NCBI GenBank assembly: GCA_029570205.1
Contig: JAKQSI010000045.1
Location: 1-64,000 of the forward strand
Direction: 5' to 3'
Length of the DNA stretch: 64,000 nt
Origin: Candidatus Omnitrophota bacterium
GTDB taxonomy: Bacteria > Hinthialibacterota > Hinthialibacteria > Hinthialibacterales > JAKPRU01
Below, in pieces: positions 1 to 64,000 of this stretch. The notes under the pieces are model-generated. The model saw nothing but the letters and a program-made list of their open reading frames with translations. It searched no databases and was not told the DNA's origin. The translations under genes were made by a program, and so were the position numbers. The first letter of the stretch is position 1; every line of letters starts with the position of its first letter.

Positions 1-334
1 AGGCCAGGCGTCTCTGCCTGGCCAGTAGGCCAGGCGTCTCTGCCTGGCAAGTAGGCCAGGCGTCTCTGCCTGGCAAGTAGGCCAGGCGTCTCTGCCTGGC
101 AAGTAGGCCAGGCGTCTCTGCCTGGCAAGTAGGCCAGGCGGCTCTGCCTGGCCAGTAGGCCAGGCGGCTCTGCCTGGCAAGTAGGCCAGGCGTCTCTGCC
201 TGGCCAGTAGGCCAGGCGTCTCTGCCTGGCAAGTAGGCCAGGCGTCTCTGCCTGGCAAGTAGGCCAGGCGTCTCTGCCTGGCAAGTAGGCCAGGCGTCTC
301 TGCCTGGCAAGTAGGCCAGGCGTCTCTGCCTGGC
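1..334. repeat. Tandem palindromic repeat array, 26-bp period, 13 units (last truncated to 22 bp); may continue beyond the left window edge
   Basis: Unit AGGCCAGGCGTCTCTGCCTGGC(A/C)AGT repeated without period drift; each unit contains inverted repeat GCCAGGC-N6-GCCTGGC; variants are only loop gtctct/ggctct and spacer caagt/ccagt. Confidence 0.98.
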
Positions 335-364
335 AGAAAAATCACCGGCCCTGCCGGAGGGATA

Positions 365-2113
365 CTACGGAGTCCATGTAATCACGAGTCGGAAGCTGAA
401 TGCAAGAACCGCCGCATCTTTCCGGTTCAGCTCAAAAGTCAACTCATTCGGCCCCGGACACAACTGAGAATGATTTGCAGCCATGTCTTCATAAGGCGTC
501 CGACCGCAACTCCACAGAAACACCCCATTCAATTCCGCGCGCAACTCGCCGTCAAATGAGGTCTGAATCCACATCAGCGAAGAAGAAAAATGACTCGGCA
601 TGGTAAACGGAACCCGGAACAGAATCCTGTCGGGGTTTTCCGGCCTTCTTTCAATCCCTGCGCGTGAAGTACTGCTGATGAATGCCGTGCCAGGAACCGG
701 ATCAAACTGAGATCGGGCCGGTGCAACCGGGGCTGGGTAAGGGTTCTCAACCGCCAAACGGTCAATCTCCACAACCCACACGGATCCGCTGATCGCGTCC
801 GGTTCATCCGTGGCGGATGCGCTGATAATTGTCAGGCCATTGACCGCCGGGGTCGGTATAGGTGTCAGTTGCCGGGTTGGAGAGGCCGCCGGCTTTGGAG
901 TAGGAGTGGGCGTGTTCCGTGGCGTGGGTGTACCCGAAAAAGTCGCCGTTGGCCCGGCCCCCGCTTCCCAGTAGATATTCCGATCATGCGGCGCGTGGAG
1001 CTCCATATCGTCCACCAGCACAGATGCCGGGCCGCCCGACACCTGGACCAGGATGGTCGGGTCCATGACCCCCTGAGTCCGAAACGTGCCCCCCGTGCGC
1101 ACCTGACGCCACGTATTTATCGGCAAATCCGCCACCGGCACGGAGACCACCGCCGTGTAATCGTCATCCGTCAATCCCAGGTAAAAATCTCCCTGATCCT
1201 CATCGGTCAATCGGCGCACCCAAACATGTGCCTCCAGCTGAGCCGGAAGGATAACCGGCGACAGTCCGGCCGGTGCAGACATATACTGCTGAATCACATC
1301 GGTAGATTTCCGCGTTTGCATCAATCGGCATCGTCCCGAACCGTTTGGAACTCTCGTATGCGTGTCCATCGAAAACATGGCGCCGAAAACGGTGCTTACA
1401 CGATCATTCCGCTGCAAAAGAACCTCATTCTTCTCAAAATCCTCATACAATGCCAAACGGGTTGGAGCAATCGCCAAATCGCTCGGCCACCATCCTCGAT
1501 GAACCCGAATTTCCCGAACATGTACCACGGACAGGCCGGTTGTCGATCCCACAGTCTGCAGAATCAGAAACACAACCGGTGAGGTCGATTCATAAGTAAA
1601 AGATATCTCGCGCTCCGTAATCGGGATTTCATCACCCAAAAGTTCCCCGGATGCCAGGTCCCTGAAATCCCAATTCCCGTTCCCATCCGCACCCACAAAC
1701 GCAACGGCAACCCGTGCCGGAATTCGCCCCTCGTTGTATAACTTCATCCGAACCGTGATCGGGCCGGTCCCAACCGGAATCGGCTTGGAAAGCAGCCGTA
1801 CCGCCTGCCAGGCATAAACATCCATTCGGATACCCCGCTCTTCAACGGAAACACCGGCTAAAGGCATCTCCCCGATCTTGTAGATTTGAAGTCCCTTTCC
1901 CTCCAGGGTTTCTGCCTCCCAGTCGGCTCCTTCGGGATTCACAGAAGAAACCATCTCTGTATACGCGCTGTCCCAGTTCTGACCGGCCAGGAACGCCGGA
2001 CGATTAAGATCCCCACAGTGTGCCTCACAAACACAGAAATCGGCCGGTATCAGGGGGCACAAGAGTCCCAGAATCCAAAGCCTGCTTGATCTGCGCAACA
2101 CGCTTGCCGTCAT
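365..2113 (-). CDS. Exported hypothetical protein with Pro/Thr-rich linker
   Basis: ORF to 2182, but the internal Met at 2113 gives a signal-like N-terminus (MTASVLRRSSRLWILGLLCPLIPA) and removes overlap with the upstream gene; TPTPTPKPAASPT linker. Confidence 0.75.
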   Translation of the reverse strand: MTASVLRRSSRLWILGLLCPLIPADFCVCEAHCGDLNRPAFLAGQNWDSAYTEMVSSVNPEGADWEAETLEGKGLQIYKIGEMPLAGVSVEERGIRMDVYAWQAVRLLSKPIPVGTGPITVRMKLYNEGRIPARVAVAFVGADGNGNWDFRDLASGELLGDEIPITEREISFTYESTSPVVFLILQTVGSTTGLSVVHVREIRVHRGWWPSDLAIAPTRLALYEDFEKNEVLLQRNDRVSTVFGAMFSMDTHTRVPNGSGRCRLMQTRKSTDVIQQYMSAPAGLSPVILPAQLEAHVWVRRLTDEDQGDFYLGLTDDDYTAVVSVPVADLPINTWRQVRTGGTFRTQGVMDPTILVQVSGGPASVLVDDMELHAPHDRNIYWEAGAGPTATFSGTPTPRNTPTPTPKPAASPTRQLTPIPTPAVNGLTIISASATDEPDAISGSVWVVEIDRLAVENPYPAPVAPARSQFDPVPGTAFISSTSRAGIERRPENPDRILFRVPFTMPSHFSSSLMWIQTSFDGELRAELNGVFLWSCGRTPYEDMAANHSQLCPGPNELTFELNRKDAAVLAFSFRLVITWTP

Positions 2114-2117
2114 TCTC

Positions 2118-5045
2118 TCACTCGCTGCCGGAACGGTTAATGAACACAAAAATATCATCCGACGCGCTGTCACAGGCCGCAATATCCGGCCTGCCGTCTC
2201 GGTTAAAGTCCGCTATTACCATCGGAAGACGCGAGAACGGCGACGCAGGCCGCTCTGTACGAAACACCGCCGCCGCTTCATATATCCGGGGGCCGCTTCC
2301 GCAGACAATCCCGATAGATTGTTTTCCCCCCGTCCCGATCTCACGATTCAGCAGAATCAGGTCCGAGACCCCATTCAAATCCAAATCCGCCGCGCGGATC
2401 GACTCGGTCAGGGCATTCTCCAGAAATCCTTCCAGCACAGCTTGACCGAATGTCCCATTTCCACGCCCGTAATAAAGACGCCGGGTCCCATCAAAAAGCG
2501 ATACCGCCAGGTCCGGATGCCCATCCATGTCGATATCCTGCACAGAAAGGCTTCGAGTGTAGGAACCCGCTACCCGATCATCCGTGGCAAAAGAAACCGT
2601 GGATTCAAATTGCCCGTCCCGATTGATATACACCGTTATCCGGTATGGACGTCTCACTGCAACAGCCAGATCCTCAAGACCGTTACCGTCAAAATCCGTC
2701 GCCTCCAATCCGCCGAACGCTCCCGGAAGGACCAGATACGAGACCGGCTCCAGCAGCCCGCTTCCGTCTCCACGGTAGACTATCAGTCGATCCTCTTCGA
2801 ATTCGAGCGATGGAACCATTGCGTCGAGCTGACCGTCTCCTGTGAAATCTCCCACGGCCAACAGGTTCAGCCGAGGCGCGCCGCTCCCGATATCCGGGTC
2901 GGCGGTGGGAGGAATGGAAACCGGCCCCAACGCGGAAAACCGCCCACGCCCATCTCCAGCGAAGAGGCGGAGAGTCTGCCCGTAGGAATGAGCAACAACC
3001 AGGTCAGGATGACCGTCCCGGTTCATATCCGCCACCGCGATACTTGCCGGACCGGCATCTGTCAGGATGGCCCCCACCGGCTGAAATCCGCCGGTTCCCA
3101 GCCCCAGAAACAGAGAAAGGCTGTTTCCATTCAGGTCCGCCGTCACAAGGTCTGCAATCCCATCCTCGTTGAAATCGCCCACCTTCAAATCGTACGGCAC
3201 ATCGCCGGTTCGGAATGTGCCCGCAAAAGCCAACTGAAACTCGCGGTCGCACGTATGAACCTGAATAGGAGTGGGAGATGGCGTTGCAGTCGCTCCCTGA
3301 GTAGGAGTCGCAGATGGGCTGGGGGTAGAGGTCGGGGTTCGGGTCCTTGTTGCTGTACCGGTCGGTGATCTCGTGGCAGATGGCGTCGCCGAAGCGGTCC
3401 AAGTGGTGACCGGCGTGCGCGTATCGGTCGGCGTCGGCGAAGGGAGTGACGTGGGTACAAAGGCAGCAGTCGGTGTGGCGGTCCACGTCGGTGTCTCGCT
3501 CTTCGTCGCGGTTTCAAGCGGCTCTGCCTGGACAAAGAAAGACAACCGCACCGGCTCACAAATCGGCGTGCCGTTCGGGATCACCTGAAACGAAGAGTCT
3601 TCCGCAATCTCCACTCGAAATCCCGGCCCGGAATCGGGAAGAGAATACCAGGAGATCGAAGACACCTCGATGCTTTCCTGCGGATCAATGAAATCGTTCA
3701 GCAGATAGGTACTCCGATAAGGTCTCAAGCCGTGCAGAATCACGGGCGAGAGCTGGTACGGCCGAACAATAAACGTGGAGGTCTTCACTGTCGCAATCTC
3801 CGCTGCCGACTGACGACCATCCGATACACAAATCTTCAGTTCGTATTCCTTGCCCGCCTCCGGTTGTGCCGGAAAACGGATGACATTGGAAAATCGCCTT
3901 TCGCCAAGTCCTTCCCATTCCCAGAACAACCGGTCCACAGGCGTCTCGGTCTCGGCTACATAGTCCCGCAAATCCAGCACAGAGGAATAAGACGTACCCA
4001 CCCGCAAACGCAGATCGGGAATCCGCCTCAGCCGGAGACTCAAGGAAGGAACCGGCGTCGGTGTGCTTTCAGGTAACGGTGTGGGAATCGGCAAAAACGA
4101 CGACCGGATACGGACTACCGTCTCCCCCACAGCAAGATACAACCCCCCCGGAAACTTGCCGCCCGATAGGAACGCCATCCCGTGAAATGGCTGCTTGCCG
4201 AAATCGGCAACCAAACCCGCATTTCCATTGGCATCCATTCGATACAGCCGGGTCTCCGCATCTTCTTCAAAACCCGTTTCGGCAATTGCGAATAACGATT
4301 CTCCAAAAGGATCACCGCAGGCAAAAACCAACTTCGACAATCTCGCAGGCCCCCCCTGTTCCTCCCCGGCCATTTCGCAGAAAAGATCCGGAGTCCCATC
4401 CCCATTCACCTGGTAGATTCTGGAACCGGTCGATAAGTAAAGCCGATCGCCGAATCCAAACGCGCACCCGGCAACCCCGTCGTGGAACAAAATCCCTGTC
4501 GTGAATACCTGTGACGTCTTCTCGGTCTTATTCACCCGCAATACCCCTCCCCACAAAGACACCGGATCAACCGCCGGAAAAAAGAAATCGCCATTCCAGG
4601 GAACGCTCGCCGGACCGACACCCACCCCCCAAACCGGAAAATCCACCGCCACCCCATCCAACACCCGCTCCACAGTCCCGTCCGAATACGCCCGCGTCAC
4701 CCGCACAAAACATTCTCCGGCATCCAGCCGAAGAATGTTTCCCTGCCCTTCCCCGGAGATCAATGCCGGAAACTCCGAATCGAACAAAAGAGGATCCCGG
4801 CACAGAATTCTCGATGAAAAATCCTCTTGAAATATCCAAATTGTATTCCCGTTCGCCGCAAACAGATCACCGTCCCCATTGAACGCCAAATCCGAAATCG
4901 CGACCCCCCCGGCCAGGAGATCGATGGAATACCCCGCCGCGACCGTTGGAATCTGCGCCAATGCTTGCGCCCCAAAAACCACAATAAGCGCCATACCGGG
5001 TAGGACCGGGCCAACGGAATGCACACGGGAGGCGGCGTTACGCAT
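2118..5045 (-). CDS. Exported FG-GAP/VCBS-repeat protein with Pro/Thr-rich linker
   Basis: Repeated DFNEDGIADLV / DMNRDGHPDLVV / DFTGDGQLDAMV / DMDGHPDLAV / DFNRDGRPDIA motifs; signal-like N-terminus; long TPTPTxTPS linker. Confidence 0.85.
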   Translation of the reverse strand: MRNAASRVHSVGPVLPGMALIVVFGAQALAQIPTVAAGYSIDLLAGGVAISDLAFNGDGDLFAANGNTIWIFQEDFSSRILCRDPLLFDSEFPALISGEGQGNILRLDAGECFVRVTRAYSDGTVERVLDGVAVDFPVWGVGVGPASVPWNGDFFFPAVDPVSLWGGVLRVNKTEKTSQVFTTGILFHDGVAGCAFGFGDRLYLSTGSRIYQVNGDGTPDLFCEMAGEEQGGPARLSKLVFACGDPFGESLFAIAETGFEEDAETRLYRMDANGNAGLVADFGKQPFHGMAFLSGGKFPGGLYLAVGETVVRIRSSFLPIPTPLPESTPTPVPSLSLRLRRIPDLRLRVGTSYSSVLDLRDYVAETETPVDRLFWEWEGLGERRFSNVIRFPAQPEAGKEYELKICVSDGRQSAAEIATVKTSTFIVRPYQLSPVILHGLRPYRSTYLLNDFIDPQESIEVSSISWYSLPDSGPGFRVEIAEDSSFQVIPNGTPICEPVRLSFFVQAEPLETATKSETPTWTATPTAAFVPTSLPSPTPTDTRTPVTTWTASATPSATRSPTGTATRTRTPTSTPSPSATPTQGATATPSPTPIQVHTCDREFQLAFAGTFRTGDVPYDLKVGDFNEDGIADLVTADLNGNSLSLFLGLGTGGFQPVGAILTDAGPASIAVADMNRDGHPDLVVAHSYGQTLRLFAGDGRGRFSALGPVSIPPTADPDIGSGAPRLNLLAVGDFTGDGQLDAMVPSLEFEEDRLIVYRGDGSGLLEPVSYLVLPGAFGGLEATDFDGNGLEDLAVAVRRPYRITVYINRDGQFESTVSFATDDRVAGSYTRSLSVQDIDMDGHPDLAVSLFDGTRRLYYGRGNGTFGQAVLEGFLENALTESIRAADLDLNGVSDLILLNREIGTGGKQSIGIVCGSGPRIYEAAAVFRTERPASPFSRLPMVIADFNRDGRPDIAACDSASDDIFVFINRSGSE

Positions 5046-5249
5046 CAGCGCTGCTCAAAACGAATATCTTCCGTCTGATATATCGCCATTCCCGCCCTTT
5101 GTCATTATCACAATCAGATTCTCCAAACTCAGGCATCCCACGCCCAACTCCCCGCCCTCCCTCCATGGGCTTGATCCGCCACAACCCCGTTACTCTCCTC
5201 ATCCTCAACCGTTTTATCATTTTGACAGGCAGTCCTGATTCTCTCTCCG

Positions 5250-5290
5250 CCCCGATGGGTTTCTACTCCGTCCCATCGGGGTCTCTTTTT
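5250..5290 (+). terminator. Rho-independent terminator-like hairpin
   Basis: CCCCGATGGG-N12-CCCATCGGGG perfect 10-bp stem followed by TCTCTTTTT on the + strand. Confidence 0.7.
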
Positions 5291-5344
5291 GCCTGCCCCA
5301 AAGCCTTCTCACAGCAACCGGACTATACTATCATTGTTGCCATT

Positions 5345-6145
5345 ATGAAGACATCTTTCATCCCAACCATCATGATCCTTACGCCCCTTCTCTTTCCCGT
5401 TTTTTCCGTGCAGGCAAGTCCCGTTCCGTCCGATGACACCCTTCCCCGGTATGTCTGCCCCTGGACAGATGCCAAAATCGTCGTGGACGGCATTCCCGAT
5501 GAGCCGGCCTGGACCGTCGCCCCCATGGTGACTTTCCTTGACGCAACCAATCGCGGCCCGGTCCGCCTCGCCACAGAGGCCCGCATCCTTTATACCGACG
5601 ATGCTGTCTATTTCTCCTTCTATTGCGACGATAAGCAGATCACCTCCAAAATGACCCGCCGCGACGACAACCTCTTCAATGAGGAAGTAGTCGAGGTGTT
5701 CTTCAGTCCCTCCGGGGATCTGAGTGCCTACTATGAATTTGAAGTCAACCCGCTCGGCACACTCCTGGACCTGACCGTAAAAAATAACTTCAAAATCACC
5801 GACACTTCGTCCGGTCGGATCGTTGACTATTCCCCCGGATGCGACACCAATTTCGCCTGGAACTGCAAGGGAATTCAGTGGGCAGCCTGGCAGCATAAGG
5901 AGAACGATCAACTGGTCGGGTGGAGCGTCGAACTCGCCGTCCCATTCGCCGGTATCGAACGAAAAACTCCCTCACCGGGCGAAATCTGGCGTGTCAACCT
6001 GTACCGGATCGACCGCAACCAGTCCGATCCGAAACTCGATGAATACTCCGCCTGGTCGCCGACTATGCAGACTCCCGCCTCCTTCCATTGCCCGCACTTC
6101 TTCGGTTTCCTGGAGTTCGCGGGAAAGGCAGAACCGGCAAAGTAG
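5345..6145 (+). CDS. Exported CBM9-like (carbohydrate-binding family 9-like) domain protein
   Basis: ATG at 5345 with signal peptide (MKTSFIPTIMILTPLLFPVFSVQA); VDGIPDEPAWTVAP...ARILYTDDAVYFSFYCDD...EVFFSP pattern typical of CBM9-like/DUF1083 domains. Confidence 0.75.
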   Translation: MKTSFIPTIMILTPLLFPVFSVQASPVPSDDTLPRYVCPWTDAKIVVDGIPDEPAWTVAPMVTFLDATNRGPVRLATEARILYTDDAVYFSFYCDDKQITSKMTRRDDNLFNEEVVEVFFSPSGDLSAYYEFEVNPLGTLLDLTVKNNFKITDTSSGRIVDYSPGCDTNFAWNCKGIQWAAWQHKENDQLVGWSVELAVPFAGIERKTPSPGEIWRVNLYRIDRNQSDPKLDEYSAWSPTMQTPASFHCPHFFGFLEFAGKAEPAK

Positions 6146-6184
6146 CCGTTCCAGCGCCGTCCTTCCGGTGTCCTCTCCGTCTAC

Positions 6185-7447
6185 TTATCGTCGATCGATG
6201 GGCGTATACTCTTCTCTCACCGGGCCGGTGTAGACCGCTCGGGGACGGAAAATCCGGTTGTTTTCCAGGTACTCAAGAAACCGCGCGCCCCATCCCGATA
6301 TTCGACTCGCCGCAAAGATCGGGGTAAACATCGCCGCGTGGATCCCCAACGCTCGGTACACAATCCCCGAATAAAAATCGACATTCGGAAAGACTTTCTT
6401 TTCGACACCCAGTTCGGCGCAGACTATCTCATCCAGCTTCTTCGCAATATCATACACTCTCTTGATCTCCCGATTGTTCTCCGCCATCTTGCCCGCCAGA
6501 GGACCCAGTATCCGTGCCCGGGGATCGTACGCCTTGTACACACGGTGACCGAATCCCATAATCTTGCGTTTGCTTTCACGCGCTTTCTGAAACCAGGCTT
6601 CCACATTGTCTACCGAACCGATTTCCTCCATATCGTAAAGTACACGCTCGTTCGCCCCGCCGTGCAACGAACCTTTCAAACTGCCGATCGCCCCCGAAAT
6701 CGTCGCGTAGGCATTCGCTAACGAGGAGTTGATTACCATCGCGCTGAACGTCGAGGCATTCATGCCGTGGTCCGCATGAAGAATCAGAGAAATATCCATA
6801 ATCCGCTCCGCAACCGCACTGGGCCGCTCGCCCGTCATCATGTACAGTAAATTCGCCGCATGGGACAGACTCGGCTCCGGCTCAACCGGATCCCGGCCCG
6901 ACCGAAGACGCGCAATCATTCCCGTTATGGTCGCAATCTGGGCAATCAATTTGATCACGATCTCCCGCTCATTTTCGACAGTTGTGTCCTCGGCTTTTTC
7001 ATCCAACATCCCCAAAACAAGAACACACAGCCCCAGCGCCGTCATCGGATGCGTGTCCCGCACCCGCGCGGTCGGAGATCGCTTCAATACCGCCAGAACA
7101 GTCTCGTCAATCGGCATGTAGCCGGCCAGTTTTATACGAAAATTATCAAGATCTTTTCGCGTCGGTAGTTTTCCATATAAAAGCAGATAGGAGGTCTCCT
7201 CAAAACTGGATTTTTCGGCTAATTCAAAAATGTGGATCCCCCGATAGATCAACCATCCTTTGGAGCCGTTCACATATCCGATCTTCGTGCCGCAGGCAAT
7301 CGCTCCTTCCAGGCCCGGCCTCAGTTCGCACGTGATCGGCCAGTTCAATTCGCCGACCAGGGTCGGTTCCGGCTCATCATTCGTTTCCTGGGCCGCCTTC
7401 TCGGCCGCCTGCCGGACAATTCCATTAATGGCTTCAACATCGTTCAT
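6185..7447 (-). CDS. gltA: Citrate synthase
   Basis: LIYRGIHIFELAEKSSFEETSYLLLYGKLP, ADHGMNASTFSAMV, GSLKGSLHGGANERV, MGFGHRVYKAYDPRA motifs; start chosen at 7447 because the longer ORF translates a polypurine tract. Confidence 0.95.
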   Translation of the reverse strand: MNDVEAINGIVRQAAEKAAQETNDEPEPTLVGELNWPITCELRPGLEGAIACGTKIGYVNGSKGWLIYRGIHIFELAEKSSFEETSYLLLYGKLPTRKDLDNFRIKLAGYMPIDETVLAVLKRSPTARVRDTHPMTALGLCVLVLGMLDEKAEDTTVENEREIVIKLIAQIATITGMIARLRSGRDPVEPEPSLSHAANLLYMMTGERPSAVAERIMDISLILHADHGMNASTFSAMVINSSLANAYATISGAIGSLKGSLHGGANERVLYDMEEIGSVDNVEAWFQKARESKRKIMGFGHRVYKAYDPRARILGPLAGKMAENNREIKRVYDIAKKLDEIVCAELGVEKKVFPNVDFYSGIVYRALGIHAAMFTPIFAASRISGWGARFLEYLENNRIFRPRAVYTGPVREEYTPIDRR

Positions 7448-7590
7448 CTCGCTATTCACCTCCGCTATATCAATTCCCCCCCACAGATGAATTATACCCC
7501 AAACCCCGCACGACTCCCCCTCTCCTTTCCCTCGACCCCCGTCGCTCCATCCGCCCCTCCCCCTTCTCTCCATTCTTTGATTCCTGATTC

Positions 7591-8130
7591 TTAATTCCTG
7601 ATTCCATACTCCACCCCCCGACCGTATGCCTCCAGATTCAGCTCTTCCGTCCCGCGCGGCACGGAGACACGCACTGCTTCCCGCACCGCCTCTTCTCTCA
7701 ACAAACCGGTCGTCGCACTGAAAAATCCCAGCATGACCATATTGACAACAATCCGGTTACCCAGTTCCTCCGCGATACGAGTAGCCGGAATCCCTCTAGC
7801 CCTCCGGTGACCCACCCGCTCATCAACATGAACAAGGTCCTCCTCAAAAAGCAGAAGACCATCCGGAGCCAGTTCCGGTACGAATTTCGTATAGGCTTCC
7901 TGGTTGATCGCGACCAGGATATTCGGTTGACGGACATACGGGTACAGGATTTCCTGATCCGAGATCACCAGTTGCGAACTGCACGCGCTGCCGCGGGCTT
8001 CCGGGCCGAAACTCTGAATCATGGTCGCATTCAGCCCGCCATACAGCGCCGCCGCTTTCCCCAGAACAAGGCCGGTCAAAATAACCCCCTGTCCGCCGAA
8101 TCCGCCAATTTTCACTTCTGTTCTGCTCAT
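7591..8130 (-). CDS. korC: 2-oxoacid:ferredoxin oxidoreductase gamma subunit (2-oxoglutarate type likely)
   Basis: KIGGFGGQGVILTGLVLGKAA...SFGPEARGSACSSQLVIS; 4-nt overlap with the beta-subunit gene. Confidence 0.88.
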   Translation of the reverse strand: MSRTEVKIGGFGGQGVILTGLVLGKAAALYGGLNATMIQSFGPEARGSACSSQLVISDQEILYPYVRQPNILVAINQEAYTKFVPELAPDGLLLFEEDLVHVDERVGHRRARGIPATRIAEELGNRIVVNMVMLGFFSATTGLLREEAVREAVRVSVPRGTEELNLEAYGRGVEYGIRN

Positions 8131-9044
8131 TGTTCGATCTCGTTCTCCCCATGTTGTTCCAGAGGATCGCTCTCCTCTGAAATCCCCCGATACTCCGGGA
8201 ATCGTTCGCCCAGACGGCTTTTCATTTGTTTGTTGTATCCGTCCAGGAAGGTCGGACGGTCGATATCCACAAAACGCCCGACTAGGATCTCTTTTCCCGG
8301 CACAATCGCTGCTTCCTTGGTGTCGGCGCCGTGTTTTACAACCGACATTTCCCGGTACATTTTCATGGTATCCACACCGGTCCCCTGTCTATTCCGCCGC
8401 CCATATAGAGTCGGACACGGGGTAATGATTTCCAGAAAGGTCATGCCTTTTTTCTTCAGGCATTCCGCCATCGCGCGCGTGAGCTGCGTAACATGAAAGC
8501 TCGTCCACCGGGCCACATAAACGGCGCCGCTGGATTCGGCCAGGTACGGAAGATTAAATTCCTGCTCAAAACCGCCGTACGGGGCGGTCGTCGAGATGGA
8601 CCCCGGCGGCGTAGTCGGTCCCGCCTGCCCGCCGGTCATCGCGTAGGTGAAATTGTTGATGCAGATGATTTTCAGGTCGATATTCCGCCGCGCTCCATGG
8701 ATCAGATGATTCCCGCCGATGGCAATCAGGTCCCCGTCTCCGCTGTACACAATCACAGTCATCTCCGGTCGGGCCAATTTTAAACCGGTCGCAAATGGAA
8801 TCGCCCGCCCGTGCGTCGTATGAAACGAATCCGTGGCAATATATCCGGCCACCCGGCCGGTGCATCCGATCCCGGACACCACGGCAATCTTATTGCGTGG
8901 AATCTTCGATCTTTCAATCGCCCGGACAAAACAATTCACCGTCGTTCCAATCCCACACCCCGAACACCACATGTGCGGCATCCGGTCCATACAAAGGTAT
9001 TCCTCAACTACATTCCGTGGTACTTCCATTTCCGCCATACTCAT
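8127..9044 (-). CDS. korB: 2-oxoacid:ferredoxin oxidoreductase beta (TPP-binding) subunit
   Basis: MPHMWCSGCGIGT, GIGCTGRVAGYIATDSFHTTHGRAIPFATGLKLARPEMTVIVYSGDGDLIAIGGNHLIHGARRNIDLKIICINNFTYAMTGGQ. Confidence 0.92.
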   Translation of the reverse strand: MSMAEMEVPRNVVEEYLCMDRMPHMWCSGCGIGTTVNCFVRAIERSKIPRNKIAVVSGIGCTGRVAGYIATDSFHTTHGRAIPFATGLKLARPEMTVIVYSGDGDLIAIGGNHLIHGARRNIDLKIICINNFTYAMTGGQAGPTTPPGSISTTAPYGGFEQEFNLPYLAESSGAVYVARWTSFHVTQLTRAMAECLKKKGMTFLEIITPCPTLYGRRNRQGTGVDTMKMYREMSVVKHGADTKEAAIVPGKEILVGRFVDIDRPTFLDGYNKQMKSRLGERFPEYRGISEESDPLEQHGENEIEQ

Positions 9045-10201
9045 TTCACCGCCTCTTCGATCACTGTCGCTATTTCCTTCGGATCATGCACCGTTCCCCC
9101 GGCGTGCGGCACACAGTGCGTTTTCGCTCGCCCGGCGGCGTAACGTTCTACCTCCAGAACCATCTGTCCCATGTTCAGCTCCGGAACAACAAATGCCTTG
9201 ATTTGACCGGACAGCTCGGCAATTCGCCATCCGGGAAACGGCCAAACCACCACCAACCGCAGAATACCCACTTTGATTCCGTTTTCGCGAGCCAGACGAA
9301 TTCCTTCCATCGCCACACGGGAGGTGATCCCGTACGAGACCACAACCACGTCGGCTCCCTCGATCCGAGACTCCTCATACCGCGCAATCCGGCGCGCGTT
9401 CTTCCGAATCTTGTCTACCAAACGCCGAATGAGCCGGTCTTGCGCTGCTGCATTCATCACCGGATATCCCCGCTCGTCGTGTGTCAGTCCGGTCACATGC
9501 ACATTGTATCCCCGGCCGACTGGAACCATCGCGGGAACCAGATCCTCTTCCGGCTCATAGGGAAGGTACTCTCCGGAAGGCTTAGACGTATATCGTCGGG
9601 GAACCACTTCAATCTCATCCGCCGCCGGGATCACCACGCGCTCGGTCATGTGTCCCACCGACTCGTCCATCATAAGAAAGGTCGGTACACGGTATGTCTC
9701 CGCCAGGTTGAACGCCTCGATAGTCAGGTTGAAACATTCCTGCGGCGAATTGGGAGACAGGGCGATGATCCCATAATCGCCGTGTGATCCCCATCGCACC
9801 TGCATCATATCGGCTTGGGCGGGCAGGGTCGGCAGTCCGGTTGATGGCCCCGCGCGCTGCACATCCACAAATACACACGGCGTCTCCGTCATGGCCGCAA
9901 ACCCTATATGTTCCATCATGAGGGAGAATCCGGGACCTGATGTCACCGTCAGTACCTTCGCCCCGCCCCATGCTGCCCCAAGAATCGCGATGGAGGCCGC
10001 GAGCTCATCCTCCATCTGAATGAACATCCCGCCCACATGGGGAAAACGGGCAGCGATTCGTTCCACAACCTCGGTGGACGGGGTAATCGGATATCCCGCC
10101 GAAAATCGGCATCCCGCCGCCAGTGCTCCTTCACAGCAGGCATGATCGCCATCAATAAAGTGGGCGCCTGTCAAGACGCCCGCCGGATCTGCTTTCATCA
10201 A
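9041..10201 (-). CDS. korA: 2-oxoacid:ferredoxin oxidoreductase alpha subunit
   Basis: GCRFSAGYPITPSTEVVERIA...QMEDELAASIAILGAAWGGAKVLTVTSGPGFSLMMEHIGFAAMTETP; 4-nt overlap with korB. Confidence 0.92.
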   Translation of the reverse strand: MMKADPAGVLTGAHFIDGDHACCEGALAAGCRFSAGYPITPSTEVVERIAARFPHVGGMFIQMEDELAASIAILGAAWGGAKVLTVTSGPGFSLMMEHIGFAAMTETPCVFVDVQRAGPSTGLPTLPAQADMMQVRWGSHGDYGIIALSPNSPQECFNLTIEAFNLAETYRVPTFLMMDESVGHMTERVVIPAADEIEVVPRRYTSKPSGEYLPYEPEEDLVPAMVPVGRGYNVHVTGLTHDERGYPVMNAAAQDRLIRRLVDKIRKNARRIARYEESRIEGADVVVVSYGITSRVAMEGIRLARENGIKVGILRLVVVWPFPGWRIAELSGQIKAFVVPELNMGQMVLEVERYAAGRAKTHCVPHAGGTVHDPKEIATVIEEAVK

Positions 10202-10284
10202 TTCTGTTCTCCGATTCTCGCTCTGTAATCAACCTCATTCGCGTTCTATCGTGTCGTCTATCCAAATTGCCCTTCCAGGGTGCT

Positions 10285-10341
10285 ACGTCATCGCGAGGAG
10301 CCGCCCGGAGTCCGCGAAGGGCGGCGGATGTAGCGATCTCA
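10285..10341. repeat. Candidate dispersed repeat (CGTCATCGCGAGGAGCC...GCGAAGGGCGGCGGATGTAGCGATCTCA)
   Basis: Resembles, from memory, the GTCATTGCGAGGAGC...GAAGCAATCTC-type dispersed repeat seen in many environmental genomes; single copy here, unverified. Confidence 0.4.
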
Positions 10342-10353
10342 GGCCCCGCCCCC

Positions 10354-10760
10354 AGTAGGACAGGCGTCCCTGCCTGTCGACAGGCGTCCCTGCCTGTTGC
10401 AGTAGGACAGGCGTCCCTGCCTGTCATCCCACGTCCCTGCCTGTTGCAGTAGGACAGGCGTCCCTGCCTGTCATCCCACGTCCCTGCCTGTCATCCCACG
10501 TCTCTGCCTGTCATCCCACGTCCCTGCCTGTCATCCCACGTCTCTGCCTGTCATCCCACGTCCCTGCCTGTTGCAGTAGGACAGGCGTCTCTGCCTGTCG
10601 ACAGGCGTCCCTGCCTGTCATCCCACGTCCCTGCCTGTCATCCCACGTCCCTGCCTGTCATCCCACGTCTCTGCCTGTCATCCCACGTCTCTGCCTGTCA
10701 TCCCACGTCTCTGCCTGTCATCCCACGTCTCTGCCTGTCATCACACGTCTCTGCCTGTCG
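10354..10760. repeat. Tandem palindromic/hemi-palindromic repeat array, about 19 copies of the core CGTCYCTGCCTGT
   Basis: Full palindromic units GACAGGC-GTCCCT-GCCTGTC interleaved with 20-bp units ATCCCACGTCYCTGCCTGTC and TTGCAGTAG spacers. Confidence 0.97.
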
Positions 10761-10791
10761 CGGGAATGGGCTGTGGGATGAGGACCTTCCT

Positions 10792-11103
10792 TCATCCTTC
10801 ATCCTTCATCCTTTTCTTCCCCCCCGTCCGGATACCGTAAATCGCAAAATCCGGACAGTACATCCCACACAAATCGCAACCCGTACACGCCTCCGCATCG
10901 ACAATTTCAGGATGGTGGTATCCCTTCGAATTGAACGACCGGGACATCCTCAGCACATTCGAGGGACAGAACTCAACGCAAAAACCGCAACCTTTGCACC
11001 GTTCGGCGGTGATGACCGGGCAGCCTTTCGGGCCTTTCCGTTCTTTCGCTTCTTCGGATGATTTGATCGCGCTGTTCACTTCAGCCGACATGGAAACCTC
11101 CAT
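10792..11103 (-). CDS. korD: 2x[4Fe-4S] ferredoxin / 2-oxoacid:ferredoxin oxidoreductase delta subunit
   Basis: CKGCGFCVEFCP and CTGCDLCGMYCPD cluster motifs; located upstream of korABC on the same strand. Confidence 0.85.
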   Translation of the reverse strand: MEVSMSAEVNSAIKSSEEAKERKGPKGCPVITAERCKGCGFCVEFCPSNVLRMSRSFNSKGYHHPEIVDAEACTGCDLCGMYCPDFAIYGIRTGGKKRMKDEG

Positions 11104-11197
11104 CTACTGACAATGCCGATTCGGTTGTCATCTTTTACTCATCATTCTTTACAAACCACGGTTTCCTCTCCCGCAAGCACTTCCCCAGGCGCACATC

Positions 11198-11803
11198 TCA
11201 ATAATCCCCGGCGCTCACACGGAGAGAATCCATCACCATATCCGTAATCTGTTCCCACAGGGAGGAGAGGTACGCGGACAGGATCACCAGGTTCCGCTTT
11301 TCATGTTCACGGTCGATCACATGATTCTTCAAAAGCGCCTCGCGTTCGAACCCCATTTTCTCAAAAATGTGAAGCGCGGCTGTCTGGTCCTCGACCACCT
11401 CTGCCACCACTTTCTCGACCCGCAAAAACACCGCAATGGAGAAAATCTCCCGGGCCATTTGCATTCCCAATCCTATGCGACGATAGCCCGGATGGGTCAC
11501 CAGGCGGATCTGCGCGACATGGGGTGACCAGCTCTCCGGCTGGCGGTGAAGAGTGGCGGCTGCAACAATCTCCCCGCCCGGATTCTCCGCCACAATCGGA
11601 ACAACACGCTCATGATTAATGTTATGTGTCCATTCACGGATAATGCCGGGATCGGCAACATCGTGTCGAAGATATCGGCGGTCTTCCGGTGAAAGGGAGG
11701 CGTAGAAGTCCCGCAATGCCCGCTCGTCCTCTGGTGTGAGCGGGCGAATCACAACGGATCGCCCGTCCTTCAGGGTGACTTCTTTCGGATAATCGCGGAG
11801 CAT
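11198..11803 (-). CDS. GNAT-family N-acetyltransferase
   Basis: VVIRPLTPEDERALRDFYASLSPEDRRYL...QIRLVTHPGYRRIGLGMQMAREIF. Confidence 0.8.
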   Translation of the reverse strand: MLRDYPKEVTLKDGRSVVIRPLTPEDERALRDFYASLSPEDRRYLRHDVADPGIIREWTHNINHERVVPIVAENPGGEIVAAATLHRQPESWSPHVAQIRLVTHPGYRRIGLGMQMAREIFSIAVFLRVEKVVAEVVEDQTAALHIFEKMGFEREALLKNHVIDREHEKRNLVILSAYLSSLWEQITDMVMDSLRVSAGDY

Positions 11804-12032
11804 GATAACCTCGCCAAAGATAAAATCCGGAACAGGAAATCCTGTAATAAAGGATAACCTGCAATTCGATTGTCCTCACGCCGTATCACTGCGTTAAGTT
11901 GAGATAGACCACGCCAATGACCGACCACAAGTCTTGCCCACTGTATCAAAATGCTATCCGCTTCCATTCGGACTGTACACGGTTCCCAAAGATGCACCCT
12001 GCCCAGTCCGGAATAACGGAGCCTGCTCCACA

Positions 12033-13877
12033 ATGACTCGACTTCCTCCCGCGACCATCGAACGCAATATCCTCCTCCTGTCGCGTGAGTGGCCTGAAAT
12101 CGCGCAACGCCTTCAAACAGAATCCCCCACCGAAACCGTCCGGCTGATTCCCACGAAGGAGGGGTTTCTGGCCTGTCGGCTCTCCGACTCGAAACGGCAA
12201 GTATGGGTTCATTCCGATCGTGCGCCCCGGCAGGAGGCTCTGTGCCCCCTTCGCAATTTCCAGCCGAGAGAGGGCGAATTGGTGATCGTCTGGCAGTCCG
12301 GATTGGGCTACCTCGCCTCCGAATTATGCAAGTTACGCGCGAACGGACCCAACCGGTTCCGCTTGATCGTTGTCGAGAGCCGCACAACCGTGTTCCGCGC
12401 ATCCCTCCAAGTGACAGATTACAATGGCCTGTTCAACTCTCGATCCACCTGTTTCCTTGTGGGAAACGATGCGGAAGACCGCCTGATCTCCCTTTTGAAA
12501 CGCTTTCCGTGGCTGATGAGAACTGGGGTTATGATTCTTCCCGGCTCCAATCTGCCCACCCCATCCACTCCCTCCCCCCTGTCCCCCTCCTCCTCCCCGT
12601 CCACCCCACCCGCCCTGCCCTCTCTCGACCGCATCCGCGCCCTCGTGCAGCAACTTTACGACCAATCCGAAAAAGAACTGGCCTCCCTTCGTGCCAAACT
12701 CTCACCCGACAACTCTTCACACCGCGTTGTCGTTTCGGCAGGCCTTTATCCGGCCCACTCCAAACGGCTGTGCGAGGCGTTCCACAACCTCGGCTGGGAG
12801 GTCGTCCAAAGACTGGAACCATCGGCGTTGACACGATTTATCGAGGACCCGGATTCCTTTCTGGATGTGTGCCGGCATGGATTTCCACAATTGGCGCTGT
12901 CATTCGGCGGTAAAAGCGATCTCTCCCTGGAGGACCTCCGCCAACTGCGCTCCCGTGGCGCAACCACAGCCGCATGGTTCTATGACAATCCGTTTCGATT
13001 TCCTTTGACGGAGGAGGAACTCTCTGCGTTGGATGCCGTCTTTGTATTCGATAAATACTATGAGTCGTTCTTCCGCGAACGTGGAATACGGATGTGTACA
13101 ACACTCCCCGCCGCATTCGGTATCTCCCCCCCGCCTCCCCCTCCGGCGAATTCTTACACCGAAAAAATATCTTTTCTCGGATCCACAGGAATCGACCGCA
13201 TTGTGCGTTTCTCGCATGATCTCCCGCCGGACGACCGGAAAATCACCAATCTCTCGAAAGAAACAATCACCTCCCTCCTGAATATGTCCGGCCCGCAACT
13301 TCGGAAAGAAATGGAACGCCTGGCCGGATTTGAGGGAACCGATCTGTCACGGCTCCGATTGCTCTTGCTCGAAGAGTTCCTCAGCTATCGCATTCGCATT
13401 CAATTCCTGACCGCCATCGCCGACCTGCCTCTCGGCATTTACGGCGATACAAACTGGGGAAACCCCAAAGCCACAGGAACCTTAACCTCCTGCTATCGCG
13501 GAAAAGGAACCCGCTTCCCGGATGAAACTGTCGAGTTATACCGAACCAGCAAAATCAACCTCAACATTTTCCATGCCCAGTGCATCGATTCCGTAACAAC
13601 CCGTGTGTATGACATACTCGCCGCCGGCGGATTTCTCCTTTCGGAGTATCGCCCCATCCTGGAGAGGGAATTTGAAATCGGCAGAGAGATGGAGATATTC
13701 CGCACACCCGAGGAGCTGAGGAAGAAGGCGATCTACTACCTTCGGAACGAAAAGGAGCGGGAACAAATTGCTCAGCGAGGCAGGGAGAAGGTGTTGGGCG
13801 CTGCATCTTACGAGAATCGGGTACACGGGCTTTTAGATACACTCAAAAGCGCACTTGAGAACCATAAAGCGCCCTGA
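12033..13877 (+). CDS. Two-part glycosyltransferase-like protein: N-terminal Maf/DUF115-like region, Pro/Ser linker, C-terminal CgeB/DUF3880-like glycosyltransferase
   Basis: LVIVWQSGLGYLASELCKL; PTPSTPSPLSPSSSPSTPPALP linker; AWFYDNPFRFPLTEEELSALDAVFVFDKYYESFFRERG; TSKINLNIFHAQCIDSVTTRVYDILAAGGFLLSEYRP. Start at ATG 12033. Confidence 0.7.
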   Translation: MTRLPPATIERNILLLSREWPEIAQRLQTESPTETVRLIPTKEGFLACRLSDSKRQVWVHSDRAPRQEALCPLRNFQPREGELVIVWQSGLGYLASELCKLRANGPNRFRLIVVESRTTVFRASLQVTDYNGLFNSRSTCFLVGNDAEDRLISLLKRFPWLMRTGVMILPGSNLPTPSTPSPLSPSSSPSTPPALPSLDRIRALVQQLYDQSEKELASLRAKLSPDNSSHRVVVSAGLYPAHSKRLCEAFHNLGWEVVQRLEPSALTRFIEDPDSFLDVCRHGFPQLALSFGGKSDLSLEDLRQLRSRGATTAAWFYDNPFRFPLTEEELSALDAVFVFDKYYESFFRERGIRMCTTLPAAFGISPPPPPPANSYTEKISFLGSTGIDRIVRFSHDLPPDDRKITNLSKETITSLLNMSGPQLRKEMERLAGFEGTDLSRLRLLLLEEFLSYRIRIQFLTAIADLPLGIYGDTNWGNPKATGTLTSCYRGKGTRFPDETVELYRTSKINLNIFHAQCIDSVTTRVYDILAAGGFLLSEYRPILEREFEIGREMEIFRTPEELRKKAIYYLRNEKEREQIAQRGREKVLGAASYENRVHGLLDTLKSALENHKAP

Positions 13878-13884
13878 GTGCGCA

Positions 13885-14790
13885 TTAAGGCGTTTTAAGG
13901 CAAATTGATGAAATAAGGCCCGCAAAGGAGGCATATTGATCCGGCGAGACATCCTGCGCACGGCAATTGACATCCAAATCCAGCATTTTTAAAAAATCCT
14001 CAGATTGCTCCTTCGTCAAACGGCACGCCCCAATCGGCGCTTCGCTCAAGTTACTGCGCAACTTCTTCCGACGGTGCATAAATGCAGTCCTGACAAGCGG
14101 TTCCATCCAGTTCCACACCAGGTTCATATCCACATCCGCCCGGTGGCGCGGCAGCAGTCGCATCCAGACTGATTCCACCTTCGGTCTGGGGAAAAAACAA
14201 CCGGGACCTATTCTCCGAAGTACTTGTATTTCAAAGAGATACTGCAAAATTACTGACAGACGCCCATACTCCCGATGGCCAGGTTTGGCCTTAATTCTCT
14301 CCCCCACTTCCCTCTGTAATAAAAAACCCCACTGCTGCACCCTTTCGTACCATTTCAGCAAATAAAATAGCATCGATGAAGCCGAGGAATAGGGCAGATT
14401 TCCAACAATAGAAACTTCCCAACTGCCCTCAAAACAAGGACTTAGGTCATAAGTCAGGATATCGCAACAATGAATCTCCAACCTGTCCCCAACACAACCC
14501 GAAAGCCACCTCAACAACCGTCCATCCGTCTCAAACGCCACCACAGAATATCCATAATCCAAAATCGAAACCGTCAAATGCCCAAACCCACACCCGATTT
14601 CAATAACCTTAGATTTATCAGGAACTTCCAAATCCCGAACCATCGAATCCAGTGTGGATCGCTGGTATAGAAAGTTCTGTCCCAATGCCTTCGATGGCGC
14701 AATTTCGGCCTCCCGACAGAGTCTCTCGACCCCTTTACGCGAAAAAAAATCTTGGGGAAACAACTCCGAAAATCGGTTAAATTCGGACAT
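13885..14790 (-). CDS. rsmA: 16S rRNA dimethyladenosine transferase (KsgA/RsmA)
   Basis: KALGQNFLYQRSTLD, VIEIGCGFGHLTVSIL, IVGNLPYSSASSMLF, FFPRPKVESVWMRL. Confidence 0.88.
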   Translation of the reverse strand: MSEFNRFSELFPQDFFSRKGVERLCREAEIAPSKALGQNFLYQRSTLDSMVRDLEVPDKSKVIEIGCGFGHLTVSILDYGYSVVAFETDGRLLRWLSGCVGDRLEIHCCDILTYDLSPCFEGSWEVSIVGNLPYSSASSMLFYLLKWYERVQQWGFLLQREVGERIKAKPGHREYGRLSVILQYLFEIQVLRRIGPGCFFPRPKVESVWMRLLPRHRADVDMNLVWNWMEPLVRTAFMHRRKKLRSNLSEAPIGACRLTKEQSEDFLKMLDLDVNCRAQDVSPDQYASFAGLISSICLKTP

Positions 14791-14887
14791 ATCCGTGTTT
14801 TGAACTAAACCGGCTAACCTCTTTACCTACCAGATATTGTAACAGAAACGGCAAGAAAACACAACATTTACGTAAGAACTCACCCGC

Positions 14888-14930
14888 TTTGAAGTTACAC
14901 CACCTGTAACTTAACTTCAAAATCAGGTGG
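14888..14930. promoter_or_regulatory. Overlapping mutually exclusive inverted repeats in the ksgA-mraZ divergent intergenic region
   Basis: AAGTTACA-ccacc-TGTAACTT; TTTGAAGTTA-N14-TAACTTCAAA; CCACCTG-N17-CAGGTGG, all perfect and overlapping. Confidence 0.7.
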
Positions 14931-14963
14931 CATTTGCGCGATAAATTTTATTATTCCAAGCTA

Positions 14964-14992
14964 TTGACAAAAACCTTTTGGGGGGTCATAAT
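14964..14992 (+). promoter_or_regulatory. Sigma70-type promoter for the dcw cluster
   Basis: TTGACA - exactly 17 bp - CATAAT, upstream of mraZ. Confidence 0.75.
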
Positions 14993-15032
14993 CCCAAATT
15001 GTAATGTAAAATATCCCATTAGGGGATTGTTG

Positions 15033-15047
15033 GTGGTAGAAAGTGGT
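15033..15047 (+). promoter_or_regulatory. Candidate MraZ box (GTGGT-N5-GTGGT, 10-bp period)
   Basis: GTGGTAGAAAGTGGT between the promoter and the mraZ start; compare the TGGG-N6 direct-repeat and AAAGTGG-type MraZ sites known in other bacteria. Confidence 0.55.
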
Positions 15048-15074
15048 CAGCTTGCCCTAAACAGGATCGAGGCC

Positions 15075-15623
15075 ATGGAAAACTCTGTGACACCAGCTGT
15101 TTGGTTCATCGGCAATTTCGAGAAACCTGTGGATTCGAAAAACCGGATCGTAATTCCACGGTGTTTTCGAGACGCCCTGGAGTCACAAGACCTGATCCTG
15201 ATGCGTTGGTATGAACATGCCTTGGCATTGTTCCCGTTGCACGTTTGGGAGCCTTTGGCCGAAAAGGCGCGACGGATGTCGCTGACAGGAGGACCTAAAA
15301 AACGCGGAGCGCGTCTCAGTTTCTTCTCCGGCGCGTTACCTCAGCGTATGGACAATCAGGGGCGAATCGTGCTGAGCAAAGATATGAAGCAATATGCGGG
15401 GATCGATGGAGAATCGGTGATCCTGGGTGATGGAGACAGAATCCAAATATTGGCGCCGCATCGATATGCGATCTTTCGGGAAGATCATGATGCTCTGCTG
15501 AGCGAGGGTCTGGATGAGATTCTGGCCGAGACGGACATCCCTGAATTCACGCCCCGAGGTGTAACCCACAGCGATTCATCCGAAGAAACGGGAGAAAACA
15601 GTGCGGAAGATGATGACAAGTGA
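15075..15623 (+). CDS. mraZ: Transcriptional regulator MraZ
   Basis: Double SpoVT/AbrB-like repeats DSKNRIVIPRCFRDAL and MDNQGRIVLSKDMKQYAGI; first gene of the dcw cluster; start at ATG 15075. Confidence 0.88.
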   Translation: MENSVTPAVWFIGNFEKPVDSKNRIVIPRCFRDALESQDLILMRWYEHALALFPLHVWEPLAEKARRMSLTGGPKKRGARLSFFSGALPQRMDNQGRIVLSKDMKQYAGIDGESVILGDGDRIQILAPHRYAIFREDHDALLSEGLDEILAETDIPEFTPRGVTHSDSSEETGENSAEDDDK

Positions 15624-16564
15624 CTCTCTACAATCGACATCAACCCGTTCTGTTACAGGAAACGCTCGACCTGCTGGCCTGTTCTCCAGGCCAATGTATT
15701 GTCGATGCGACGGTGGGATACGGCGGTCATGGATTCGAGATATGCAAACGCCTCGGAGAGAAAGGGGTATTTATCGGGATCGACCGGGACGAGGAGGCCG
15801 TCAAATGTGCATGGACGGTTCTTCATACCTTTCCCTGCCGAGTGGAAATCCTGCACGGGAACTTTGCGCAGATGGACGAGCTGGTATGGGGACTGGAGAT
15901 CGAACAGGTAGACGGTATCCTGTACGACATGGGCGTATCCTCCGCTCAATTAGACCAACCGGAGCGCGGATTCAGTTTCGTCGATGCGCCGCTGGACATG
16001 CGAATGTCCCAGTCGGACCCGGAGACGGCCGCGGATCTGTTGGCGCATATTTCGGAAGAGGACCTTGCACGGATACTTCGGGACTATGCAGACGAGCGAC
16101 AATCCCGTTCCATCGCTCGCGCAATCGTGTCGCGTCGATTGAGCAATCCCATTCGAACAACCGGCGAATTGCGTGCGTTAGTGCACCGCTGTTACGGCGG
16201 CAGGAGCCATTTGCACGGAATCGACACGGCTACACGAACCTTTCTTGCGATTCGAATTGCCGTGAATCGCGAATTAGAGAATCTCAAAATCGGCCTGGAG
16301 AAAGCATGGAAACTGCTCCGGCCGGGCGGAAGACTGGTAACGATCTCATTTCACAGCGGGGAACACCGGATTATCAAGGAGTTTATCCGGCGTCGCCTGG
16401 GACAATGCATTTGTCCCCCCGGAATGCCGAAATGCGGATGCGGGGCGCGAGTCGAGGCAGAATTATTAGTCCATGGAACGGTAACTCCCGGACCCGTGGA
16501 AGTGGCCGCCAACCCGCGAAGCCGGAGCGCACAGTTACGTGGAATTCGCCGTGTCGAAGGATAG
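15620..16564 (+). CDS. rsmH: 16S rRNA (cytosine-1402-N4)-methyltransferase RsmH
   Basis: HQPVLLQETLDLL...CIVDATVGYGGHGFEI...GIDRDEEA...LYDMGVSSAQLDQPERGFSF; 4-nt overlap with mraZ. Confidence 0.95.
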   Translation: MTLYNRHQPVLLQETLDLLACSPGQCIVDATVGYGGHGFEICKRLGEKGVFIGIDRDEEAVKCAWTVLHTFPCRVEILHGNFAQMDELVWGLEIEQVDGILYDMGVSSAQLDQPERGFSFVDAPLDMRMSQSDPETAADLLAHISEEDLARILRDYADERQSRSIARAIVSRRLSNPIRTTGELRALVHRCYGGRSHLHGIDTATRTFLAIRIAVNRELENLKIGLEKAWKLLRPGGRLVTISFHSGEHRIIKEFIRRRLGQCICPPGMPKCGCGARVEAELLVHGTVTPGPVEVAANPRSRSAQLRGIRRVEG

Positions 16565-16577
16565 AGAGTGTTCTCCA

Positions 16578-16991
16578 ATGAATGACTACCCTCCTCGTTG
16601 GATCATTTGGCTCAGGGCCTTCCTGGGATATCTCTGTCTGTTGGCCGTATTTTCATCGTTCTTAATCTGTGTACATCTGAGTTTACAGGAAAAACGTCTA
16701 CGATATATCATGGCTAACTTGTTAAGTGAAAAGACCAGATTACTGCGTGACGTTTCTCTGACCCGTGCCCAAGTGGACAGCCTCCGCCGGCTCCAGCGTC
16801 TCGAAGGAATTTGTGAGAAACAGTTGATCCCATTATCGTCGCCTGAATTCCCGGCCCTGATTCTTCCGGAGAATTCCATGAGAGAAGCAAATCGGAAATC
16901 CGTTACACCGGATAACGACAGGGAAGACCCGCTGAGTGCTAAGGATTTGGGAAGCATTGCCTACGCAAGTAAAGAGAAGGGCATAGACTGA
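16578..16991 (+). CDS. Small bitopic membrane protein with coiled coil, FtsL-like by position
   Basis: Single TM segment then coiled coil; lies between rsmH and ftsI; start at 16578. Confidence 0.6.
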   Translation: MNDYPPRWIIWLRAFLGYLCLLAVFSSFLICVHLSLQEKRLRYIMANLLSEKTRLLRDVSLTRAQVDSLRRLQRLEGICEKQLIPLSSPEFPALILPENSMREANRKSVTPDNDREDPLSAKDLGSIAYASKEKGID

Positions 16992-16992
16992 A

Positions 16993-19101
16993 ATGGATTC
17001 CCCCGTCGGCCGTCGTCTTCTGTTTGTTCTTACCCTCAGCCTGGTGGGATTCGTCGGACTGGGATTCCGATTATATCAGCTGATGATGCACCCGGAAAAA
17101 CAGTACTGCAAAAGCCACAGTCGAATGTACCAGGGACACATCTATCTTCCGGCACAGCGGGGCCATATTCTGGATCGGAATTCGAATCCGCTTGCAACGG
17201 AAAAGACGGCATGGGACCTCTATGTAACAGGTCGGCCGGAGAATCCGAAGGAATTTGCCCGAATCGTCGGCAGCACACTCAATCAGGACCCCGAAACACT
17301 CATAATGCGCCTACCCGAGAAGGACGGACAAGACAAGCTGGTCTTGCGGGATATTCCGGGCGAGATATACAACCGGTTAGCTGCTGCGCTGGAACAATAT
17401 TCAAAAACCATGGAAAAAGAAGACCGCGTTAAATACTCTCTGCGGCCGCACTTTCTGCGTTTTTACCCTGAAGGAGATCTTGCCTCCAATGTGATCGGTT
17501 ATGTCGGGGCGGACCAGGTCGGATTGGGAGGAATCGAATACACGTTCCAGAACAGGCTGGAGAGTGCGCCGGAACGGGTGATTGTGCCGGTTGACAGTCT
17601 GCGGAATATTCTTGCAGAGAATGACTATATCAAACAAGCGAATGTTCGCGGGGCAGATGTCATTCTCACAATCGATGCCTGGATTCAGCACACGGTGGAG
17701 CAGGAGATACGGAATCTTATGGATCGATCGCAGGCAACCCAGGCCATGGCGGTGGTCATGGAACCCAAAACCGGGGAAATCCTTGCCATGGCCGCCGTGC
17801 CGAGCTTCGATCCGAATGACTATCAACGATATGGCGAGTTTCGACGGAAATGCAGACCGGTAACCGACATGTTCGAACCGGGATCGGTAATCAAACCCTT
17901 CGTCGTTGCAGGAGCGTTGGAGGCAGGTGCAGTAACGCCGGACCGGGTTTTTGATTGTGAGCGGGGTAATTATACCGTCCGGGGCGCCAACGGAAGAGTT
18001 CTGAAAGTCATTCATGATGATATCCACCGATTCGATCGTCTCTCCGTTCGTGACATCGTTGTCCGTAGCTCCAATATCGGAGTATGCAAGATAGCCGCTC
18101 AGTTGGGCGCGGCAGGCGTGTCGGATATTTTAAGACGATTCGGCTTCGGCTCGGTCTCCGGGGTGGAACTGCCCGGAGAAACTCCAGGAATCCTTCGGTC
18201 TCCCGACTCGCGAGGCTGGAGCGCCTTATCAATGTACGCCATGCCTTACGGGCAGGAGATGGCGACGAATTGCCTGGTAATTACAGCGGCCTACTCGATA
18301 TTGGCTAATCGCGGCCTCCGGGTGCAACCTCATATCGTTAAAGGTTACTGCAATCCGGCGGACGGTCGTATTTCGCTTCGAGAATCGCAACCGCCGGAAA
18401 GAATCATTGCAACCGAAATAGCCGAACAAGTTGTGGAAATGTTGATTGGAGTGACCGAAGATCCTGAGGGAACAGGATACCGGTATTGCCGCATTCCGGG
18501 ATTTCGCGTCGCCGGAAAGACCGGTACGGCGCAGAAAGCCGGTCACACCGGCACATACGAAAAGGGGAAGCGTATTGCCGGCTGGGCAGGTTTTTTCCCG
18601 GCGTACGACCCGAAAGCGGTTATTTTTTTGATGGTAGATGAGCCGACAATAGGCAAGTATGGTGGGGAATTAGCCGGTAGTTCTTTTGCTCGAATTGCCG
18701 ACAAGTTGATCCGGTACTGGGGGCTTTTGCCCGATCAGATCGAACCCTGGATCAGTGCCACTTCGCAAAAGTCACAATCCAGGGTTGATCACGAAGTAGA
18801 CGGTGCAACCCAGACAAAACCTCCAGAGAGCGCGCCGGAGCCTGTCCGTCGCGGAGTCATGCCCGATCTGACCGGGCTGTCGGCAAAAGAAGCTTACTTA
18901 AAACTTGTCGAAGCAGGCTTTCGAGCCACTTTCGAGGGCACAGGACGAGTGTTACATCAGGAGACTTCCGCAGGAGAAGTCCCGTCCACCTTCCATGCCG
19001 GACAGGTGGTATTGGGATCCGATCCCGACAAGATCAGACCGGCAGAAGTATTGGCGTCGATACCCGACGTGGGAAAGACTCGCGCCGACAAAGGCAAGTA
19101 A
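16993..19101 (+). CDS. ftsI: Class B penicillin-binding protein (FtsI/PBP2) with C-terminal PASTA domain
   Basis: AQRGHILDRNSNPLA, EPGSVIKPF (SxxK), SSN (RSSNIGV), KTGT (AGKTGTAQ); PASTA-like GVMPDLTGLSAKEAYLKLVEAGFRATFEG. Confidence 0.93.
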   Translation: MDSPVGRRLLFVLTLSLVGFVGLGFRLYQLMMHPEKQYCKSHSRMYQGHIYLPAQRGHILDRNSNPLATEKTAWDLYVTGRPENPKEFARIVGSTLNQDPETLIMRLPEKDGQDKLVLRDIPGEIYNRLAAALEQYSKTMEKEDRVKYSLRPHFLRFYPEGDLASNVIGYVGADQVGLGGIEYTFQNRLESAPERVIVPVDSLRNILAENDYIKQANVRGADVILTIDAWIQHTVEQEIRNLMDRSQATQAMAVVMEPKTGEILAMAAVPSFDPNDYQRYGEFRRKCRPVTDMFEPGSVIKPFVVAGALEAGAVTPDRVFDCERGNYTVRGANGRVLKVIHDDIHRFDRLSVRDIVVRSSNIGVCKIAAQLGAAGVSDILRRFGFGSVSGVELPGETPGILRSPDSRGWSALSMYAMPYGQEMATNCLVITAAYSILANRGLRVQPHIVKGYCNPADGRISLRESQPPERIIATEIAEQVVEMLIGVTEDPEGTGYRYCRIPGFRVAGKTGTAQKAGHTGTYEKGKRIAGWAGFFPAYDPKAVIFLMVDEPTIGKYGGELAGSSFARIADKLIRYWGLLPDQIEPWISATSQKSQSRVDHEVDGATQTKPPESAPEPVRRGVMPDLTGLSAKEAYLKLVEAGFRATFEGTGRVLHQETSAGEVPSTFHAGQVVLGSDPDKIRPAEVLASIPDVGKTRADKGK

Positions 19102-19114
19102 TTGTTGTATGTAA

Positions 19115-19142
19115 TCCTGCGGAATCCCGTCGCAGGAATTTT
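19115..19142 (+). terminator. Weak terminator/attenuator-like hairpin between ftsI and murE
   Basis: TCCTGCG-N9-CGCAGGA followed by ATTTT. Confidence 0.35.
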
Positions 19143-19193
19143 CGGTGCATCGCTCAATCCACCTTCCTCAGAGAAGGAAATGAGTGTACCCCT

Positions 19194-20651
19194 ATGGTTG
19201 AGACTGGCGTGATACTTGACAATGTACGGATATTAGAGACCTGCGGAGAAATCCCGGCGTCGTTCGACAGTATTGTGTATGACTCCCGGCAGGTCCGTCC
19301 CGGCGCATTGTTCGTAGCATTGAGGGGAACGCGGACGGATGGTCACGGATATCTAAAACATGCCTTCGCATCCGGGGCCACGGCCGCCCTCGTTGAAGAA
19401 ATCCCGTCTCCGGCCCCCGGACCCTGCCTGCGAGTTTCGAACACACTTGCTGCTCTCCCGCTGGTCGCTACGGCTTTCTACGGAAATCCGTCCAAAGACC
19501 TCACGATAGCCGCCGTCACGGGGAGTAACGGCAAAACGAGCACCACGTATTTGATCGAGTCCATGTGGAATCAGGCCGGCTTTCCCTGTGCCGTTATTGG
19601 AACCATCGAGTACAGATGGAAGAACAACACTTTTAAGGCCCCTAATACCACGCCGTTGTCACTCGACCTCCAGCGGATGCTCGCAGAAATCCGAAAGGAC
19701 GGCATCCGTCACGTGGCGATGGAGGTCTCTTCGCACGCTCTCAAATTACATCGCGTGGATGGGATACGATTCCGGACGGCTACATTTACAAATTTGTCTC
19801 CGGAACATCTTGATTTTCACAAAGACATGGATGACTACCGAGAGGCGAAGTCCCTGTTATTTACCGACTACCTGGCTCCGAACGGGACAGCCGTTATCAA
19901 TACAGACGATCCACACGGCCGGATCATATTCGAGAGGTTAGATAAACACAATCGACTTGCATTTGCTCTCGAAAGTCCGGCGGATATTCAGGCCCGGGAA
20001 TATTCCTTCGGCCTGCACGGAACCCGTTTTTTGCTTCACACCCCCGCCTGGAGCCACCCGGTGCAATCCCGGCTGCTGGGTGAACATAATCTGCGGAACC
20101 TGTTAGGAGCGGCTGCAACCGGATTTGCACTCGGCCTGTCGGAGGACGCAGTTGTCGAAGGGATCGAGTCGCTTCAATCGATCCCAGGCCGATTGGAGTC
20201 GATACCAAATAACAGAGACGTGCAGATTCTTGTTGACTATGCACATACACCGGATGGTCTGAAACAGGTCCTTTCAACGATTTCTTCCCTGCCGCATCGC
20301 AAATTGGTTACCGTTTTCGGATGTGGAGGCGACCGTGACCGTACCAAACGCCCTGTGATGGGAAAGATTGCGTTGGAATACAGCGACCAGGTAATCGTCA
20401 CGTCCGACAATCCGCGAACAGAAGACCCGATGGCCATTATTGCAGAGATCGAGAAAGGCATGACTACCGGACAAGGACAGTACCGAGTCATCGCCGACCG
20501 CGGGGAAGCCATCCGTTACGGCCTGGAGATTACAGGGTCAAATGATGTTCTTCTGGTCGCGGGAAAAGGTCATGAGACAACCCAGACGATTGGTACGGTT
20601 GCCTATCCGTTTGACGACCGTGAAGTCATACGAGAGATTTTGGCGGAATAG
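19194..20651 (+). CDS. murE: UDP-MurNAc-tripeptide synthetase MurE (meso-DAP type)
   Basis: VTGSNGKTSTTYLIESM; DNPRTEDP motif diagnostic of meso-diaminopimelate ligases. Confidence 0.95.
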   Translation: MVETGVILDNVRILETCGEIPASFDSIVYDSRQVRPGALFVALRGTRTDGHGYLKHAFASGATAALVEEIPSPAPGPCLRVSNTLAALPLVATAFYGNPSKDLTIAAVTGSNGKTSTTYLIESMWNQAGFPCAVIGTIEYRWKNNTFKAPNTTPLSLDLQRMLAEIRKDGIRHVAMEVSSHALKLHRVDGIRFRTATFTNLSPEHLDFHKDMDDYREAKSLLFTDYLAPNGTAVINTDDPHGRIIFERLDKHNRLAFALESPADIQAREYSFGLHGTRFLLHTPAWSHPVQSRLLGEHNLRNLLGAAATGFALGLSEDAVVEGIESLQSIPGRLESIPNNRDVQILVDYAHTPDGLKQVLSTISSLPHRKLVTVFGCGGDRDRTKRPVMGKIALEYSDQVIVTSDNPRTEDPMAIIAEIEKGMTTGQGQYRVIADRGEAIRYGLEITGSNDVLLVAGKGHETTQTIGTVAYPFDDREVIREILAE

Positions 20652-20654
20652 CGG

Positions 20655-22103
20655 ATGTATCCCTACAGCGCAACAACGTTGCCCAATTCAAGGAAAAGTG
20701 AAATGCCGTTCATTTGGCAGGGAACAGACCTTTTGGCAGCCACCGGCGGACAGCCGGTCGGGACAATTCCCGATTCCGTCACAGGCATCTCCACAGATTC
20801 CCGCAACATCAAAACAGGAGACCTCTTTGTAGCGTTGCGTGGAGAGCGATTTGACGGGCATGACTACCTTCATGATGCCCGAATGGCCGGAGCCGGCGCG
20901 GCCTTGATCGACAACATGTATCTGAAGCAAAACGCCTCTCACCTGCCCCTTCCCTCAATTGTTGTAGAGGATACGCTTGTGGCGTATGGGAATCTTGCCC
21001 GCTATTATCGCCGTTGCCTGTCCTTTTCCGTTGCAGCGATTACCGGGAGTGTTGGAAAATCTACAACTCGCAGGATGGTGGCTCATATTCTTCAAAGAAC
21101 ATTCCGTATCCATGAAACGAAAAAAAACTATAATAATTTAGTGGGGACACCGAAAACATTGCTGGAGGCGAATGCCGATACGGATATTGTGGTTTTGGAA
21201 CATGGGATTGACCGCCCCGGCGAAATGCTTCGCCTCGCCAGGATCTCTGAGCCGAACGTCGGCATTGTTGTATCGGTCGCTCCTTGCCATCTGGAAAGGC
21301 TCGGCACGCTCGAAGGGATCGCAACGGAAAAGGGAATGCTCTTGACGGAAGTTCAACCGAACGGCTGGGGGATTATCAACCTTGACAGCCCGTTTGCCTC
21401 CTACCTCCAGTCTCTCCCGCCTCACTGCCTGTGCTTCAGTCTCCAAAGACATGCCCCGGTACAATGTATTCACGTTGAGACTGACGATCTGGCCCGCGCG
21501 TGCTTTATCGTCCGCGACCCTCATGGAACGTGGTCGTGTAATTTATCCGCACCCGGCGCGCATCTGGTCACAAATGCTCTCGCCGCCTGGTGCGTTGGAG
21601 AGATATACGGCGTTCCCTCGGAAGAAAGATCTCTGGCACTGCACGAGTTTCAAGCCGACTGGGGTCGCCTTCGTCGCCGTGCGGGACGGAATGGTTCAAT
21701 TGTGCTAGACGACGTCTACAACGCGAATCCCGTTGCTTTCCGGGCTGCGCTCGATACCCTTCGACGCACCTCCGCGTCGCGCAGAATCGCTGTAATCGGA
21801 AATATGCTGGAACTCGGTCCGCGCTCTGCTGAGTATCATCGTCTTCTCGGCCAGGATATCCCCGAATACGGCATTGATTATCTGTTCACTCTCGGCGATC
21901 TCGCGTTATGTGTGAATGATGGGGCAATCGAAAAAGGATTTCCACAGAATTGCGCTGTCTCCTGTATTAGCCATGAGGAGCTGGTTCAAAGATTATTAGA
22001 ATTAATCAAGCCGGGCGATTTGATATTAGTTAAGGCTTCCCGGGGGATGGCATTCGAATCCGTTGTGGAGCGAATCATCGAATTCGTGGACGAAACAGAT
22101 TGA
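20655..22103 (+). CDS. murF: UDP-MurNAc-tripeptide-D-Ala-D-Ala ligase MurF
   Basis: ITGSVGKSTTRRMVAHIL...NYNNLVGTP; ATG at 20703 (MPFIWQGTD) is an alternative start. Confidence 0.92.
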   Translation: MYPYSATTLPNSRKSEMPFIWQGTDLLAATGGQPVGTIPDSVTGISTDSRNIKTGDLFVALRGERFDGHDYLHDARMAGAGAALIDNMYLKQNASHLPLPSIVVEDTLVAYGNLARYYRRCLSFSVAAITGSVGKSTTRRMVAHILQRTFRIHETKKNYNNLVGTPKTLLEANADTDIVVLEHGIDRPGEMLRLARISEPNVGIVVSVAPCHLERLGTLEGIATEKGMLLTEVQPNGWGIINLDSPFASYLQSLPPHCLCFSLQRHAPVQCIHVETDDLARACFIVRDPHGTWSCNLSAPGAHLVTNALAAWCVGEIYGVPSEERSLALHEFQADWGRLRRRAGRNGSIVLDDVYNANPVAFRAALDTLRRTSASRRIAVIGNMLELGPRSAEYHRLLGQDIPEYGIDYLFTLGDLALCVNDGAIEKGFPQNCAVSCISHEELVQRLLELIKPGDLILVKASRGMAFESVVERIIEFVDETD

Positions 22104-22114
22104 GGAGAAGAAAC

Positions 22115-23215
22115 GTGGCGCTGCTATTTCTTTATCCGTTAAGCCAAAGCATCGGGGTCTTCAATGTCTTCGTCTATATCTCATTCCGAGCCGCGATGGC
22201 CGCTGTTACCGCGATGATTATCGGCGTCCTTGTCGGCCCGGCGATGATTCGCTGGCTTCGCCGATTGAGAATCGGACAAACCATTCGAGGGGAGGGCGTC
22301 AAAGACCTTTATGAAAAACATAAGGGCAAGGCGGGAACCCCGACAATGGGCGGCATCCTGATTCTTTTCTCCATCCTGGTCTCGACCCTGCTATGGGGAA
22401 ACTTGAGCAATAAGCTGGTAGTTCTTGCGATCATTGTGACCTTGTTTCTGGGATTTTTGGGGATGGTCGACGATTACCGTAAATTACGTAAAAAAGTTTA
22501 TCACGGTCTTTCAGGTCGGGATAAGCTAATGGTACAATTCGCAATCGGGGGTCTGTTGGGATTGTATTTTTACCTGGATCCGTTGACGGCCAAACACGCG
22601 CATGAGATCCCTGTCCCATTTTTCAAAAATATGTTTATCGATCTCGGAGTGTTATACATACCCTTTGTTGCCATTGTAATTACCGGGGCATCCAATGCGG
22701 TGAATTTAACCGACGGATTGGACGGATTGGCGAGCGGCTGCGTTATCATGGCCGCTTCCGCCTTCACTGTCTTGGCGTACATCGTCGGAAGAACCGATTG
22801 GAGCGGGTATCTCGCAATTCCTTTTGTCCCCGAAACAGGAGAATTGACCGTATTTTGCGCTGCCGTGGTTGGGGCCACCATGAGTTTTCTTTGGTTTAAC
22901 GCACATCCCGCAGAGGTTTTCATGGGTGACACAGGTAGTCTTTCCCTGGGAGGAGCTCTCGGTGTGGTTGCCGTCATGCTCAAGCAGGAATTATTGCTTC
23001 TCATAATTGGAGGAGTGTTTGTTATCGAGGCTCTTTCAGTAATGATCCAGGTTGCCTCGTATCGCCTCCGGGGCGGAAAACGAGTATTCCTGATGGCCCC
23101 CATTCATCATCACTTTGAAATGCTGGGCTGGCCGGAATCGAAAATTATTACGCGCTTTTGGATTATCGCAGCCGTATTGGCGTTATTTGGCTTGGCCACA
23201 CTGAAAATTCGATAA
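22115..23215 (+). CDS. mraY: Phospho-N-acetylmuramoyl-pentapeptide-transferase MraY
   Basis: KAGTPTMGGILIL, VDDYRKL, NAVNLTDGLDGLA, HHHFEMLGWPESKI; GTG 22115 preferred because GAGGAG precedes it (ORF track starts at TTG 22100). Confidence 0.95.
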   Translation: MALLFLYPLSQSIGVFNVFVYISFRAAMAAVTAMIIGVLVGPAMIRWLRRLRIGQTIRGEGVKDLYEKHKGKAGTPTMGGILILFSILVSTLLWGNLSNKLVVLAIIVTLFLGFLGMVDDYRKLRKKVYHGLSGRDKLMVQFAIGGLLGLYFYLDPLTAKHAHEIPVPFFKNMFIDLGVLYIPFVAIVITGASNAVNLTDGLDGLASGCVIMAASAFTVLAYIVGRTDWSGYLAIPFVPETGELTVFCAAVVGATMSFLWFNAHPAEVFMGDTGSLSLGGALGVVAVMLKQELLLLIIGGVFVIEALSVMIQVASYRLRGGKRVFLMAPIHHHFEMLGWPESKIITRFWIIAAVLALFGLATLKIR

Positions 23216-23245
23216 GCAGCGGCCGAGCGGGCAAGGATTCGGGCA

Positions 23246-24637
23246 ATGATGTCGGAACAGAATGACGGACGGCGTTTCATAAGAAGATTCGATCATCGGA
23301 ATCTTCGTGGATCTACGGTAATGGTCATTGGTATGGCCCGAACCGGGCAGGCTGTTACCGACTTACTTTTGCAGCAGGGTGCGAGAGTAATTGCCTCCGA
23401 CACAGATCACTCCAAACGAGCGGGTTTAGAGGAACGATACAAAGGGCTACCGGTCCGGATCATTCTGGGACCACATGAGACAGTTGAGAGACCGGATCTC
23501 ATCGTCCTCAGCCCCGGCGTTCCCTGCAAGGGAGAGTTCTTCGACTGGGTAGAAAAGAATCGCGTCCCGGTATTGGGTGAACTGGAGCTCGCTTCTCGGT
23601 TTCTCAGGCGTCCGATTGTTGCAATTACGGGAACAAATGGAAAAACAACTATCACGGGGATGATCGCGCATATCCTCGGACGATCCGGATACGTCGGCGA
23701 AACCGCGGGCAACATTGGGAAACCTTTAGCTTCTTTTGTGACGGAACAACGGGCGGAGGGTTCTGAGCCTTTGGTCGTTGAGGTCAGTAGTTTTCAACTC
23801 GAGACCACTCAGTATTTTCGACCAACAGTCGCGGTAATCTCTAATCTTGCGCCGGATCATCTGGATCGCTACGCCAGTGTCCAGGACTATTATGAAACCA
23901 AAAGCCTTATTTCGGCCAATCAGACGCAGGAAGACTCTCTATGGATCGGTCCGGGAGTGGCGGAACTCTGTTGTCCCATAACCGAAGCCACCGTTCAACA
24001 CTTCGACATCTCGGAGCACAACGAGGATGGGTTGTATGAAGTTCACGGCACCGTATATCAGCGAATTGGCGAGTCGATGGAGTCGGTAGAGATTCCCTGG
24101 TGGGAAGGCGCTCTAACTCAAAACCGTCTTAATGCGATGGCCGCGGTCGGCGCAGCAAACAGCTTGGGAATCCCGGTTTCTGCCGGTTTTAAGGCATTAC
24201 AGGACTACAAACCGCCCCGGCATCGCCTGGAATTCATCGCGTCCGTTCATAACATCGCATGCTACAACGATTCGAAGGCTACCAATGTCCATGCAGTATG
24301 CGCGGCACTTGAATCCGTCCCCGCCCCGATCTTCATGATTGCGGGCGGGCGCTACAAAGGCGATCCGCTGGATCCGCTATTTCCACTCGTTCGGGAAAAA
24401 GTGCGACACATTTACCTTCTCGGGGAGGCGGCGGCACATTTTGCCCGTGCGTTATCTCCATTTACAGAAGTTACGATTGTACGGAACATGCAGGAAGCCG
24501 TACAAAAGGCTCTTACAGAACAGGCGGGTCCGGGATCTCTTCTTCTTTCCCCTGCCTGCGCCAGTTGGGATATGTATCAAAACTACGAAGAACGTGGCGA
24601 TGATTATGCCAGAGCAGTGTGGGAGGTGTCGAGATGA
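23246..24637 (+). CDS. murD: UDP-MurNAc-L-Ala-D-Glu ligase MurD
   Basis: ITGTNGKTTITGMIAHIL, NLAPDHLDRY, NDSKATN. Confidence 0.95.
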   Translation: MMSEQNDGRRFIRRFDHRNLRGSTVMVIGMARTGQAVTDLLLQQGARVIASDTDHSKRAGLEERYKGLPVRIILGPHETVERPDLIVLSPGVPCKGEFFDWVEKNRVPVLGELELASRFLRRPIVAITGTNGKTTITGMIAHILGRSGYVGETAGNIGKPLASFVTEQRAEGSEPLVVEVSSFQLETTQYFRPTVAVISNLAPDHLDRYASVQDYYETKSLISANQTQEDSLWIGPGVAELCCPITEATVQHFDISEHNEDGLYEVHGTVYQRIGESMESVEIPWWEGALTQNRLNAMAAVGAANSLGIPVSAGFKALQDYKPPRHRLEFIASVHNIACYNDSKATNVHAVCAALESVPAPIFMIAGGRYKGDPLDPLFPLVREKVRHIYLLGEAAAHFARALSPFTEVTIVRNMQEAVQKALTEQAGPGSLLLSPACASWDMYQNYEERGDDYARAVWEVSR

Positions 24638-25797
24638 ATGTTGAAAAGTCTTTCGTGAATGCCGCCTTGTTCATCGTAACCATTGCACTGGTCCTGGTCG
24701 GCCTCATCATATTGACCAGCGCCAGCGCAGCCCTCTTAACCAAAAAAGGGATCGATCAGAATGTCTATATACATCTAGGCAGGCAGTTGATGTGGCTTGC
24801 AGTGGGGCTGGGTCTGATGGGACTGGCCACACAATTCGACTACAATTTACTGCGCCCTGTGGCCAGGCCAATGCTTCTTCTGAACATTGCCCTGCTGGCT
24901 GCCGTGTTGTGGTCTCCTCTGGGATATACGATCAATGGCGCCAAGCGCTGGCTCGATCTCGGCTTTGTTCGTGTCCAGCCTTCCGAGCTCGCCAAATTGA
25001 CTATGGTTCTCTACCTGGCGGAAAGCTGGAGCCGCAAATACGAAGACATAGAGGACTTCTGGCGAGGCGTTGTGCCAACATTTATTGTCATCGGTATAAT
25101 GTTGGCGATGATCTTTCCTCAACCCGACAAGGGAACGGCTTTTTTTCTGGGTAGTTTTTGTGTTATGTTATGGTTTATTGCAGGGGGTAACATTCGGCGC
25201 ATTCTGCCGATTCTTTGCATTCTGCTGGTGGTGACCTGCATTTTGATCGGGGGCGACGACTATTCGCGGAAGCGTATCACCGGTTTTTTTTCTGAAGAGA
25301 GTCACCATATTCGAATGTCGAAGATCGCCTTCGCGAACGGTGGCTGGAGCGGTGTCGGAATCGGTCAGAGCCAGCAGACGCTGGGGTTCCTTCCGGAACC
25401 CAATACCGACTTCATCTTTTCCGTTTATGCCGAAGAATTGGGATTCGTTCCCTGTATTCTGATGCTTTTCGCGTTTGCCACAATCGTTTTCCTTTCCGTC
25501 CATGTGGCGCGGAAATGCGATGATTTATTTGGCTCATTGATTTCCGCCGGGTGTGGTCTGTGTATCGGTTTTCAGGCCTGTTTAAATATCGGCGTCGTCA
25601 CAAAGGTTGTTCCCACCACAGGAATTTCTCTACCGTTTATTTCCTACGGTGGATCTTCTTTAGTCGTATTCATGGTCATGGTCGGCCTGGTCATGAATGT
25701 AGCCAATGCAACTTTACGAGGCGAAACCCCGGAGAGGATCGAGTATTCAAAGAGAAGGCGACGCTCCTCTGCAGAGACGCATCCGCGGACAATTTGA
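24634..25797 (+). CDS. ftsW: Cell division protein FtsW (SEDS glycosyltransferase)
   Basis: Polytopic; NGAKRWLDLGFVRVQPSELAK; FPQPDKGTAFFLG; PTTGISLPFISYGGSSL; ATGA overlap with murD. Confidence 0.95.
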   Translation: MNVEKSFVNAALFIVTIALVLVGLIILTSASAALLTKKGIDQNVYIHLGRQLMWLAVGLGLMGLATQFDYNLLRPVARPMLLLNIALLAAVLWSPLGYTINGAKRWLDLGFVRVQPSELAKLTMVLYLAESWSRKYEDIEDFWRGVVPTFIVIGIMLAMIFPQPDKGTAFFLGSFCVMLWFIAGGNIRRILPILCILLVVTCILIGGDDYSRKRITGFFSEESHHIRMSKIAFANGGWSGVGIGQSQQTLGFLPEPNTDFIFSVYAEELGFVPCILMLFAFATIVFLSVHVARKCDDLFGSLISAGCGLCIGFQACLNIGVVTKVVPTTGISLPFISYGGSSLVVFMVMVGLVMNVANATLRGETPERIEYSKRRRRSSAETHPRTI

Positions 25798-25812
25798 TTT
25801 GGAGAAGAGATA

Positions 25813-26904
25813 ATGAACGGACTGCTGATCATCACGGGCGGAGGAACCGGCGGACATCTATACCCGGCGCTCTCCGTCGCCCGCGAGGCGCGAAGGCGGA
25901 GACCGGACCAGCCTCTTCTCTATATTGGAGCGGATTCTCCCGTAGAAAAAGAAAAGATGGAGAAACTGGGAATTCCTTTTCAGGGTTACCCTGTCCGTGG
26001 GCTGCGCCGCCGTGGAATGTTCCAGAATATCGGAATTTTATTGGAGCATGCAAAGGCCACGGCTCAGATCACACGACTACTTAAGTCGGTCCCGAGGGGA
26101 ATCGTATTCGGTGTGGGCGGATATGCTTCCGCTCCGGCCATGCTGGCCGCACGAATCGCTCGGTGGCCCATTGTTCTGCACGAACAGAATAGTTATCCGG
26201 GTGTTGTCAATCGCTGGTTTTCAAAATACGCACGGGCAACCTGCATAACCTATACGGAATGCCAACGCTATCTCAACGGTCCGCCACCCGTGCTGACAGG
26301 ACTCCCGATCCGGCCTGAGGTACTTCCGCCGGAAGGCTGGCGCCGATCCGAACGTCCGAGTAATCCGCCTTGTATTCTTATTTTGGGAGGCAGCCAGGGA
26401 GCCAGATCTCTCGTTGAAATCGTTTTCCATACCTCGCTGTACATGGACGAAATAAACTACAAATATCGCATGATATTACAGACCGGCGAGAAAAACCGGG
26501 ACTTGGTAGAACAATGTCCCCCACGCTCCCATATCGCAACACCGGCATTTATCGAGGACATGGCCTCGGTGTACAGATCCGCTGACCTGTTAATTTGCCG
26601 GGCGGGAGCTGCAACACTGGCGGAGGCCGCCGCATGGCAGCTGCCGGCAATCCTTGTTCCGCTACCGACCTCTACAGGTGACCACCAGATGAAGAATGCT
26701 CTTCATTACCAGAGAAGCGGCGGCGCTCACGTTATCGGACAAGACAATCTTAACACGACTCTTCTATTTCGCACGATCTCTCATACTTTGGAGGATGATT
26801 CCCGACGGAAGAACATGATTACAGGAATGGCGCTACAGGCCGAACTTCACGCTCATGTGAAAGTTGTAGATGTTATTGAATCCGTTGCAGGAGGTCTCGC
26901 ATGA
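25813..26904 (+). CDS. murG: UDP-GlcNAc:lipid I transferase MurG
   Basis: ITGGGTGGHLYPALSVAREARRR, GVGGYASAPAMLAA, HEQNSYPG, ILGGSQGARS. Confidence 0.95.
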   Translation: MNGLLIITGGGTGGHLYPALSVAREARRRRPDQPLLYIGADSPVEKEKMEKLGIPFQGYPVRGLRRRGMFQNIGILLEHAKATAQITRLLKSVPRGIVFGVGGYASAPAMLAARIARWPIVLHEQNSYPGVVNRWFSKYARATCITYTECQRYLNGPPPVLTGLPIRPEVLPPEGWRRSERPSNPPCILILGGSQGARSLVEIVFHTSLYMDEINYKYRMILQTGEKNRDLVEQCPPRSHIATPAFIEDMASVYRSADLLICRAGAATLAEAAAWQLPAILVPLPTSTGDHQMKNALHYQRSGGAHVIGQDNLNTTLLFRTISHTLEDDSRRKNMITGMALQAELHAHVKVVDVIESVAGGLA

Positions 26905-28298
26905 AAATGAAACATCGCATCAGACTTCGACCGGGAATGCACATTCACTTCATTGGCATCGGTGGAATTGGAATGAGCGCCATCGCTTATGTTCTCAAGC
27001 TTTGGGGGTATACCGTGAGCGGATCCGATATCCATGAAAGTCCGGTCATGGATCATCTGCGCTCTTGCGGTATTTCCGTTTCTCCCAAACACGATGCTCA
27101 ACATGTAACCCACACGGATTTAGTCGTGATTTCCTCCGCGATCCACGAGGATAATCCGGAACGTCTTGCGGCGGAACAAAGAGGTATTCCAATATGCCAT
27201 CGCGCCCAGATATTGGGAGAAATCGTCAATCCGCGGAATGGAATTGTGGTCACGGGAACCCATGGAAAGACAACCATTACCGCAATGATTTCACTTCTTT
27301 TACATAAAGCCGAGCTCGATCCGACATGTCTAATCGGTGGTGTACTTGAACAATTCGGAAGCAATGCTCGTGTCGGGCAATCCGAATGGGTTGTCGCCGA
27401 GGGAGATGAAAGTGACGGATCATTCCACAATTTGCGCCCGAAATTCGCCATCGTAAATAATATTGAACCGGATCATCTGGACTATTACAAAAATGTGAAG
27501 CAAATCCAGAAATCATTTCTGAAATTCCTTGAAGGGGTCGATTCCTGTGGAGAGATATGGATTTCAGCGGACTGCAAGAACGCGCGAATAGTTGCATCTA
27601 AGATGGATCGCGCCATTCACACTTACGGCGAGAATGCCCATGCGGATTTGCGATTTACGGACTACGAACGGGATTCCTCCTTCACACATGCTCGAGTATG
27701 GTTGAGAGAGGATCTACTGGGATCTTTATCTCTTTCGATTCCAGGACGTTTTAATATGCATAACGCACTGCCGGCGGTTGCAGCAGGGCGATACGCCGGT
27801 CTTGCTTTTGAAAACATTGCAGAGGTCCTCAAAGACTATCGTGGGGCTCAGCGTCGGCTGCAGATGAAAGGCAAGAGCGCAGGAGTCACCGTAATCGACG
27901 ACTATGCGCATCATCCGACCGAGATTCGTGTTACTCTGAACGCACTCCGTGAAAGATTTCATGGCCGCCGTGTTGGGGTATTCCAACCGCATCGTTACAC
28001 CCGAACGAAGTATTTGAAAGATGAGTTCTCCAGGTCCTTTCAGGATGTGGATGTTCTGGTCCTTACGGATGTGTATTCGGCGGGTGAATCCCCTCTGGAG
28101 GGCGTGGACGGTGAGGTGCTTTTTCGTGCAATTCGCCGCCATCATCCGGACGTTGTTTATGTTCCCCGACTGGAGGAGATCCCCGACTATTTGACCGATG
28201 TTCTCCGTGACGGAGATGTGTTGATCACGATGGGTGCAGGAAATGTCTGGCAGGTGGGTGAGCAGTTGCTGGATCGTTTATCCGGAAAGCAGGAGTAG
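26901..28298 (+). CDS. murC: UDP-MurNAc-L-Ala ligase MurC
   Basis: HFIGIGGIGMSAIAYVL, VTGTHGKTTITAMI, IDDYAHHPTEI, QPHRYTRTK. Confidence 0.95.
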   Translation: MKMKHRIRLRPGMHIHFIGIGGIGMSAIAYVLKLWGYTVSGSDIHESPVMDHLRSCGISVSPKHDAQHVTHTDLVVISSAIHEDNPERLAAEQRGIPICHRAQILGEIVNPRNGIVVTGTHGKTTITAMISLLLHKAELDPTCLIGGVLEQFGSNARVGQSEWVVAEGDESDGSFHNLRPKFAIVNNIEPDHLDYYKNVKQIQKSFLKFLEGVDSCGEIWISADCKNARIVASKMDRAIHTYGENAHADLRFTDYERDSSFTHARVWLREDLLGSLSLSIPGRFNMHNALPAVAAGRYAGLAFENIAEVLKDYRGAQRRLQMKGKSAGVTVIDDYAHHPTEIRVTLNALRERFHGRRVGVFQPHRYTRTKYLKDEFSRSFQDVDVLVLTDVYSAGESPLEGVDGEVLFRAIRRHHPDVVYVPRLEEIPDYLTDVLRDGDVLITMGAGNVWQVGEQLLDRLSGKQE

Positions 28299-28305
28299 CC
28301 GTACG

Positions 28306-29205
28306 ATGCGAACCGAGGATTCCGAGAAAAAAGGTCAGTACAATGTTCCGCATTACATACGAATGCTGATCCATCAGTGTTGCCGGGTACTGATTTATAG
28401 CGCCGTCATTGCGGGAGGGATATGGCTCCTGATCGACGCTGTTTCATATTTCGGAACCTCTCACGACTTTACAGTTCGACAGGTTTATATTACCGGAACA
28501 AACTGGACCACACCGGAAGAGATTCAGCTACAATCTGAATTGAAGATCGGAACCAATATCTGGTTCGTTCCCTGTACACGTGTGGCACAGCGGGTGGCCC
28601 GCCATCCCTGGGTACGTTTTTGTCGTGTATCAAAAATTCCACCGGACTGTGTAAGCATCGTCATCCAGGAAAGAACACCGCTGTGTACTGTACTGGATCG
28701 GCGGCATGGTGTTCTCTATGGTCTCGATTCGAGCGGTATCGTGTTGCCCGCCCTGTTCTCGCCTCATCCCGATCCGGATGACCCCGTTGACGCACAGCGC
28801 GTCGAGGCCGTGCGAGCTCTGCCGTGTCTCACGGGTCCCACAGTCGTGTTAGTGCCCGGTCATCCGATTGAGGATACCCGGTATGTGAATGCACTAAATC
28901 TACTTGTTCGCCTGCAAGAATTATCGCCCGTTTTTCTGTCTCAAATCGATTCTGTAGAAATGTCGGAGGAAGATGGGATGGAAATGTTTCCCGCTCGACG
29001 CGTCGAGCGGATTCGAATGCCATCTCCGGTACCTGATTATCTGCCCAGGCAGATCATACAGGTATGGAGCCTGTTGGAGAAGGAGAATATCGAATCGGAA
29101 TATATTGATGCGCGATTTCCGAAGGCAGGTGTAGCCTTGAAGCCCAAGGATCTGCAACCAAGTCGCTGGTACGAGCTGTGCAGCCGGAATTCTGATGCTG
29201 CGTGA
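28306..29205 (+). CDS. ftsQ: FtsQ/DivIB-like division protein
   Basis: Single N-terminal TM, POTRA-like FTVRQVYITGTNWTTPEEIQLQSELKIGTNIWFVP...HPWVRFCRVSKIPPDCVSIVIQERTP; syntenic between murC and ftsA. Confidence 0.8.
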   Translation: MRTEDSEKKGQYNVPHYIRMLIHQCCRVLIYSAVIAGGIWLLIDAVSYFGTSHDFTVRQVYITGTNWTTPEEIQLQSELKIGTNIWFVPCTRVAQRVARHPWVRFCRVSKIPPDCVSIVIQERTPLCTVLDRRHGVLYGLDSSGIVLPALFSPHPDPDDPVDAQRVEAVRALPCLTGPTVVLVPGHPIEDTRYVNALNLLVRLQELSPVFLSQIDSVEMSEEDGMEMFPARRVERIRMPSPVPDYLPRQIIQVWSLLEKENIESEYIDARFPKAGVALKPKDLQPSRWYELCSRNSDAA

Positions 29206-29216
29206 GGAATGAATTG

Positions 29217-30452
29217 ATGATTCGGCACGATCGGAACGACAATTACATTCTCGCTTTGGACATCGGAACGACGAAGATTTGTTCCGTGGTTGCGCGAGAG
29301 CAGGGCGGGACAATTGAGGTATTGGGATTGGGACATCATCCGACAGCCGGACTGTCGGGAAGTGGAGTGGTAGACATGGAGGACACCGTCCACTCCATTG
29401 AGAACGCCGTGAGGAAAGCGTATGCCTGTACCCCGGGTGTCAAGATCAACGCAGCAACGGTCGGAATCGGGGGAGGATATATTCATTGTTTCAATACCGT
29501 CGGCTCCGTAGCTCTGCCCGGCCACGGTCGCGGTGTAACACGGGATGATATCAATCGGGCCATTCGGATTGCTGCCCACAAGTCCGTTCCAAAAGACATG
29601 ACTGTAATTCACAATATCCCACGCCGCTTCCGACTGGATAATAATGTAAATATCATTGATCCGATCGGCATGGCGGGGAGTCTTTTGGAAGTGGACGTGC
29701 ATATTGTTACAGCGCAGGAATCGATTATGCGCAATATTCGGAGGTGCGTGACCCGAGCCGGGTTGAAAATCGAACGATTTGTTCTTCAACCCATAGCCTC
29801 CGCGGAGTCTGTTCTAACCGAAGAAGAAAAGGACGCGGGAATCGCTGTGGTGGACATTGGGGGAAGTACCACATCCATAGTCGTTTATTATGACGGCTCC
29901 ATCCAGCACACGGAGATCCTCGCTGTCGGCGGGGAACATATTACACGCGACATCAATCATTATTTTCAGACACCCCTGGAAAATGCGGAACGATTGAAAA
30001 TATATGAAGGCACTGTTTTGACCGAAAGTGTGCCCGAAGAGGAATTCATCCAGGTGGTTCGATTCAAGAACCGCCGTTCCATCAAGGCAAAACGTCGTCG
30101 ATTATGCTGGGTAATCGAGGCGCGTGTAGACCAGATACTAAAGGAGGTGAACCGAACCTTGCAGGCGCGCGATCTGCTCCGTCATTTGTACGGCGGAATT
30201 GTTCTGACCGGTGGAACTTCATTACTAGATGGATTAGTGGAACGGGCGGCAAAGGTTATGCATCGAGAGGCGCATATCGGCTATCCGAACGGGGTCCTGG
30301 GTCTTTCCGACCTCAACAGCCCCATCTATGCAGCGGGAATCGGATTATTGCACTACTGTCATCAGGAGCGCACATTGGAACGAGCCTCCAAGGGGTCGAC
30401 CGTGAAACATTTGCTGATGCGAAGTCTGGAATGGTTGCGAGAGACATTTTAA
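29217..30452 (+). CDS. ftsA: Cell division protein FtsA
   Basis: ILALDIGTTKICSVVA...GIAVVDIGGSTTSIVVY...GGIVLTGGTSLLDGL; start at ATG 29217. Confidence 0.93.
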   Translation: MIRHDRNDNYILALDIGTTKICSVVAREQGGTIEVLGLGHHPTAGLSGSGVVDMEDTVHSIENAVRKAYACTPGVKINAATVGIGGGYIHCFNTVGSVALPGHGRGVTRDDINRAIRIAAHKSVPKDMTVIHNIPRRFRLDNNVNIIDPIGMAGSLLEVDVHIVTAQESIMRNIRRCVTRAGLKIERFVLQPIASAESVLTEEEKDAGIAVVDIGGSTTSIVVYYDGSIQHTEILAVGGEHITRDINHYFQTPLENAERLKIYEGTVLTESVPEEEFIQVVRFKNRRSIKAKRRRLCWVIEARVDQILKEVNRTLQARDLLRHLYGGIVLTGGTSLLDGLVERAAKVMHREAHIGYPNGVLGLSDLNSPIYAAGIGLLHYCHQERTLERASKGSTVKHLLMRSLEWLRETF

Positions 30453-30533
30453 TGCGGACCGCGAGGTTCTCTGGCTGGAAGGCGACAGAAACACTCCATA
30501 ACGAGATTCCTTTGAAGAGAGAGGAGCCAAATC

Positions 30534-31817
30534 ATGATTCAGATGGTAGACGAAGCAAGAGAGAGAATGGACCGGGGCCCCCGAATCCTGGTTGTCGGGG
30601 TCGGGGGTGGTGGCAGTAATGCGGTGGACGCCATGAGTTGTGACGGTGGCATGGATGGTGTCGAGTTCATGGTCATCAACACCGATCTCCAGGCGCTTCA
30701 TCGTGCGCGAACACCGAAAAAGATCCATATCGGAGCAGGCGTTACGAACGGCTTGGGAACGGGCGCGAATCCGACTCTCGGCGAGAAGGCCGCCGAGGAG
30801 GATCGCGTTGTTCTTCGCGAAGCGTTGGAAGGTGCGGACCTGGTATTCATTACAGCAGGCTTAGGCGGAGGCACCGGATCCGGCGCTTCATCCGTGATCG
30901 CCGATTTAGCCAAAGAAATCGGGGCCTTGTCTGTAGCCATCACAACAAAACCCTTCGATTTCGAGGGATCAGTGCGTCGAAGCCATGCGGATAAGTACCA
31001 GCTGATTCTCCGTAAAAAGTGTGACACGCTGATTACCGTCCCGAACCAGAGACTGGTCAGTATTGTGGATGAGAAGACCACACTGATTCAAGCGTTTCAA
31101 GTAGCAGATTCTGTACTGAAACAGTGCGTGCAATCCATATCCGATTTGATTACGCGGCCGGGTTTAATCAATCTGGACTTTGCAGACATTAAGGCTGTTA
31201 TGGACAGCTCCGTTCAGGGAACGGGCGCCGTCATGGGTGTCGGCTATGGTCAGGGCGAGCACCGTGCGCGCGAGGCATTTCAGCAGGCTTCCTCCAGCCC
31301 ACTTATGGAAGAAGTAATGATTCAGGGAGCCAAAGGTATTCTGGTAAACATCACGGCTCCGCCCAACGTGACATTGCATGAGGTTAATGAAGCGATGAAT
31401 CAATACATCAACGGAAAGGCCGATCCATCTGCGAACGTTATTTTCGGTGTCGTTCTGGATGAGAATATGGACGACGATATGAAGGTAACCATTCTCGCGT
31501 CGGGATTTGTCAAAAGTGCGGAAACGGACGGAGCGGCAAGCGCCTCCGTTGACAACTATGAACGGGACAGCCGGGAATACGAAAAACCCGCCTGGGCGGC
31601 GAAAGCGGATGAATTCCCCCAATACTACCCGGAAACAATCGTCGACGACGATTTGCGGGAACCGGCTGTTGTCGGTTCGGCGATGGCGGAAAGCAGTCCG
31701 TTCCGGGGTTCCTCTTCCGGTCGCCACCATCCGGATCATCTAACGGAACGAGAGCGGGATACAAATAAGAAGGACGTGAGCCGTGTGCTGCCTGTGCTTT
31801 TCAGCAGTCGAAAATAG
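30534..31817 (+). CDS. ftsZ: Cell division GTPase FtsZ
   Basis: GVGGGGSNAVDAM, GLGGGTGSGASSVIA, NLDFADIKAVM T7 loop. Confidence 0.96.
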   Translation: MIQMVDEARERMDRGPRILVVGVGGGGSNAVDAMSCDGGMDGVEFMVINTDLQALHRARTPKKIHIGAGVTNGLGTGANPTLGEKAAEEDRVVLREALEGADLVFITAGLGGGTGSGASSVIADLAKEIGALSVAITTKPFDFEGSVRRSHADKYQLILRKKCDTLITVPNQRLVSIVDEKTTLIQAFQVADSVLKQCVQSISDLITRPGLINLDFADIKAVMDSSVQGTGAVMGVGYGQGEHRAREAFQQASSSPLMEEVMIQGAKGILVNITAPPNVTLHEVNEAMNQYINGKADPSANVIFGVVLDENMDDDMKVTILASGFVKSAETDGAASASVDNYERDSREYEKPAWAAKADEFPQYYPETIVDDDLREPAVVGSAMAESSPFRGSSSGRHHPDHLTERERDTNKKDVSRVLPVLFSSRK

Positions 31818-31876
31818 ACGTCCATAATCGAATTTCATTGTAGAGACGAAAGTGAAGGAACAGGCTCTTCTTTTTC

Positions 31877-32026
31877 ATGTGTGGAATCAACGACACGCCG
31901 GAGGCCGATTGTACTCCGCCGGATCGCCTGGACGCGCGGGACGGGTACGGAATCAACCCTCTGGCACCAGCCTATCCCCAGGGTAGTCGTGCATTCGTTA
32001 TGCGCGGATCGCACGACGTGCGGTGA
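31877..32026 (+). CDS. Candidate 49-aa small protein MCGINDTPEADCTPPDRLDARDGYGINPLAPAYPQGSRAFVMRGSHDVR, not in the ORF track
   Basis: Uninterrupted ATG-to-TGA frame whose stop abuts the downstream intrinsic terminator; codon usage resembles neighbouring genes; no well-spaced RBS seen. Confidence 0.4.
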   Translation: MCGINDTPEADCTPPDRLDARDGYGINPLAPAYPQGSRAFVMRGSHDVR

Positions 32027-32061
32027 GGGAGGTCAAGGATGTTGACCTCCCTTTTTCTTTT
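32026..32061 (+). terminator. Rho-independent terminator downstream of ftsZ
   Basis: AGGGAGGTCAA-ggatg-TTGACCTCCCT (11-bp perfect stem) followed by TTTTCTTTT. Confidence 0.92.
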
Positions 32062-32192
32062 GCCTTTTCTTAGCCGTTTCTCGAACTGGGGGACGGGAAG
32101 CTTGCGCTTTCGTCCTGATTCGGACATCATGTTTATGAATTCTCGACGCGTATGAGACACATTCGACAACTGTCTTTTGAGGAGATACTTTG

Positions 32193-33113
32193 ATGACAAG
32201 GCCGACTCGTCCTCTTCTCACCCGACGTTCCTTTGCGCTCCTGACCGCCGTCGCTGCCGCCGATCTGGCCGTATCCCCTGTCCTTGGTGCAGAGATGGCC
32301 TCCGATTCACCCCATCGCGATATCAAAAAATCCCTCAAGCTGGGGATGATCGAGGAGGGTAAGACCTTCGAGGATAAACTCACGGTGGCAAAGAACGCAG
32401 GATTTCATTGCGTGGAGCCGGGGACGATCTACGACCGCAGCACTGTAGAGGAATTGCGCCGGGCATCCGAGAAAACCGGCATCCTTGTCGATGCTGTCGT
32501 CTGCGACAAGCACTGGAGTCATCCCCTTTCCGATCCTGATCCCGCCAAAGTAGACATCTGTGTCGAGTCGGTGCGCCTGAGCCTGGAAAACGCAAAGGAC
32601 CTCGGTGGTGATATGGTCCTCCTCGTTCCCGCCGTGGTCAATGAACAGGTCCTGTACGAACAGGCTTATGAGCGCTCCATGCGGGTCATTCGTGAGGCGA
32701 TCGTCCCGATGGCAACGGCCATGAACGTCGTTGTGGGAATCGAGAATGTGTGGAACAATTTCCTTCTCAGTCCGATCGAGTTTCGCAGATATGTAGAGGA
32801 AATCGACAGCCCGTATGTCCGCGCGTGGTTCGATATCGGAAATGTAGTCGCATTCGGATATCCCACCGGATGGATTCGGACTCTGGGACAACTGATAGCC
32901 CGCGTGGATGTAAAGGATTTCAAAGGCGGCCCGATGGTGGGGGGCGAGTTTGTTCCCCTGCGGCAGGGGTCAGTCCACTGGAATGACGTCATGAAGGCCT
33001 TTGATGAAATCGGCTACCAGGGAATCTTCGCCGCCGAGGTACAGGGCGGGAAACAGGATTACCTGATTGAAATGGTTTCGAAACCAATGGATATGATAAT
33101 TGCGGAGAAGTGA
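32193..33113 (+). CDS. Exported (Tat-like signal) TIM-barrel sugar isomerase/epimerase-like protein
   Basis: LTRRSFALLTAVAAADLAVSPVLGA twin-arginine-type signal; VGIENVWNNFLLSP...VRAWFDIGNVVAFGYP...RVDVKDFKGG typical of the xylose-isomerase-like/AP endonuclease 2 fold. Confidence 0.8.
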   Translation: MTRPTRPLLTRRSFALLTAVAAADLAVSPVLGAEMASDSPHRDIKKSLKLGMIEEGKTFEDKLTVAKNAGFHCVEPGTIYDRSTVEELRRASEKTGILVDAVVCDKHWSHPLSDPDPAKVDICVESVRLSLENAKDLGGDMVLLVPAVVNEQVLYEQAYERSMRVIREAIVPMATAMNVVVGIENVWNNFLLSPIEFRRYVEEIDSPYVRAWFDIGNVVAFGYPTGWIRTLGQLIARVDVKDFKGGPMVGGEFVPLRQGSVHWNDVMKAFDEIGYQGIFAAEVQGGKQDYLIEMVSKPMDMIIAEK

Positions 33114-33120
33114 ACATACA

Positions 33121-35994
33121 ATGGACTCTCCACACATTCATGTTATCGCGTGCGCTGTGTTGGCGGCTGATTTGAAAGCAGCGGCCGGTGAATTGGGATT
33201 AACTATTTCTACGCAATTTCTGCCCGGTGGACTCCATGAGACGCCCCAGGAACTGCGCAGGCGCCTCCAGGCGGCAATTGACGAGGTCTCGTCCGACAAG
33301 GGTATACAGCGAATCGCAATCGGCTATGGAGTCTGCGGAATGGGAACTTGCGGGCTTCACGCGCGAGACATTCCCCTGGCCATTCCAAAGGTTCATGACT
33401 GCATCGCGTTGTTTCTCGGCTCCGATCATGCTTATCGGGAACAGTTCCGAAAATGTCCGGGTACTTACTACATCTCCGCCGGGTGGGTGGACGAAAAGGT
33501 ACTCCCCGACTCCATGAAACAGACGGATCCTCTCCAATGCGGACCTCGGATTCTCCATCTCGACGAGATCGTTGAGAAATACGGGGCGGAAAACGCTGAC
33601 GCGATCCGTCATTTTCTGAATAGCTGGCAACGCAATTACCGGCGCGCCGCGTTCATCGAAACAGGCGTCGGAGGCCACAGGCGAAAATATGCGGAAATCG
33701 CCCGGAACATGGCCCGCGAATTCGGCTGGACATACGAAGAGCTTGTCGGGACTCACCGTCTCCTGAACCGATTGCTTCTAGATGAGACTTCTAATGATGA
33801 GGTGTTAATTGTTCCTCCCCATCACGAAACCGTCTATAACGGAGTAATGGAAACACTCCAGGCCGTCTCCCCGGTCGGGACCGGCCTGGCTCTTCCCGAA
33901 TGCCTGCTCTCCCTTTCCGCCTCTGCCGAAAAAGAGCAAAGAGCCGAGGCGTCATCGGCAATCACTCTGGGGCTGGGGATTGACGCGGGCGGAACATACA
34001 CGGACGCGGTGATCTACAGTTTTGAATCGAATCAAGTACTCGAGAAAGCGAAGGCACCGACCGCCAAATGGGACTTCACTGTCGGTATTCGGGAAGCGCT
34101 TTCCAAATTGAATGCGACGCGATTGCCTCAAGTCAATCTTGTCTCGCTTTCCACAACATTGGCAACAAACGCAATTGTAGAAGGCCGCGGACAAAAGGTT
34201 GGTTTGCTGATTATGCCGCCTTATGGTCTGTTCGATCCATCAGATATTCCCCATCGGCCGATCAGCATTATCGACGGCCGAATGGATTTTGACGGTACAG
34301 AAATCTCGCCGGTTAATCCCGATCAAGTGCGCGAAGTTATCCGACGAATGATTGAGCAGGACCATGTCCGCGCGTTTGCTGTAGCCGGATTTGCCGCCGA
34401 TTCCAACCCTGCACATGAGTTGCTAGTGAAAAGTATCATCCGAGAAGAAACCGGAATGAGCGTGACATGCGGCAATGACGTGTCCGATCTGATGAACTAT
34501 CGAGTTCGTGCGCAGACGGCTGCGTTAAACGCCCGAATTATTCCACTTTTGGAGGCTCTCATCGATCAGGTACAGATCGCATTACGATATTATTCCATTT
34601 CTGCTCCCATGATGGTGGTGCGGAGTGACGGCTCGCTGATGAGCGCCCGAGCGGCCAGACAGCGGCCTATCGATACTGTTCTCTCCGGACCTGCCGCAAG
34701 CGTAGCGGGCGCCCGATTCCTGTCTCGACTCGATCGCGCAACTGTGGTAGACATCGGCGGAACAACCACCGACATAGCGATCATTCGGAACGGAATTGTT
34801 GAGACATCGAAGAAAGGCGCCACCATCGGAGGCTGGCGAACCCATGTCAAGGCACTTGATATGCGCACATTCGGACTGGGCGGTGACAGCCTCATCGGCT
34901 ACCACAGACAACACATTCAAATCGGCCCGCGCCGCGTCACCCCCATTTGCCGGCTCGGCGAACAGGATACAAATAAAGCACTCGAATGGATCGAACAGCA
35001 TCTTGACTCGTTTGACCGATCCACAGATCGCCTGGGTATCCTTGCCCTGAACGCTCACAAGCCCGATTTTCAATTAACCGAAGTGGAGATGCGGATATTC
35101 GACATCCTCTCCGAACGTCCATACTCCATTCAGGAACTTTCTTCCCGCCTTACCGGAGACCTGTTCCGACCTGTTCCTCTCGAACGGCTGCAAGAACGGT
35201 ATGCAATTCAGCGATGCGGGCTTACTCCCACCGATCTCTTGCACATCGACGAGAAGATGCATCTGTGGAACCGCTCCGCGGCTGTTCGCTTTTGTGAAAT
35301 ACACTGCCGTCTGGCGCAAATCGATCTACGGGATTTTGTCCATTCGGTTCTCGAACAATTTATCAACAAACTGACAATGGAGATTCTTAAACGGGAGATG
35401 GCCGGGACGTGCGATGCAGAAGATATGGACAAATCCCTGTCAGCCGCTGCCTTGTTGCAAAACATGATGCGTGGCGGAGATTCCGACTACCAAGTGCGTA
35501 TACGGCTGAAACATCCGCTGATCGGTATCGGTGCACCGGTACACCATTTCCTCCCGCAAGTTGCGCGCCTCCTCGAAACCGAGGCCATTATTCCGCCCGA
35601 CGCGGACGTAGCCAATGCAATCGGCGCCATCACTAGTTTCGTATTAGTCCAGAAACACGTACGTATTTCCCCGACGCCGAACGGGACATACAATCTTTAT
35701 GGATTAGTCGATTCTCCCGTATTCAGTGATTTTGAAGAAGCACAAGCTTACGCCGTACGTTCTTTGAGGGATGTGATTCTCCGAAGCGCAGGCGAGGCAG
35801 GAACAAGTGAATCCCGAATCGAGGTCACCGCACAAGATCAGGTTGCCCCGCTTGCCGACGGAGGACAGCAATTCCTCGGTCGAACGATTACAGCACGCCT
35901 GACAGGCCGGCCGGATCTCGTGAGACTTCTCTCGGATACATGCGATGAATCACCGTTACTCCCAGCGGTTGCCGATGCTCCGCTGCGGCGCTGA
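33121..35994 (+). CDS. Fusion: N-terminal DUF1638-like domain + C-terminal hydantoinase A/oxoprolinase-like ASKHA domain
   Basis: N-term IAIGYGVCGMGTCGLHARDIPLAIPKVHDCIALFLGS (DUF1638-like); C-term LGLGIDAGGTYTDAVIY...STTLATNAIVEGRGQKVGLLI...VVDIGGTTTDIAII (HyuA-like). Confidence 0.75.
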   Translation: MDSPHIHVIACAVLAADLKAAAGELGLTISTQFLPGGLHETPQELRRRLQAAIDEVSSDKGIQRIAIGYGVCGMGTCGLHARDIPLAIPKVHDCIALFLGSDHAYREQFRKCPGTYYISAGWVDEKVLPDSMKQTDPLQCGPRILHLDEIVEKYGAENADAIRHFLNSWQRNYRRAAFIETGVGGHRRKYAEIARNMAREFGWTYEELVGTHRLLNRLLLDETSNDEVLIVPPHHETVYNGVMETLQAVSPVGTGLALPECLLSLSASAEKEQRAEASSAITLGLGIDAGGTYTDAVIYSFESNQVLEKAKAPTAKWDFTVGIREALSKLNATRLPQVNLVSLSTTLATNAIVEGRGQKVGLLIMPPYGLFDPSDIPHRPISIIDGRMDFDGTEISPVNPDQVREVIRRMIEQDHVRAFAVAGFAADSNPAHELLVKSIIREETGMSVTCGNDVSDLMNYRVRAQTAALNARIIPLLEALIDQVQIALRYYSISAPMMVVRSDGSLMSARAARQRPIDTVLSGPAASVAGARFLSRLDRATVVDIGGTTTDIAIIRNGIVETSKKGATIGGWRTHVKALDMRTFGLGGDSLIGYHRQHIQIGPRRVTPICRLGEQDTNKALEWIEQHLDSFDRSTDRLGILALNAHKPDFQLTEVEMRIFDILSERPYSIQELSSRLTGDLFRPVPLERLQERYAIQRCGLTPTDLLHIDEKMHLWNRSAAVRFCEIHCRLAQIDLRDFVHSVLEQFINKLTMEILKREMAGTCDAEDMDKSLSAAALLQNMMRGGDSDYQVRIRLKHPLIGIGAPVHHFLPQVARLLETEAIIPPDADVANAIGAITSFVLVQKHVRISPTPNGTYNLYGLVDSPVFSDFEEAQAYAVRSLRDVILRSAGEAGTSESRIEVTAQDQVAPLADGGQQFLGRTITARLTGRPDLVRLLSDTCDESPLLPAVADAPLRR

Positions 35995-36405
35995 ACCCGT
36001 TTCTATCGCGACTATCAGCTCGCGTGTGACCGCAGGATAGATTGTCAGGCGCGGCAAGTCTGCCGGGGCAATCCACTGAGCATCCCGCAGCACCCTGTCC
36101 TGTGTAACATGCAGACTGCCCGATACAATCCGCCCCCAGTAATACAGATTTATCACATGCCGATGCAAATCCGGAGGAATGGATTCCGAAACCATGAACA
36201 AATCCTCAACGTCTACTTCGTATCCCGTTTCCTCCATTAACTCCCGGCTGGCTGCCGCTTTCAGAGTCTCCCCATATTTCACTCCACCTCCCGGCAAAAG
36301 CCAATACTTGCGCCCATACTTTTCATGCTGTACCAACAGTATTTTGCCTCCGTCGACAATCGCCACGGCAACACGAATTCTGATTCCCTGTTCTTCGTTT
36401 TCCAT
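35956..36405 (-). CDS. NUDIX hydrolase
   Basis: Nudix box GGGVKYGETLKAAASRELMEETGYEV; convergent 3' overlap of about 39 nt with the preceding CDS. Confidence 0.9.
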   Translation of the reverse strand: MENEEQGIRIRVAVAIVDGGKILLVQHEKYGRKYWLLPGGGVKYGETLKAAASRELMEETGYEVDVEDLFMVSESIPPDLHRHVINLYYWGRIVSGSLHVTQDRVLRDAQWIAPADLPRLTIYPAVTRELIVAIETGSAPQRSIGNRWE

Positions 36406-36483
36406 CCTCTGAACTCCGTCTTGAACTGACCTTACGGTTTCTCTACTCCAACATCCGGATCCAATGCAGAATTGAATCTTAAT

Positions 36484-37797
36484 CTACTCCCCCTGCGCTT
36501 GTCTTCCCATCGCGTTCCATATTGACGAATAGAAGGCTTTCCGTATCCTTTCCCGGTTACACATATCTCGCCTCGGATGAATCGCATTCGTGAGGAGGAT
36601 TGCAATAACATTATGTTCCGGATCAACCCAAATACTTGTTCCAGTAAATCCTGTATGTCCAAATGCGCGCTGTGACGGAAGCCCGCCATGAGCCGTTACC
36701 GCAACCGTCGGCCCCATAGACCACCAACCGATCAACTGTCCTTTGCCCTGAAGGAATGCCGATCCCCTTTCAATGGCTTCGGTAGATATTTGTGATGTGA
36801 GCATTTCCCCGACCGTCTCCGTTTGAAGAATCCGCACATCTCCATATCCGCCCCCATTGAGCAACATTTGACAGAATATGGCAAGATCCTCCGCTGTAGA
36901 GAATAAACCGGCGTGTCCCGCAATTCCCCCGAGACAGTATGCGTTTTCATCATGTACTTCCCCCATCATCAATCGGCCCAACCGTTCGGAATATTCCGTC
37001 GCGGCACAACGACTTCGCAGTGTTCTCCCGGGACGAAAACATGTATCATTCATCCCCAGTGGCCTGAAGATCTTTTCCTCCGCAAACCGATCCAGTCTTG
37101 TTTTCGATACCTTCTCAACGATCTCTCCCAGGACAATAAAGCCGATATCGCTGTAGACACGCTGATAACCGGGAGGCGCATCCAACTCTTGCTCGCAGAT
37201 CAGCCGAAGCACCTCATCCTTGTCTTCCGCCATCTCATAGTACGCGGAAGGTGACGCAAGTCCGGACGTATGTGTCAGCAAGTGCCTTACCGTCACGGTG
37301 TCCTTGCCCGCCTGACCGAACTCCGGCCAATACCTGCACGCGGGCGAATCCAGGTCGATCAATTCCCGTTCCTTCAGGATCAAGATACATGTAGTCGTCA
37401 CAATCACTTTCGTGAGTGAAGCCAAATCGAATACGGTCGAGGTTCTCATTCGAATCTTCTTCTTTGAGAAGTCGTCTATTGTATGCCCTGGCCCTTTCGG
37501 GCGACTATACAGCTGCGCATACCCAAACGCCCTGCGCCGAATGATTTTCCCATCCTTCGCAATCAGGACAACTGCACCAGGCGCGGCCTTCTCTTCAATA
37601 GCCTTCTGTATCTCTGCATAACCTTTATTCAACTCCTCGAAATCCATGCCTGCATCCCATGGATTTGCCCTTGAAAGAATCGGAAATCGATCCGGTCTCC
37701 GGGCCATTGACGGCAGGTTCAGCAACAAACATAGGCATAACAAGTTTACGGCGCGGAACACCGATACGTTTGCTGATGACAGGTTACTCATTCTCAC
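36484..37797 (-). CDS. Exported serine hydrolase, class C beta-lactamase/EstB-like
   Basis: SLTK (SxxK), YSD motif (YxN-like), HLLTHTSGL, FGHTGFTGTSIWVDPE; N-terminal signal-like segment. Confidence 0.88.
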   Translation of the reverse strand: MRMSNLSSANVSVFRAVNLLCLCLLLNLPSMARRPDRFPILSRANPWDAGMDFEELNKGYAEIQKAIEEKAAPGAVVLIAKDGKIIRRRAFGYAQLYSRPKGPGHTIDDFSKKKIRMRTSTVFDLASLTKVIVTTTCILILKERELIDLDSPACRYWPEFGQAGKDTVTVRHLLTHTSGLASPSAYYEMAEDKDEVLRLICEQELDAPPGYQRVYSDIGFIVLGEIVEKVSKTRLDRFAEEKIFRPLGMNDTCFRPGRTLRSRCAATEYSERLGRLMMGEVHDENAYCLGGIAGHAGLFSTAEDLAIFCQMLLNGGGYGDVRILQTETVGEMLTSQISTEAIERGSAFLQGKGQLIGWWSMGPTVAVTAHGGLPSQRAFGHTGFTGTSIWVDPEHNVIAILLTNAIHPRRDMCNRERIRKAFYSSIWNAMGRQAQGE

Positions 37798-37800
37798 GCC

Positions 37801-40737
37801 TCAGTACACGTACCATTCTCGAATATCGACAGGCGGCAGATGGTCCGTGATTTCTTTTTGGAATGCTTCAATTTTGATATAGCGGAGCGGTTGCAGGTTG
37901 CAATCCAACGTATACACTTCGCGATCATAATCCGTTTCTCCCGTCAATACCGCAAGCCCGTATGTTTCGCCGACGGGGGGATCGAACAACACCCAGAATG
38001 TTTCGTTCCAATTGTGGTGATCCGCTGCGTAAACAAGATTCCAGTAATTGCCCTGTTCTACATAGCCTTCTTCGATGTCGACCTGCGCGTAGACTAGATT
38101 GGCAGGTCCCGTGCCGGCCATAGCCGGTTGCCAGCGTTCGTACAGATGGACCGACTGGCCGTTCTCCAATGCAAGGTCTATCCGATGAAGAGGCAGGCCG
38201 GCATAAGTCTCCGATGCATATCGGAGGAAATCAATCCGTACGCCGACCTGAATCCGGGCAAGCATATAAAGGTCCCGTGAAAGAAACGGCTCATCAAAAA
38301 TAATCATCGCAGGACTCGGCCCACCGTCCATGAGATTTGTAGAAAGATAGTCGATAAATAGAGAAAGAGTCTGCCCATTGAAATCGAATTCCTGATCGAA
38401 GCGAAACTCGACTCGATTTACCGGATTTCCGACTTCCTTGACAGTCAGTTTTCCGGGAGACAACGGCTGGAGAACGGTCCGCGCCGGACCGAACTCAAAA
38501 CGGTCGATCAGATCAAATGAATAGATGCCGGACTCCAGCGCCATCGCGTGATCCCCGGGCACGAGGTCAATGGCCGATAGATATTCATACTCTTGCTCCA
38601 GGCTTCGGCCTTCTTGAAACACTCCCACTACTCGCGTATTCTGCGGAATTCGCAAAACACATCTTTCCTCTTGCGGCGGCACAGCAGAGGTCATCAGCGT
38701 CGGGCGAACCTGTTTGATTACCAGCTTCCCCATGTCGTATTTGAATTCAATATCCAGACAGACTTGATCCCGCCGATACTCGCCGAGTTCAACCGGCATG
38801 TTCTGCTCGATGTCCCAGAGGACTCCTCCGATTTCGCGCAACTGATCCTCCGAAAGAACCCATTCTCCCTGCGGAAGCAAGGAGGAGGTGCGCACACGGA
38901 GAATTTCCGAAACCTGGCCGTCTGTAAACGTAAGCAGATCCTTTTCCGGAACAATTCCCATCTCGGGCAAAACCACACTATAATCGCCCGCTTGCACATT
39001 GATGACGAAATAGTTTTTCTTTCCCGAGACTGGATCACCCGTAAACGCGACGCCATTACAGTCCTCCCGGGGAAATGCTTTCGTCACAAGGATTCCCATC
39101 CGAACCTTGCGGTGATCAATCTGATAGTACTCCCTTTCTTCGAATGCCTTCGGATTCCACAGGCTTGCCCAGACAAGTTTCAGGCCGCGTTCAATCGTTC
39201 TCTCATCATCCTGGTCCGGTTGACAACGGCAAGGCCCTGTTTCATCCCCGTCCAGTGTGTCCTCGGCGCATACCGAGGTAGAGTCATACAGGCCCGCACC
39301 GTTAAACTCAATATCGTCCTCGGAATTGGATGAGGATCGAAACCGGACCATTACATCCGTTGACCCGTATACCTCCTCTATTTTTGCAACGATTCCAGAG
39401 ATAAGCACCGGGTCAATAACGCCCGTCAGGCGGATGACATCCTGGAAATGTTCCAGCTTCTGTCGCCGATATGCCGTATCGGTTTGAAAAGGAGAATCCT
39501 CCAGAAGTAAATTCAAATAGTCCTGAAATGTGATCCGGCGGAACGGGTCTTCGGGGTCTCGTATGGTATTGGAATTCATGAATTCCATGTAGTAATGAAA
39601 TGGAATCGCGAATCCGTCTACCTGGTATGCCTTGTCCAGGAAAGAATAGAGTCTCGCCAGTCCCGTCGCTTTTCCACCGAATCGTCGGATCAAAGGCTCC
39701 TCCTTCCAAACGCGGGCCAATTGCGGAAGACTTACCAGTTCCGAATATACATCATCGGGTTCCGGAAGCGGGGACAACACGGGCCGATGGGCGGTCCACC
39801 ATGCCTCCGCGTCCGCAAGTTCAACCGGTACGACCACTTCATACCTGTCGGTTTCCAGAATTAACTTAACGAGTTGACCGCTATAGGGTGCAAATATCTC
39901 TGTCGCGTTTCTCACATAGCCGTTCGGGGTACCCCGACGCAGGGACCGGACATTAACATGCGACAGTTCGCCCTGTTGTGTTCCGGTAATAACACCCGCC
40001 ACAACTGTCCCGATATCGGTCGGCGCAGTATCGACTACCACAATATCCTGCCAACCGATCAGACCGTGCTCTTCCGCCTCTTGGAGCTCGCTCAATGTGT
40101 ATAGGCGGACGCGACCGTAATTGGTTGCAGGGGAATAGGCCTCATAGTCGGGTGTGACAATACCGTCGGGAAGATAAATTGGGAATCCGGGCTCTTCCCA
40201 CTCCCGCGCCGTTTCTATGGCGACCGTTGTCTTCGGCGCGTAAGCAAAAGGGCGCAGGGTAATCGTCTGCGATAACAGTTGGTAGACATAAAGGACCTCC
40301 ACAGGAAGAGGCGGTTCGGACAGAGCCGAGTAAATATCGAATCCATAGAGAATCCCGCCTTGAGAATCCTGGAAACGGGAAATAGATCCCGCATAGTACC
40401 GACGAGAGGATCGCCGATAGACCAGGTCCAGGTATTCCGGTTCGGTCAATCCGGCGAAACGTTCCGGGAATTCTACTGCAAGAAACTCCTGGTGCAGCGG
40501 GTAGCGATTCACGTTCTGATAGACGGTGTGCAGTAACGCAGGATCGCTCGTCGCGGGGGCGGTAAACTTCCCTGTTCGAAGCAGGTCGGGGCGGCTGCGG
40601 TCCGTCACAGTTATCCTGTCGAAGTCCGTCTCGCTGTCGATCCTCGCCAGCCAGGCAGGTTCTTGTCCCCAGGCAAACAAAGCTATCCGGCACAGAAACG
40701 TCGCGCAATAGACCACAACTTTAATTTTCCCATTCAC
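37801..40737 (-). CDS. Exported PEP/pyruvate-binding (PPDK/dikinase-like) protein with large C-terminal extension
   Basis: Signal-like N-term VVVYCATFLCRIALFAWG; phosphohistidine-like ITGTQQGELSHVNVRSLRRGTPN; ATP-grasp IRRFGGKATGLARLYSFL and VMVRFRSSSNSEDDIEFNGAGLYDS. Confidence 0.75.
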   Translation of the reverse strand: MNGKIKVVVYCATFLCRIALFAWGQEPAWLARIDSETDFDRITVTDRSRPDLLRTGKFTAPATSDPALLHTVYQNVNRYPLHQEFLAVEFPERFAGLTEPEYLDLVYRRSSRRYYAGSISRFQDSQGGILYGFDIYSALSEPPLPVEVLYVYQLLSQTITLRPFAYAPKTTVAIETAREWEEPGFPIYLPDGIVTPDYEAYSPATNYGRVRLYTLSELQEAEEHGLIGWQDIVVVDTAPTDIGTVVAGVITGTQQGELSHVNVRSLRRGTPNGYVRNATEIFAPYSGQLVKLILETDRYEVVVPVELADAEAWWTAHRPVLSPLPEPDDVYSELVSLPQLARVWKEEPLIRRFGGKATGLARLYSFLDKAYQVDGFAIPFHYYMEFMNSNTIRDPEDPFRRITFQDYLNLLLEDSPFQTDTAYRRQKLEHFQDVIRLTGVIDPVLISGIVAKIEEVYGSTDVMVRFRSSSNSEDDIEFNGAGLYDSTSVCAEDTLDGDETGPCRCQPDQDDERTIERGLKLVWASLWNPKAFEEREYYQIDHRKVRMGILVTKAFPREDCNGVAFTGDPVSGKKNYFVINVQAGDYSVVLPEMGIVPEKDLLTFTDGQVSEILRVRTSSLLPQGEWVLSEDQLREIGGVLWDIEQNMPVELGEYRRDQVCLDIEFKYDMGKLVIKQVRPTLMTSAVPPQEERCVLRIPQNTRVVGVFQEGRSLEQEYEYLSAIDLVPGDHAMALESGIYSFDLIDRFEFGPARTVLQPLSPGKLTVKEVGNPVNRVEFRFDQEFDFNGQTLSLFIDYLSTNLMDGGPSPAMIIFDEPFLSRDLYMLARIQVGVRIDFLRYASETYAGLPLHRIDLALENGQSVHLYERWQPAMAGTGPANLVYAQVDIEEGYVEQGNYWNLVYAADHHNWNETFWVLFDPPVGETYGLAVLTGETDYDREVYTLDCNLQPLRYIKIEAFQKEITDHLPPVDIREWYVY

Positions 40738-40782
40738 CTTGTCGAGAACCTCAATGCTCCACAGATTATTCTCTACGTTACT

Positions 40783-42252
40783 CTATCCTGATTCGGACGG
40801 CGGGTCGGATACATGCCGGTCACGCCGATCCCGGCGATCTGTCATACTCAGAAGCCCTGTCAGGACACAGGTTACCAGGACAGCCAGGGGGATATACCAA
40901 ACCCAGAAAATGTACGAATGAAAAAGCCTGTAGACCACGAGAACGGCTATTACACCGGCACACATCCCAATTGTGACGGCTCTCTGCGAACGGACGGAGG
41001 TGAAAATGGCCAGCAGAAACGATCCTAACAGGCTTCCATACGTAAATGTCGTCACTTTCAGGCCGGTTTCCAGGATGTTTGTGGACCCCTGTGCGCCGTA
41101 CGCAATAGCCATCAAGAGAACGCACCAGGCGACGGTTACCCACCTGGACCAGCGGATTTCACGGCTCGGATCGAGAGTGTCGCCGAAGAAAGGTCGTATG
41201 AAATCCGTCACGGTTGTGGCGGATAGAGAGTTCAGGGCGGAGGCGGTACTGGACATGGCTGCAGCGAAAATGGCCGCAATGACCAGCCCGCCGACCAGCG
41301 GGTTGAATTGCGTTCTAATAAAATAAGGAAAAATCTGGTCGGATTTCTCCAAGCCGGCAGGCGGTTCGGGATAGAAAACATAAAGCATAGCCCCGATCAG
41401 GAGGAAAAGTGTGAATTGGGCAAACACGAGAAGTCCGCTTCCGATGATCGCGCATTTCGCGCCACGGAGACTCTTGCAGGACAGAAGGCGTTGGACAAGA
41501 TCCTGGTCCGCTCCATGCGAGGCAAGAGTGAGAAATGTCCCACCGATTAACCCTGACCAAAACGTGTAAGAAAGACGAAAGGGAGAACTGAGGTCGAATA
41601 CCTGGAACTTCCCGGCTTCGGAGGCGATGTCAACAAATCGTTCCCAGCCTCCCGGTAGAAGGTGGAGAATCTGAAAGAAAGCGATCCCCGCCCCTGCCAG
41701 CATCACAAGCATTTGAAAGACTTCAGTCCATATTACGGCGGAGAGGCCCCCCAGCACTGTGTATACAAGTGAAACAAGTCCCATGAGAAGAATGGAAATT
41801 GTCATGGACCAATCGGTTACAGTGAACAGAACGAGCGCGGCGCAGTAATGGCGGACACCGGCCGCCAGGGCGCGAGTCACAAAAAAGAACAGACCGGCAA
41901 CCCGTTGAACCTCCACACCAAAACGCTTTCCAAGGTGAGCATAAATAGTGTAGATTTCCTCCCGGAAAAATGCCGGTAGAAAATAGACAGCCAGAATTAC
42001 TCTGGCCGCTACAAATCCCAACACCAATTGGAGAAAGGTCATCGAGCCGGTATACGCGATACTCGGAGTGCCGACATAAGTAACCGAGCTCGTTTCAGTG
42101 GCCACAACAGCCAGCAGAACCGCCCATGACGGGATGCTTCGTCCGCCCAGGAAATAATCCCGCAAGTTCTTCTGACGACGTGCAATCCAGGCTCCCACAC
42201 AGAGGAGAGCCCCCATGTAGACAGCAATAATAACGATCTGTATCTGCGCCAT
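40783..42252 (-). CDS. Sodium:solute symporter (SSS family)
   Basis: Polytopic; RNLRDYFLGGRSIPSWAVLLAVVATETSSVTYVG...GGLSAVIWTEVFQMLVMLAGA; start at 42252. Confidence 0.9.
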   Translation of the reverse strand: MAQIQIVIIAVYMGALLCVGAWIARRQKNLRDYFLGGRSIPSWAVLLAVVATETSSVTYVGTPSIAYTGSMTFLQLVLGFVAARVILAVYFLPAFFREEIYTIYAHLGKRFGVEVQRVAGLFFFVTRALAAGVRHYCAALVLFTVTDWSMTISILLMGLVSLVYTVLGGLSAVIWTEVFQMLVMLAGAGIAFFQILHLLPGGWERFVDIASEAGKFQVFDLSSPFRLSYTFWSGLIGGTFLTLASHGADQDLVQRLLSCKSLRGAKCAIIGSGLLVFAQFTLFLLIGAMLYVFYPEPPAGLEKSDQIFPYFIRTQFNPLVGGLVIAAIFAAAMSSTASALNSLSATTVTDFIRPFFGDTLDPSREIRWSRWVTVAWCVLLMAIAYGAQGSTNILETGLKVTTFTYGSLLGSFLLAIFTSVRSQRAVTIGMCAGVIAVLVVYRLFHSYIFWVWYIPLAVLVTCVLTGLLSMTDRRDRRDRHVSDPPSESG

Positions 42253-42269
42253 AGAGTTTTTAGAAAGCC

Positions 42270-42704
42270 TCAGCATATTGTACACATAAAGATGTGCGCC
42301 CCGCATGGATATACCCATCGGTGCCCGGTCATACCGAACATCTGCACGGTATTTACTTTCTCAACATAAACCGGACGATTGCGGGTGACCGCCGCGATGT
42401 GGAGCGCGCTCAGGCAATCCGCGTTCAAGACAGGTTGTTGTCCCTTCCTGACGCGGAAAGTATGTTCGACCGGCAGGATTTGATCTTGCTTGGGACTTGA
42501 GCGAAGATCGGGCCGGCCGACCTTGTCGGCAACCGCTCGAATCCCCTCATCCGCAATTCGGAAAGCGTCCGGAGGCCCTTGGGCAATTTCCCAGCCGCTG
42601 GAGTCTTGACCATCGAAAGCAAGAGGCCACATATCGTCGGATTGGACGGACACCATCCCGGACAGGACAAGAATTCCCGTCAGAAAACCAAGGCATCTCC
42701 GCAT
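42270..42704 (-). CDS. Small exported protein, N-terminus reminiscent of DUF1080 (3-keto-disaccharide hydrolase) but short
   Basis: Strong RBS (AGGAGG) before ATG 42704; signal peptide; LAFDGQDSSGWEIAQGPPDAFRIADEGIRA. Confidence 0.5.
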   Translation of the reverse strand: MRRCLGFLTGILVLSGMVSVQSDDMWPLAFDGQDSSGWEIAQGPPDAFRIADEGIRAVADKVGRPDLRSSPKQDQILPVEHTFRVRKGQQPVLNADCLSALHIAAVTRNRPVYVEKVNTVQMFGMTGHRWVYPCGAHIFMCTIC

Positions 42705-42948
42705 TCGAACCTCCTGGGAAAGGGCATGATGATCCGGCATTTATGCGCCGATTTTTATGATAACGCAAAATTGTTGCGGGTGGGACCGTACCGCTTCAGT
42801 GGCAGCATAATCCCCGGGACAAGAAATCAGGGAATTCGAAATGGGGTGCTTGCCGAGAGGGTCGGCATTGAGATATACTGACATGGGATTTCGGCAAGAC
42901 ACTCGGTTGCACCTGGCATATCCCAGAGTTCTCGTTGAGCAGATTTCT

Positions 42949-45183
42949 ATGTTTCGGCGTGTTCGATCAAAATTGATTTTCTGGTTGCTCGTGGTGACGC
43001 TGGGGACGATGGTCCCCGTCGCGGTTGTTCCATATTATTCGTTGCGAAAACAGGTTTTGGAAAGAGGGAAAGCGAGTCTGGACCTGGTATGGCAGGAGTT
43101 CCGAAATATGGGGGCTACGATCAACGAGATGTTGGAGCCTGCCGCCTACATGGTTCGGAGTGAATTGCAAGCCGAATTCAACAAGGATACATCGCTTGCC
43201 CGGGCGTTCCGGGAAGGGGATGTAGCCCGCCTGGAAGAATTAGAGGCGCGATTGACGGAAAAACTCCGCCGGTTCAGGGGGTGTCGGTTGATGCAGGTGC
43301 ATCTCCTCAGCCTCAAGGACTACGAGGATTTGGATTCCCTGCAACAAAAAGATCTGCCGAATATGGGCCTGTATGAATCGAAAGATGGCACATTTCTGTT
43401 ATGGATGTATTCGGAACTCGCAGAGGAAGATGTGGTGGTCGGCGGGCTTGTGGTAGGTCAGCCGATCATGCACCGTCAGGAGGTTTTGCCGGATACGTCT
43501 TCTTCTATCGGCGGCGGTTTACAGAAACCACGGAGTCCTTTCGTGCTGGACTGGAAACCAAGGAAACTTCGGGGCGTGCAAATCGACGTAATTGACCCTG
43601 CCGACCCGACGATTCTGGACCCCGGATTTGTGAAAAGTGAGAAATTCCAGAATCTCTTGAGTGGGGAATACAGTTACGCGGACAACTATATGGACAGCAT
43701 TCGGATCGATGGCGACCTTTCCCAAGCCCTGCTGTTTCCGTTCAATAATCACAAAGGCGAGTTGACCGGTGTGATCATCCTGTCGGTGGCTCGTCTGGAG
43801 CCGTTGTCGGGATTCATATTGAAACATGCATTAAGTGGAATTGTATTCAGTACACTGTTCGCGATTGTCGTGGGCGTGGTACTGGCGCGTTCCATCGCGC
43901 ACCCTCTGAATCGAATATCTCGAACAGCCAAACAGATGGCAAGGGGAGATTTAACCGTGCGTTCGGAGATCGTCGGAGAGGACGAGATCGGACAGTTGGC
44001 TGCGTCATTTAACGAAATGGCGTCCGAGGTGGAACGGAGCCACACCGAGCTGGCGGCGCGTGCCCGGGAGTTGGAGGATAGTGTGCGCCTGGTGAACGCG
44101 GCCAACCGGGAGCTCACGCGCATTCAGAATCGCCTGGAGAATATCCTGGCGAACATCCGAAGCGGAGTTCTCGTGATCGATAATGTGGGTCGAGTGATTC
44201 GAGCCAATCGAGCGGCTCTGGAGATCCTCGGTCTGGAAAAAACGCCTAATGCCGATTACCGGGAAGTCTTGGGATATGAAGACTTCGGTGAACTGGTGGA
44301 ATCCTCATTGCACAGGGGAATCTCCATATTTCAGCGCGAGATCAAATGGAGTCGGGACGGGCACACGCCGGTTCCCATGCAGGTGAGTACCGTGCCGCTG
44401 CTGGATGGAGGACGAATTGCGGGCTTGGTCGTGACTTTCCATGATCTGTCAAGCATCCGAAAATTGGAGCGTCAGCTGGTTCTGCAAGACCGCCTCGCGG
44501 CCTTGGGACGCTTGTCGGCGGGTGTAGCACATGAGATTCGCAATCCACTCGGAGTGATTAAAGGTTCCGCAGAATTGCTGCGAAAGCGATTCGGCGGGAT
44601 GCCGGGCGAAGAAGGATTATTCGACTTTATCCTGGAAGAGGTGGCGCGGCTCTCGCGGGTTGTCAGCGATTTTCTCAATTTTGCGCGCCCGCAGACACCG
44701 GAGCTCGAAAAAGTGGATGTCAATACGGTCATTCAGCGTTCCGTCCAGTACCTGGAACACCAGGCCAACTCCCTGGAGATTCGCCGGGAATTCGAGCTCG
44801 CCGGCAATTTACCCTCTCTTCAGCTCGATCCCAATCTTTTCCAGCAAGTCTTGCTGAATATCCTTCTGAACGCCCAGGAAGCAATGCCGCAGGGAGGAAC
44901 CATCCGAATCCGAACCCGTCGGTTTTCTGCGCGGGAGATTGCCGTCGAAATCCAGGACACGGGAGTGGGAATCCCTCCGGACAATCTTCAACATATTTTC
45001 GATCCGTTTTTTACTTCCAAAGACTCCGGAAGCGGCTTGGGACTTTCTGTCGTACATCAGATCGTCTCCAGCCATTCGGGCAGGATCGAAGTTGAAAGTT
45101 CTGTCGGCGTGGGAACGACATTCCGCTTGATCTTCCCGATTCAACGCGAGGGAACCGAATTGCCGACATCCATGATGGCCTGA
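42949..45183 (+). CDS. Membrane sensor histidine kinase (extracytoplasmic sensor, HAMP, PAS, HisKA, HATPase)
   Basis: HAMP RSIAHPLNRISRTAKQMARGDLTVRSE; PAS; H-box SAGVAHEIRNPLGVIKG; N/G boxes NILLNAQEAMPQGG, DTGVGIPPDNLQHIFDPFFTSKDSGSGLGLSVV; no adjacent response regulator. Confidence 0.9.
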   Translation: MFRRVRSKLIFWLLVVTLGTMVPVAVVPYYSLRKQVLERGKASLDLVWQEFRNMGATINEMLEPAAYMVRSELQAEFNKDTSLARAFREGDVARLEELEARLTEKLRRFRGCRLMQVHLLSLKDYEDLDSLQQKDLPNMGLYESKDGTFLLWMYSELAEEDVVVGGLVVGQPIMHRQEVLPDTSSSIGGGLQKPRSPFVLDWKPRKLRGVQIDVIDPADPTILDPGFVKSEKFQNLLSGEYSYADNYMDSIRIDGDLSQALLFPFNNHKGELTGVIILSVARLEPLSGFILKHALSGIVFSTLFAIVVGVVLARSIAHPLNRISRTAKQMARGDLTVRSEIVGEDEIGQLAASFNEMASEVERSHTELAARARELEDSVRLVNAANRELTRIQNRLENILANIRSGVLVIDNVGRVIRANRAALEILGLEKTPNADYREVLGYEDFGELVESSLHRGISIFQREIKWSRDGHTPVPMQVSTVPLLDGGRIAGLVVTFHDLSSIRKLERQLVLQDRLAALGRLSAGVAHEIRNPLGVIKGSAELLRKRFGGMPGEEGLFDFILEEVARLSRVVSDFLNFARPQTPELEKVDVNTVIQRSVQYLEHQANSLEIRREFELAGNLPSLQLDPNLFQQVLLNILLNAQEAMPQGGTIRIRTRRFSAREIAVEIQDTGVGIPPDNLQHIFDPFFTSKDSGSGLGLSVVHQIVSSHSGRIEVESSVGVGTTFRLIFPIQREGTELPTSMMA

Positions 45184-45208
45184 TTGGGATACACAGAACC
45201 CGTGGTGG

Positions 45209-48200
45209 TCATTGTACGGTTTTGCGGACAGATCGATTGAGAAGCAGCCAGACTCCCCACCCCAGCCAGATCACCAATCCCAGACAAGACAACGAGAATC
45301 CCTGCGCAAACGAAGGCGGATCATAAACCATCCGCAGAGTATGACCACCCGCCGGAACGGCGATACCACGAAAGAATCGGAAAATCGGGAAGATATCCAC
45401 TTCCTCCTCGTCCAGCCAGGCTTTCCAATCCGGAAAGAACGGTTCGCTGATACACAGCAGTCCATCCTTCGGAGCAAATCCGGCTATTTCGATTTCCTCA
45501 GGAGAGGACTGTGTTACAAGCCATTGGGATTCGGAGGATTCCTTTCGGAGGTCCGATTCCAGGGCGATCGGATAGGCGGATGTCTCCGGCTGGGTCGCTG
45601 TCGGAGCAGGTTGGGGGAACGGAACAAAAGGCTTGCGAGCCAATTGTTCCTTGGCCCCACGGGACATCAGGACGGGGATCTGCAAAGCAGTCAACTGTGC
45701 GCTCCGTGCGGCGTCTAACTCTGCCGCTGCGAGATCCGGCGGAGGGGTGTTCAGTTCCGGCATGGGAAATCCTTCGACCGAAGTTCTGATAATGACATGT
45801 GTGCTGGAGGCAATCTCCACAGCGGACCCGGCAGTTGCGCCTTTCACACCAACAAAGGCATGTGCCCAGCGAAATCTCTTCCTGAGATCCAGCTCGCATC
45901 CCACCGCCCGGAGCGCCTGGATGGTCTCCGATTGAAGGATATTGCAGCCCTCATCGCGTACCGCACCGATCACAATCGCACCGTTGGGGAGATTTTCCAG
46001 GAAACGAATCATCCGGGAATTCTCCGGAGTCCCGGAAACAACCTGGCCGGTGGCAACATCCCAGTCCATGCCGATATCGAAGGAGTCTGTGGCAACAACG
46101 TTGTTGTTGATCGGGTCAAGCCATGCCAGGTTGTAGCCACGACGATTGGGCGCATAGTCCTTTCCGGAAACGATCAACGCGGCTCGGTCACTTTCAACAT
46201 CCCGGGGAACGGAATCGTCTTTGGGAGAGCTGAACAGGACAAGCGGAACTCGAAGCATAGCGGTCCCATCGCCGATGCGGCAAGAAGAAGCGGGCGGCAT
46301 GGAAATCGGGAACCGGCTGTGAGCCTCGTATAACTGTCGGGCATTGAAATGTCGAGTATCCAGAAAGATCTCCGGGGACGGTAGAGACGGTGGTGACAGA
46401 AACCAGGCCCCATCTACCTCGCTCATAATGAGGGCTTCTGTGGCGCTGACCACCTCCATTGCGGTTCCCGGCGGCATTCCCTTCACCCCGATCATGGAAT
46501 GCGCCAGCCAAAGGCGCTTGCGCAAATCCACACCGGACCCGCAGGACCACAACGCCCGGACCGCATTCTCCTGCAAGATGTTCGTGCCCTCTTCTCGAAT
46601 CGAGGCAAGAACGATATGACCGTTCGGAACGCTGTCCAGAAACCGAGCCATACGAGTGTTTTCCTGCTTTTCGGGAGGGGCAAATCCGGTGGAAGGATCA
46701 AAGTCCGCCATGGTGTTAAAACAATCCCGCTTGGTGACTTTCCCTGTTTGAGGATCCAAAACGGCAATGTTGTACCCGGTTCGGTTCAGGGAGTAGTTTT
46801 CTCCAGCGACCAGGATTACAGATTGATGCCGGACGGAGTTCTTGGAAATGCTCAGGCAGACAATCGGGGAAGGCAATACGGCTGAGACTCCGGGGATTCG
46901 CGCGGAGGCAACGCTCGACGGTTTGAATCGATCCAGGCCGACCAGTGCAACACGATCATAAGGGACACTCTGACTCGCCAGCAAAGCCGGAATCGAGGTC
47001 GGTTCGACAGCCCACCAGGAACCGTACCACCGAACCGGAGCAGAGACATCGGGATTTCGCCATAGATGCTCCTGAATTGGTTTCCATGGCCCCCCGGGAC
47101 CGGGAATATCCGAAAGGATGTATTCCGTATTCAGCAGGTCCAGAAACCGATGGTTGATACGCGTCGGATCTTCCAGACTGTGCAGGCCATTATTGCGCTG
47201 CACGTTGTAATAGGAGGGTCTCAGGGGACTCTCACCGTCCAACTCACGAAATCCGAACACCTGACCGTGATATTGGCGGCGGTCTTCACCTTCGGGACCG
47301 AACCGGATCTTGACTCGGCCCCGTGCAGGATTATCGAGAATCGTCTGTACGCATTCATCCCAAACATACTCCCCGGTTCTCGGTTCAATCTCGCGGGTTC
47401 CGTGAACAGTAGCCAAATCCCAGAAAACCAACAGAACAACAAAAGCGGAAAAAACCGTATGCGTGATTTTCCCTTGCGCATAGAGGACGGCCACCGCCAC
47501 AACAAGAAGGAGGCAAAGCAAAATCCAGCCGATCTGCCGGATCAACAGCGGCAACGAATCGGATATCTGTCCCTGAACAATGAAGAGACGAAGAACGATC
47601 AGAAGAAGAAAGGCAAAGAACATACAAAGGAACAACACTCCGAACGTGCCGAGATAAATCCGTGCAACATGATTCCGGGAGAAAACGCGGTCCCGCGTGA
47701 GAGCATCCAGTCCTCGTCCGGCCGCAAGCGCAACAGCCAGAGTTACCACAAAGACCCACCGACTTGACGCACGAAGCCAGGCTATTCCGGGGATAAACTC
47801 ATACGCCCACCGATGTGCCGCCGTGACATCCCCCAAAGCCAGGATGCCTGCCACTACGGCAATCAGGAGATAAAAGCCGGCCGGCCCTTTCCAGCGAAAC
47901 ACCGGTATACAAAACAACGCAATCAATGTTGTGGTAATCCCCCAGTAAAACACTTCGGCTCCGACATCCAGACCGGGGAGACGGACCGTTTCCGGCAATA
48001 CCGTATCGACAACCAGTTCCTCAATGGGAAGCGACAACTCCGAACTCGATTCATAGGTCGGACGGGCACGTTCTCCCTCGGTCACCAGCCCCCGCAGAGG
48101 AAGCCACTGCACCATGGTGGCAAGTCCGGCCACACCGACGAGCACGAGAACTGTCAGCCCGCGATGAAACGCCTTCGCCCGCTCCTTTGTTTCGGCTACG

Positions 48201-48865
48201 CAAACCGCCCACACCAGTCTGGCAAGCACAACAAAGGTGAGATAAATAGCCATTTGCGGATGGCCGCCAAAGTAGGTGCAGATCAGACAGCCTCCACAGA
48301 GCCACCCCGCCATTCGCCGTCCTTCAACCAGAAATTCCTCCAGGCAGAGGAGAATCCAGGGCAGCCAAACCGCCGTTTGGATGATATTGGAATGTATCTT
48401 GTGGGCTACCAGGAACCCGGAAAAGGTAAGAATGATACCGGCAAGCAGCGCAGCGGTATTCGTAAGCCCGTGTCTCCGACCCAGCATGGCCGTGCCCAAT
48501 CCGGCGAAAAACAAATGCAACAGAATCCATCTTTCAAAAATCGAATAGGAGAATCCATGCTCGCTCCAAAATGGAAGAAGCAGAAGGTTCGGCGGGTAGA
48601 AGAACGCCAACTCGGAGTTCGCGATCCCCGGCCAGCCCCCAAACAAATGTTCATCCCAGAGAGGAATATGCCCGTTCAGGAGCTCTCGAACGGCGAAAAG
48701 CCGGAACGGGTAATCTTTGAATTGAAGGTCTGCCCCGACATGTGAACGTTCATTGCGGTTCGGGGTCAGGATGGGCCAGAAGAACACGATCAGGAATACA
48801 AACAGCACCATCCCGATCGGCCAGACCGCAGATGGGAATCCTTTGCGAATCATCGGAAACCCCAT
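45209..48865 (-). CDS. YfhO-like large polytopic membrane protein with two tandem ILEI/FAM3-like domains
   Basis: Multi-TM N-term with DEHLFGGWPGIANSELAFFYPPNLL; two approx. 130-aa repeats of (N)RxGYNxAxLDPxxxxV...F(D/N)...RMxRFLxxxPNGxIVxxxxREEGxNIL...GxxxDLRKRxxxAHxxxGVKG. Confidence 0.75.
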   Translation of the reverse strand: MGFPMIRKGFPSAVWPIGMVLFVFLIVFFWPILTPNRNERSHVGADLQFKDYPFRLFAVRELLNGHIPLWDEHLFGGWPGIANSELAFFYPPNLLLLPFWSEHGFSYSIFERWILLHLFFAGLGTAMLGRRHGLTNTAALLAGIILTFSGFLVAHKIHSNIIQTAVWLPWILLCLEEFLVEGRRMAGWLCGGCLICTYFGGHPQMAIYLTFVVLARLVWAVCVAETKERAKAFHRGLTVLVLVGVAGLATMVQWLPLRGLVTEGERARPTYESSSELSLPIEELVVDTVLPETVRLPGLDVGAEVFYWGITTTLIALFCIPVFRWKGPAGFYLLIAVVAGILALGDVTAAHRWAYEFIPGIAWLRASSRWVFVVTLAVALAAGRGLDALTRDRVFSRNHVARIYLGTFGVLFLCMFFAFLLLIVLRLFIVQGQISDSLPLLIRQIGWILLCLLLVVAVAVLYAQGKITHTVFSAFVVLLVFWDLATVHGTREIEPRTGEYVWDECVQTILDNPARGRVKIRFGPEGEDRRQYHGQVFGFRELDGESPLRPSYYNVQRNNGLHSLEDPTRINHRFLDLLNTEYILSDIPGPGGPWKPIQEHLWRNPDVSAPVRWYGSWWAVEPTSIPALLASQSVPYDRVALVGLDRFKPSSVASARIPGVSAVLPSPIVCLSISKNSVRHQSVILVAGENYSLNRTGYNIAVLDPQTGKVTKRDCFNTMADFDPSTGFAPPEKQENTRMARFLDSVPNGHIVLASIREEGTNILQENAVRALWSCGSGVDLRKRLWLAHSMIGVKGMPPGTAMEVVSATEALIMSEVDGAWFLSPPSLPSPEIFLDTRHFNARQLYEAHSRFPISMPPASSCRIGDGTAMLRVPLVLFSSPKDDSVPRDVESDRAALIVSGKDYAPNRRGYNLAWLDPINNNVVATDSFDIGMDWDVATGQVVSGTPENSRMIRFLENLPNGAIVIGAVRDEGCNILQSETIQALRAVGCELDLRKRFRWAHAFVGVKGATAGSAVEIASSTHVIIRTSVEGFPMPELNTPPPDLAAAELDAARSAQLTALQIPVLMSRGAKEQLARKPFVPFPQPAPTATQPETSAYPIALESDLRKESSESQWLVTQSSPEEIEIAGFAPKDGLLCISEPFFPDWKAWLDEEEVDIFPIFRFFRGIAVPAGGHTLRMVYDPPSFAQGFSLSCLGLVIWLGWGVWLLLNRSVRKTVQ

Positions 48866-48913
48866 GTTCCTTCCTATCCCCGCTGTTTTTGTAAAGAGAG
48901 CGGAGCGCCGGAA

Positions 48914-50173
48914 TTATACCGATGCGCTCTCCTTCTTCTGGGCGATGCCGTAGAGATCTTTCAGCAGGAAATAGGCGAGCGCCGCAAGAAAGGCCATCGA
49001 GCCGGACAGGACAACGACAGCAGGACGGTTGGGCCTGGCAACCGTATCCTTGGCCAGTGCTTTGGTAATCGGGATCATCTCATATCGCTCGGAGAAAATG
49101 GTTGTGAACGCCCATCCCAGCTCCTTGTCGATGCCGCCGAAAATCTCGTAAGACCGGTCGTACTCGGCTTTCAGGCGCGCCACCTCAATCTGTCTGTCAT
49201 AGATCTGGTTCTGGGCCTCACGGACTTTTTGCTCGAGGTCCGGCAGCATTTTTTCGATCTGCGCGAGTTTCGCCTGATCGGCAATAAGCTGCGCATTCAA
49301 ACGGTCCTTCTCAGCAAGAAGAGTATAATGCTCCTGGTTGGGAGATTCGATGGTCAGAGAAAGATTTGGGAGCTGGGAGCCTTTGAGTTCCGGTGTTGCG
49401 CTGCGAACCATTTCGAACAGCACTGCGTCCTCCGAAAGTGTCCGTGCCAAAACAAGCTTCTCCGGCTGATTCTGAACGGCCTTTTCCAAGCCGGCCACTC
49501 GTACGGCGAGTTCCTGGGTCGAGACGATCAGATTCTCCCGTTCGCTCAATCTTAACTGCCATTGGCTGTACAGATTGTCCAGATACTTCTGAAGAACTTC
49601 CACTTCATATTCTTTTTGGGTGCGCAGATAAAGTTGCTCGCGACTGTTGTTGGCAGCCATTCGATCAGCCAGTGTTTCATCGAGCAGCTGTGCAGTCCGG
49701 CTCGCCTCCTCGATAAGGAACGCGATATTCTTCTCAATCCCCTTTCGGACCAATGAATTCGCGACTTTCGCGGCCATTTCGGGAGTTTCCATTTCGGCGT
49801 ACACCCGGATGACACTGGTCTCCTTATACTTGGAAACACTGATACGGGAAGCGAGCTGATCGACTTGACTGATCTCGTAAGGCTTCTCAGATAATCCCAA
49901 TTCCGGATCATCAATAATGGCTTTCAGTGTATCGTCCCCTTCGATATAACGTGCATAGACTTCAACCGGCGTGATCCAATTTTGCATGGCCCGTTCGCCT
50001 ACCCGCGAAGGTCTCACTTCGACCTCCGCCATCGCCCCATACCGTTTAGTCATAAACAGCGTGGCGATAAAAAAAACCATCATTACAACGAACGTGACCG
50101 TCAGAATCCGTTTCCCCCGTTCCCAGACGACCCGATATACAGAAGAGAGATCGATTTCCCGTTCAATGCTCAT
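48914..50173 (-). CDS. Chain-length determinant (Wzz)-like protein
   Basis: DLSSVYRVVWERGKRILTVTFVVMMVFFIATLFM TM1, central coiled coil, C-terminal TM after ITKALAKDTVARPNRPAVVVLSG. Confidence 0.75.
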   Translation of the reverse strand: MSIEREIDLSSVYRVVWERGKRILTVTFVVMMVFFIATLFMTKRYGAMAEVEVRPSRVGERAMQNWITPVEVYARYIEGDDTLKAIIDDPELGLSEKPYEISQVDQLASRISVSKYKETSVIRVYAEMETPEMAAKVANSLVRKGIEKNIAFLIEEASRTAQLLDETLADRMAANNSREQLYLRTQKEYEVEVLQKYLDNLYSQWQLRLSERENLIVSTQELAVRVAGLEKAVQNQPEKLVLARTLSEDAVLFEMVRSATPELKGSQLPNLSLTIESPNQEHYTLLAEKDRLNAQLIADQAKLAQIEKMLPDLEQKVREAQNQIYDRQIEVARLKAEYDRSYEIFGGIDKELGWAFTTIFSERYEMIPITKALAKDTVARPNRPAVVVLSGSMAFLAALAYFLLKDLYGIAQKKESASV

Positions 50174-51479
50174 CCGCTGCAAACCCCTTTCCGGATAATG
50201 GTGTGGCCGGTTGCGGAATCGCAGAAGGACTCTCATCCCCGGACCGGTCTGCGGTCGATTCTGCCTCTTTGGCTGTTTCTAAGTCCTTTTTTACACATTC
50301 TGCCAGGCGATCCCGGAAAAACTGCACGTGGTGTTCGGCGCACTTGGCTTCTTCCCATGCCTGAGTTTTCTCCTGCAAGATGAATTTCGGCAAAAGCCCC
50401 TGGACAGTGGGATTGTCGAAATCCTGAACCGTGCCCGCAACTTTGCGCGTCACATAGACAAATGTGTACCCGGAAGGGATGGGTAAGATATCCGACAGTT
50501 CGTGAAGCGGAACCTTGAGCAGTCCATCGCAGTATTCCTTCCCCAGCGCAGGCCATGCTTTGGGAACATGATAAACATTATTCAGGCCGGAACTAAATCG
50601 GGCATCCTCCGTCTCAGAGTACTTGATGGCCATTTCTTTCATGATTTCGATTCGGCCCGTCACATCTTGTACGGTCTCGAACTTTTTCTGCACTTCCGTC
50701 AGGAGCGCCCGTAATTCCTGACTGGCTTCCTCCGGAGTTCTTTTATCGCCATAGAGCAGGCAGACCCGCCGGACATCCGTTACCGCCGGGGGAGAGAAGT
50801 GCGTATCCACATGCGCGTCATACCATTTTCTTTTCTCTTCAGGTGTAGTTTCCTCGATGAATTTCTGATTTCGGATTCTCTCCATTTTCGTCATCAGGAT
50901 TTGGTTGGCAATCAGTTGCTCCAGGTTGGTTCCCTGCCGACGAAATGAATCGAGATAAGCGTTATATTGTTCTTCGTCCTTGAAGTAAGCCTTTGCGCGG
51001 CCCAGAAAGGCTTCAATCTCCTGGGGACTCGCCTCCAGTTTGTTCTGCTGGGCCTCTTTCAACAAAAGCCATTGAGAAATAACCTCACCCACTCTCTTTT
51101 CCAGCTGCTGCGTCAGGTACGGTTCGAGGTCTGGGTTGCCCGACATTTGAGACATCAGAACCGCTTTCCGAGGATCCATATATCCTCGAATACGATCATA
51201 CGTCACAGTTTCCTCGCCCAGCTGAAGTATGACCGTTTTGTCCCATGCGAAGACCTGGGCATCTGAAGTCGGTGTTGCTTCCATGATCGTCGGAGAAGCC
51301 GCGGAAGGAGTCGGAGTACTTTCCGGGGAGACAGCAGGCGGAGACGGGTTTCCACAATGGGTGAAACACAAAGGCACAAGGCAAATCGTGGTCGTCAATA
51401 TTACGCGAAGCCGGCGGAACATCGGTTGTCTCCGGGACGAAATCACCAAGTTTATCAACATAGCAGATTGATCTTTCAT
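50163..51479 (-). CDS. Exported lipoprotein, SurA/PrsA-like peptidyl-prolyl isomerase
   Basis: Lipobox-like CFTHC; SurA-N-like QLEKRVGEVISQWLLLKEAQQNKLEASPQEIEAFLG; parvulin-like ITGRIEIMKEMAIKYSETEDARFSSG region. Confidence 0.65.
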   Translation of the reverse strand: MKDQSAMLINLVISSRRQPMFRRLRVILTTTICLVPLCFTHCGNPSPPAVSPESTPTPSAASPTIMEATPTSDAQVFAWDKTVILQLGEETVTYDRIRGYMDPRKAVLMSQMSGNPDLEPYLTQQLEKRVGEVISQWLLLKEAQQNKLEASPQEIEAFLGRAKAYFKDEEQYNAYLDSFRRQGTNLEQLIANQILMTKMERIRNQKFIEETTPEEKRKWYDAHVDTHFSPPAVTDVRRVCLLYGDKRTPEEASQELRALLTEVQKKFETVQDVTGRIEIMKEMAIKYSETEDARFSSGLNNVYHVPKAWPALGKEYCDGLLKVPLHELSDILPIPSGYTFVYVTRKVAGTVQDFDNPTVQGLLPKFILQEKTQAWEEAKCAEHHVQFFRDRLAECVKKDLETAKEAESTADRSGDESPSAIPQPATPLSGKGFAADEH

Positions 51480-52411
51480 TGGGCAGATTGCACAGGCGTT
51501 CCAACCGGTGAATATCCGGTAAACGGCAGTGATTCCAGGGGTTGAGGAACAAATATGGGCATGGGCTTATCGGGATGATAGGTTCTCCAATACCGCTCGA
51601 AGTTCTGGCGTTGTGTTTCGGCGGAATCCAGATTCTGCTGCCCTGTCAATGCCTGTTCCTGCTGGAACTGCCTGCCATAAACTTCCATGTATCGTCGCTT
51701 GCTCTCCTCAATTTGCTGTTTGCTCGGAGGCTTGGGAAGATTGACACCGGGGAGGGGACGATAATCCCTGGAGAGCTCCTTCATCTTGTTGCCGTAAACT
51801 TGCATATAGTAATCCAGCCCTTGCTGTTGCTCTTCGGGGGTGAGCGGTCCCTTTCGGTTCTTGAGATTCTCAAGGAATGCGGGGACCTTGATCAGTGGAA
51901 GAGCGTAAGTGGCAGAACCAAGTTGCATTATCGCCGCCTCCGGCGAGAGCGACGCCACTACAATATCGTGCTCAAACGGCATTCCTTCTGTGACCTCGCG
52001 TTGCTCTTTGGTTCCGAAATGTTCAAGACGCCCGCGTTTTGTGGAGGCGATCTGGGTAAAGTCAACATAGTTCCAGTTCAACAGGAGGTTGATCAGGGCA
52101 TTCCGTCCCGGTTCAATCGGGGGAACCTCTGCCTCGGGTGTCTGCTCCGGCTGTGGGATGGGGGGTTCCGGGGGGACTGATGGTTCCTCCGTCACAGGTA
52201 CGCGAGTGGGAATGACGATCGTGGGGAATAATTCCACAAAGGTTTCCGCCGATGGGGTCGGAGTGGAAATTGGCGGAATGAGATCTGGAGTCGGCAGCAC
52301 GGCAAGCTGATACGGGCCGGACTCCATTCGCGAGCCGGAGAAAAGAACAATTCCGACCAGCAGAATCGCGACGATCAGAATCAGCAACGGGATCAGGATA
52401 GTCAGGCGCAT
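51476..52411 (-). CDS. Membrane-anchored hypothetical protein, Pro-rich
   Basis: N-terminal TM ILIPLLILIVAILLVGIVLF; STPTPSAE and PPEPPIPQPEQTPEAEVPP segments; repeated YYMQVYGNK / RYMEVYGRQ. Confidence 0.6.
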   Translation of the reverse strand: MRLTILIPLLILIVAILLVGIVLFSGSRMESGPYQLAVLPTPDLIPPISTPTPSAETFVELFPTIVIPTRVPVTEEPSVPPEPPIPQPEQTPEAEVPPIEPGRNALINLLLNWNYVDFTQIASTKRGRLEHFGTKEQREVTEGMPFEHDIVVASLSPEAAIMQLGSATYALPLIKVPAFLENLKNRKGPLTPEEQQQGLDYYMQVYGNKMKELSRDYRPLPGVNLPKPPSKQQIEESKRRYMEVYGRQFQQEQALTGQQNLDSAETQRQNFERYWRTYHPDKPMPIFVPQPLESLPFTGYSPVGTPVQSAQ

Positions 52412-52508
52412 AAACTCGATACTCGTATCGGATTTGTCCCCTCACCCGGTCCCTCTCCCAAAGGGCGAGGAAGACGTATACAGGCACGGTAATTTTACGC
52501 CTTGAAAT

Positions 52509-52551
52509 CAAAAAAGTAACGGCATTCGCCGGTGAAGACGAATGCCGTTAC
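52509..52551 (-). terminator. Rho-independent terminator for the 2138-aa gene
   Basis: GTAACGGCATTCG-N10-CGAATGCCGTTAC perfect 13-bp stem followed by TTTTTT on the - strand. Confidence 0.9.
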
Positions 52552-52575
52552 CGGAATAGCAATCGCTCGGCACAA

Positions 52576-55500
52576 TCAAAAGTTCTTCGGCAGGACGAAA
52601 TCGCTCCGACATACCCACACGAAGTAGATTTCCTCCGGCGTTTCGCCCTGCGGCAAATCCATCCGCTGAAGAATCCGCATCAAGGCAAAATGAACCCCAT
52701 CCCGCAAAATAACAAAGTAGGAATTGCCCGGAACCACATTGGTGGAGAACACGGTATCTGCCTCCGTATCCAAGCTGTCGGCCAAGACACTGAATCGGCT
52801 GACATTGTTTAGAATTTCCTGGGCGCTGATAGCAAAAATGTCCGTGCTGCCGCCCAGGTTCATGATCCCCTGGTTCTTGCTTGTAACCGCCAGCCTGTCC
52901 GCAGACTCCAGTACGATATCGGCATCCCCGGGCTGAAGAGTAACGACCATCGCGCCATCCGAGAAGGAGAATCCATCCGGAATTTCCACCTCCAACTCCT
53001 CCTCCAAAGGACCCGGTTCTGTGTCGGAATTGGCGGAAATCTCCGTACCGTTGCTGTTTACACGCATTCGCTGCGGCATCCGAATACCGGTGATCTGAAA
53101 CTTTCCGTTGATGTTTTCCATCTGGAACTGAAATGCGCTGCTCCGCCAGGAGGCAATGTCTCCCGGATACCAGACCATCTCCATAACCGGGGGACCATAG
53201 TAAATGTTGTAAACCATCTGCTGGAACCAGAACATGAAGGTGTTGAGTCTTCCGGGGCCGTGATAACTGAACTTAACCCGCCTCTGTCGTTCGGCACCCT
53301 TGCTCTGGAATCCGAAATACTCCACACGACGATTTCCCGGAGCGGCAATAAGGGCTTTCAGTTTGGTGGTATTCTCCGCACCCTCAAATTCATCCCAGCT
53401 GAAATCAGTGAGGCTTTGATTCAATATGTTGTCAATATCGTAGACACTCAGATTCCACCCGCGTCCGTCGCCGACCTCCCGGATCGTAACAGTCTGGCTG
53501 AACGGGAATCCCGGTTCCGAACCGCTTGTGTTTGGAAAGCCCTGGATATCCGCATAGACCGTCTGTCCCTCTTCTATCTCCGCGACAAGCCGGTTGACCT
53601 GCGGCAGGAAATAGGTGGTTTCGACCTGGGCCGTCACAATTACCTTGTTGCCCTGGAACGTCACCATCAAGGCATCCTGGGCTGTTCCGACACGCATGGA
53701 TTTCATGTGGTAGAAATCGAAGAAACCTCCAAGGGAGCTCGAAAGTTTCGCGCGGTTCATTCCCTGGTCGTCGCTGTAACTGGATGCCGTCAGAGCCACA
53801 ATCGATTTCATATCTTCGCTTGAGTATGCAAGCAGTAAGTCGTTAATCAGGCCGGGGATATCGCGGAGATTATATGAGGCGGATTCGATATCAACCACGC
53901 GGTCATCCTGTATTCCCGGTTCGTCGCCGAACACAGCGGCGTCCCTCGGCATGATGACCGCCTCATGCGTCGCGGCATAAATGTGCCCACCACCATCCGC
54001 CAGAAGGTACGCGCGTTCTTTCCCGGCCATCTTTGCCAAACTTCGAAACACAGGCTCATCGGAAATCGGCGGACAATACGGCGGAAGATCGGCTCCCAGC
54101 CCGTACATGCGACCGTACGCATCCAGGACGATAACCCCGGAGACACCGCGGCCCGCGATGACCAGCTCCATATCTCGCGCCAAATCCTCTCCGAAACCGA
54201 GACTCCGGTTATATCCGCTCGCCGTTCCGCTCCCGTAGATGTCGCCGGCGAAGGTCAGGAAATACATTCCCTCTCCATCCGGTGTCAATTCCATATCGCG
54301 GTAGATACTTACACCGGGAAGTCGGATTGTCGGAGCAAGATTCCTCGCAGGCTCTGTGCCCAGCGCAACAAAATCTCCATCCATGTCCAGGATGAAAATC
54401 GTTCCCCGTTCGAAATCCACCTCCAGGTCACAGGCGGAATTGATGGTCACTCCCGAACTTGGATTGTCAATGGGATTGGACGGGAACACAATCTCCCCAT
54501 CCGCCGCGACTTTGTCGCTGAAGAGGCCGACATTGCCGACCGCGAACACTCGGCCATCGGCTGCCAGAACAACCGCACCCGAATAATCGGCGGTGAGTTC
54601 CATATCGATGGCGAGTGTTGTGCCGCCCAGAGCGGTAACATCGCTCAATCCGGCCGCTTCACCCAAGTTGAAGATTCGGCCGTCGCTGACCAGCTTGTAA
54701 TAATCCACCAGGTCGCCGGTCGGACTAACAGGAATCCCGCCCGTTCCGGGAGACCCCGTGCTAGCCAGCGCAATCGGGCCATCTGCGTAAATCAACTGCG
54801 GATCGCTGATTCCATCGGTGATACTGGCGTAGATATAGTAATCCAGCGCCGGATCGAATCCCGGAATGTCCTCGGTCAGGTTTATCTTATAGCGGGTATC
54901 AACGCCCTCGGTCAGGCCGGCAACCAGCAGGTATCCGTCGAATCCCTTGTTGTCGGTATCCACATAGAGAGTAATCGTGGCGTCATTATCCGGGTCGACA
55001 GCCTCCCAGGATATCTCATACTGTTGGTACTCGTCCGCGTAATTCCGTCCGGCTTTCGGGGACAGGAACTTGAATGTCGGCGGGACATTCGCGCTGCGCA
55101 CAACGAGAGCGGATGTAACCACCGATCCGGTGCTCTTCCCCGGGAATCGGTCGGAATAGACCTGGTTGCAGTCCGTGAACGAGAGATACGTAATTGCGCC
55201 GGCGCCCATACGAACCTGAAACCGGTCGCCGACCTGTGCCGTCTGCGCAGCCCGAAGAACCACATAGTAATCATTTCCCCGCAGGACCCCGTATTCTTCG
55301 TCCGGAATCTGGATCTGGTATTCGTAAGAAATGTCCTCGTCGTTAGGAATACTTCTCAGCTGAAGGGTCTCCTCCGGGTCGGTAATGGTCACCTCCGTCG
55401 GTTCCGGAAGGGAATCCGGATCAAATTCCGGCGGCTCGACACTGCTCGGATCCTCCGCTTCCGCTCTCTCTTCGTTGTAGGCTTCCACTTCCTCATTCCA

Positions 55501-58500
55501 GGCATCGATGGCATCCTGAAGGGCTTGCATGTATGCATCATGCGCGTCCGAAATTGACGTAACAATCTGTTCGAAATAATCGTACAGCTGTTCAGGCGCT
55601 ATGCCGGTAGTCACGTACCAACCTTTTTGGCTTAAATCGGCTGTGGCATTCCCACCTTCCGGATTGCTCTCGCTGATTCCCTGATCGTTGGCAAGCATGG
55701 GAACCAGGCCCATTCGGTTAAAGACCGTGTACGGGTCTGCAAATCGAAGCGCTCGCAAACTGACCGAGTCCTCCGACGGGACAATCCCAATCGGTGTTCC
55801 ATTCTTGCTGAAGATTGTAGCGAGGTTAATCGGTTTCGGGTTTCCTGCGGCGCCGGCAGCGCTGATGATCGCGTCTCGGATCTTTCCGTCAAAACTAACA
55901 ATCAGTTTCCAGTCGGGAAGGTAGAACTTTCCGTCGTCCTCCGCTTGGCTGGGCTGCCACAGATATGGTAACACAGCGGCGAGAGGCAAAGTCAAATCAA
56001 TGACCGGTGTGTCCTTATCCCCGGTAAGACGGAATTGCCAATTGGGCTGCCGAGTCTCTCCCAGGTTGAGCCAGGACATGCAGTCACGAGCCGCCCACGG
56101 AAGACTACCGATTTTCAACACCCGCAGATCGAACACAGCGCGGTACGCCCCGTTGCTGATCGGCACAAGAGGCGAAAACGCCAAGTCTTCCGTGATTTCC
56201 ATCCCCGCCTCCGTCGGATTGAGGGGATCGGGAACAAACAGACCATGATTGACCGCCCGCTTATACATGCTTGCCCACGTATTCGGGCCGCTGACCGGAA
56301 TCCTTACAGATCCGTAGTGATCGTCAATCGGCAGGATGAAGTTATCGTAGGCATCGAAAACACCATTGATTCCTCTCGGATCCCCATCGCCGCAATCTTC
56401 ATCAATTAAGCCGTCACCTTCGTCATCGATCATGTTGACAACTTCTTCATCGATCATCCCGTCCCCATCATTGTCGAATCCGTCTCCGACCGGCGTGTCA
56501 TCATCTTCGTAAAGAATAACCTGATGCTCGGACACCATATTGTTAAGAGAAGAGTCGATCCCCTGGGCGTTTGTGGCTCCATTGATAATGCGTGGGTTAA
56601 AAACCGACTCCCCGGGGGCGGGCAGGAAGTCGACCGTGAGAGTGTCCAGAACGGTACCTTCCGTAAAGAAGACAGCTTCCTCATCGGTTCCGACGGTATT
56701 ATTGAACATCAGGTTGGTGTTCTGTCCGTAGTCCACCGCGTTGATACCGATGACCGCTTTCGGAGGCGACCCCAGCTGCGGGCCTGACAGGATATTATTG
56801 TTGGTTGCGTTATCCCCCGGTCCCGGTATGGTGAGATCCTGAAACGTGAATGTCGGACGCGGACGCCCGATCAGGGGATTTGTGTGGGTGAGTGTTTCGC
56901 CGGGACGTTCCGGCAGAAGACGGTCGTACCCCAGTCTCGGCTGACCCACCCTGGAGTACGATGGCAGCGTCTCAATATCCGTGGCTCCCCGCACAAAACG
57001 CTCCAACTGTTTGCCGATGGTTATGTCGCCGGGAAGAATAAATGGAAGAACACTGTACAGATTGCGGATCTTGTCGCTCGTCTTCACAGCGATATACAGT
57101 TCCGGGCGATCTGTATCCAACGCCACACTGTCTGAAGAGGGAACCCGGAGAAGTTCTTTCGGGTTGTTGTGAGAAAGCGGGAGAACCATGGTGAACCCGG
57201 TGATAAGTTGCCGACCGAACAATTCCGTGCTGTTATCGATTCCATCGCCGTCATACATCCCGTCCTCGTTCGCATCGGCAGATTCGAGGGCGGCATCCGC
57301 CAGGAGAGCATCAATCATTTCACGAGACAGACCCAGAACATACTTGCCGGTATCCCAGCTGAAATCCCTTGGGGCAACCCGATACGCATCGACCACTCCC
57401 GAAGCAATTTTGTATCCTTGAGGCGGTGCGTATTGGCCGTATCTCTGCATAAGCTCCGCCAAACCGGGTGTCAACAGAAAATCCAGCGGAACATCATCCA
57501 GCAAGAAAGACAACTGGACCTCGCCAGTGATCGGGCTGCGCGGCAACGCACTCCGCCTGGACTTGAGAAGCGTTGCGGGGAGCAAACGATTGATGATCTC
57601 GCGGGGAAGTGTCGTCACATCCAGAGTCTCGAATCGAACGCCATCCCCCAAGGTCAGCCGCCGGTCAAGGTTGCTTTCGTAAAGGCCTTGTACTCCACCG
57701 CTGCCCTCGGTGAATAGAAAAATCCCACCCTCGCCATCCTGAAGAAGGTCAAGAAAGATTTCAGGTGAAACCAGGGTAGGCACATCCATCCCACGGTCCG
57801 CCAGGTATTTAGCTCGATTGGGATTGGCTCGATTGAAAATACTCAAACCCCGTTCGTCCGGCTTAGCGAGCGGAGGCGTAAACACTTCATACCACGATGG
57901 ATTCTGCAGGAACTTCGGAACATGTATGTAGTAGTTCGGGAAGGTGTCATACGGATTCGCATTGCCAATGAACCTGGACGGTCCGTTGACGTATCCCAGA
58001 AAAATGTCATCTATGCCTGCCCAGCCCAAAGCGGTGCTGCCAGGCAAGAATTGCGGCCCATACAGCCAGCTGATGGGATACAAGTCGATCCCGATAAAGT
58101 TGACCCGGACTTCCTTGACGAAATACTCCTCGGTGGGCGCTCCGACCAAATCCATCGCCAGAATGGTTGTCGGCTCAGAACGGTTGATGATCCGCTGGCC
58201 GACCGTGGTTCGGTTGTAAATCTGGACAATATCGCCCTGGAAAATCGCGCGATTCCGAAACTCCGGAAGTATGGCCAGCCCACCCAGCTGAGTGGAGAAA
58301 TTCGTGGCAAAATCCTCTGAAGGGAAATGATAGTCGAATCGTCGAAAGACACCGACACTGGGATCGCGATCCTCAATCCGAATCATGCCCGGAGTCATGT
58401 ATGCCTCAAACGCATCGCCCTGTCGCAGTTCAATGCTGGTCTTGGCAACAATATAAAACTCCGGAAACCCGTCGCTGTTGATCGGAAGCTGTGTAGAGCC

Positions 58501-58992
58501 TGCAATCTGAACAGGTTCTAAGGTGATCTGGTATCCGGTGGCAAGAGGAACCACGGCCGGGGCCGACTTCAGAATCATGGGGATATCGCTGGTGGCATCG
58601 CCCTCGGCATAATTGAAAAACTCAGGAACATCGCCGGATTCGGCATAGAGAGCAATCCCGCTCGTGCCGTCCTTGGTGAGAGGCAAAAAATCTGTGAGAT
58701 CCAGTCCGCCGAGATTCTCAAGAATAAAGGTGATGGATTTCAGGTTCTGCTGACGGATCTGCGGCTTGGCGGTCCAGTCGTTGACCGACAGGGGAATGCT
58801 CAACAACGCTACCGGACCGGAGTTCGGTGAAACAACCTTCGTGGCAAGGTGGACTCGCGCATTGCTTGCGGCAAAATCCGGAAGTGGGATCTGGCCCCAC
58901 ATCGTCGGGGTAATTGCAGCCGAACAAAAGAGAAACACCAGGAAGAAAACAGTTGGCCGGGCGATTCGGCCACGCGATCTTGAGATGTTCAT
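52576..58992 (-). CDS. Giant (2138-aa) exported surface-type protein with Ca-binding-like DGDG repeats and propeller-like repeats
   Basis: Signal-like N-term TVFFLVFLFCSAAITPTMWG; FDNDGDGMIDEEVVNMIDDEGDGLIDEDCGDG; repeated DMELTxDxxG...LxxDGRVFAVG units. Confidence 0.75.
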   Translation of the reverse strand: MNISRSRGRIARPTVFFLVFLFCSAAITPTMWGQIPLPDFAASNARVHLATKVVSPNSGPVALLSIPLSVNDWTAKPQIRQQNLKSITFILENLGGLDLTDFLPLTKDGTSGIALYAESGDVPEFFNYAEGDATSDIPMILKSAPAVVPLATGYQITLEPVQIAGSTQLPINSDGFPEFYIVAKTSIELRQGDAFEAYMTPGMIRIEDRDPSVGVFRRFDYHFPSEDFATNFSTQLGGLAILPEFRNRAIFQGDIVQIYNRTTVGQRIINRSEPTTILAMDLVGAPTEEYFVKEVRVNFIGIDLYPISWLYGPQFLPGSTALGWAGIDDIFLGYVNGPSRFIGNANPYDTFPNYYIHVPKFLQNPSWYEVFTPPLAKPDERGLSIFNRANPNRAKYLADRGMDVPTLVSPEIFLDLLQDGEGGIFLFTEGSGGVQGLYESNLDRRLTLGDGVRFETLDVTTLPREIINRLLPATLLKSRRSALPRSPITGEVQLSFLLDDVPLDFLLTPGLAELMQRYGQYAPPQGYKIASGVVDAYRVAPRDFSWDTGKYVLGLSREMIDALLADAALESADANEDGMYDGDGIDNSTELFGRQLITGFTMVLPLSHNNPKELLRVPSSDSVALDTDRPELYIAVKTSDKIRNLYSVLPFILPGDITIGKQLERFVRGATDIETLPSYSRVGQPRLGYDRLLPERPGETLTHTNPLIGRPRPTFTFQDLTIPGPGDNATNNNILSGPQLGSPPKAVIGINAVDYGQNTNLMFNNTVGTDEEAVFFTEGTVLDTLTVDFLPAPGESVFNPRIINGATNAQGIDSSLNNMVSEHQVILYEDDDTPVGDGFDNDGDGMIDEEVVNMIDDEGDGLIDEDCGDGDPRGINGVFDAYDNFILPIDDHYGSVRIPVSGPNTWASMYKRAVNHGLFVPDPLNPTEAGMEITEDLAFSPLVPISNGAYRAVFDLRVLKIGSLPWAARDCMSWLNLGETRQPNWQFRLTGDKDTPVIDLTLPLAAVLPYLWQPSQAEDDGKFYLPDWKLIVSFDGKIRDAIISAAGAAGNPKPINLATIFSKNGTPIGIVPSEDSVSLRALRFADPYTVFNRMGLVPMLANDQGISESNPEGGNATADLSQKGWYVTTGIAPEQLYDYFEQIVTSISDAHDAYMQALQDAIDAWNEEVEAYNEERAEAEDPSSVEPPEFDPDSLPEPTEVTITDPEETLQLRSIPNDEDISYEYQIQIPDEEYGVLRGNDYYVVLRAAQTAQVGDRFQVRMGAGAITYLSFTDCNQVYSDRFPGKSTGSVVTSALVVRSANVPPTFKFLSPKAGRNYADEYQQYEISWEAVDPDNDATITLYVDTDNKGFDGYLLVAGLTEGVDTRYKINLTEDIPGFDPALDYYIYASITDGISDPQLIYADGPIALASTGSPGTGGIPVSPTGDLVDYYKLVSDGRIFNLGEAAGLSDVTALGGTTLAIDMELTADYSGAVVLAADGRVFAVGNVGLFSDKVAADGEIVFPSNPIDNPSSGVTINSACDLEVDFERGTIFILDMDGDFVALGTEPARNLAPTIRLPGVSIYRDMELTPDGEGMYFLTFAGDIYGSGTASGYNRSLGFGEDLARDMELVIAGRGVSGVIVLDAYGRMYGLGADLPPYCPPISDEPVFRSLAKMAGKERAYLLADGGGHIYAATHEAVIMPRDAAVFGDEPGIQDDRVVDIESASYNLRDIPGLINDLLLAYSSEDMKSIVALTASSYSDDQGMNRAKLSSSLGGFFDFYHMKSMRVGTAQDALMVTFQGNKVIVTAQVETTYFLPQVNRLVAEIEEGQTVYADIQGFPNTSGSEPGFPFSQTVTIREVGDGRGWNLSVYDIDNILNQSLTDFSWDEFEGAENTTKLKALIAAPGNRRVEYFGFQSKGAERQRRVKFSYHGPGRLNTFMFWFQQMVYNIYYGPPVMEMVWYPGDIASWRSSAFQFQMENINGKFQITGIRMPQRMRVNSNGTEISANSDTEPGPLEEELEVEIPDGFSFSDGAMVVTLQPGDADIVLESADRLAVTSKNQGIMNLGGSTDIFAISAQEILNNVSRFSVLADSLDTEADTVFSTNVVPGNSYFVILRDGVHFALMRILQRMDLPQGETPEEIYFVWVCRSDFVLPKNF

Positions 58993-59387
58993 ATTAACCT
59001 CACAGGTTTATTGGATCCTCTCCGCAAAATCGAAAACGAGATGTAACATATCCTGACGCTACGGCAAACCGAATCATCAGCGGGTTGGAGACTTCTCCAG
59101 CCCGCTGCCCTCTCGTGTCAAGCCGGCACGGAATGTAATTGCTATCTCAAGGTTTTTCAGGCAACTACACAACCGGTATTACGCCCAGGGCCGACCCGAA
59201 AATCGGCGGCCGATTCTGCTTTCAATATAGTTCAGAAGCCCTTCTTGCGTCAAGTTTTTCCACTCGGCGACAAGACCTCACCTGCGATCCTGAACCGAAG
59301 CAAGGGACCACTATAGCAAAGGTGCAGGAGTCAGGACAGATTGAGTCCCTGACGCGAATTCTGAATTGCGGACTGGAGATTCGCAGG

Positions 59388-59436
59388 GGCAATCCCCCGT
59401 GGTTGCCACATAGGTCGCCACCGGCAAGGATGCCGG
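59388..59436. repeat. Two short intergenic palindromes (GGCAA-N10-TTGCC; CCGGCA-agga-TGCCGG)
   Basis: Small inverted repeats downstream of the LptA-like gene. Confidence 0.5.
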
Positions 59437-59500
59437 CGCCACCCGGAATTTTCCTATCCACAGGTTCTTCAATCTCCAATCCCCCATCCGCAATCCCCAA

Positions 59501-60184
59501 TCAATTGGGTGACACTTTTTTGGAGGGACCTGCGGAATCCGACTTCGGGGGACTTCCCGCCGGAACAAGGTGGCCCACCCCACCTTTCATCTCCGGCATA
59601 TAGAAGTTCAACCGTTTCGGCTTCGGCACACGGGACCCTTTCAAAACAGGTTCGCCATTCTCATCCAGCCTGAACGTCGCATGAAACTCCTGTCCCTGCC
59701 AGTCGATCCGCTGGTTCCCAAATGTGTAATCTAACTCTCCATCCTTCCCCTCCAAACCGAAAATATCCAGTTTCAAGTCCCTGTATTCAATGGATTTCGG
59801 CCCAACCATTCTGTCTTTGCCGCGCACGACACGCGCATCTCCCTCGATCAGAAAGTCCGCCCGTTGCTTCCCGGTCTTCTCATCCATGGTCCGCCAAACG
59901 GTGATTTTCTTTCCGGTTGCCGTGGTTTTGACTTCCGTTGGCCCGTTCTTCCCCTTTTCCACAGTGACCATGGTAAGAGTAGCAATACCCTGAGAATCCG
60001 AAGGAGTAAGGGTGTATTTTTCCACATTGTCATCCCCGACCTGCATGTCAAAATCCGTGTTTTCTCCGATACTGAGGGTCGTGCCGTCGCCCATGGTAAT
60101 CTGCACACCCTCCTGGGCATAAGCGAAAACACAAAACCATAGGGCCGAACACAGAATTGCGGATCGTTGAAACATCACACCCAT
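59501..60184 (-). CDS. LptA/OstA-like periplasmic protein
   Basis: Signal peptide; TLTPSDSQGIATLTMVTVEKGKNGPTEVKTTATGKKITVWRT...FLIEGDARVVRGKDRMVGPKSIEY; 1-nt overlap with the upstream LptC-like gene. Confidence 0.55.
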   Translation of the reverse strand: MGVMFQRSAILCSALWFCVFAYAQEGVQITMGDGTTLSIGENTDFDMQVGDDNVEKYTLTPSDSQGIATLTMVTVEKGKNGPTEVKTTATGKKITVWRTMDEKTGKQRADFLIEGDARVVRGKDRMVGPKSIEYRDLKLDIFGLEGKDGELDYTFGNQRIDWQGQEFHATFRLDENGEPVLKGSRVPKPKRLNFYMPEMKGGVGHLVPAGSPPKSDSAGPSKKVSPN

Positions 60185-60915
60185 TATTCCCTGCTCCTTT
60201 TCTTCTGTTTTGCATCCTTATCGGACTGAATGTCCTGTAATCGTTCTTCAACGGATTTGCCGGTCGTAAGATGGCGGCCCGCCTGGGTCAATTCAAGCAG
60301 AAATCCTTCTTTGAAAGAGGCCGATGATCCTCCCGGAGATTCAACCCGCGTCCGATCCCGGCAGATCAAGGCACGGTAATCGGGAAAGAAAGAGACCTCA
60401 CCGGAAGTACTCAGGATCCGTGGTTGCCCCGATTCCTCGAAGTGAATCCGCACATCCGTGGCAAGCCGGATATCGCCGAGTGTACTCGGAAAAAGTTCCG
60501 TCACATCGGGAACATCCGCCAGCCCCGAACCGGCGATCGCCCGACAGATTTCCTCCCCCTCCGTGCCATTGATGATTACTACGGGAGCCACCATTCGAAC
60601 TTGAGCTTTTACGGGATCATATTCTGCTTCCCGCGCGTTGACAAAGGTCACGGCATCCCGGCTCCGGTCCTCAAGACGCATATCCCGAAAAACAAAATAA
60701 TACCCAAGAGGCCCCTGTGACTGCGGAAACGGCAATTCTTCTTCACGAACACAAAGGATATAAACAGCCATCAGGAAAAGGCCGCCCCAGAAGCCCAAGG
60801 AGCTCCTAACCCCCCTCTCGCGCCACCAGGGAATCGCTTCGGCAGGTGTTATTTCAACCGGTTTTGTCTCCGGTCGGGTCTGACTGGGTCGTGACGGCGG
60901 TGCATCCACATCCAT
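60184..60915 (-). CDS. LptC-like membrane-anchored protein
   Basis: Single N-terminal TM then LGYYFVFRDMRLEDRSRDAVTFVNAREAEYDPVKAQVRMV...FFPDYRALICRDRTRVES. Confidence 0.5.
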   Translation of the reverse strand: MDVDAPPSRPSQTRPETKPVEITPAEAIPWWRERGVRSSLGFWGGLFLMAVYILCVREEELPFPQSQGPLGYYFVFRDMRLEDRSRDAVTFVNAREAEYDPVKAQVRMVAPVVIINGTEGEEICRAIAGSGLADVPDVTELFPSTLGDIRLATDVRIHFEESGQPRILSTSGEVSFFPDYRALICRDRTRVESPGGSSASFKEGFLLELTQAGRHLTTGKSVEERLQDIQSDKDAKQKKRSRE

Positions 60916-61784
60916 TGCTCCGGGTATTGTTCGATCACCGCAGAAAGGCGCGCGTTGAGAGAGCCAAGAATCCGTTCCATGTAGTTCTCCCATTCGGGTC
61001 CGGACCGGACGGCAAGAGGATCGACCCGCAAAGCCGGGTGAAAAACGAACCGATACGCCCACGGGCGGGTCCGAACGGAATAGGCAAAAACAACGCCTGC
61101 GCCTGTATGGGCCGCCAGAACCGCCGGTCCGATCAGAGTATAAGCAGGTCTACCCAGGAATTCCACCCAGCGGCCCTCACCCTCCGTACGGACATCGATC
61201 AGCAAGGCAAGCACATCCCCGCGACGCAACGCCCGCACCATGGACATACCCCCCTCCCCCTTTGTGTAGTGAACATGCAGTCCACACGCATCTCGATGAC
61301 CATCCACAATCTTCCGGTAAATCGGGTCACGAATCGGACGGGCTACAACATGGACGGAATACCCATGGCGTGCGAAATAAGCCGCCATCAACTCCCAGTT
61401 CCCGATATGACCTGTCAAAAGCAGGCATCCCCGGCCCTGCTCCAATACTTTCCGTACGGAATCAAGTCCCTCAATGGAAACGGACAAGCGATTCAGGAAT
61501 TTCTCCGGGGACCGCAGAGCCAGGAGTTCCATCACCGAACAAGCGAAATGCTGAAAAACGCCTTTCGCAATTTGCCGAACTTCCCGGCGACTCAGACGCT
61601 CTCCATAAAACTCTTCAAGATGCTGGATAGCTCGCGCGCGTTCGCGCCGGGAGACGGCATAGGCCAGATATCCCAGCAACCTGCCGAGACAATAGGTACA
61701 GCGTATGGGAATTGCCCGGAGGCAGTAAGTCAAGACGAGAACGGAATACGCGACCAGCGGTCGCCGGATCTCTTTCCAACGCAC
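60849..61784 (-). CDS. LpxL/HtrB-family lipid A acyltransferase
   Basis: HxxxxE motif GHIGNWE; RPIRDPIYRKIV...LLIDVR..GEGRWVEFLGRPA; GTG start with AAGGTG upstream. Confidence 0.85.
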   Translation of the reverse strand: MRWKEIRRPLVAYSVLVLTYCLRAIPIRCTYCLGRLLGYLAYAVSRRERARAIQHLEEFYGERLSRREVRQIAKGVFQHFACSVMELLALRSPEKFLNRLSVSIEGLDSVRKVLEQGRGCLLLTGHIGNWELMAAYFARHGYSVHVVARPIRDPIYRKIVDGHRDACGLHVHYTKGEGGMSMVRALRRGDVLALLIDVRTEGEGRWVEFLGRPAYTLIGPAVLAAHTGAGVVFAYSVRTRPWAYRFVFHPALRVDPLAVRSGPEWENYMERILGSLNARLSAVIEQYPEQWMWMHRRHDPVRPDRRQNRLK

Positions 61785-61792
61785 GGTTCACC

Positions 61793-61865
61793 TTGGAGTG
61801 CGGGAGCGCCAGCTCCCGCCTTTTCTTTGGAGTGCGGGAGCGCCAGCTCCCGCCTTTCTCGCTCC
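61793..61865. repeat. Direct repeat (34-bp spacing) of an 8-bp-stem palindrome in the pyrG-lpxL spacer
   Basis: Two copies of TTGGAGTGCGGGAGCGCCAGCTCCCGCC (stem GCGGGAGC-gcca-GCTCCCGC) plus a partial GCTCCCG. Confidence 0.95.
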
Positions 61866-61869
61866 CGAA

Positions 61870-63489
61870 TTACCCCCTCATTTTCAGCGCCGCACCAACC
61901 AGCCCGGCAAAAAGCGGATGCGGACGCCATGGTCTCGATTTCAGCTCCGGATGGAATTGACACGCCACAAACCAGGGATGATCTTTCAGCTCAATAATCT
62001 CGACGAGCGTGTTGTCGGGAGAAGTTCCCGAAATAATCATACCCAGGGATTCAAACTGTTCACGATAATCCGCATTAAATTCCCAGCGATGACGGTGGCG
62101 CTCGCTGATATTCCACGACTTGTAAGCAGAATACGCGAGGGTTTTCGGCTTCAAAACGCAAGGATACGCCCCCAACCGCATCGTGCCGCCCTTATCGACC
62201 ACGGAACGTTGCTCATTCAGCAGACTGATTACCGGATAAGGCGTTCTCGGATCAAATTCCGTGCTGGAGGCTCCTTCCAGACCGGCGACATTCCGGGCGA
62301 ACTCGATCACACTGCACTGCATCCCCAGGCAGATTCCGAGAAACGGTATTTTGTTCTCGCGAGCGTACCGGATTGTGTCGATTTTGCCCTCAATGCCCCG
62401 CTTGCCGAACCCCCACGGGACCAGAATGCCGTGAACCCCTTGCAACAGCGCGGCCGGTCCCTGTTTTTCCACGGCTTCGGCGTGAACTTTGATGATATTC
62501 ACGCGACAGTTGTGCCGGATGCCACCATGGGCCAGCGCATCGTAAATAGACCGGTAGGCATCCTGAAGGTTGATATATTTCCCGACAACGGCGATATTCA
62601 CTTCCCCACGCCGGGGATTCTTAATTATGTTGACCATGCGCCGCCAGCTCTGCAAGTTCGGGCGATCTTTCCCCCGCAGCCCGAAATGATCCACAACCAG
62701 CGCATCCAAACCTTCTTCATGATACATGAGCGGGATTTCATAAATGGTGCTTTCGATATCCCGCGCACAGATCACGGAATCGGGGGAGAGGTTGCAGTAC
62801 AGGCCGATTTTCTCCTTCATTTCCCTGGAAAGCGGCCCGGAGGACCGACACAGGAGAATGTCCGGCTGAATACCGATTTCGCGGAGTTTTCCGACACTGT
62901 GCTGAGTCGGCTTGGTCTTATACTCGCCGGCCACCACGATATGCGGTACCAGGGTGAGATGAATATACATGGTGAAACGTTTGCCGCGCTCCCATGCAAT
63001 CTGCCGGATCGCCTCCAGGAACGGATACCCCTCGATATCGCCGACCGTGCCGCCGATCTCCACAATCTGGACATCGGCCCCCACGGAATCAGCCAGCCCC
63101 TGAATCCGACTTTTAATCTCATCGGTAATATGCGGAATCATCTGGACCGTTTTCCCCAGGTATCCGCCGCGACGTTCCCGCGCAATAACGGCCTCGTAAA
63201 TCTGGCCGGTGGACACACTGCTGGCGCGACCGACGTAGCTATTGGTGAAACGCTCGTAATGCCCCAGATCAAGGTCGGTCTCTGCCCCGTCATCGGTAAC
63301 ATAGACCTCCCCGTGCTGATACGGACTCATGGTGCCGGGGTCTACGTTGATATAGGGGTCCAGTTTCTGAAGAACGACCTTGATGTCCCGGGCTTCGAGA
63401 AGACAGCCGAGAGAGGCACACGCGACTCCTTTTCCGAGAGATGAACAAACCCCACCCGTAACGAAGATGAATTTTGTGTCGATGGCCAT
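61870..63489 (-). CDS. pyrG: CTP synthase
   Basis: [84 protein letters not shown]; start at ATG 63489. Confidence 0.97.
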
Positions 63490-63543
63490 TTCCCTCAACC
63501 TTTGAGCGCTCTTATGGCGCAGATCTTCGCCTGCCCGTAAATC

Positions 63544-63559
63544 CATTCCTCGAGGAATG
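63544..63559. promoter_or_regulatory. 16-bp perfect palindrome CATTCCTCGAGGAATG upstream of pyrG
   Basis: Perfect dyad, about 55-70 bp upstream of the pyrG start. Confidence 0.5.
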
Positions 63560-63724
63560 TCCGATTGAAACCGAGAACCGTGGAAGAAAACTTCAGGTCG
63601 GGATTCTACAGTACGAGATACCGGAACGTATGTCAAGAAAAAAGAGATTCCCTTTTCCCAAAAATTGTGGATCGACGATCTGGAGAACCGGGATCATTTC
63701 GGTATCATACCTGGAGCCAATGGG

Positions 63725-64000
63725 ATGGGAGTCATCATGGAGACTTACCGATTCACCTGCCCTCGGTGCAGGACTGCTTTCCGAAAGGAAGGCTCACTAC
63801 CGCATGAGCGCTGGAACCTGCTTGCGGTCGTTGTGACCCTGGGCCTTTGGCTTCCGATCTGGGCAGTCGCGCAATGGTGGCGAATTTTCAATTTGTCTCG
63901 ATGCCCGGAATGTAACCGCAGATCCTGGAAGGTATTAGTGCCGTTTCTGGTGGTTCTGCTGGTGACCATAGACGTTCTGGGGTCCTATTTCTATCTTTCG
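63725..64000 (+). CDS. Partial CDS, truncated at the window edge: small membrane protein with CPxC zinc-ribbon-like motifs
   Basis: MGVIMETYRFTCPRCRTAFRKEGSLPHERWNLLAVVVTLGLWLPIWAVAQWWRIFNLSRCPECNRRSWKVLVPFLVVLLVTIDVLGSYFYLS, open to the window end. Confidence 0.55.
   Translation, partial: MGVIMETYRFTCPRCRTAFRKEGSLPHERWNLLAVVVTLGLWLPIWAVAQWWRIFNLSRCPECNRRSWKVLVPFLVVLLVTIDVLGSYFYLS

Follow-up and report, generated by a model that had tools for sequence, protein, structure and literature searches.

The 64,000-nucleotide stretch of DNA analysed here (the window) encodes a YfhO-type membrane protein containing two tandem ILEI/FAM3 domains, which raises the question of what such domains may do in a bacterial protein of this class. 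It is not settled what FAM3 proteins do in animals, and acceptor recognition by GT-C enzymes is poorly understood. Bacterial glycosyltransferases carrying a FAM3 domain would tie FAM3 to the handling of glycans.

Tandem ILEI/FAM3 domains and the membrane part that carries them

The protein had been described in a first-pass annotation as a YfhO-like membrane protein with two tandem ILEI/FAM3 domains, and comparison with Pfam confirmed both parts of this description. When copies A and B were scored one by one, each exceeded the ILEI cut-off; the protein as a whole matched PF15711 in two stretches and PF09586 at 50.4 bits, above the cut-off of 28.5 (Table 1). Within the genome, ILEI was found above cut-off in this ORF only, while YfhO matches also occurred in several other ORFs. 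The internal duplication was recovered as well: the residues quoted for it are present in the translation, with coordinates that deviate by at most ~40 bases (copy A, GENY..., starts at 46804 and ...TAMEV stops at 46451; copy B, GKDY..., starts at 46165 and ...SAVEI stops at 45812). In a two-sequence comparison the copies shared 67 identities in 170 positions (39%; E 9e-42).

Table 1. Coordinates of the YfhO-ILEI protein, its parts and the adjacent Wzz-like gene (positions in the window)
Feature	Position	Strand	Length	Evidence
YfhO-type membrane protein with tandem ILEI/FAM3 domains	45209..48865	-	1218 aa	PF15711 E 9.4e-28, PF09586 E 1.6e-13
ILEI/FAM3 copy A	46424..46870 (Pfam core 46478-46777)	-		54.3 bits, cut-off 27
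ILEI/FAM3 copy B	45785..46249 (Pfam core 45836-46141)	-		53.3 bits, cut-off 27
GT-C-like membrane bundle, residues 8-490	47396..48844	-		~12 hydrophobic segments; Foldseek matches to GT-C enzymes
First extracytoplasmic loop, D46-x4-D51 (D46, candidate catalytic acid)	48713..48730	-		D46, K50 and D51 invariant in 8 orthologs of the order
C-terminal YfhO beta domain	45287..45538	-		PF09586 positions 751-835
Last transmembrane helix, residues 1189-1210	45236..45301	-		hydropathy; preceded by a 698-residue loop
Wzz-like chain-length protein	48914..50236	-		PF02706 E 2.7e-7; conserved neighbour only within the genus

A profile built from 16 bacterial ILEI domains (copies A and B) was searched against all solved chains and matched the FAM3 superfamily only, namely the POMGnT1 stem (7.7e-11), FAM3B (7.2e-10), TMEM2 (5.3e-9), FAM3C (9.9e-7) and FAM3A (4.7e-6). 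Weak matches to WDR5 were put down to chance, since nearly none of them has a stretch that passes alone and the profile search does not reproduce them. The AlphaFold model of copy B (pLDDT 92.9, pTM 0.87) shows the FAM3 beta-beta-alpha fold: its top 21 PDB matches in Foldseek were all FAM3A/B/C, POMGnT1 or TMEM2 (TM up to 0.74), and the next match had an E value of 0.37. Copy A was seen only in the low-confidence full-length model. The homology to FAM3 proteins and the POMGnT1 stem, which had been proposed from a residue pattern, was recovered by both profile and fold. The domains share with the POMGnT1 stem/FAM3/GG family (PF15711) the sequence profile, the fold and, in copy B, three contact residues. 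They differ from those of POMGnT1 and eukaryotic FAM3 proteins in their tandem arrangement and in the residue that follows the R207 position, which is W in the latter and H in the bacterial copies.

Hydropathy analysis revealed ~12 segments up to residue 490, followed by the large loop and the last helix. This is the layout of YfhO proteins, which have 8-13 helices, the last of them preceded by a large loop. The ILEI pair sits in this loop. Paralogs encoded in this genome and elsewhere in the phylum can be aligned on either side of it, and the loop is ~440-470 residues longer than in the three closest paralogs counted (L035, L036 and L039). It is by these two inserted domains that the protein differs from other members of the YfhO family of GT-C proteins (PF09586), such as YfhO of B. 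subtilis. The ortholog in genome G006 matches PF09586 positions 75-443 at 8e-15.

When the full-length AlphaFold model was searched with Foldseek, FAM3/POMGnT1 structures ranked first and GT-C enzymes next, with ArnT at an E value of 0.009 (probability 1.00) and weaker matches to AftA, AftD, OST, Emb and PglB. On the evidence of this low-confidence model, the membrane part is similar to ArnT and other GT-C enzymes. A role in flipping, one of the two functions suggested earlier for the protein, is not supported, these matches being to glycosyltransferases and not to a flippase. The mean pLDDT of the model is 54.3, too low to place the ILEI domains relative to the active site.

The acidic motif of the first loop (D46-x4-D51) is not a strict DXD. 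YfhO-ILEI proteins of other phyla have GGD or CGD at the D46 position and do not keep D51, D46 being the only one of these residues kept across phyla. GtrA proteins are the usual flippase partners of YfhO systems; GtrA (PF04138) was found in 0/14 genomes (7/14 controls positive), and by this the protein departs from the CsbB-GtcA-YfhO three-component system, which includes a GtrA-family flippase. It also departs from the B. subtilis type in that its gene is not located beside a CsbB-type GT-A gene, no GtrA is encoded in the genome, and the host is probably a diderm candidate-phylum bacterium and not a Gram-positive one.

The retention of a single acidic first-loop residue across phyla and the lack of a GtrA partner in the 14 genomes, together with a weak NCBIfam match to the trehalose-lipid delivery protein MmpA (E 0.001, far under the cut-off), would suit a membrane part that acts as a transporter or flippase of lipids or glycolipids, or that is a degenerate, inactive GT-C scaffold rather than a transferase. 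We regard this as very improbable, given that the fold matches are GT-C enzymes (ArnT with full probability), that D46 is invariant in the order, that Wzx-type flippases are encoded separately in the same genome, and that NCBIfam also gave weak matches to PgfM glycosyltransferases.

Distribution of the protein and of other ILEI fusions

All nine genomes of the order that were examined (own included) encode exactly two ILEI matches in one protein of ~1200 aa, and the duplication is therefore not an artefact of one assembly. Beyond the genus, the orthologs retain both copies and show 30-33% full-length identity. ILEI matches were absent from 5/5 other genomes of the phylum that were examined. 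When one genome per species was scanned, six loci were obtained, all metagenome-assembled, of which five are titled Candidatus Omnitrophota. In plasmids no relative of the ILEI domains was found, and YfhO gave one match.

ILEI was present in 30 of 386 sampled genomes, nine of them from the order and the other 21 from the 372 sampled outside the phylum. From 17 of these 21 genomes we examined 20 loci. In at least 7 of the 21 the domain is fused to multi-spanning proteins, 3 of them YfhO and 1 PMT_2. The YfhO fusions (L067, L070 and L071) have one ILEI domain, placed as in the proteins of the order, and a profile of the order's proteins matches their membrane parts (L067 at 5e-69); it also matches, weakly, L065, which with L066 and L068 carries ILEI on a multi-spanning protein without other Pfam match. 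The remaining bacterial settings were C25 peptidases, CotH, TPR proteins and short proteins.

In the domain tree a split (92/68) sets nearly all copies of the order apart from the others, one long odd row being the exception; this fits a duplication in the ancestor of the order; the order of A and B is weakly supported. The group of other YfhO fusions requires two changes, a value equalled by 51 of 500 shuffles, so that the tree leaves undecided whether YfhO was fused once or several times.

Three further observations concern ILEI proteins outside the phylum. A PMT_2-type membrane protein of another phylum (L064:308-2776) has two C-terminal ILEI domains, a second and separate tandem pair, and is likely a glycosyltransferase. 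Large secreted C25-family peptidases contain one or two ILEI domains (L058, L059 and L062). An Alteromonas phage tail protein (L042:3001-3351) has an ILEI-like domain with the R/D/R triad described below and the bacterial AHAF-x-G-x-KG motif.

Sugar-contact residues and the proposed acceptor-binding role

In POMGnT1, residues R129, D179 and R207 contact the sugar (PMC9802357). On the sequence of the POMGnT1 chain we located them from the distances between them, 50 and 28 residues. In copy B of the window all three are present (R909/D971/R999), while copy A has T696/E758/W786 at these positions, and thus none of the three. Of the eight copy-B rows of the order, three have the complete triad, which copy B of this genus keeps in full, and no copy-A row has it; the R129 position is neither R nor K in 3/8 copy-B rows. 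The complete triad was also found in the phage tail-protein domain, FAM3B and TMEM2. With 30/115 identical residues between copy B and POMGnT1 overall, three conserved residues out of three are suggestive of sugar contact, as a hint and not as proof.

A similar asymmetry is known from FAMP-1 of C. elegans, another protein with tandem FAM3-like domains, in which only the second domain (Fam3L2) keeps all three contact residues and binds GlcNAc, whereas the first (Fam3L1) lacks two of them and does not bind (PMC9802357). FAMP-1 differs from the protein described here in being an animal neuronal protein with its duplicated domains at the N-terminus and no GT-C membrane part. FAM3-type domains have also been described in phage adhesins (PMC9437275; phage gp35 in PMC10276149): phage tail proteins (an Alteromonas phage Pb4-like protein and streptococcal Tal CBM_1) have the same domain and contact residues (PMC9437275), in a context of host adhesion and without fusion to a glycosyltransferase. 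Of the earlier suggestion that the two copies form a glycan-recognition pair, the recognition of a glycan still appears likely, with copy B carrying the three contact residues; the copies are not equivalent, and "pair" may overstate the part of copy A.

We consider it reasonably probable that this is a GT-C/YfhO-type glycosyltransferase acting on the extracytoplasmic side, with a built-in FAM3-type module that binds the acceptor glycan. The membrane bundle would work at the outer face of the inner membrane, where a polyprenyl-phosphate carrier would supply the sugar and D46 in the first loop would probably act as catalytic acid. The tandem domains in the large loop would keep the acceptor glycan close to the active site, much like the FAM3-like stem of POMGnT1 for its own glycosyltransferase. 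Copy B would be the sugar-binding copy in this genome, and copy A may be a spacer, dimer or packing module.

Several lines of evidence argue for such a function: (i) the Pfam matches to ILEI and YfhO, the profile matches to POMGnT1, FAM3 and TMEM2, the fold of copy B and the GT-C matches, (ii) the long insertion, relative to paralogs, at the extracellular loop of YfhO, (iii) the conservation of D46 across phyla and the R/D/R triad in copy B, (iv) the recurrent fusion of ILEI to YfhO, PMT_2 and other multi-spanning proteins, and (v) published data on related enzymes, since the presence of GlcNAc on lipoteichoic acid depends on YfhO (PMC5836110) and extracellular carbohydrate-binding domains of larger GT-C enzymes, e.g. 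AftD, are thought to serve the acceptor (PMC8035078). Against it count the incomplete triad of most copy-B rows and every copy A, the lack of GtrA in the genomes searched and of a donor synthase linked to the gene, and the low confidence of the full-length model. Nor is any YfhO-ILEI protein known to us to have been studied biochemically.

The same variability of the contact residues (none of the three in copy A here, at least one missing in most copy-B rows) would be expected if the ILEI pair were a structural or protein-protein module (a spacer or a site of dimerisation or partner docking) that binds no glycan, within an enzyme that is still a GT-C glycosyltransferase. One of the two FAM3 domains of FAMP-1 binds no sugar (PMC9802357), the POMGnT1 stem is reported to bind the protein fukutin too (PMC8478517), and in bacteria ILEI is found on TPR proteins and secreted C25-peptidase proteins as well. 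The full triad kept in copy B of this genus and in the phage tail protein, and the recurrence of ILEI in several separate membrane-glycosyltransferase contexts, argue against a purely structural module, which we think rather unlikely. For the ILEI domains of the TPR and C25-peptidase proteins, no glycan role is known to us.

The preferred reading, a glycosyltransferase with an acceptor-binding module, has parallels. POMGnT1 likewise joins a FAM3-type domain to a glycosyltransferase, one whose catalytic domain does not belong to the GT-C membrane enzymes. That GT-C enzymes may bear carbohydrate-binding domains on their extracellular side is a principle already in the literature, and AftD and similar enzymes have the same layout of a GT-C bundle with extracytoplasmic sugar-binding modules (PMC8035078), the putative binding modules being here of FAM3 type. 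Among the papers searched, we found none linking ILEI with YfhO or bacterial glycosyltransferases; domain databases may list the architecture. To our knowledge, no FAM3-type binding module has been reported for AftD. If the proposal is correct, this would be a new kind of acceptor-binding module for GT-C enzymes. Similar fusions in several other bacterial phyla suggest that a FAM3-like domain may repeatedly hold the glycan that is being modified. We would extend this, tentatively and with some doubt, to a recurrent acceptor-glycan-binding module of bacterial GT-C enzymes, fused separately to YfhO, PMT_2 and other proteins, with animal FAM3 and POMGnT1 as one branch of an older, glycan-binding bacterial family.

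Gene neighbourhood

Five minus-strand genes (45209-58992) are tightly spaced, and their order is conserved in one congener (L021), which suggests that they form an operon in the genus. The Wzz-like gene, from which a surface-polysaccharide locus had been proposed in the first-pass annotation, adjoins the YfhO-ILEI gene in L020 and L021 and is absent in L022-L027. In the order's other family, none of the neighbours seen in the window lies beside the gene, bar a distant histidine kinase match in L022; a GT87 gene is located near one copy and a GH43 gene near another, and the neighbours are otherwise unrelated. Following this synteny comparison, which revealed no conserved cluster of polysaccharide genes, and with no run of glycosyltransferases in the window, the polysaccharide locus was dropped. 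The surroundings in the window comprise the dcw cluster, a histidine kinase, and SurA-like and LPS-type genes.

Near the YfhO-ILEI gene of three genomes of the order we observed a convergent gene for a 4Fe-4S protein of ~215 aa (L023:11319-11993, L024:5490-6134 and L026:3136-3777). Within the window, a lipid A acyltransferase-family gene lies beside two genes without Pfam match that may be LptC/LptA-like by position (59501-61784, minus strand), which suggests that the cell is diderm. The dcw cluster (14934-31817, plus strand) looks complete (MraZ, PBP, Mur ligases, MraY, FtsW, MurG, FtsQ, FtsA and FtsZ). A 978-aa protein (37801-40737, minus strand) has an unusual layout, with the PEP/pyruvate-binding PPDK_N domain in mid-protein. 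The gene at 52576-58992 (minus strand) encodes a protein of 2138 aa that is hydrophobic over a stretch at its N-terminus and has matches in neither Pfam nor NCBIfam; the repeated "DGR-hydrophobic-LG" stretches within it appear, by eye, beta-propeller-like.
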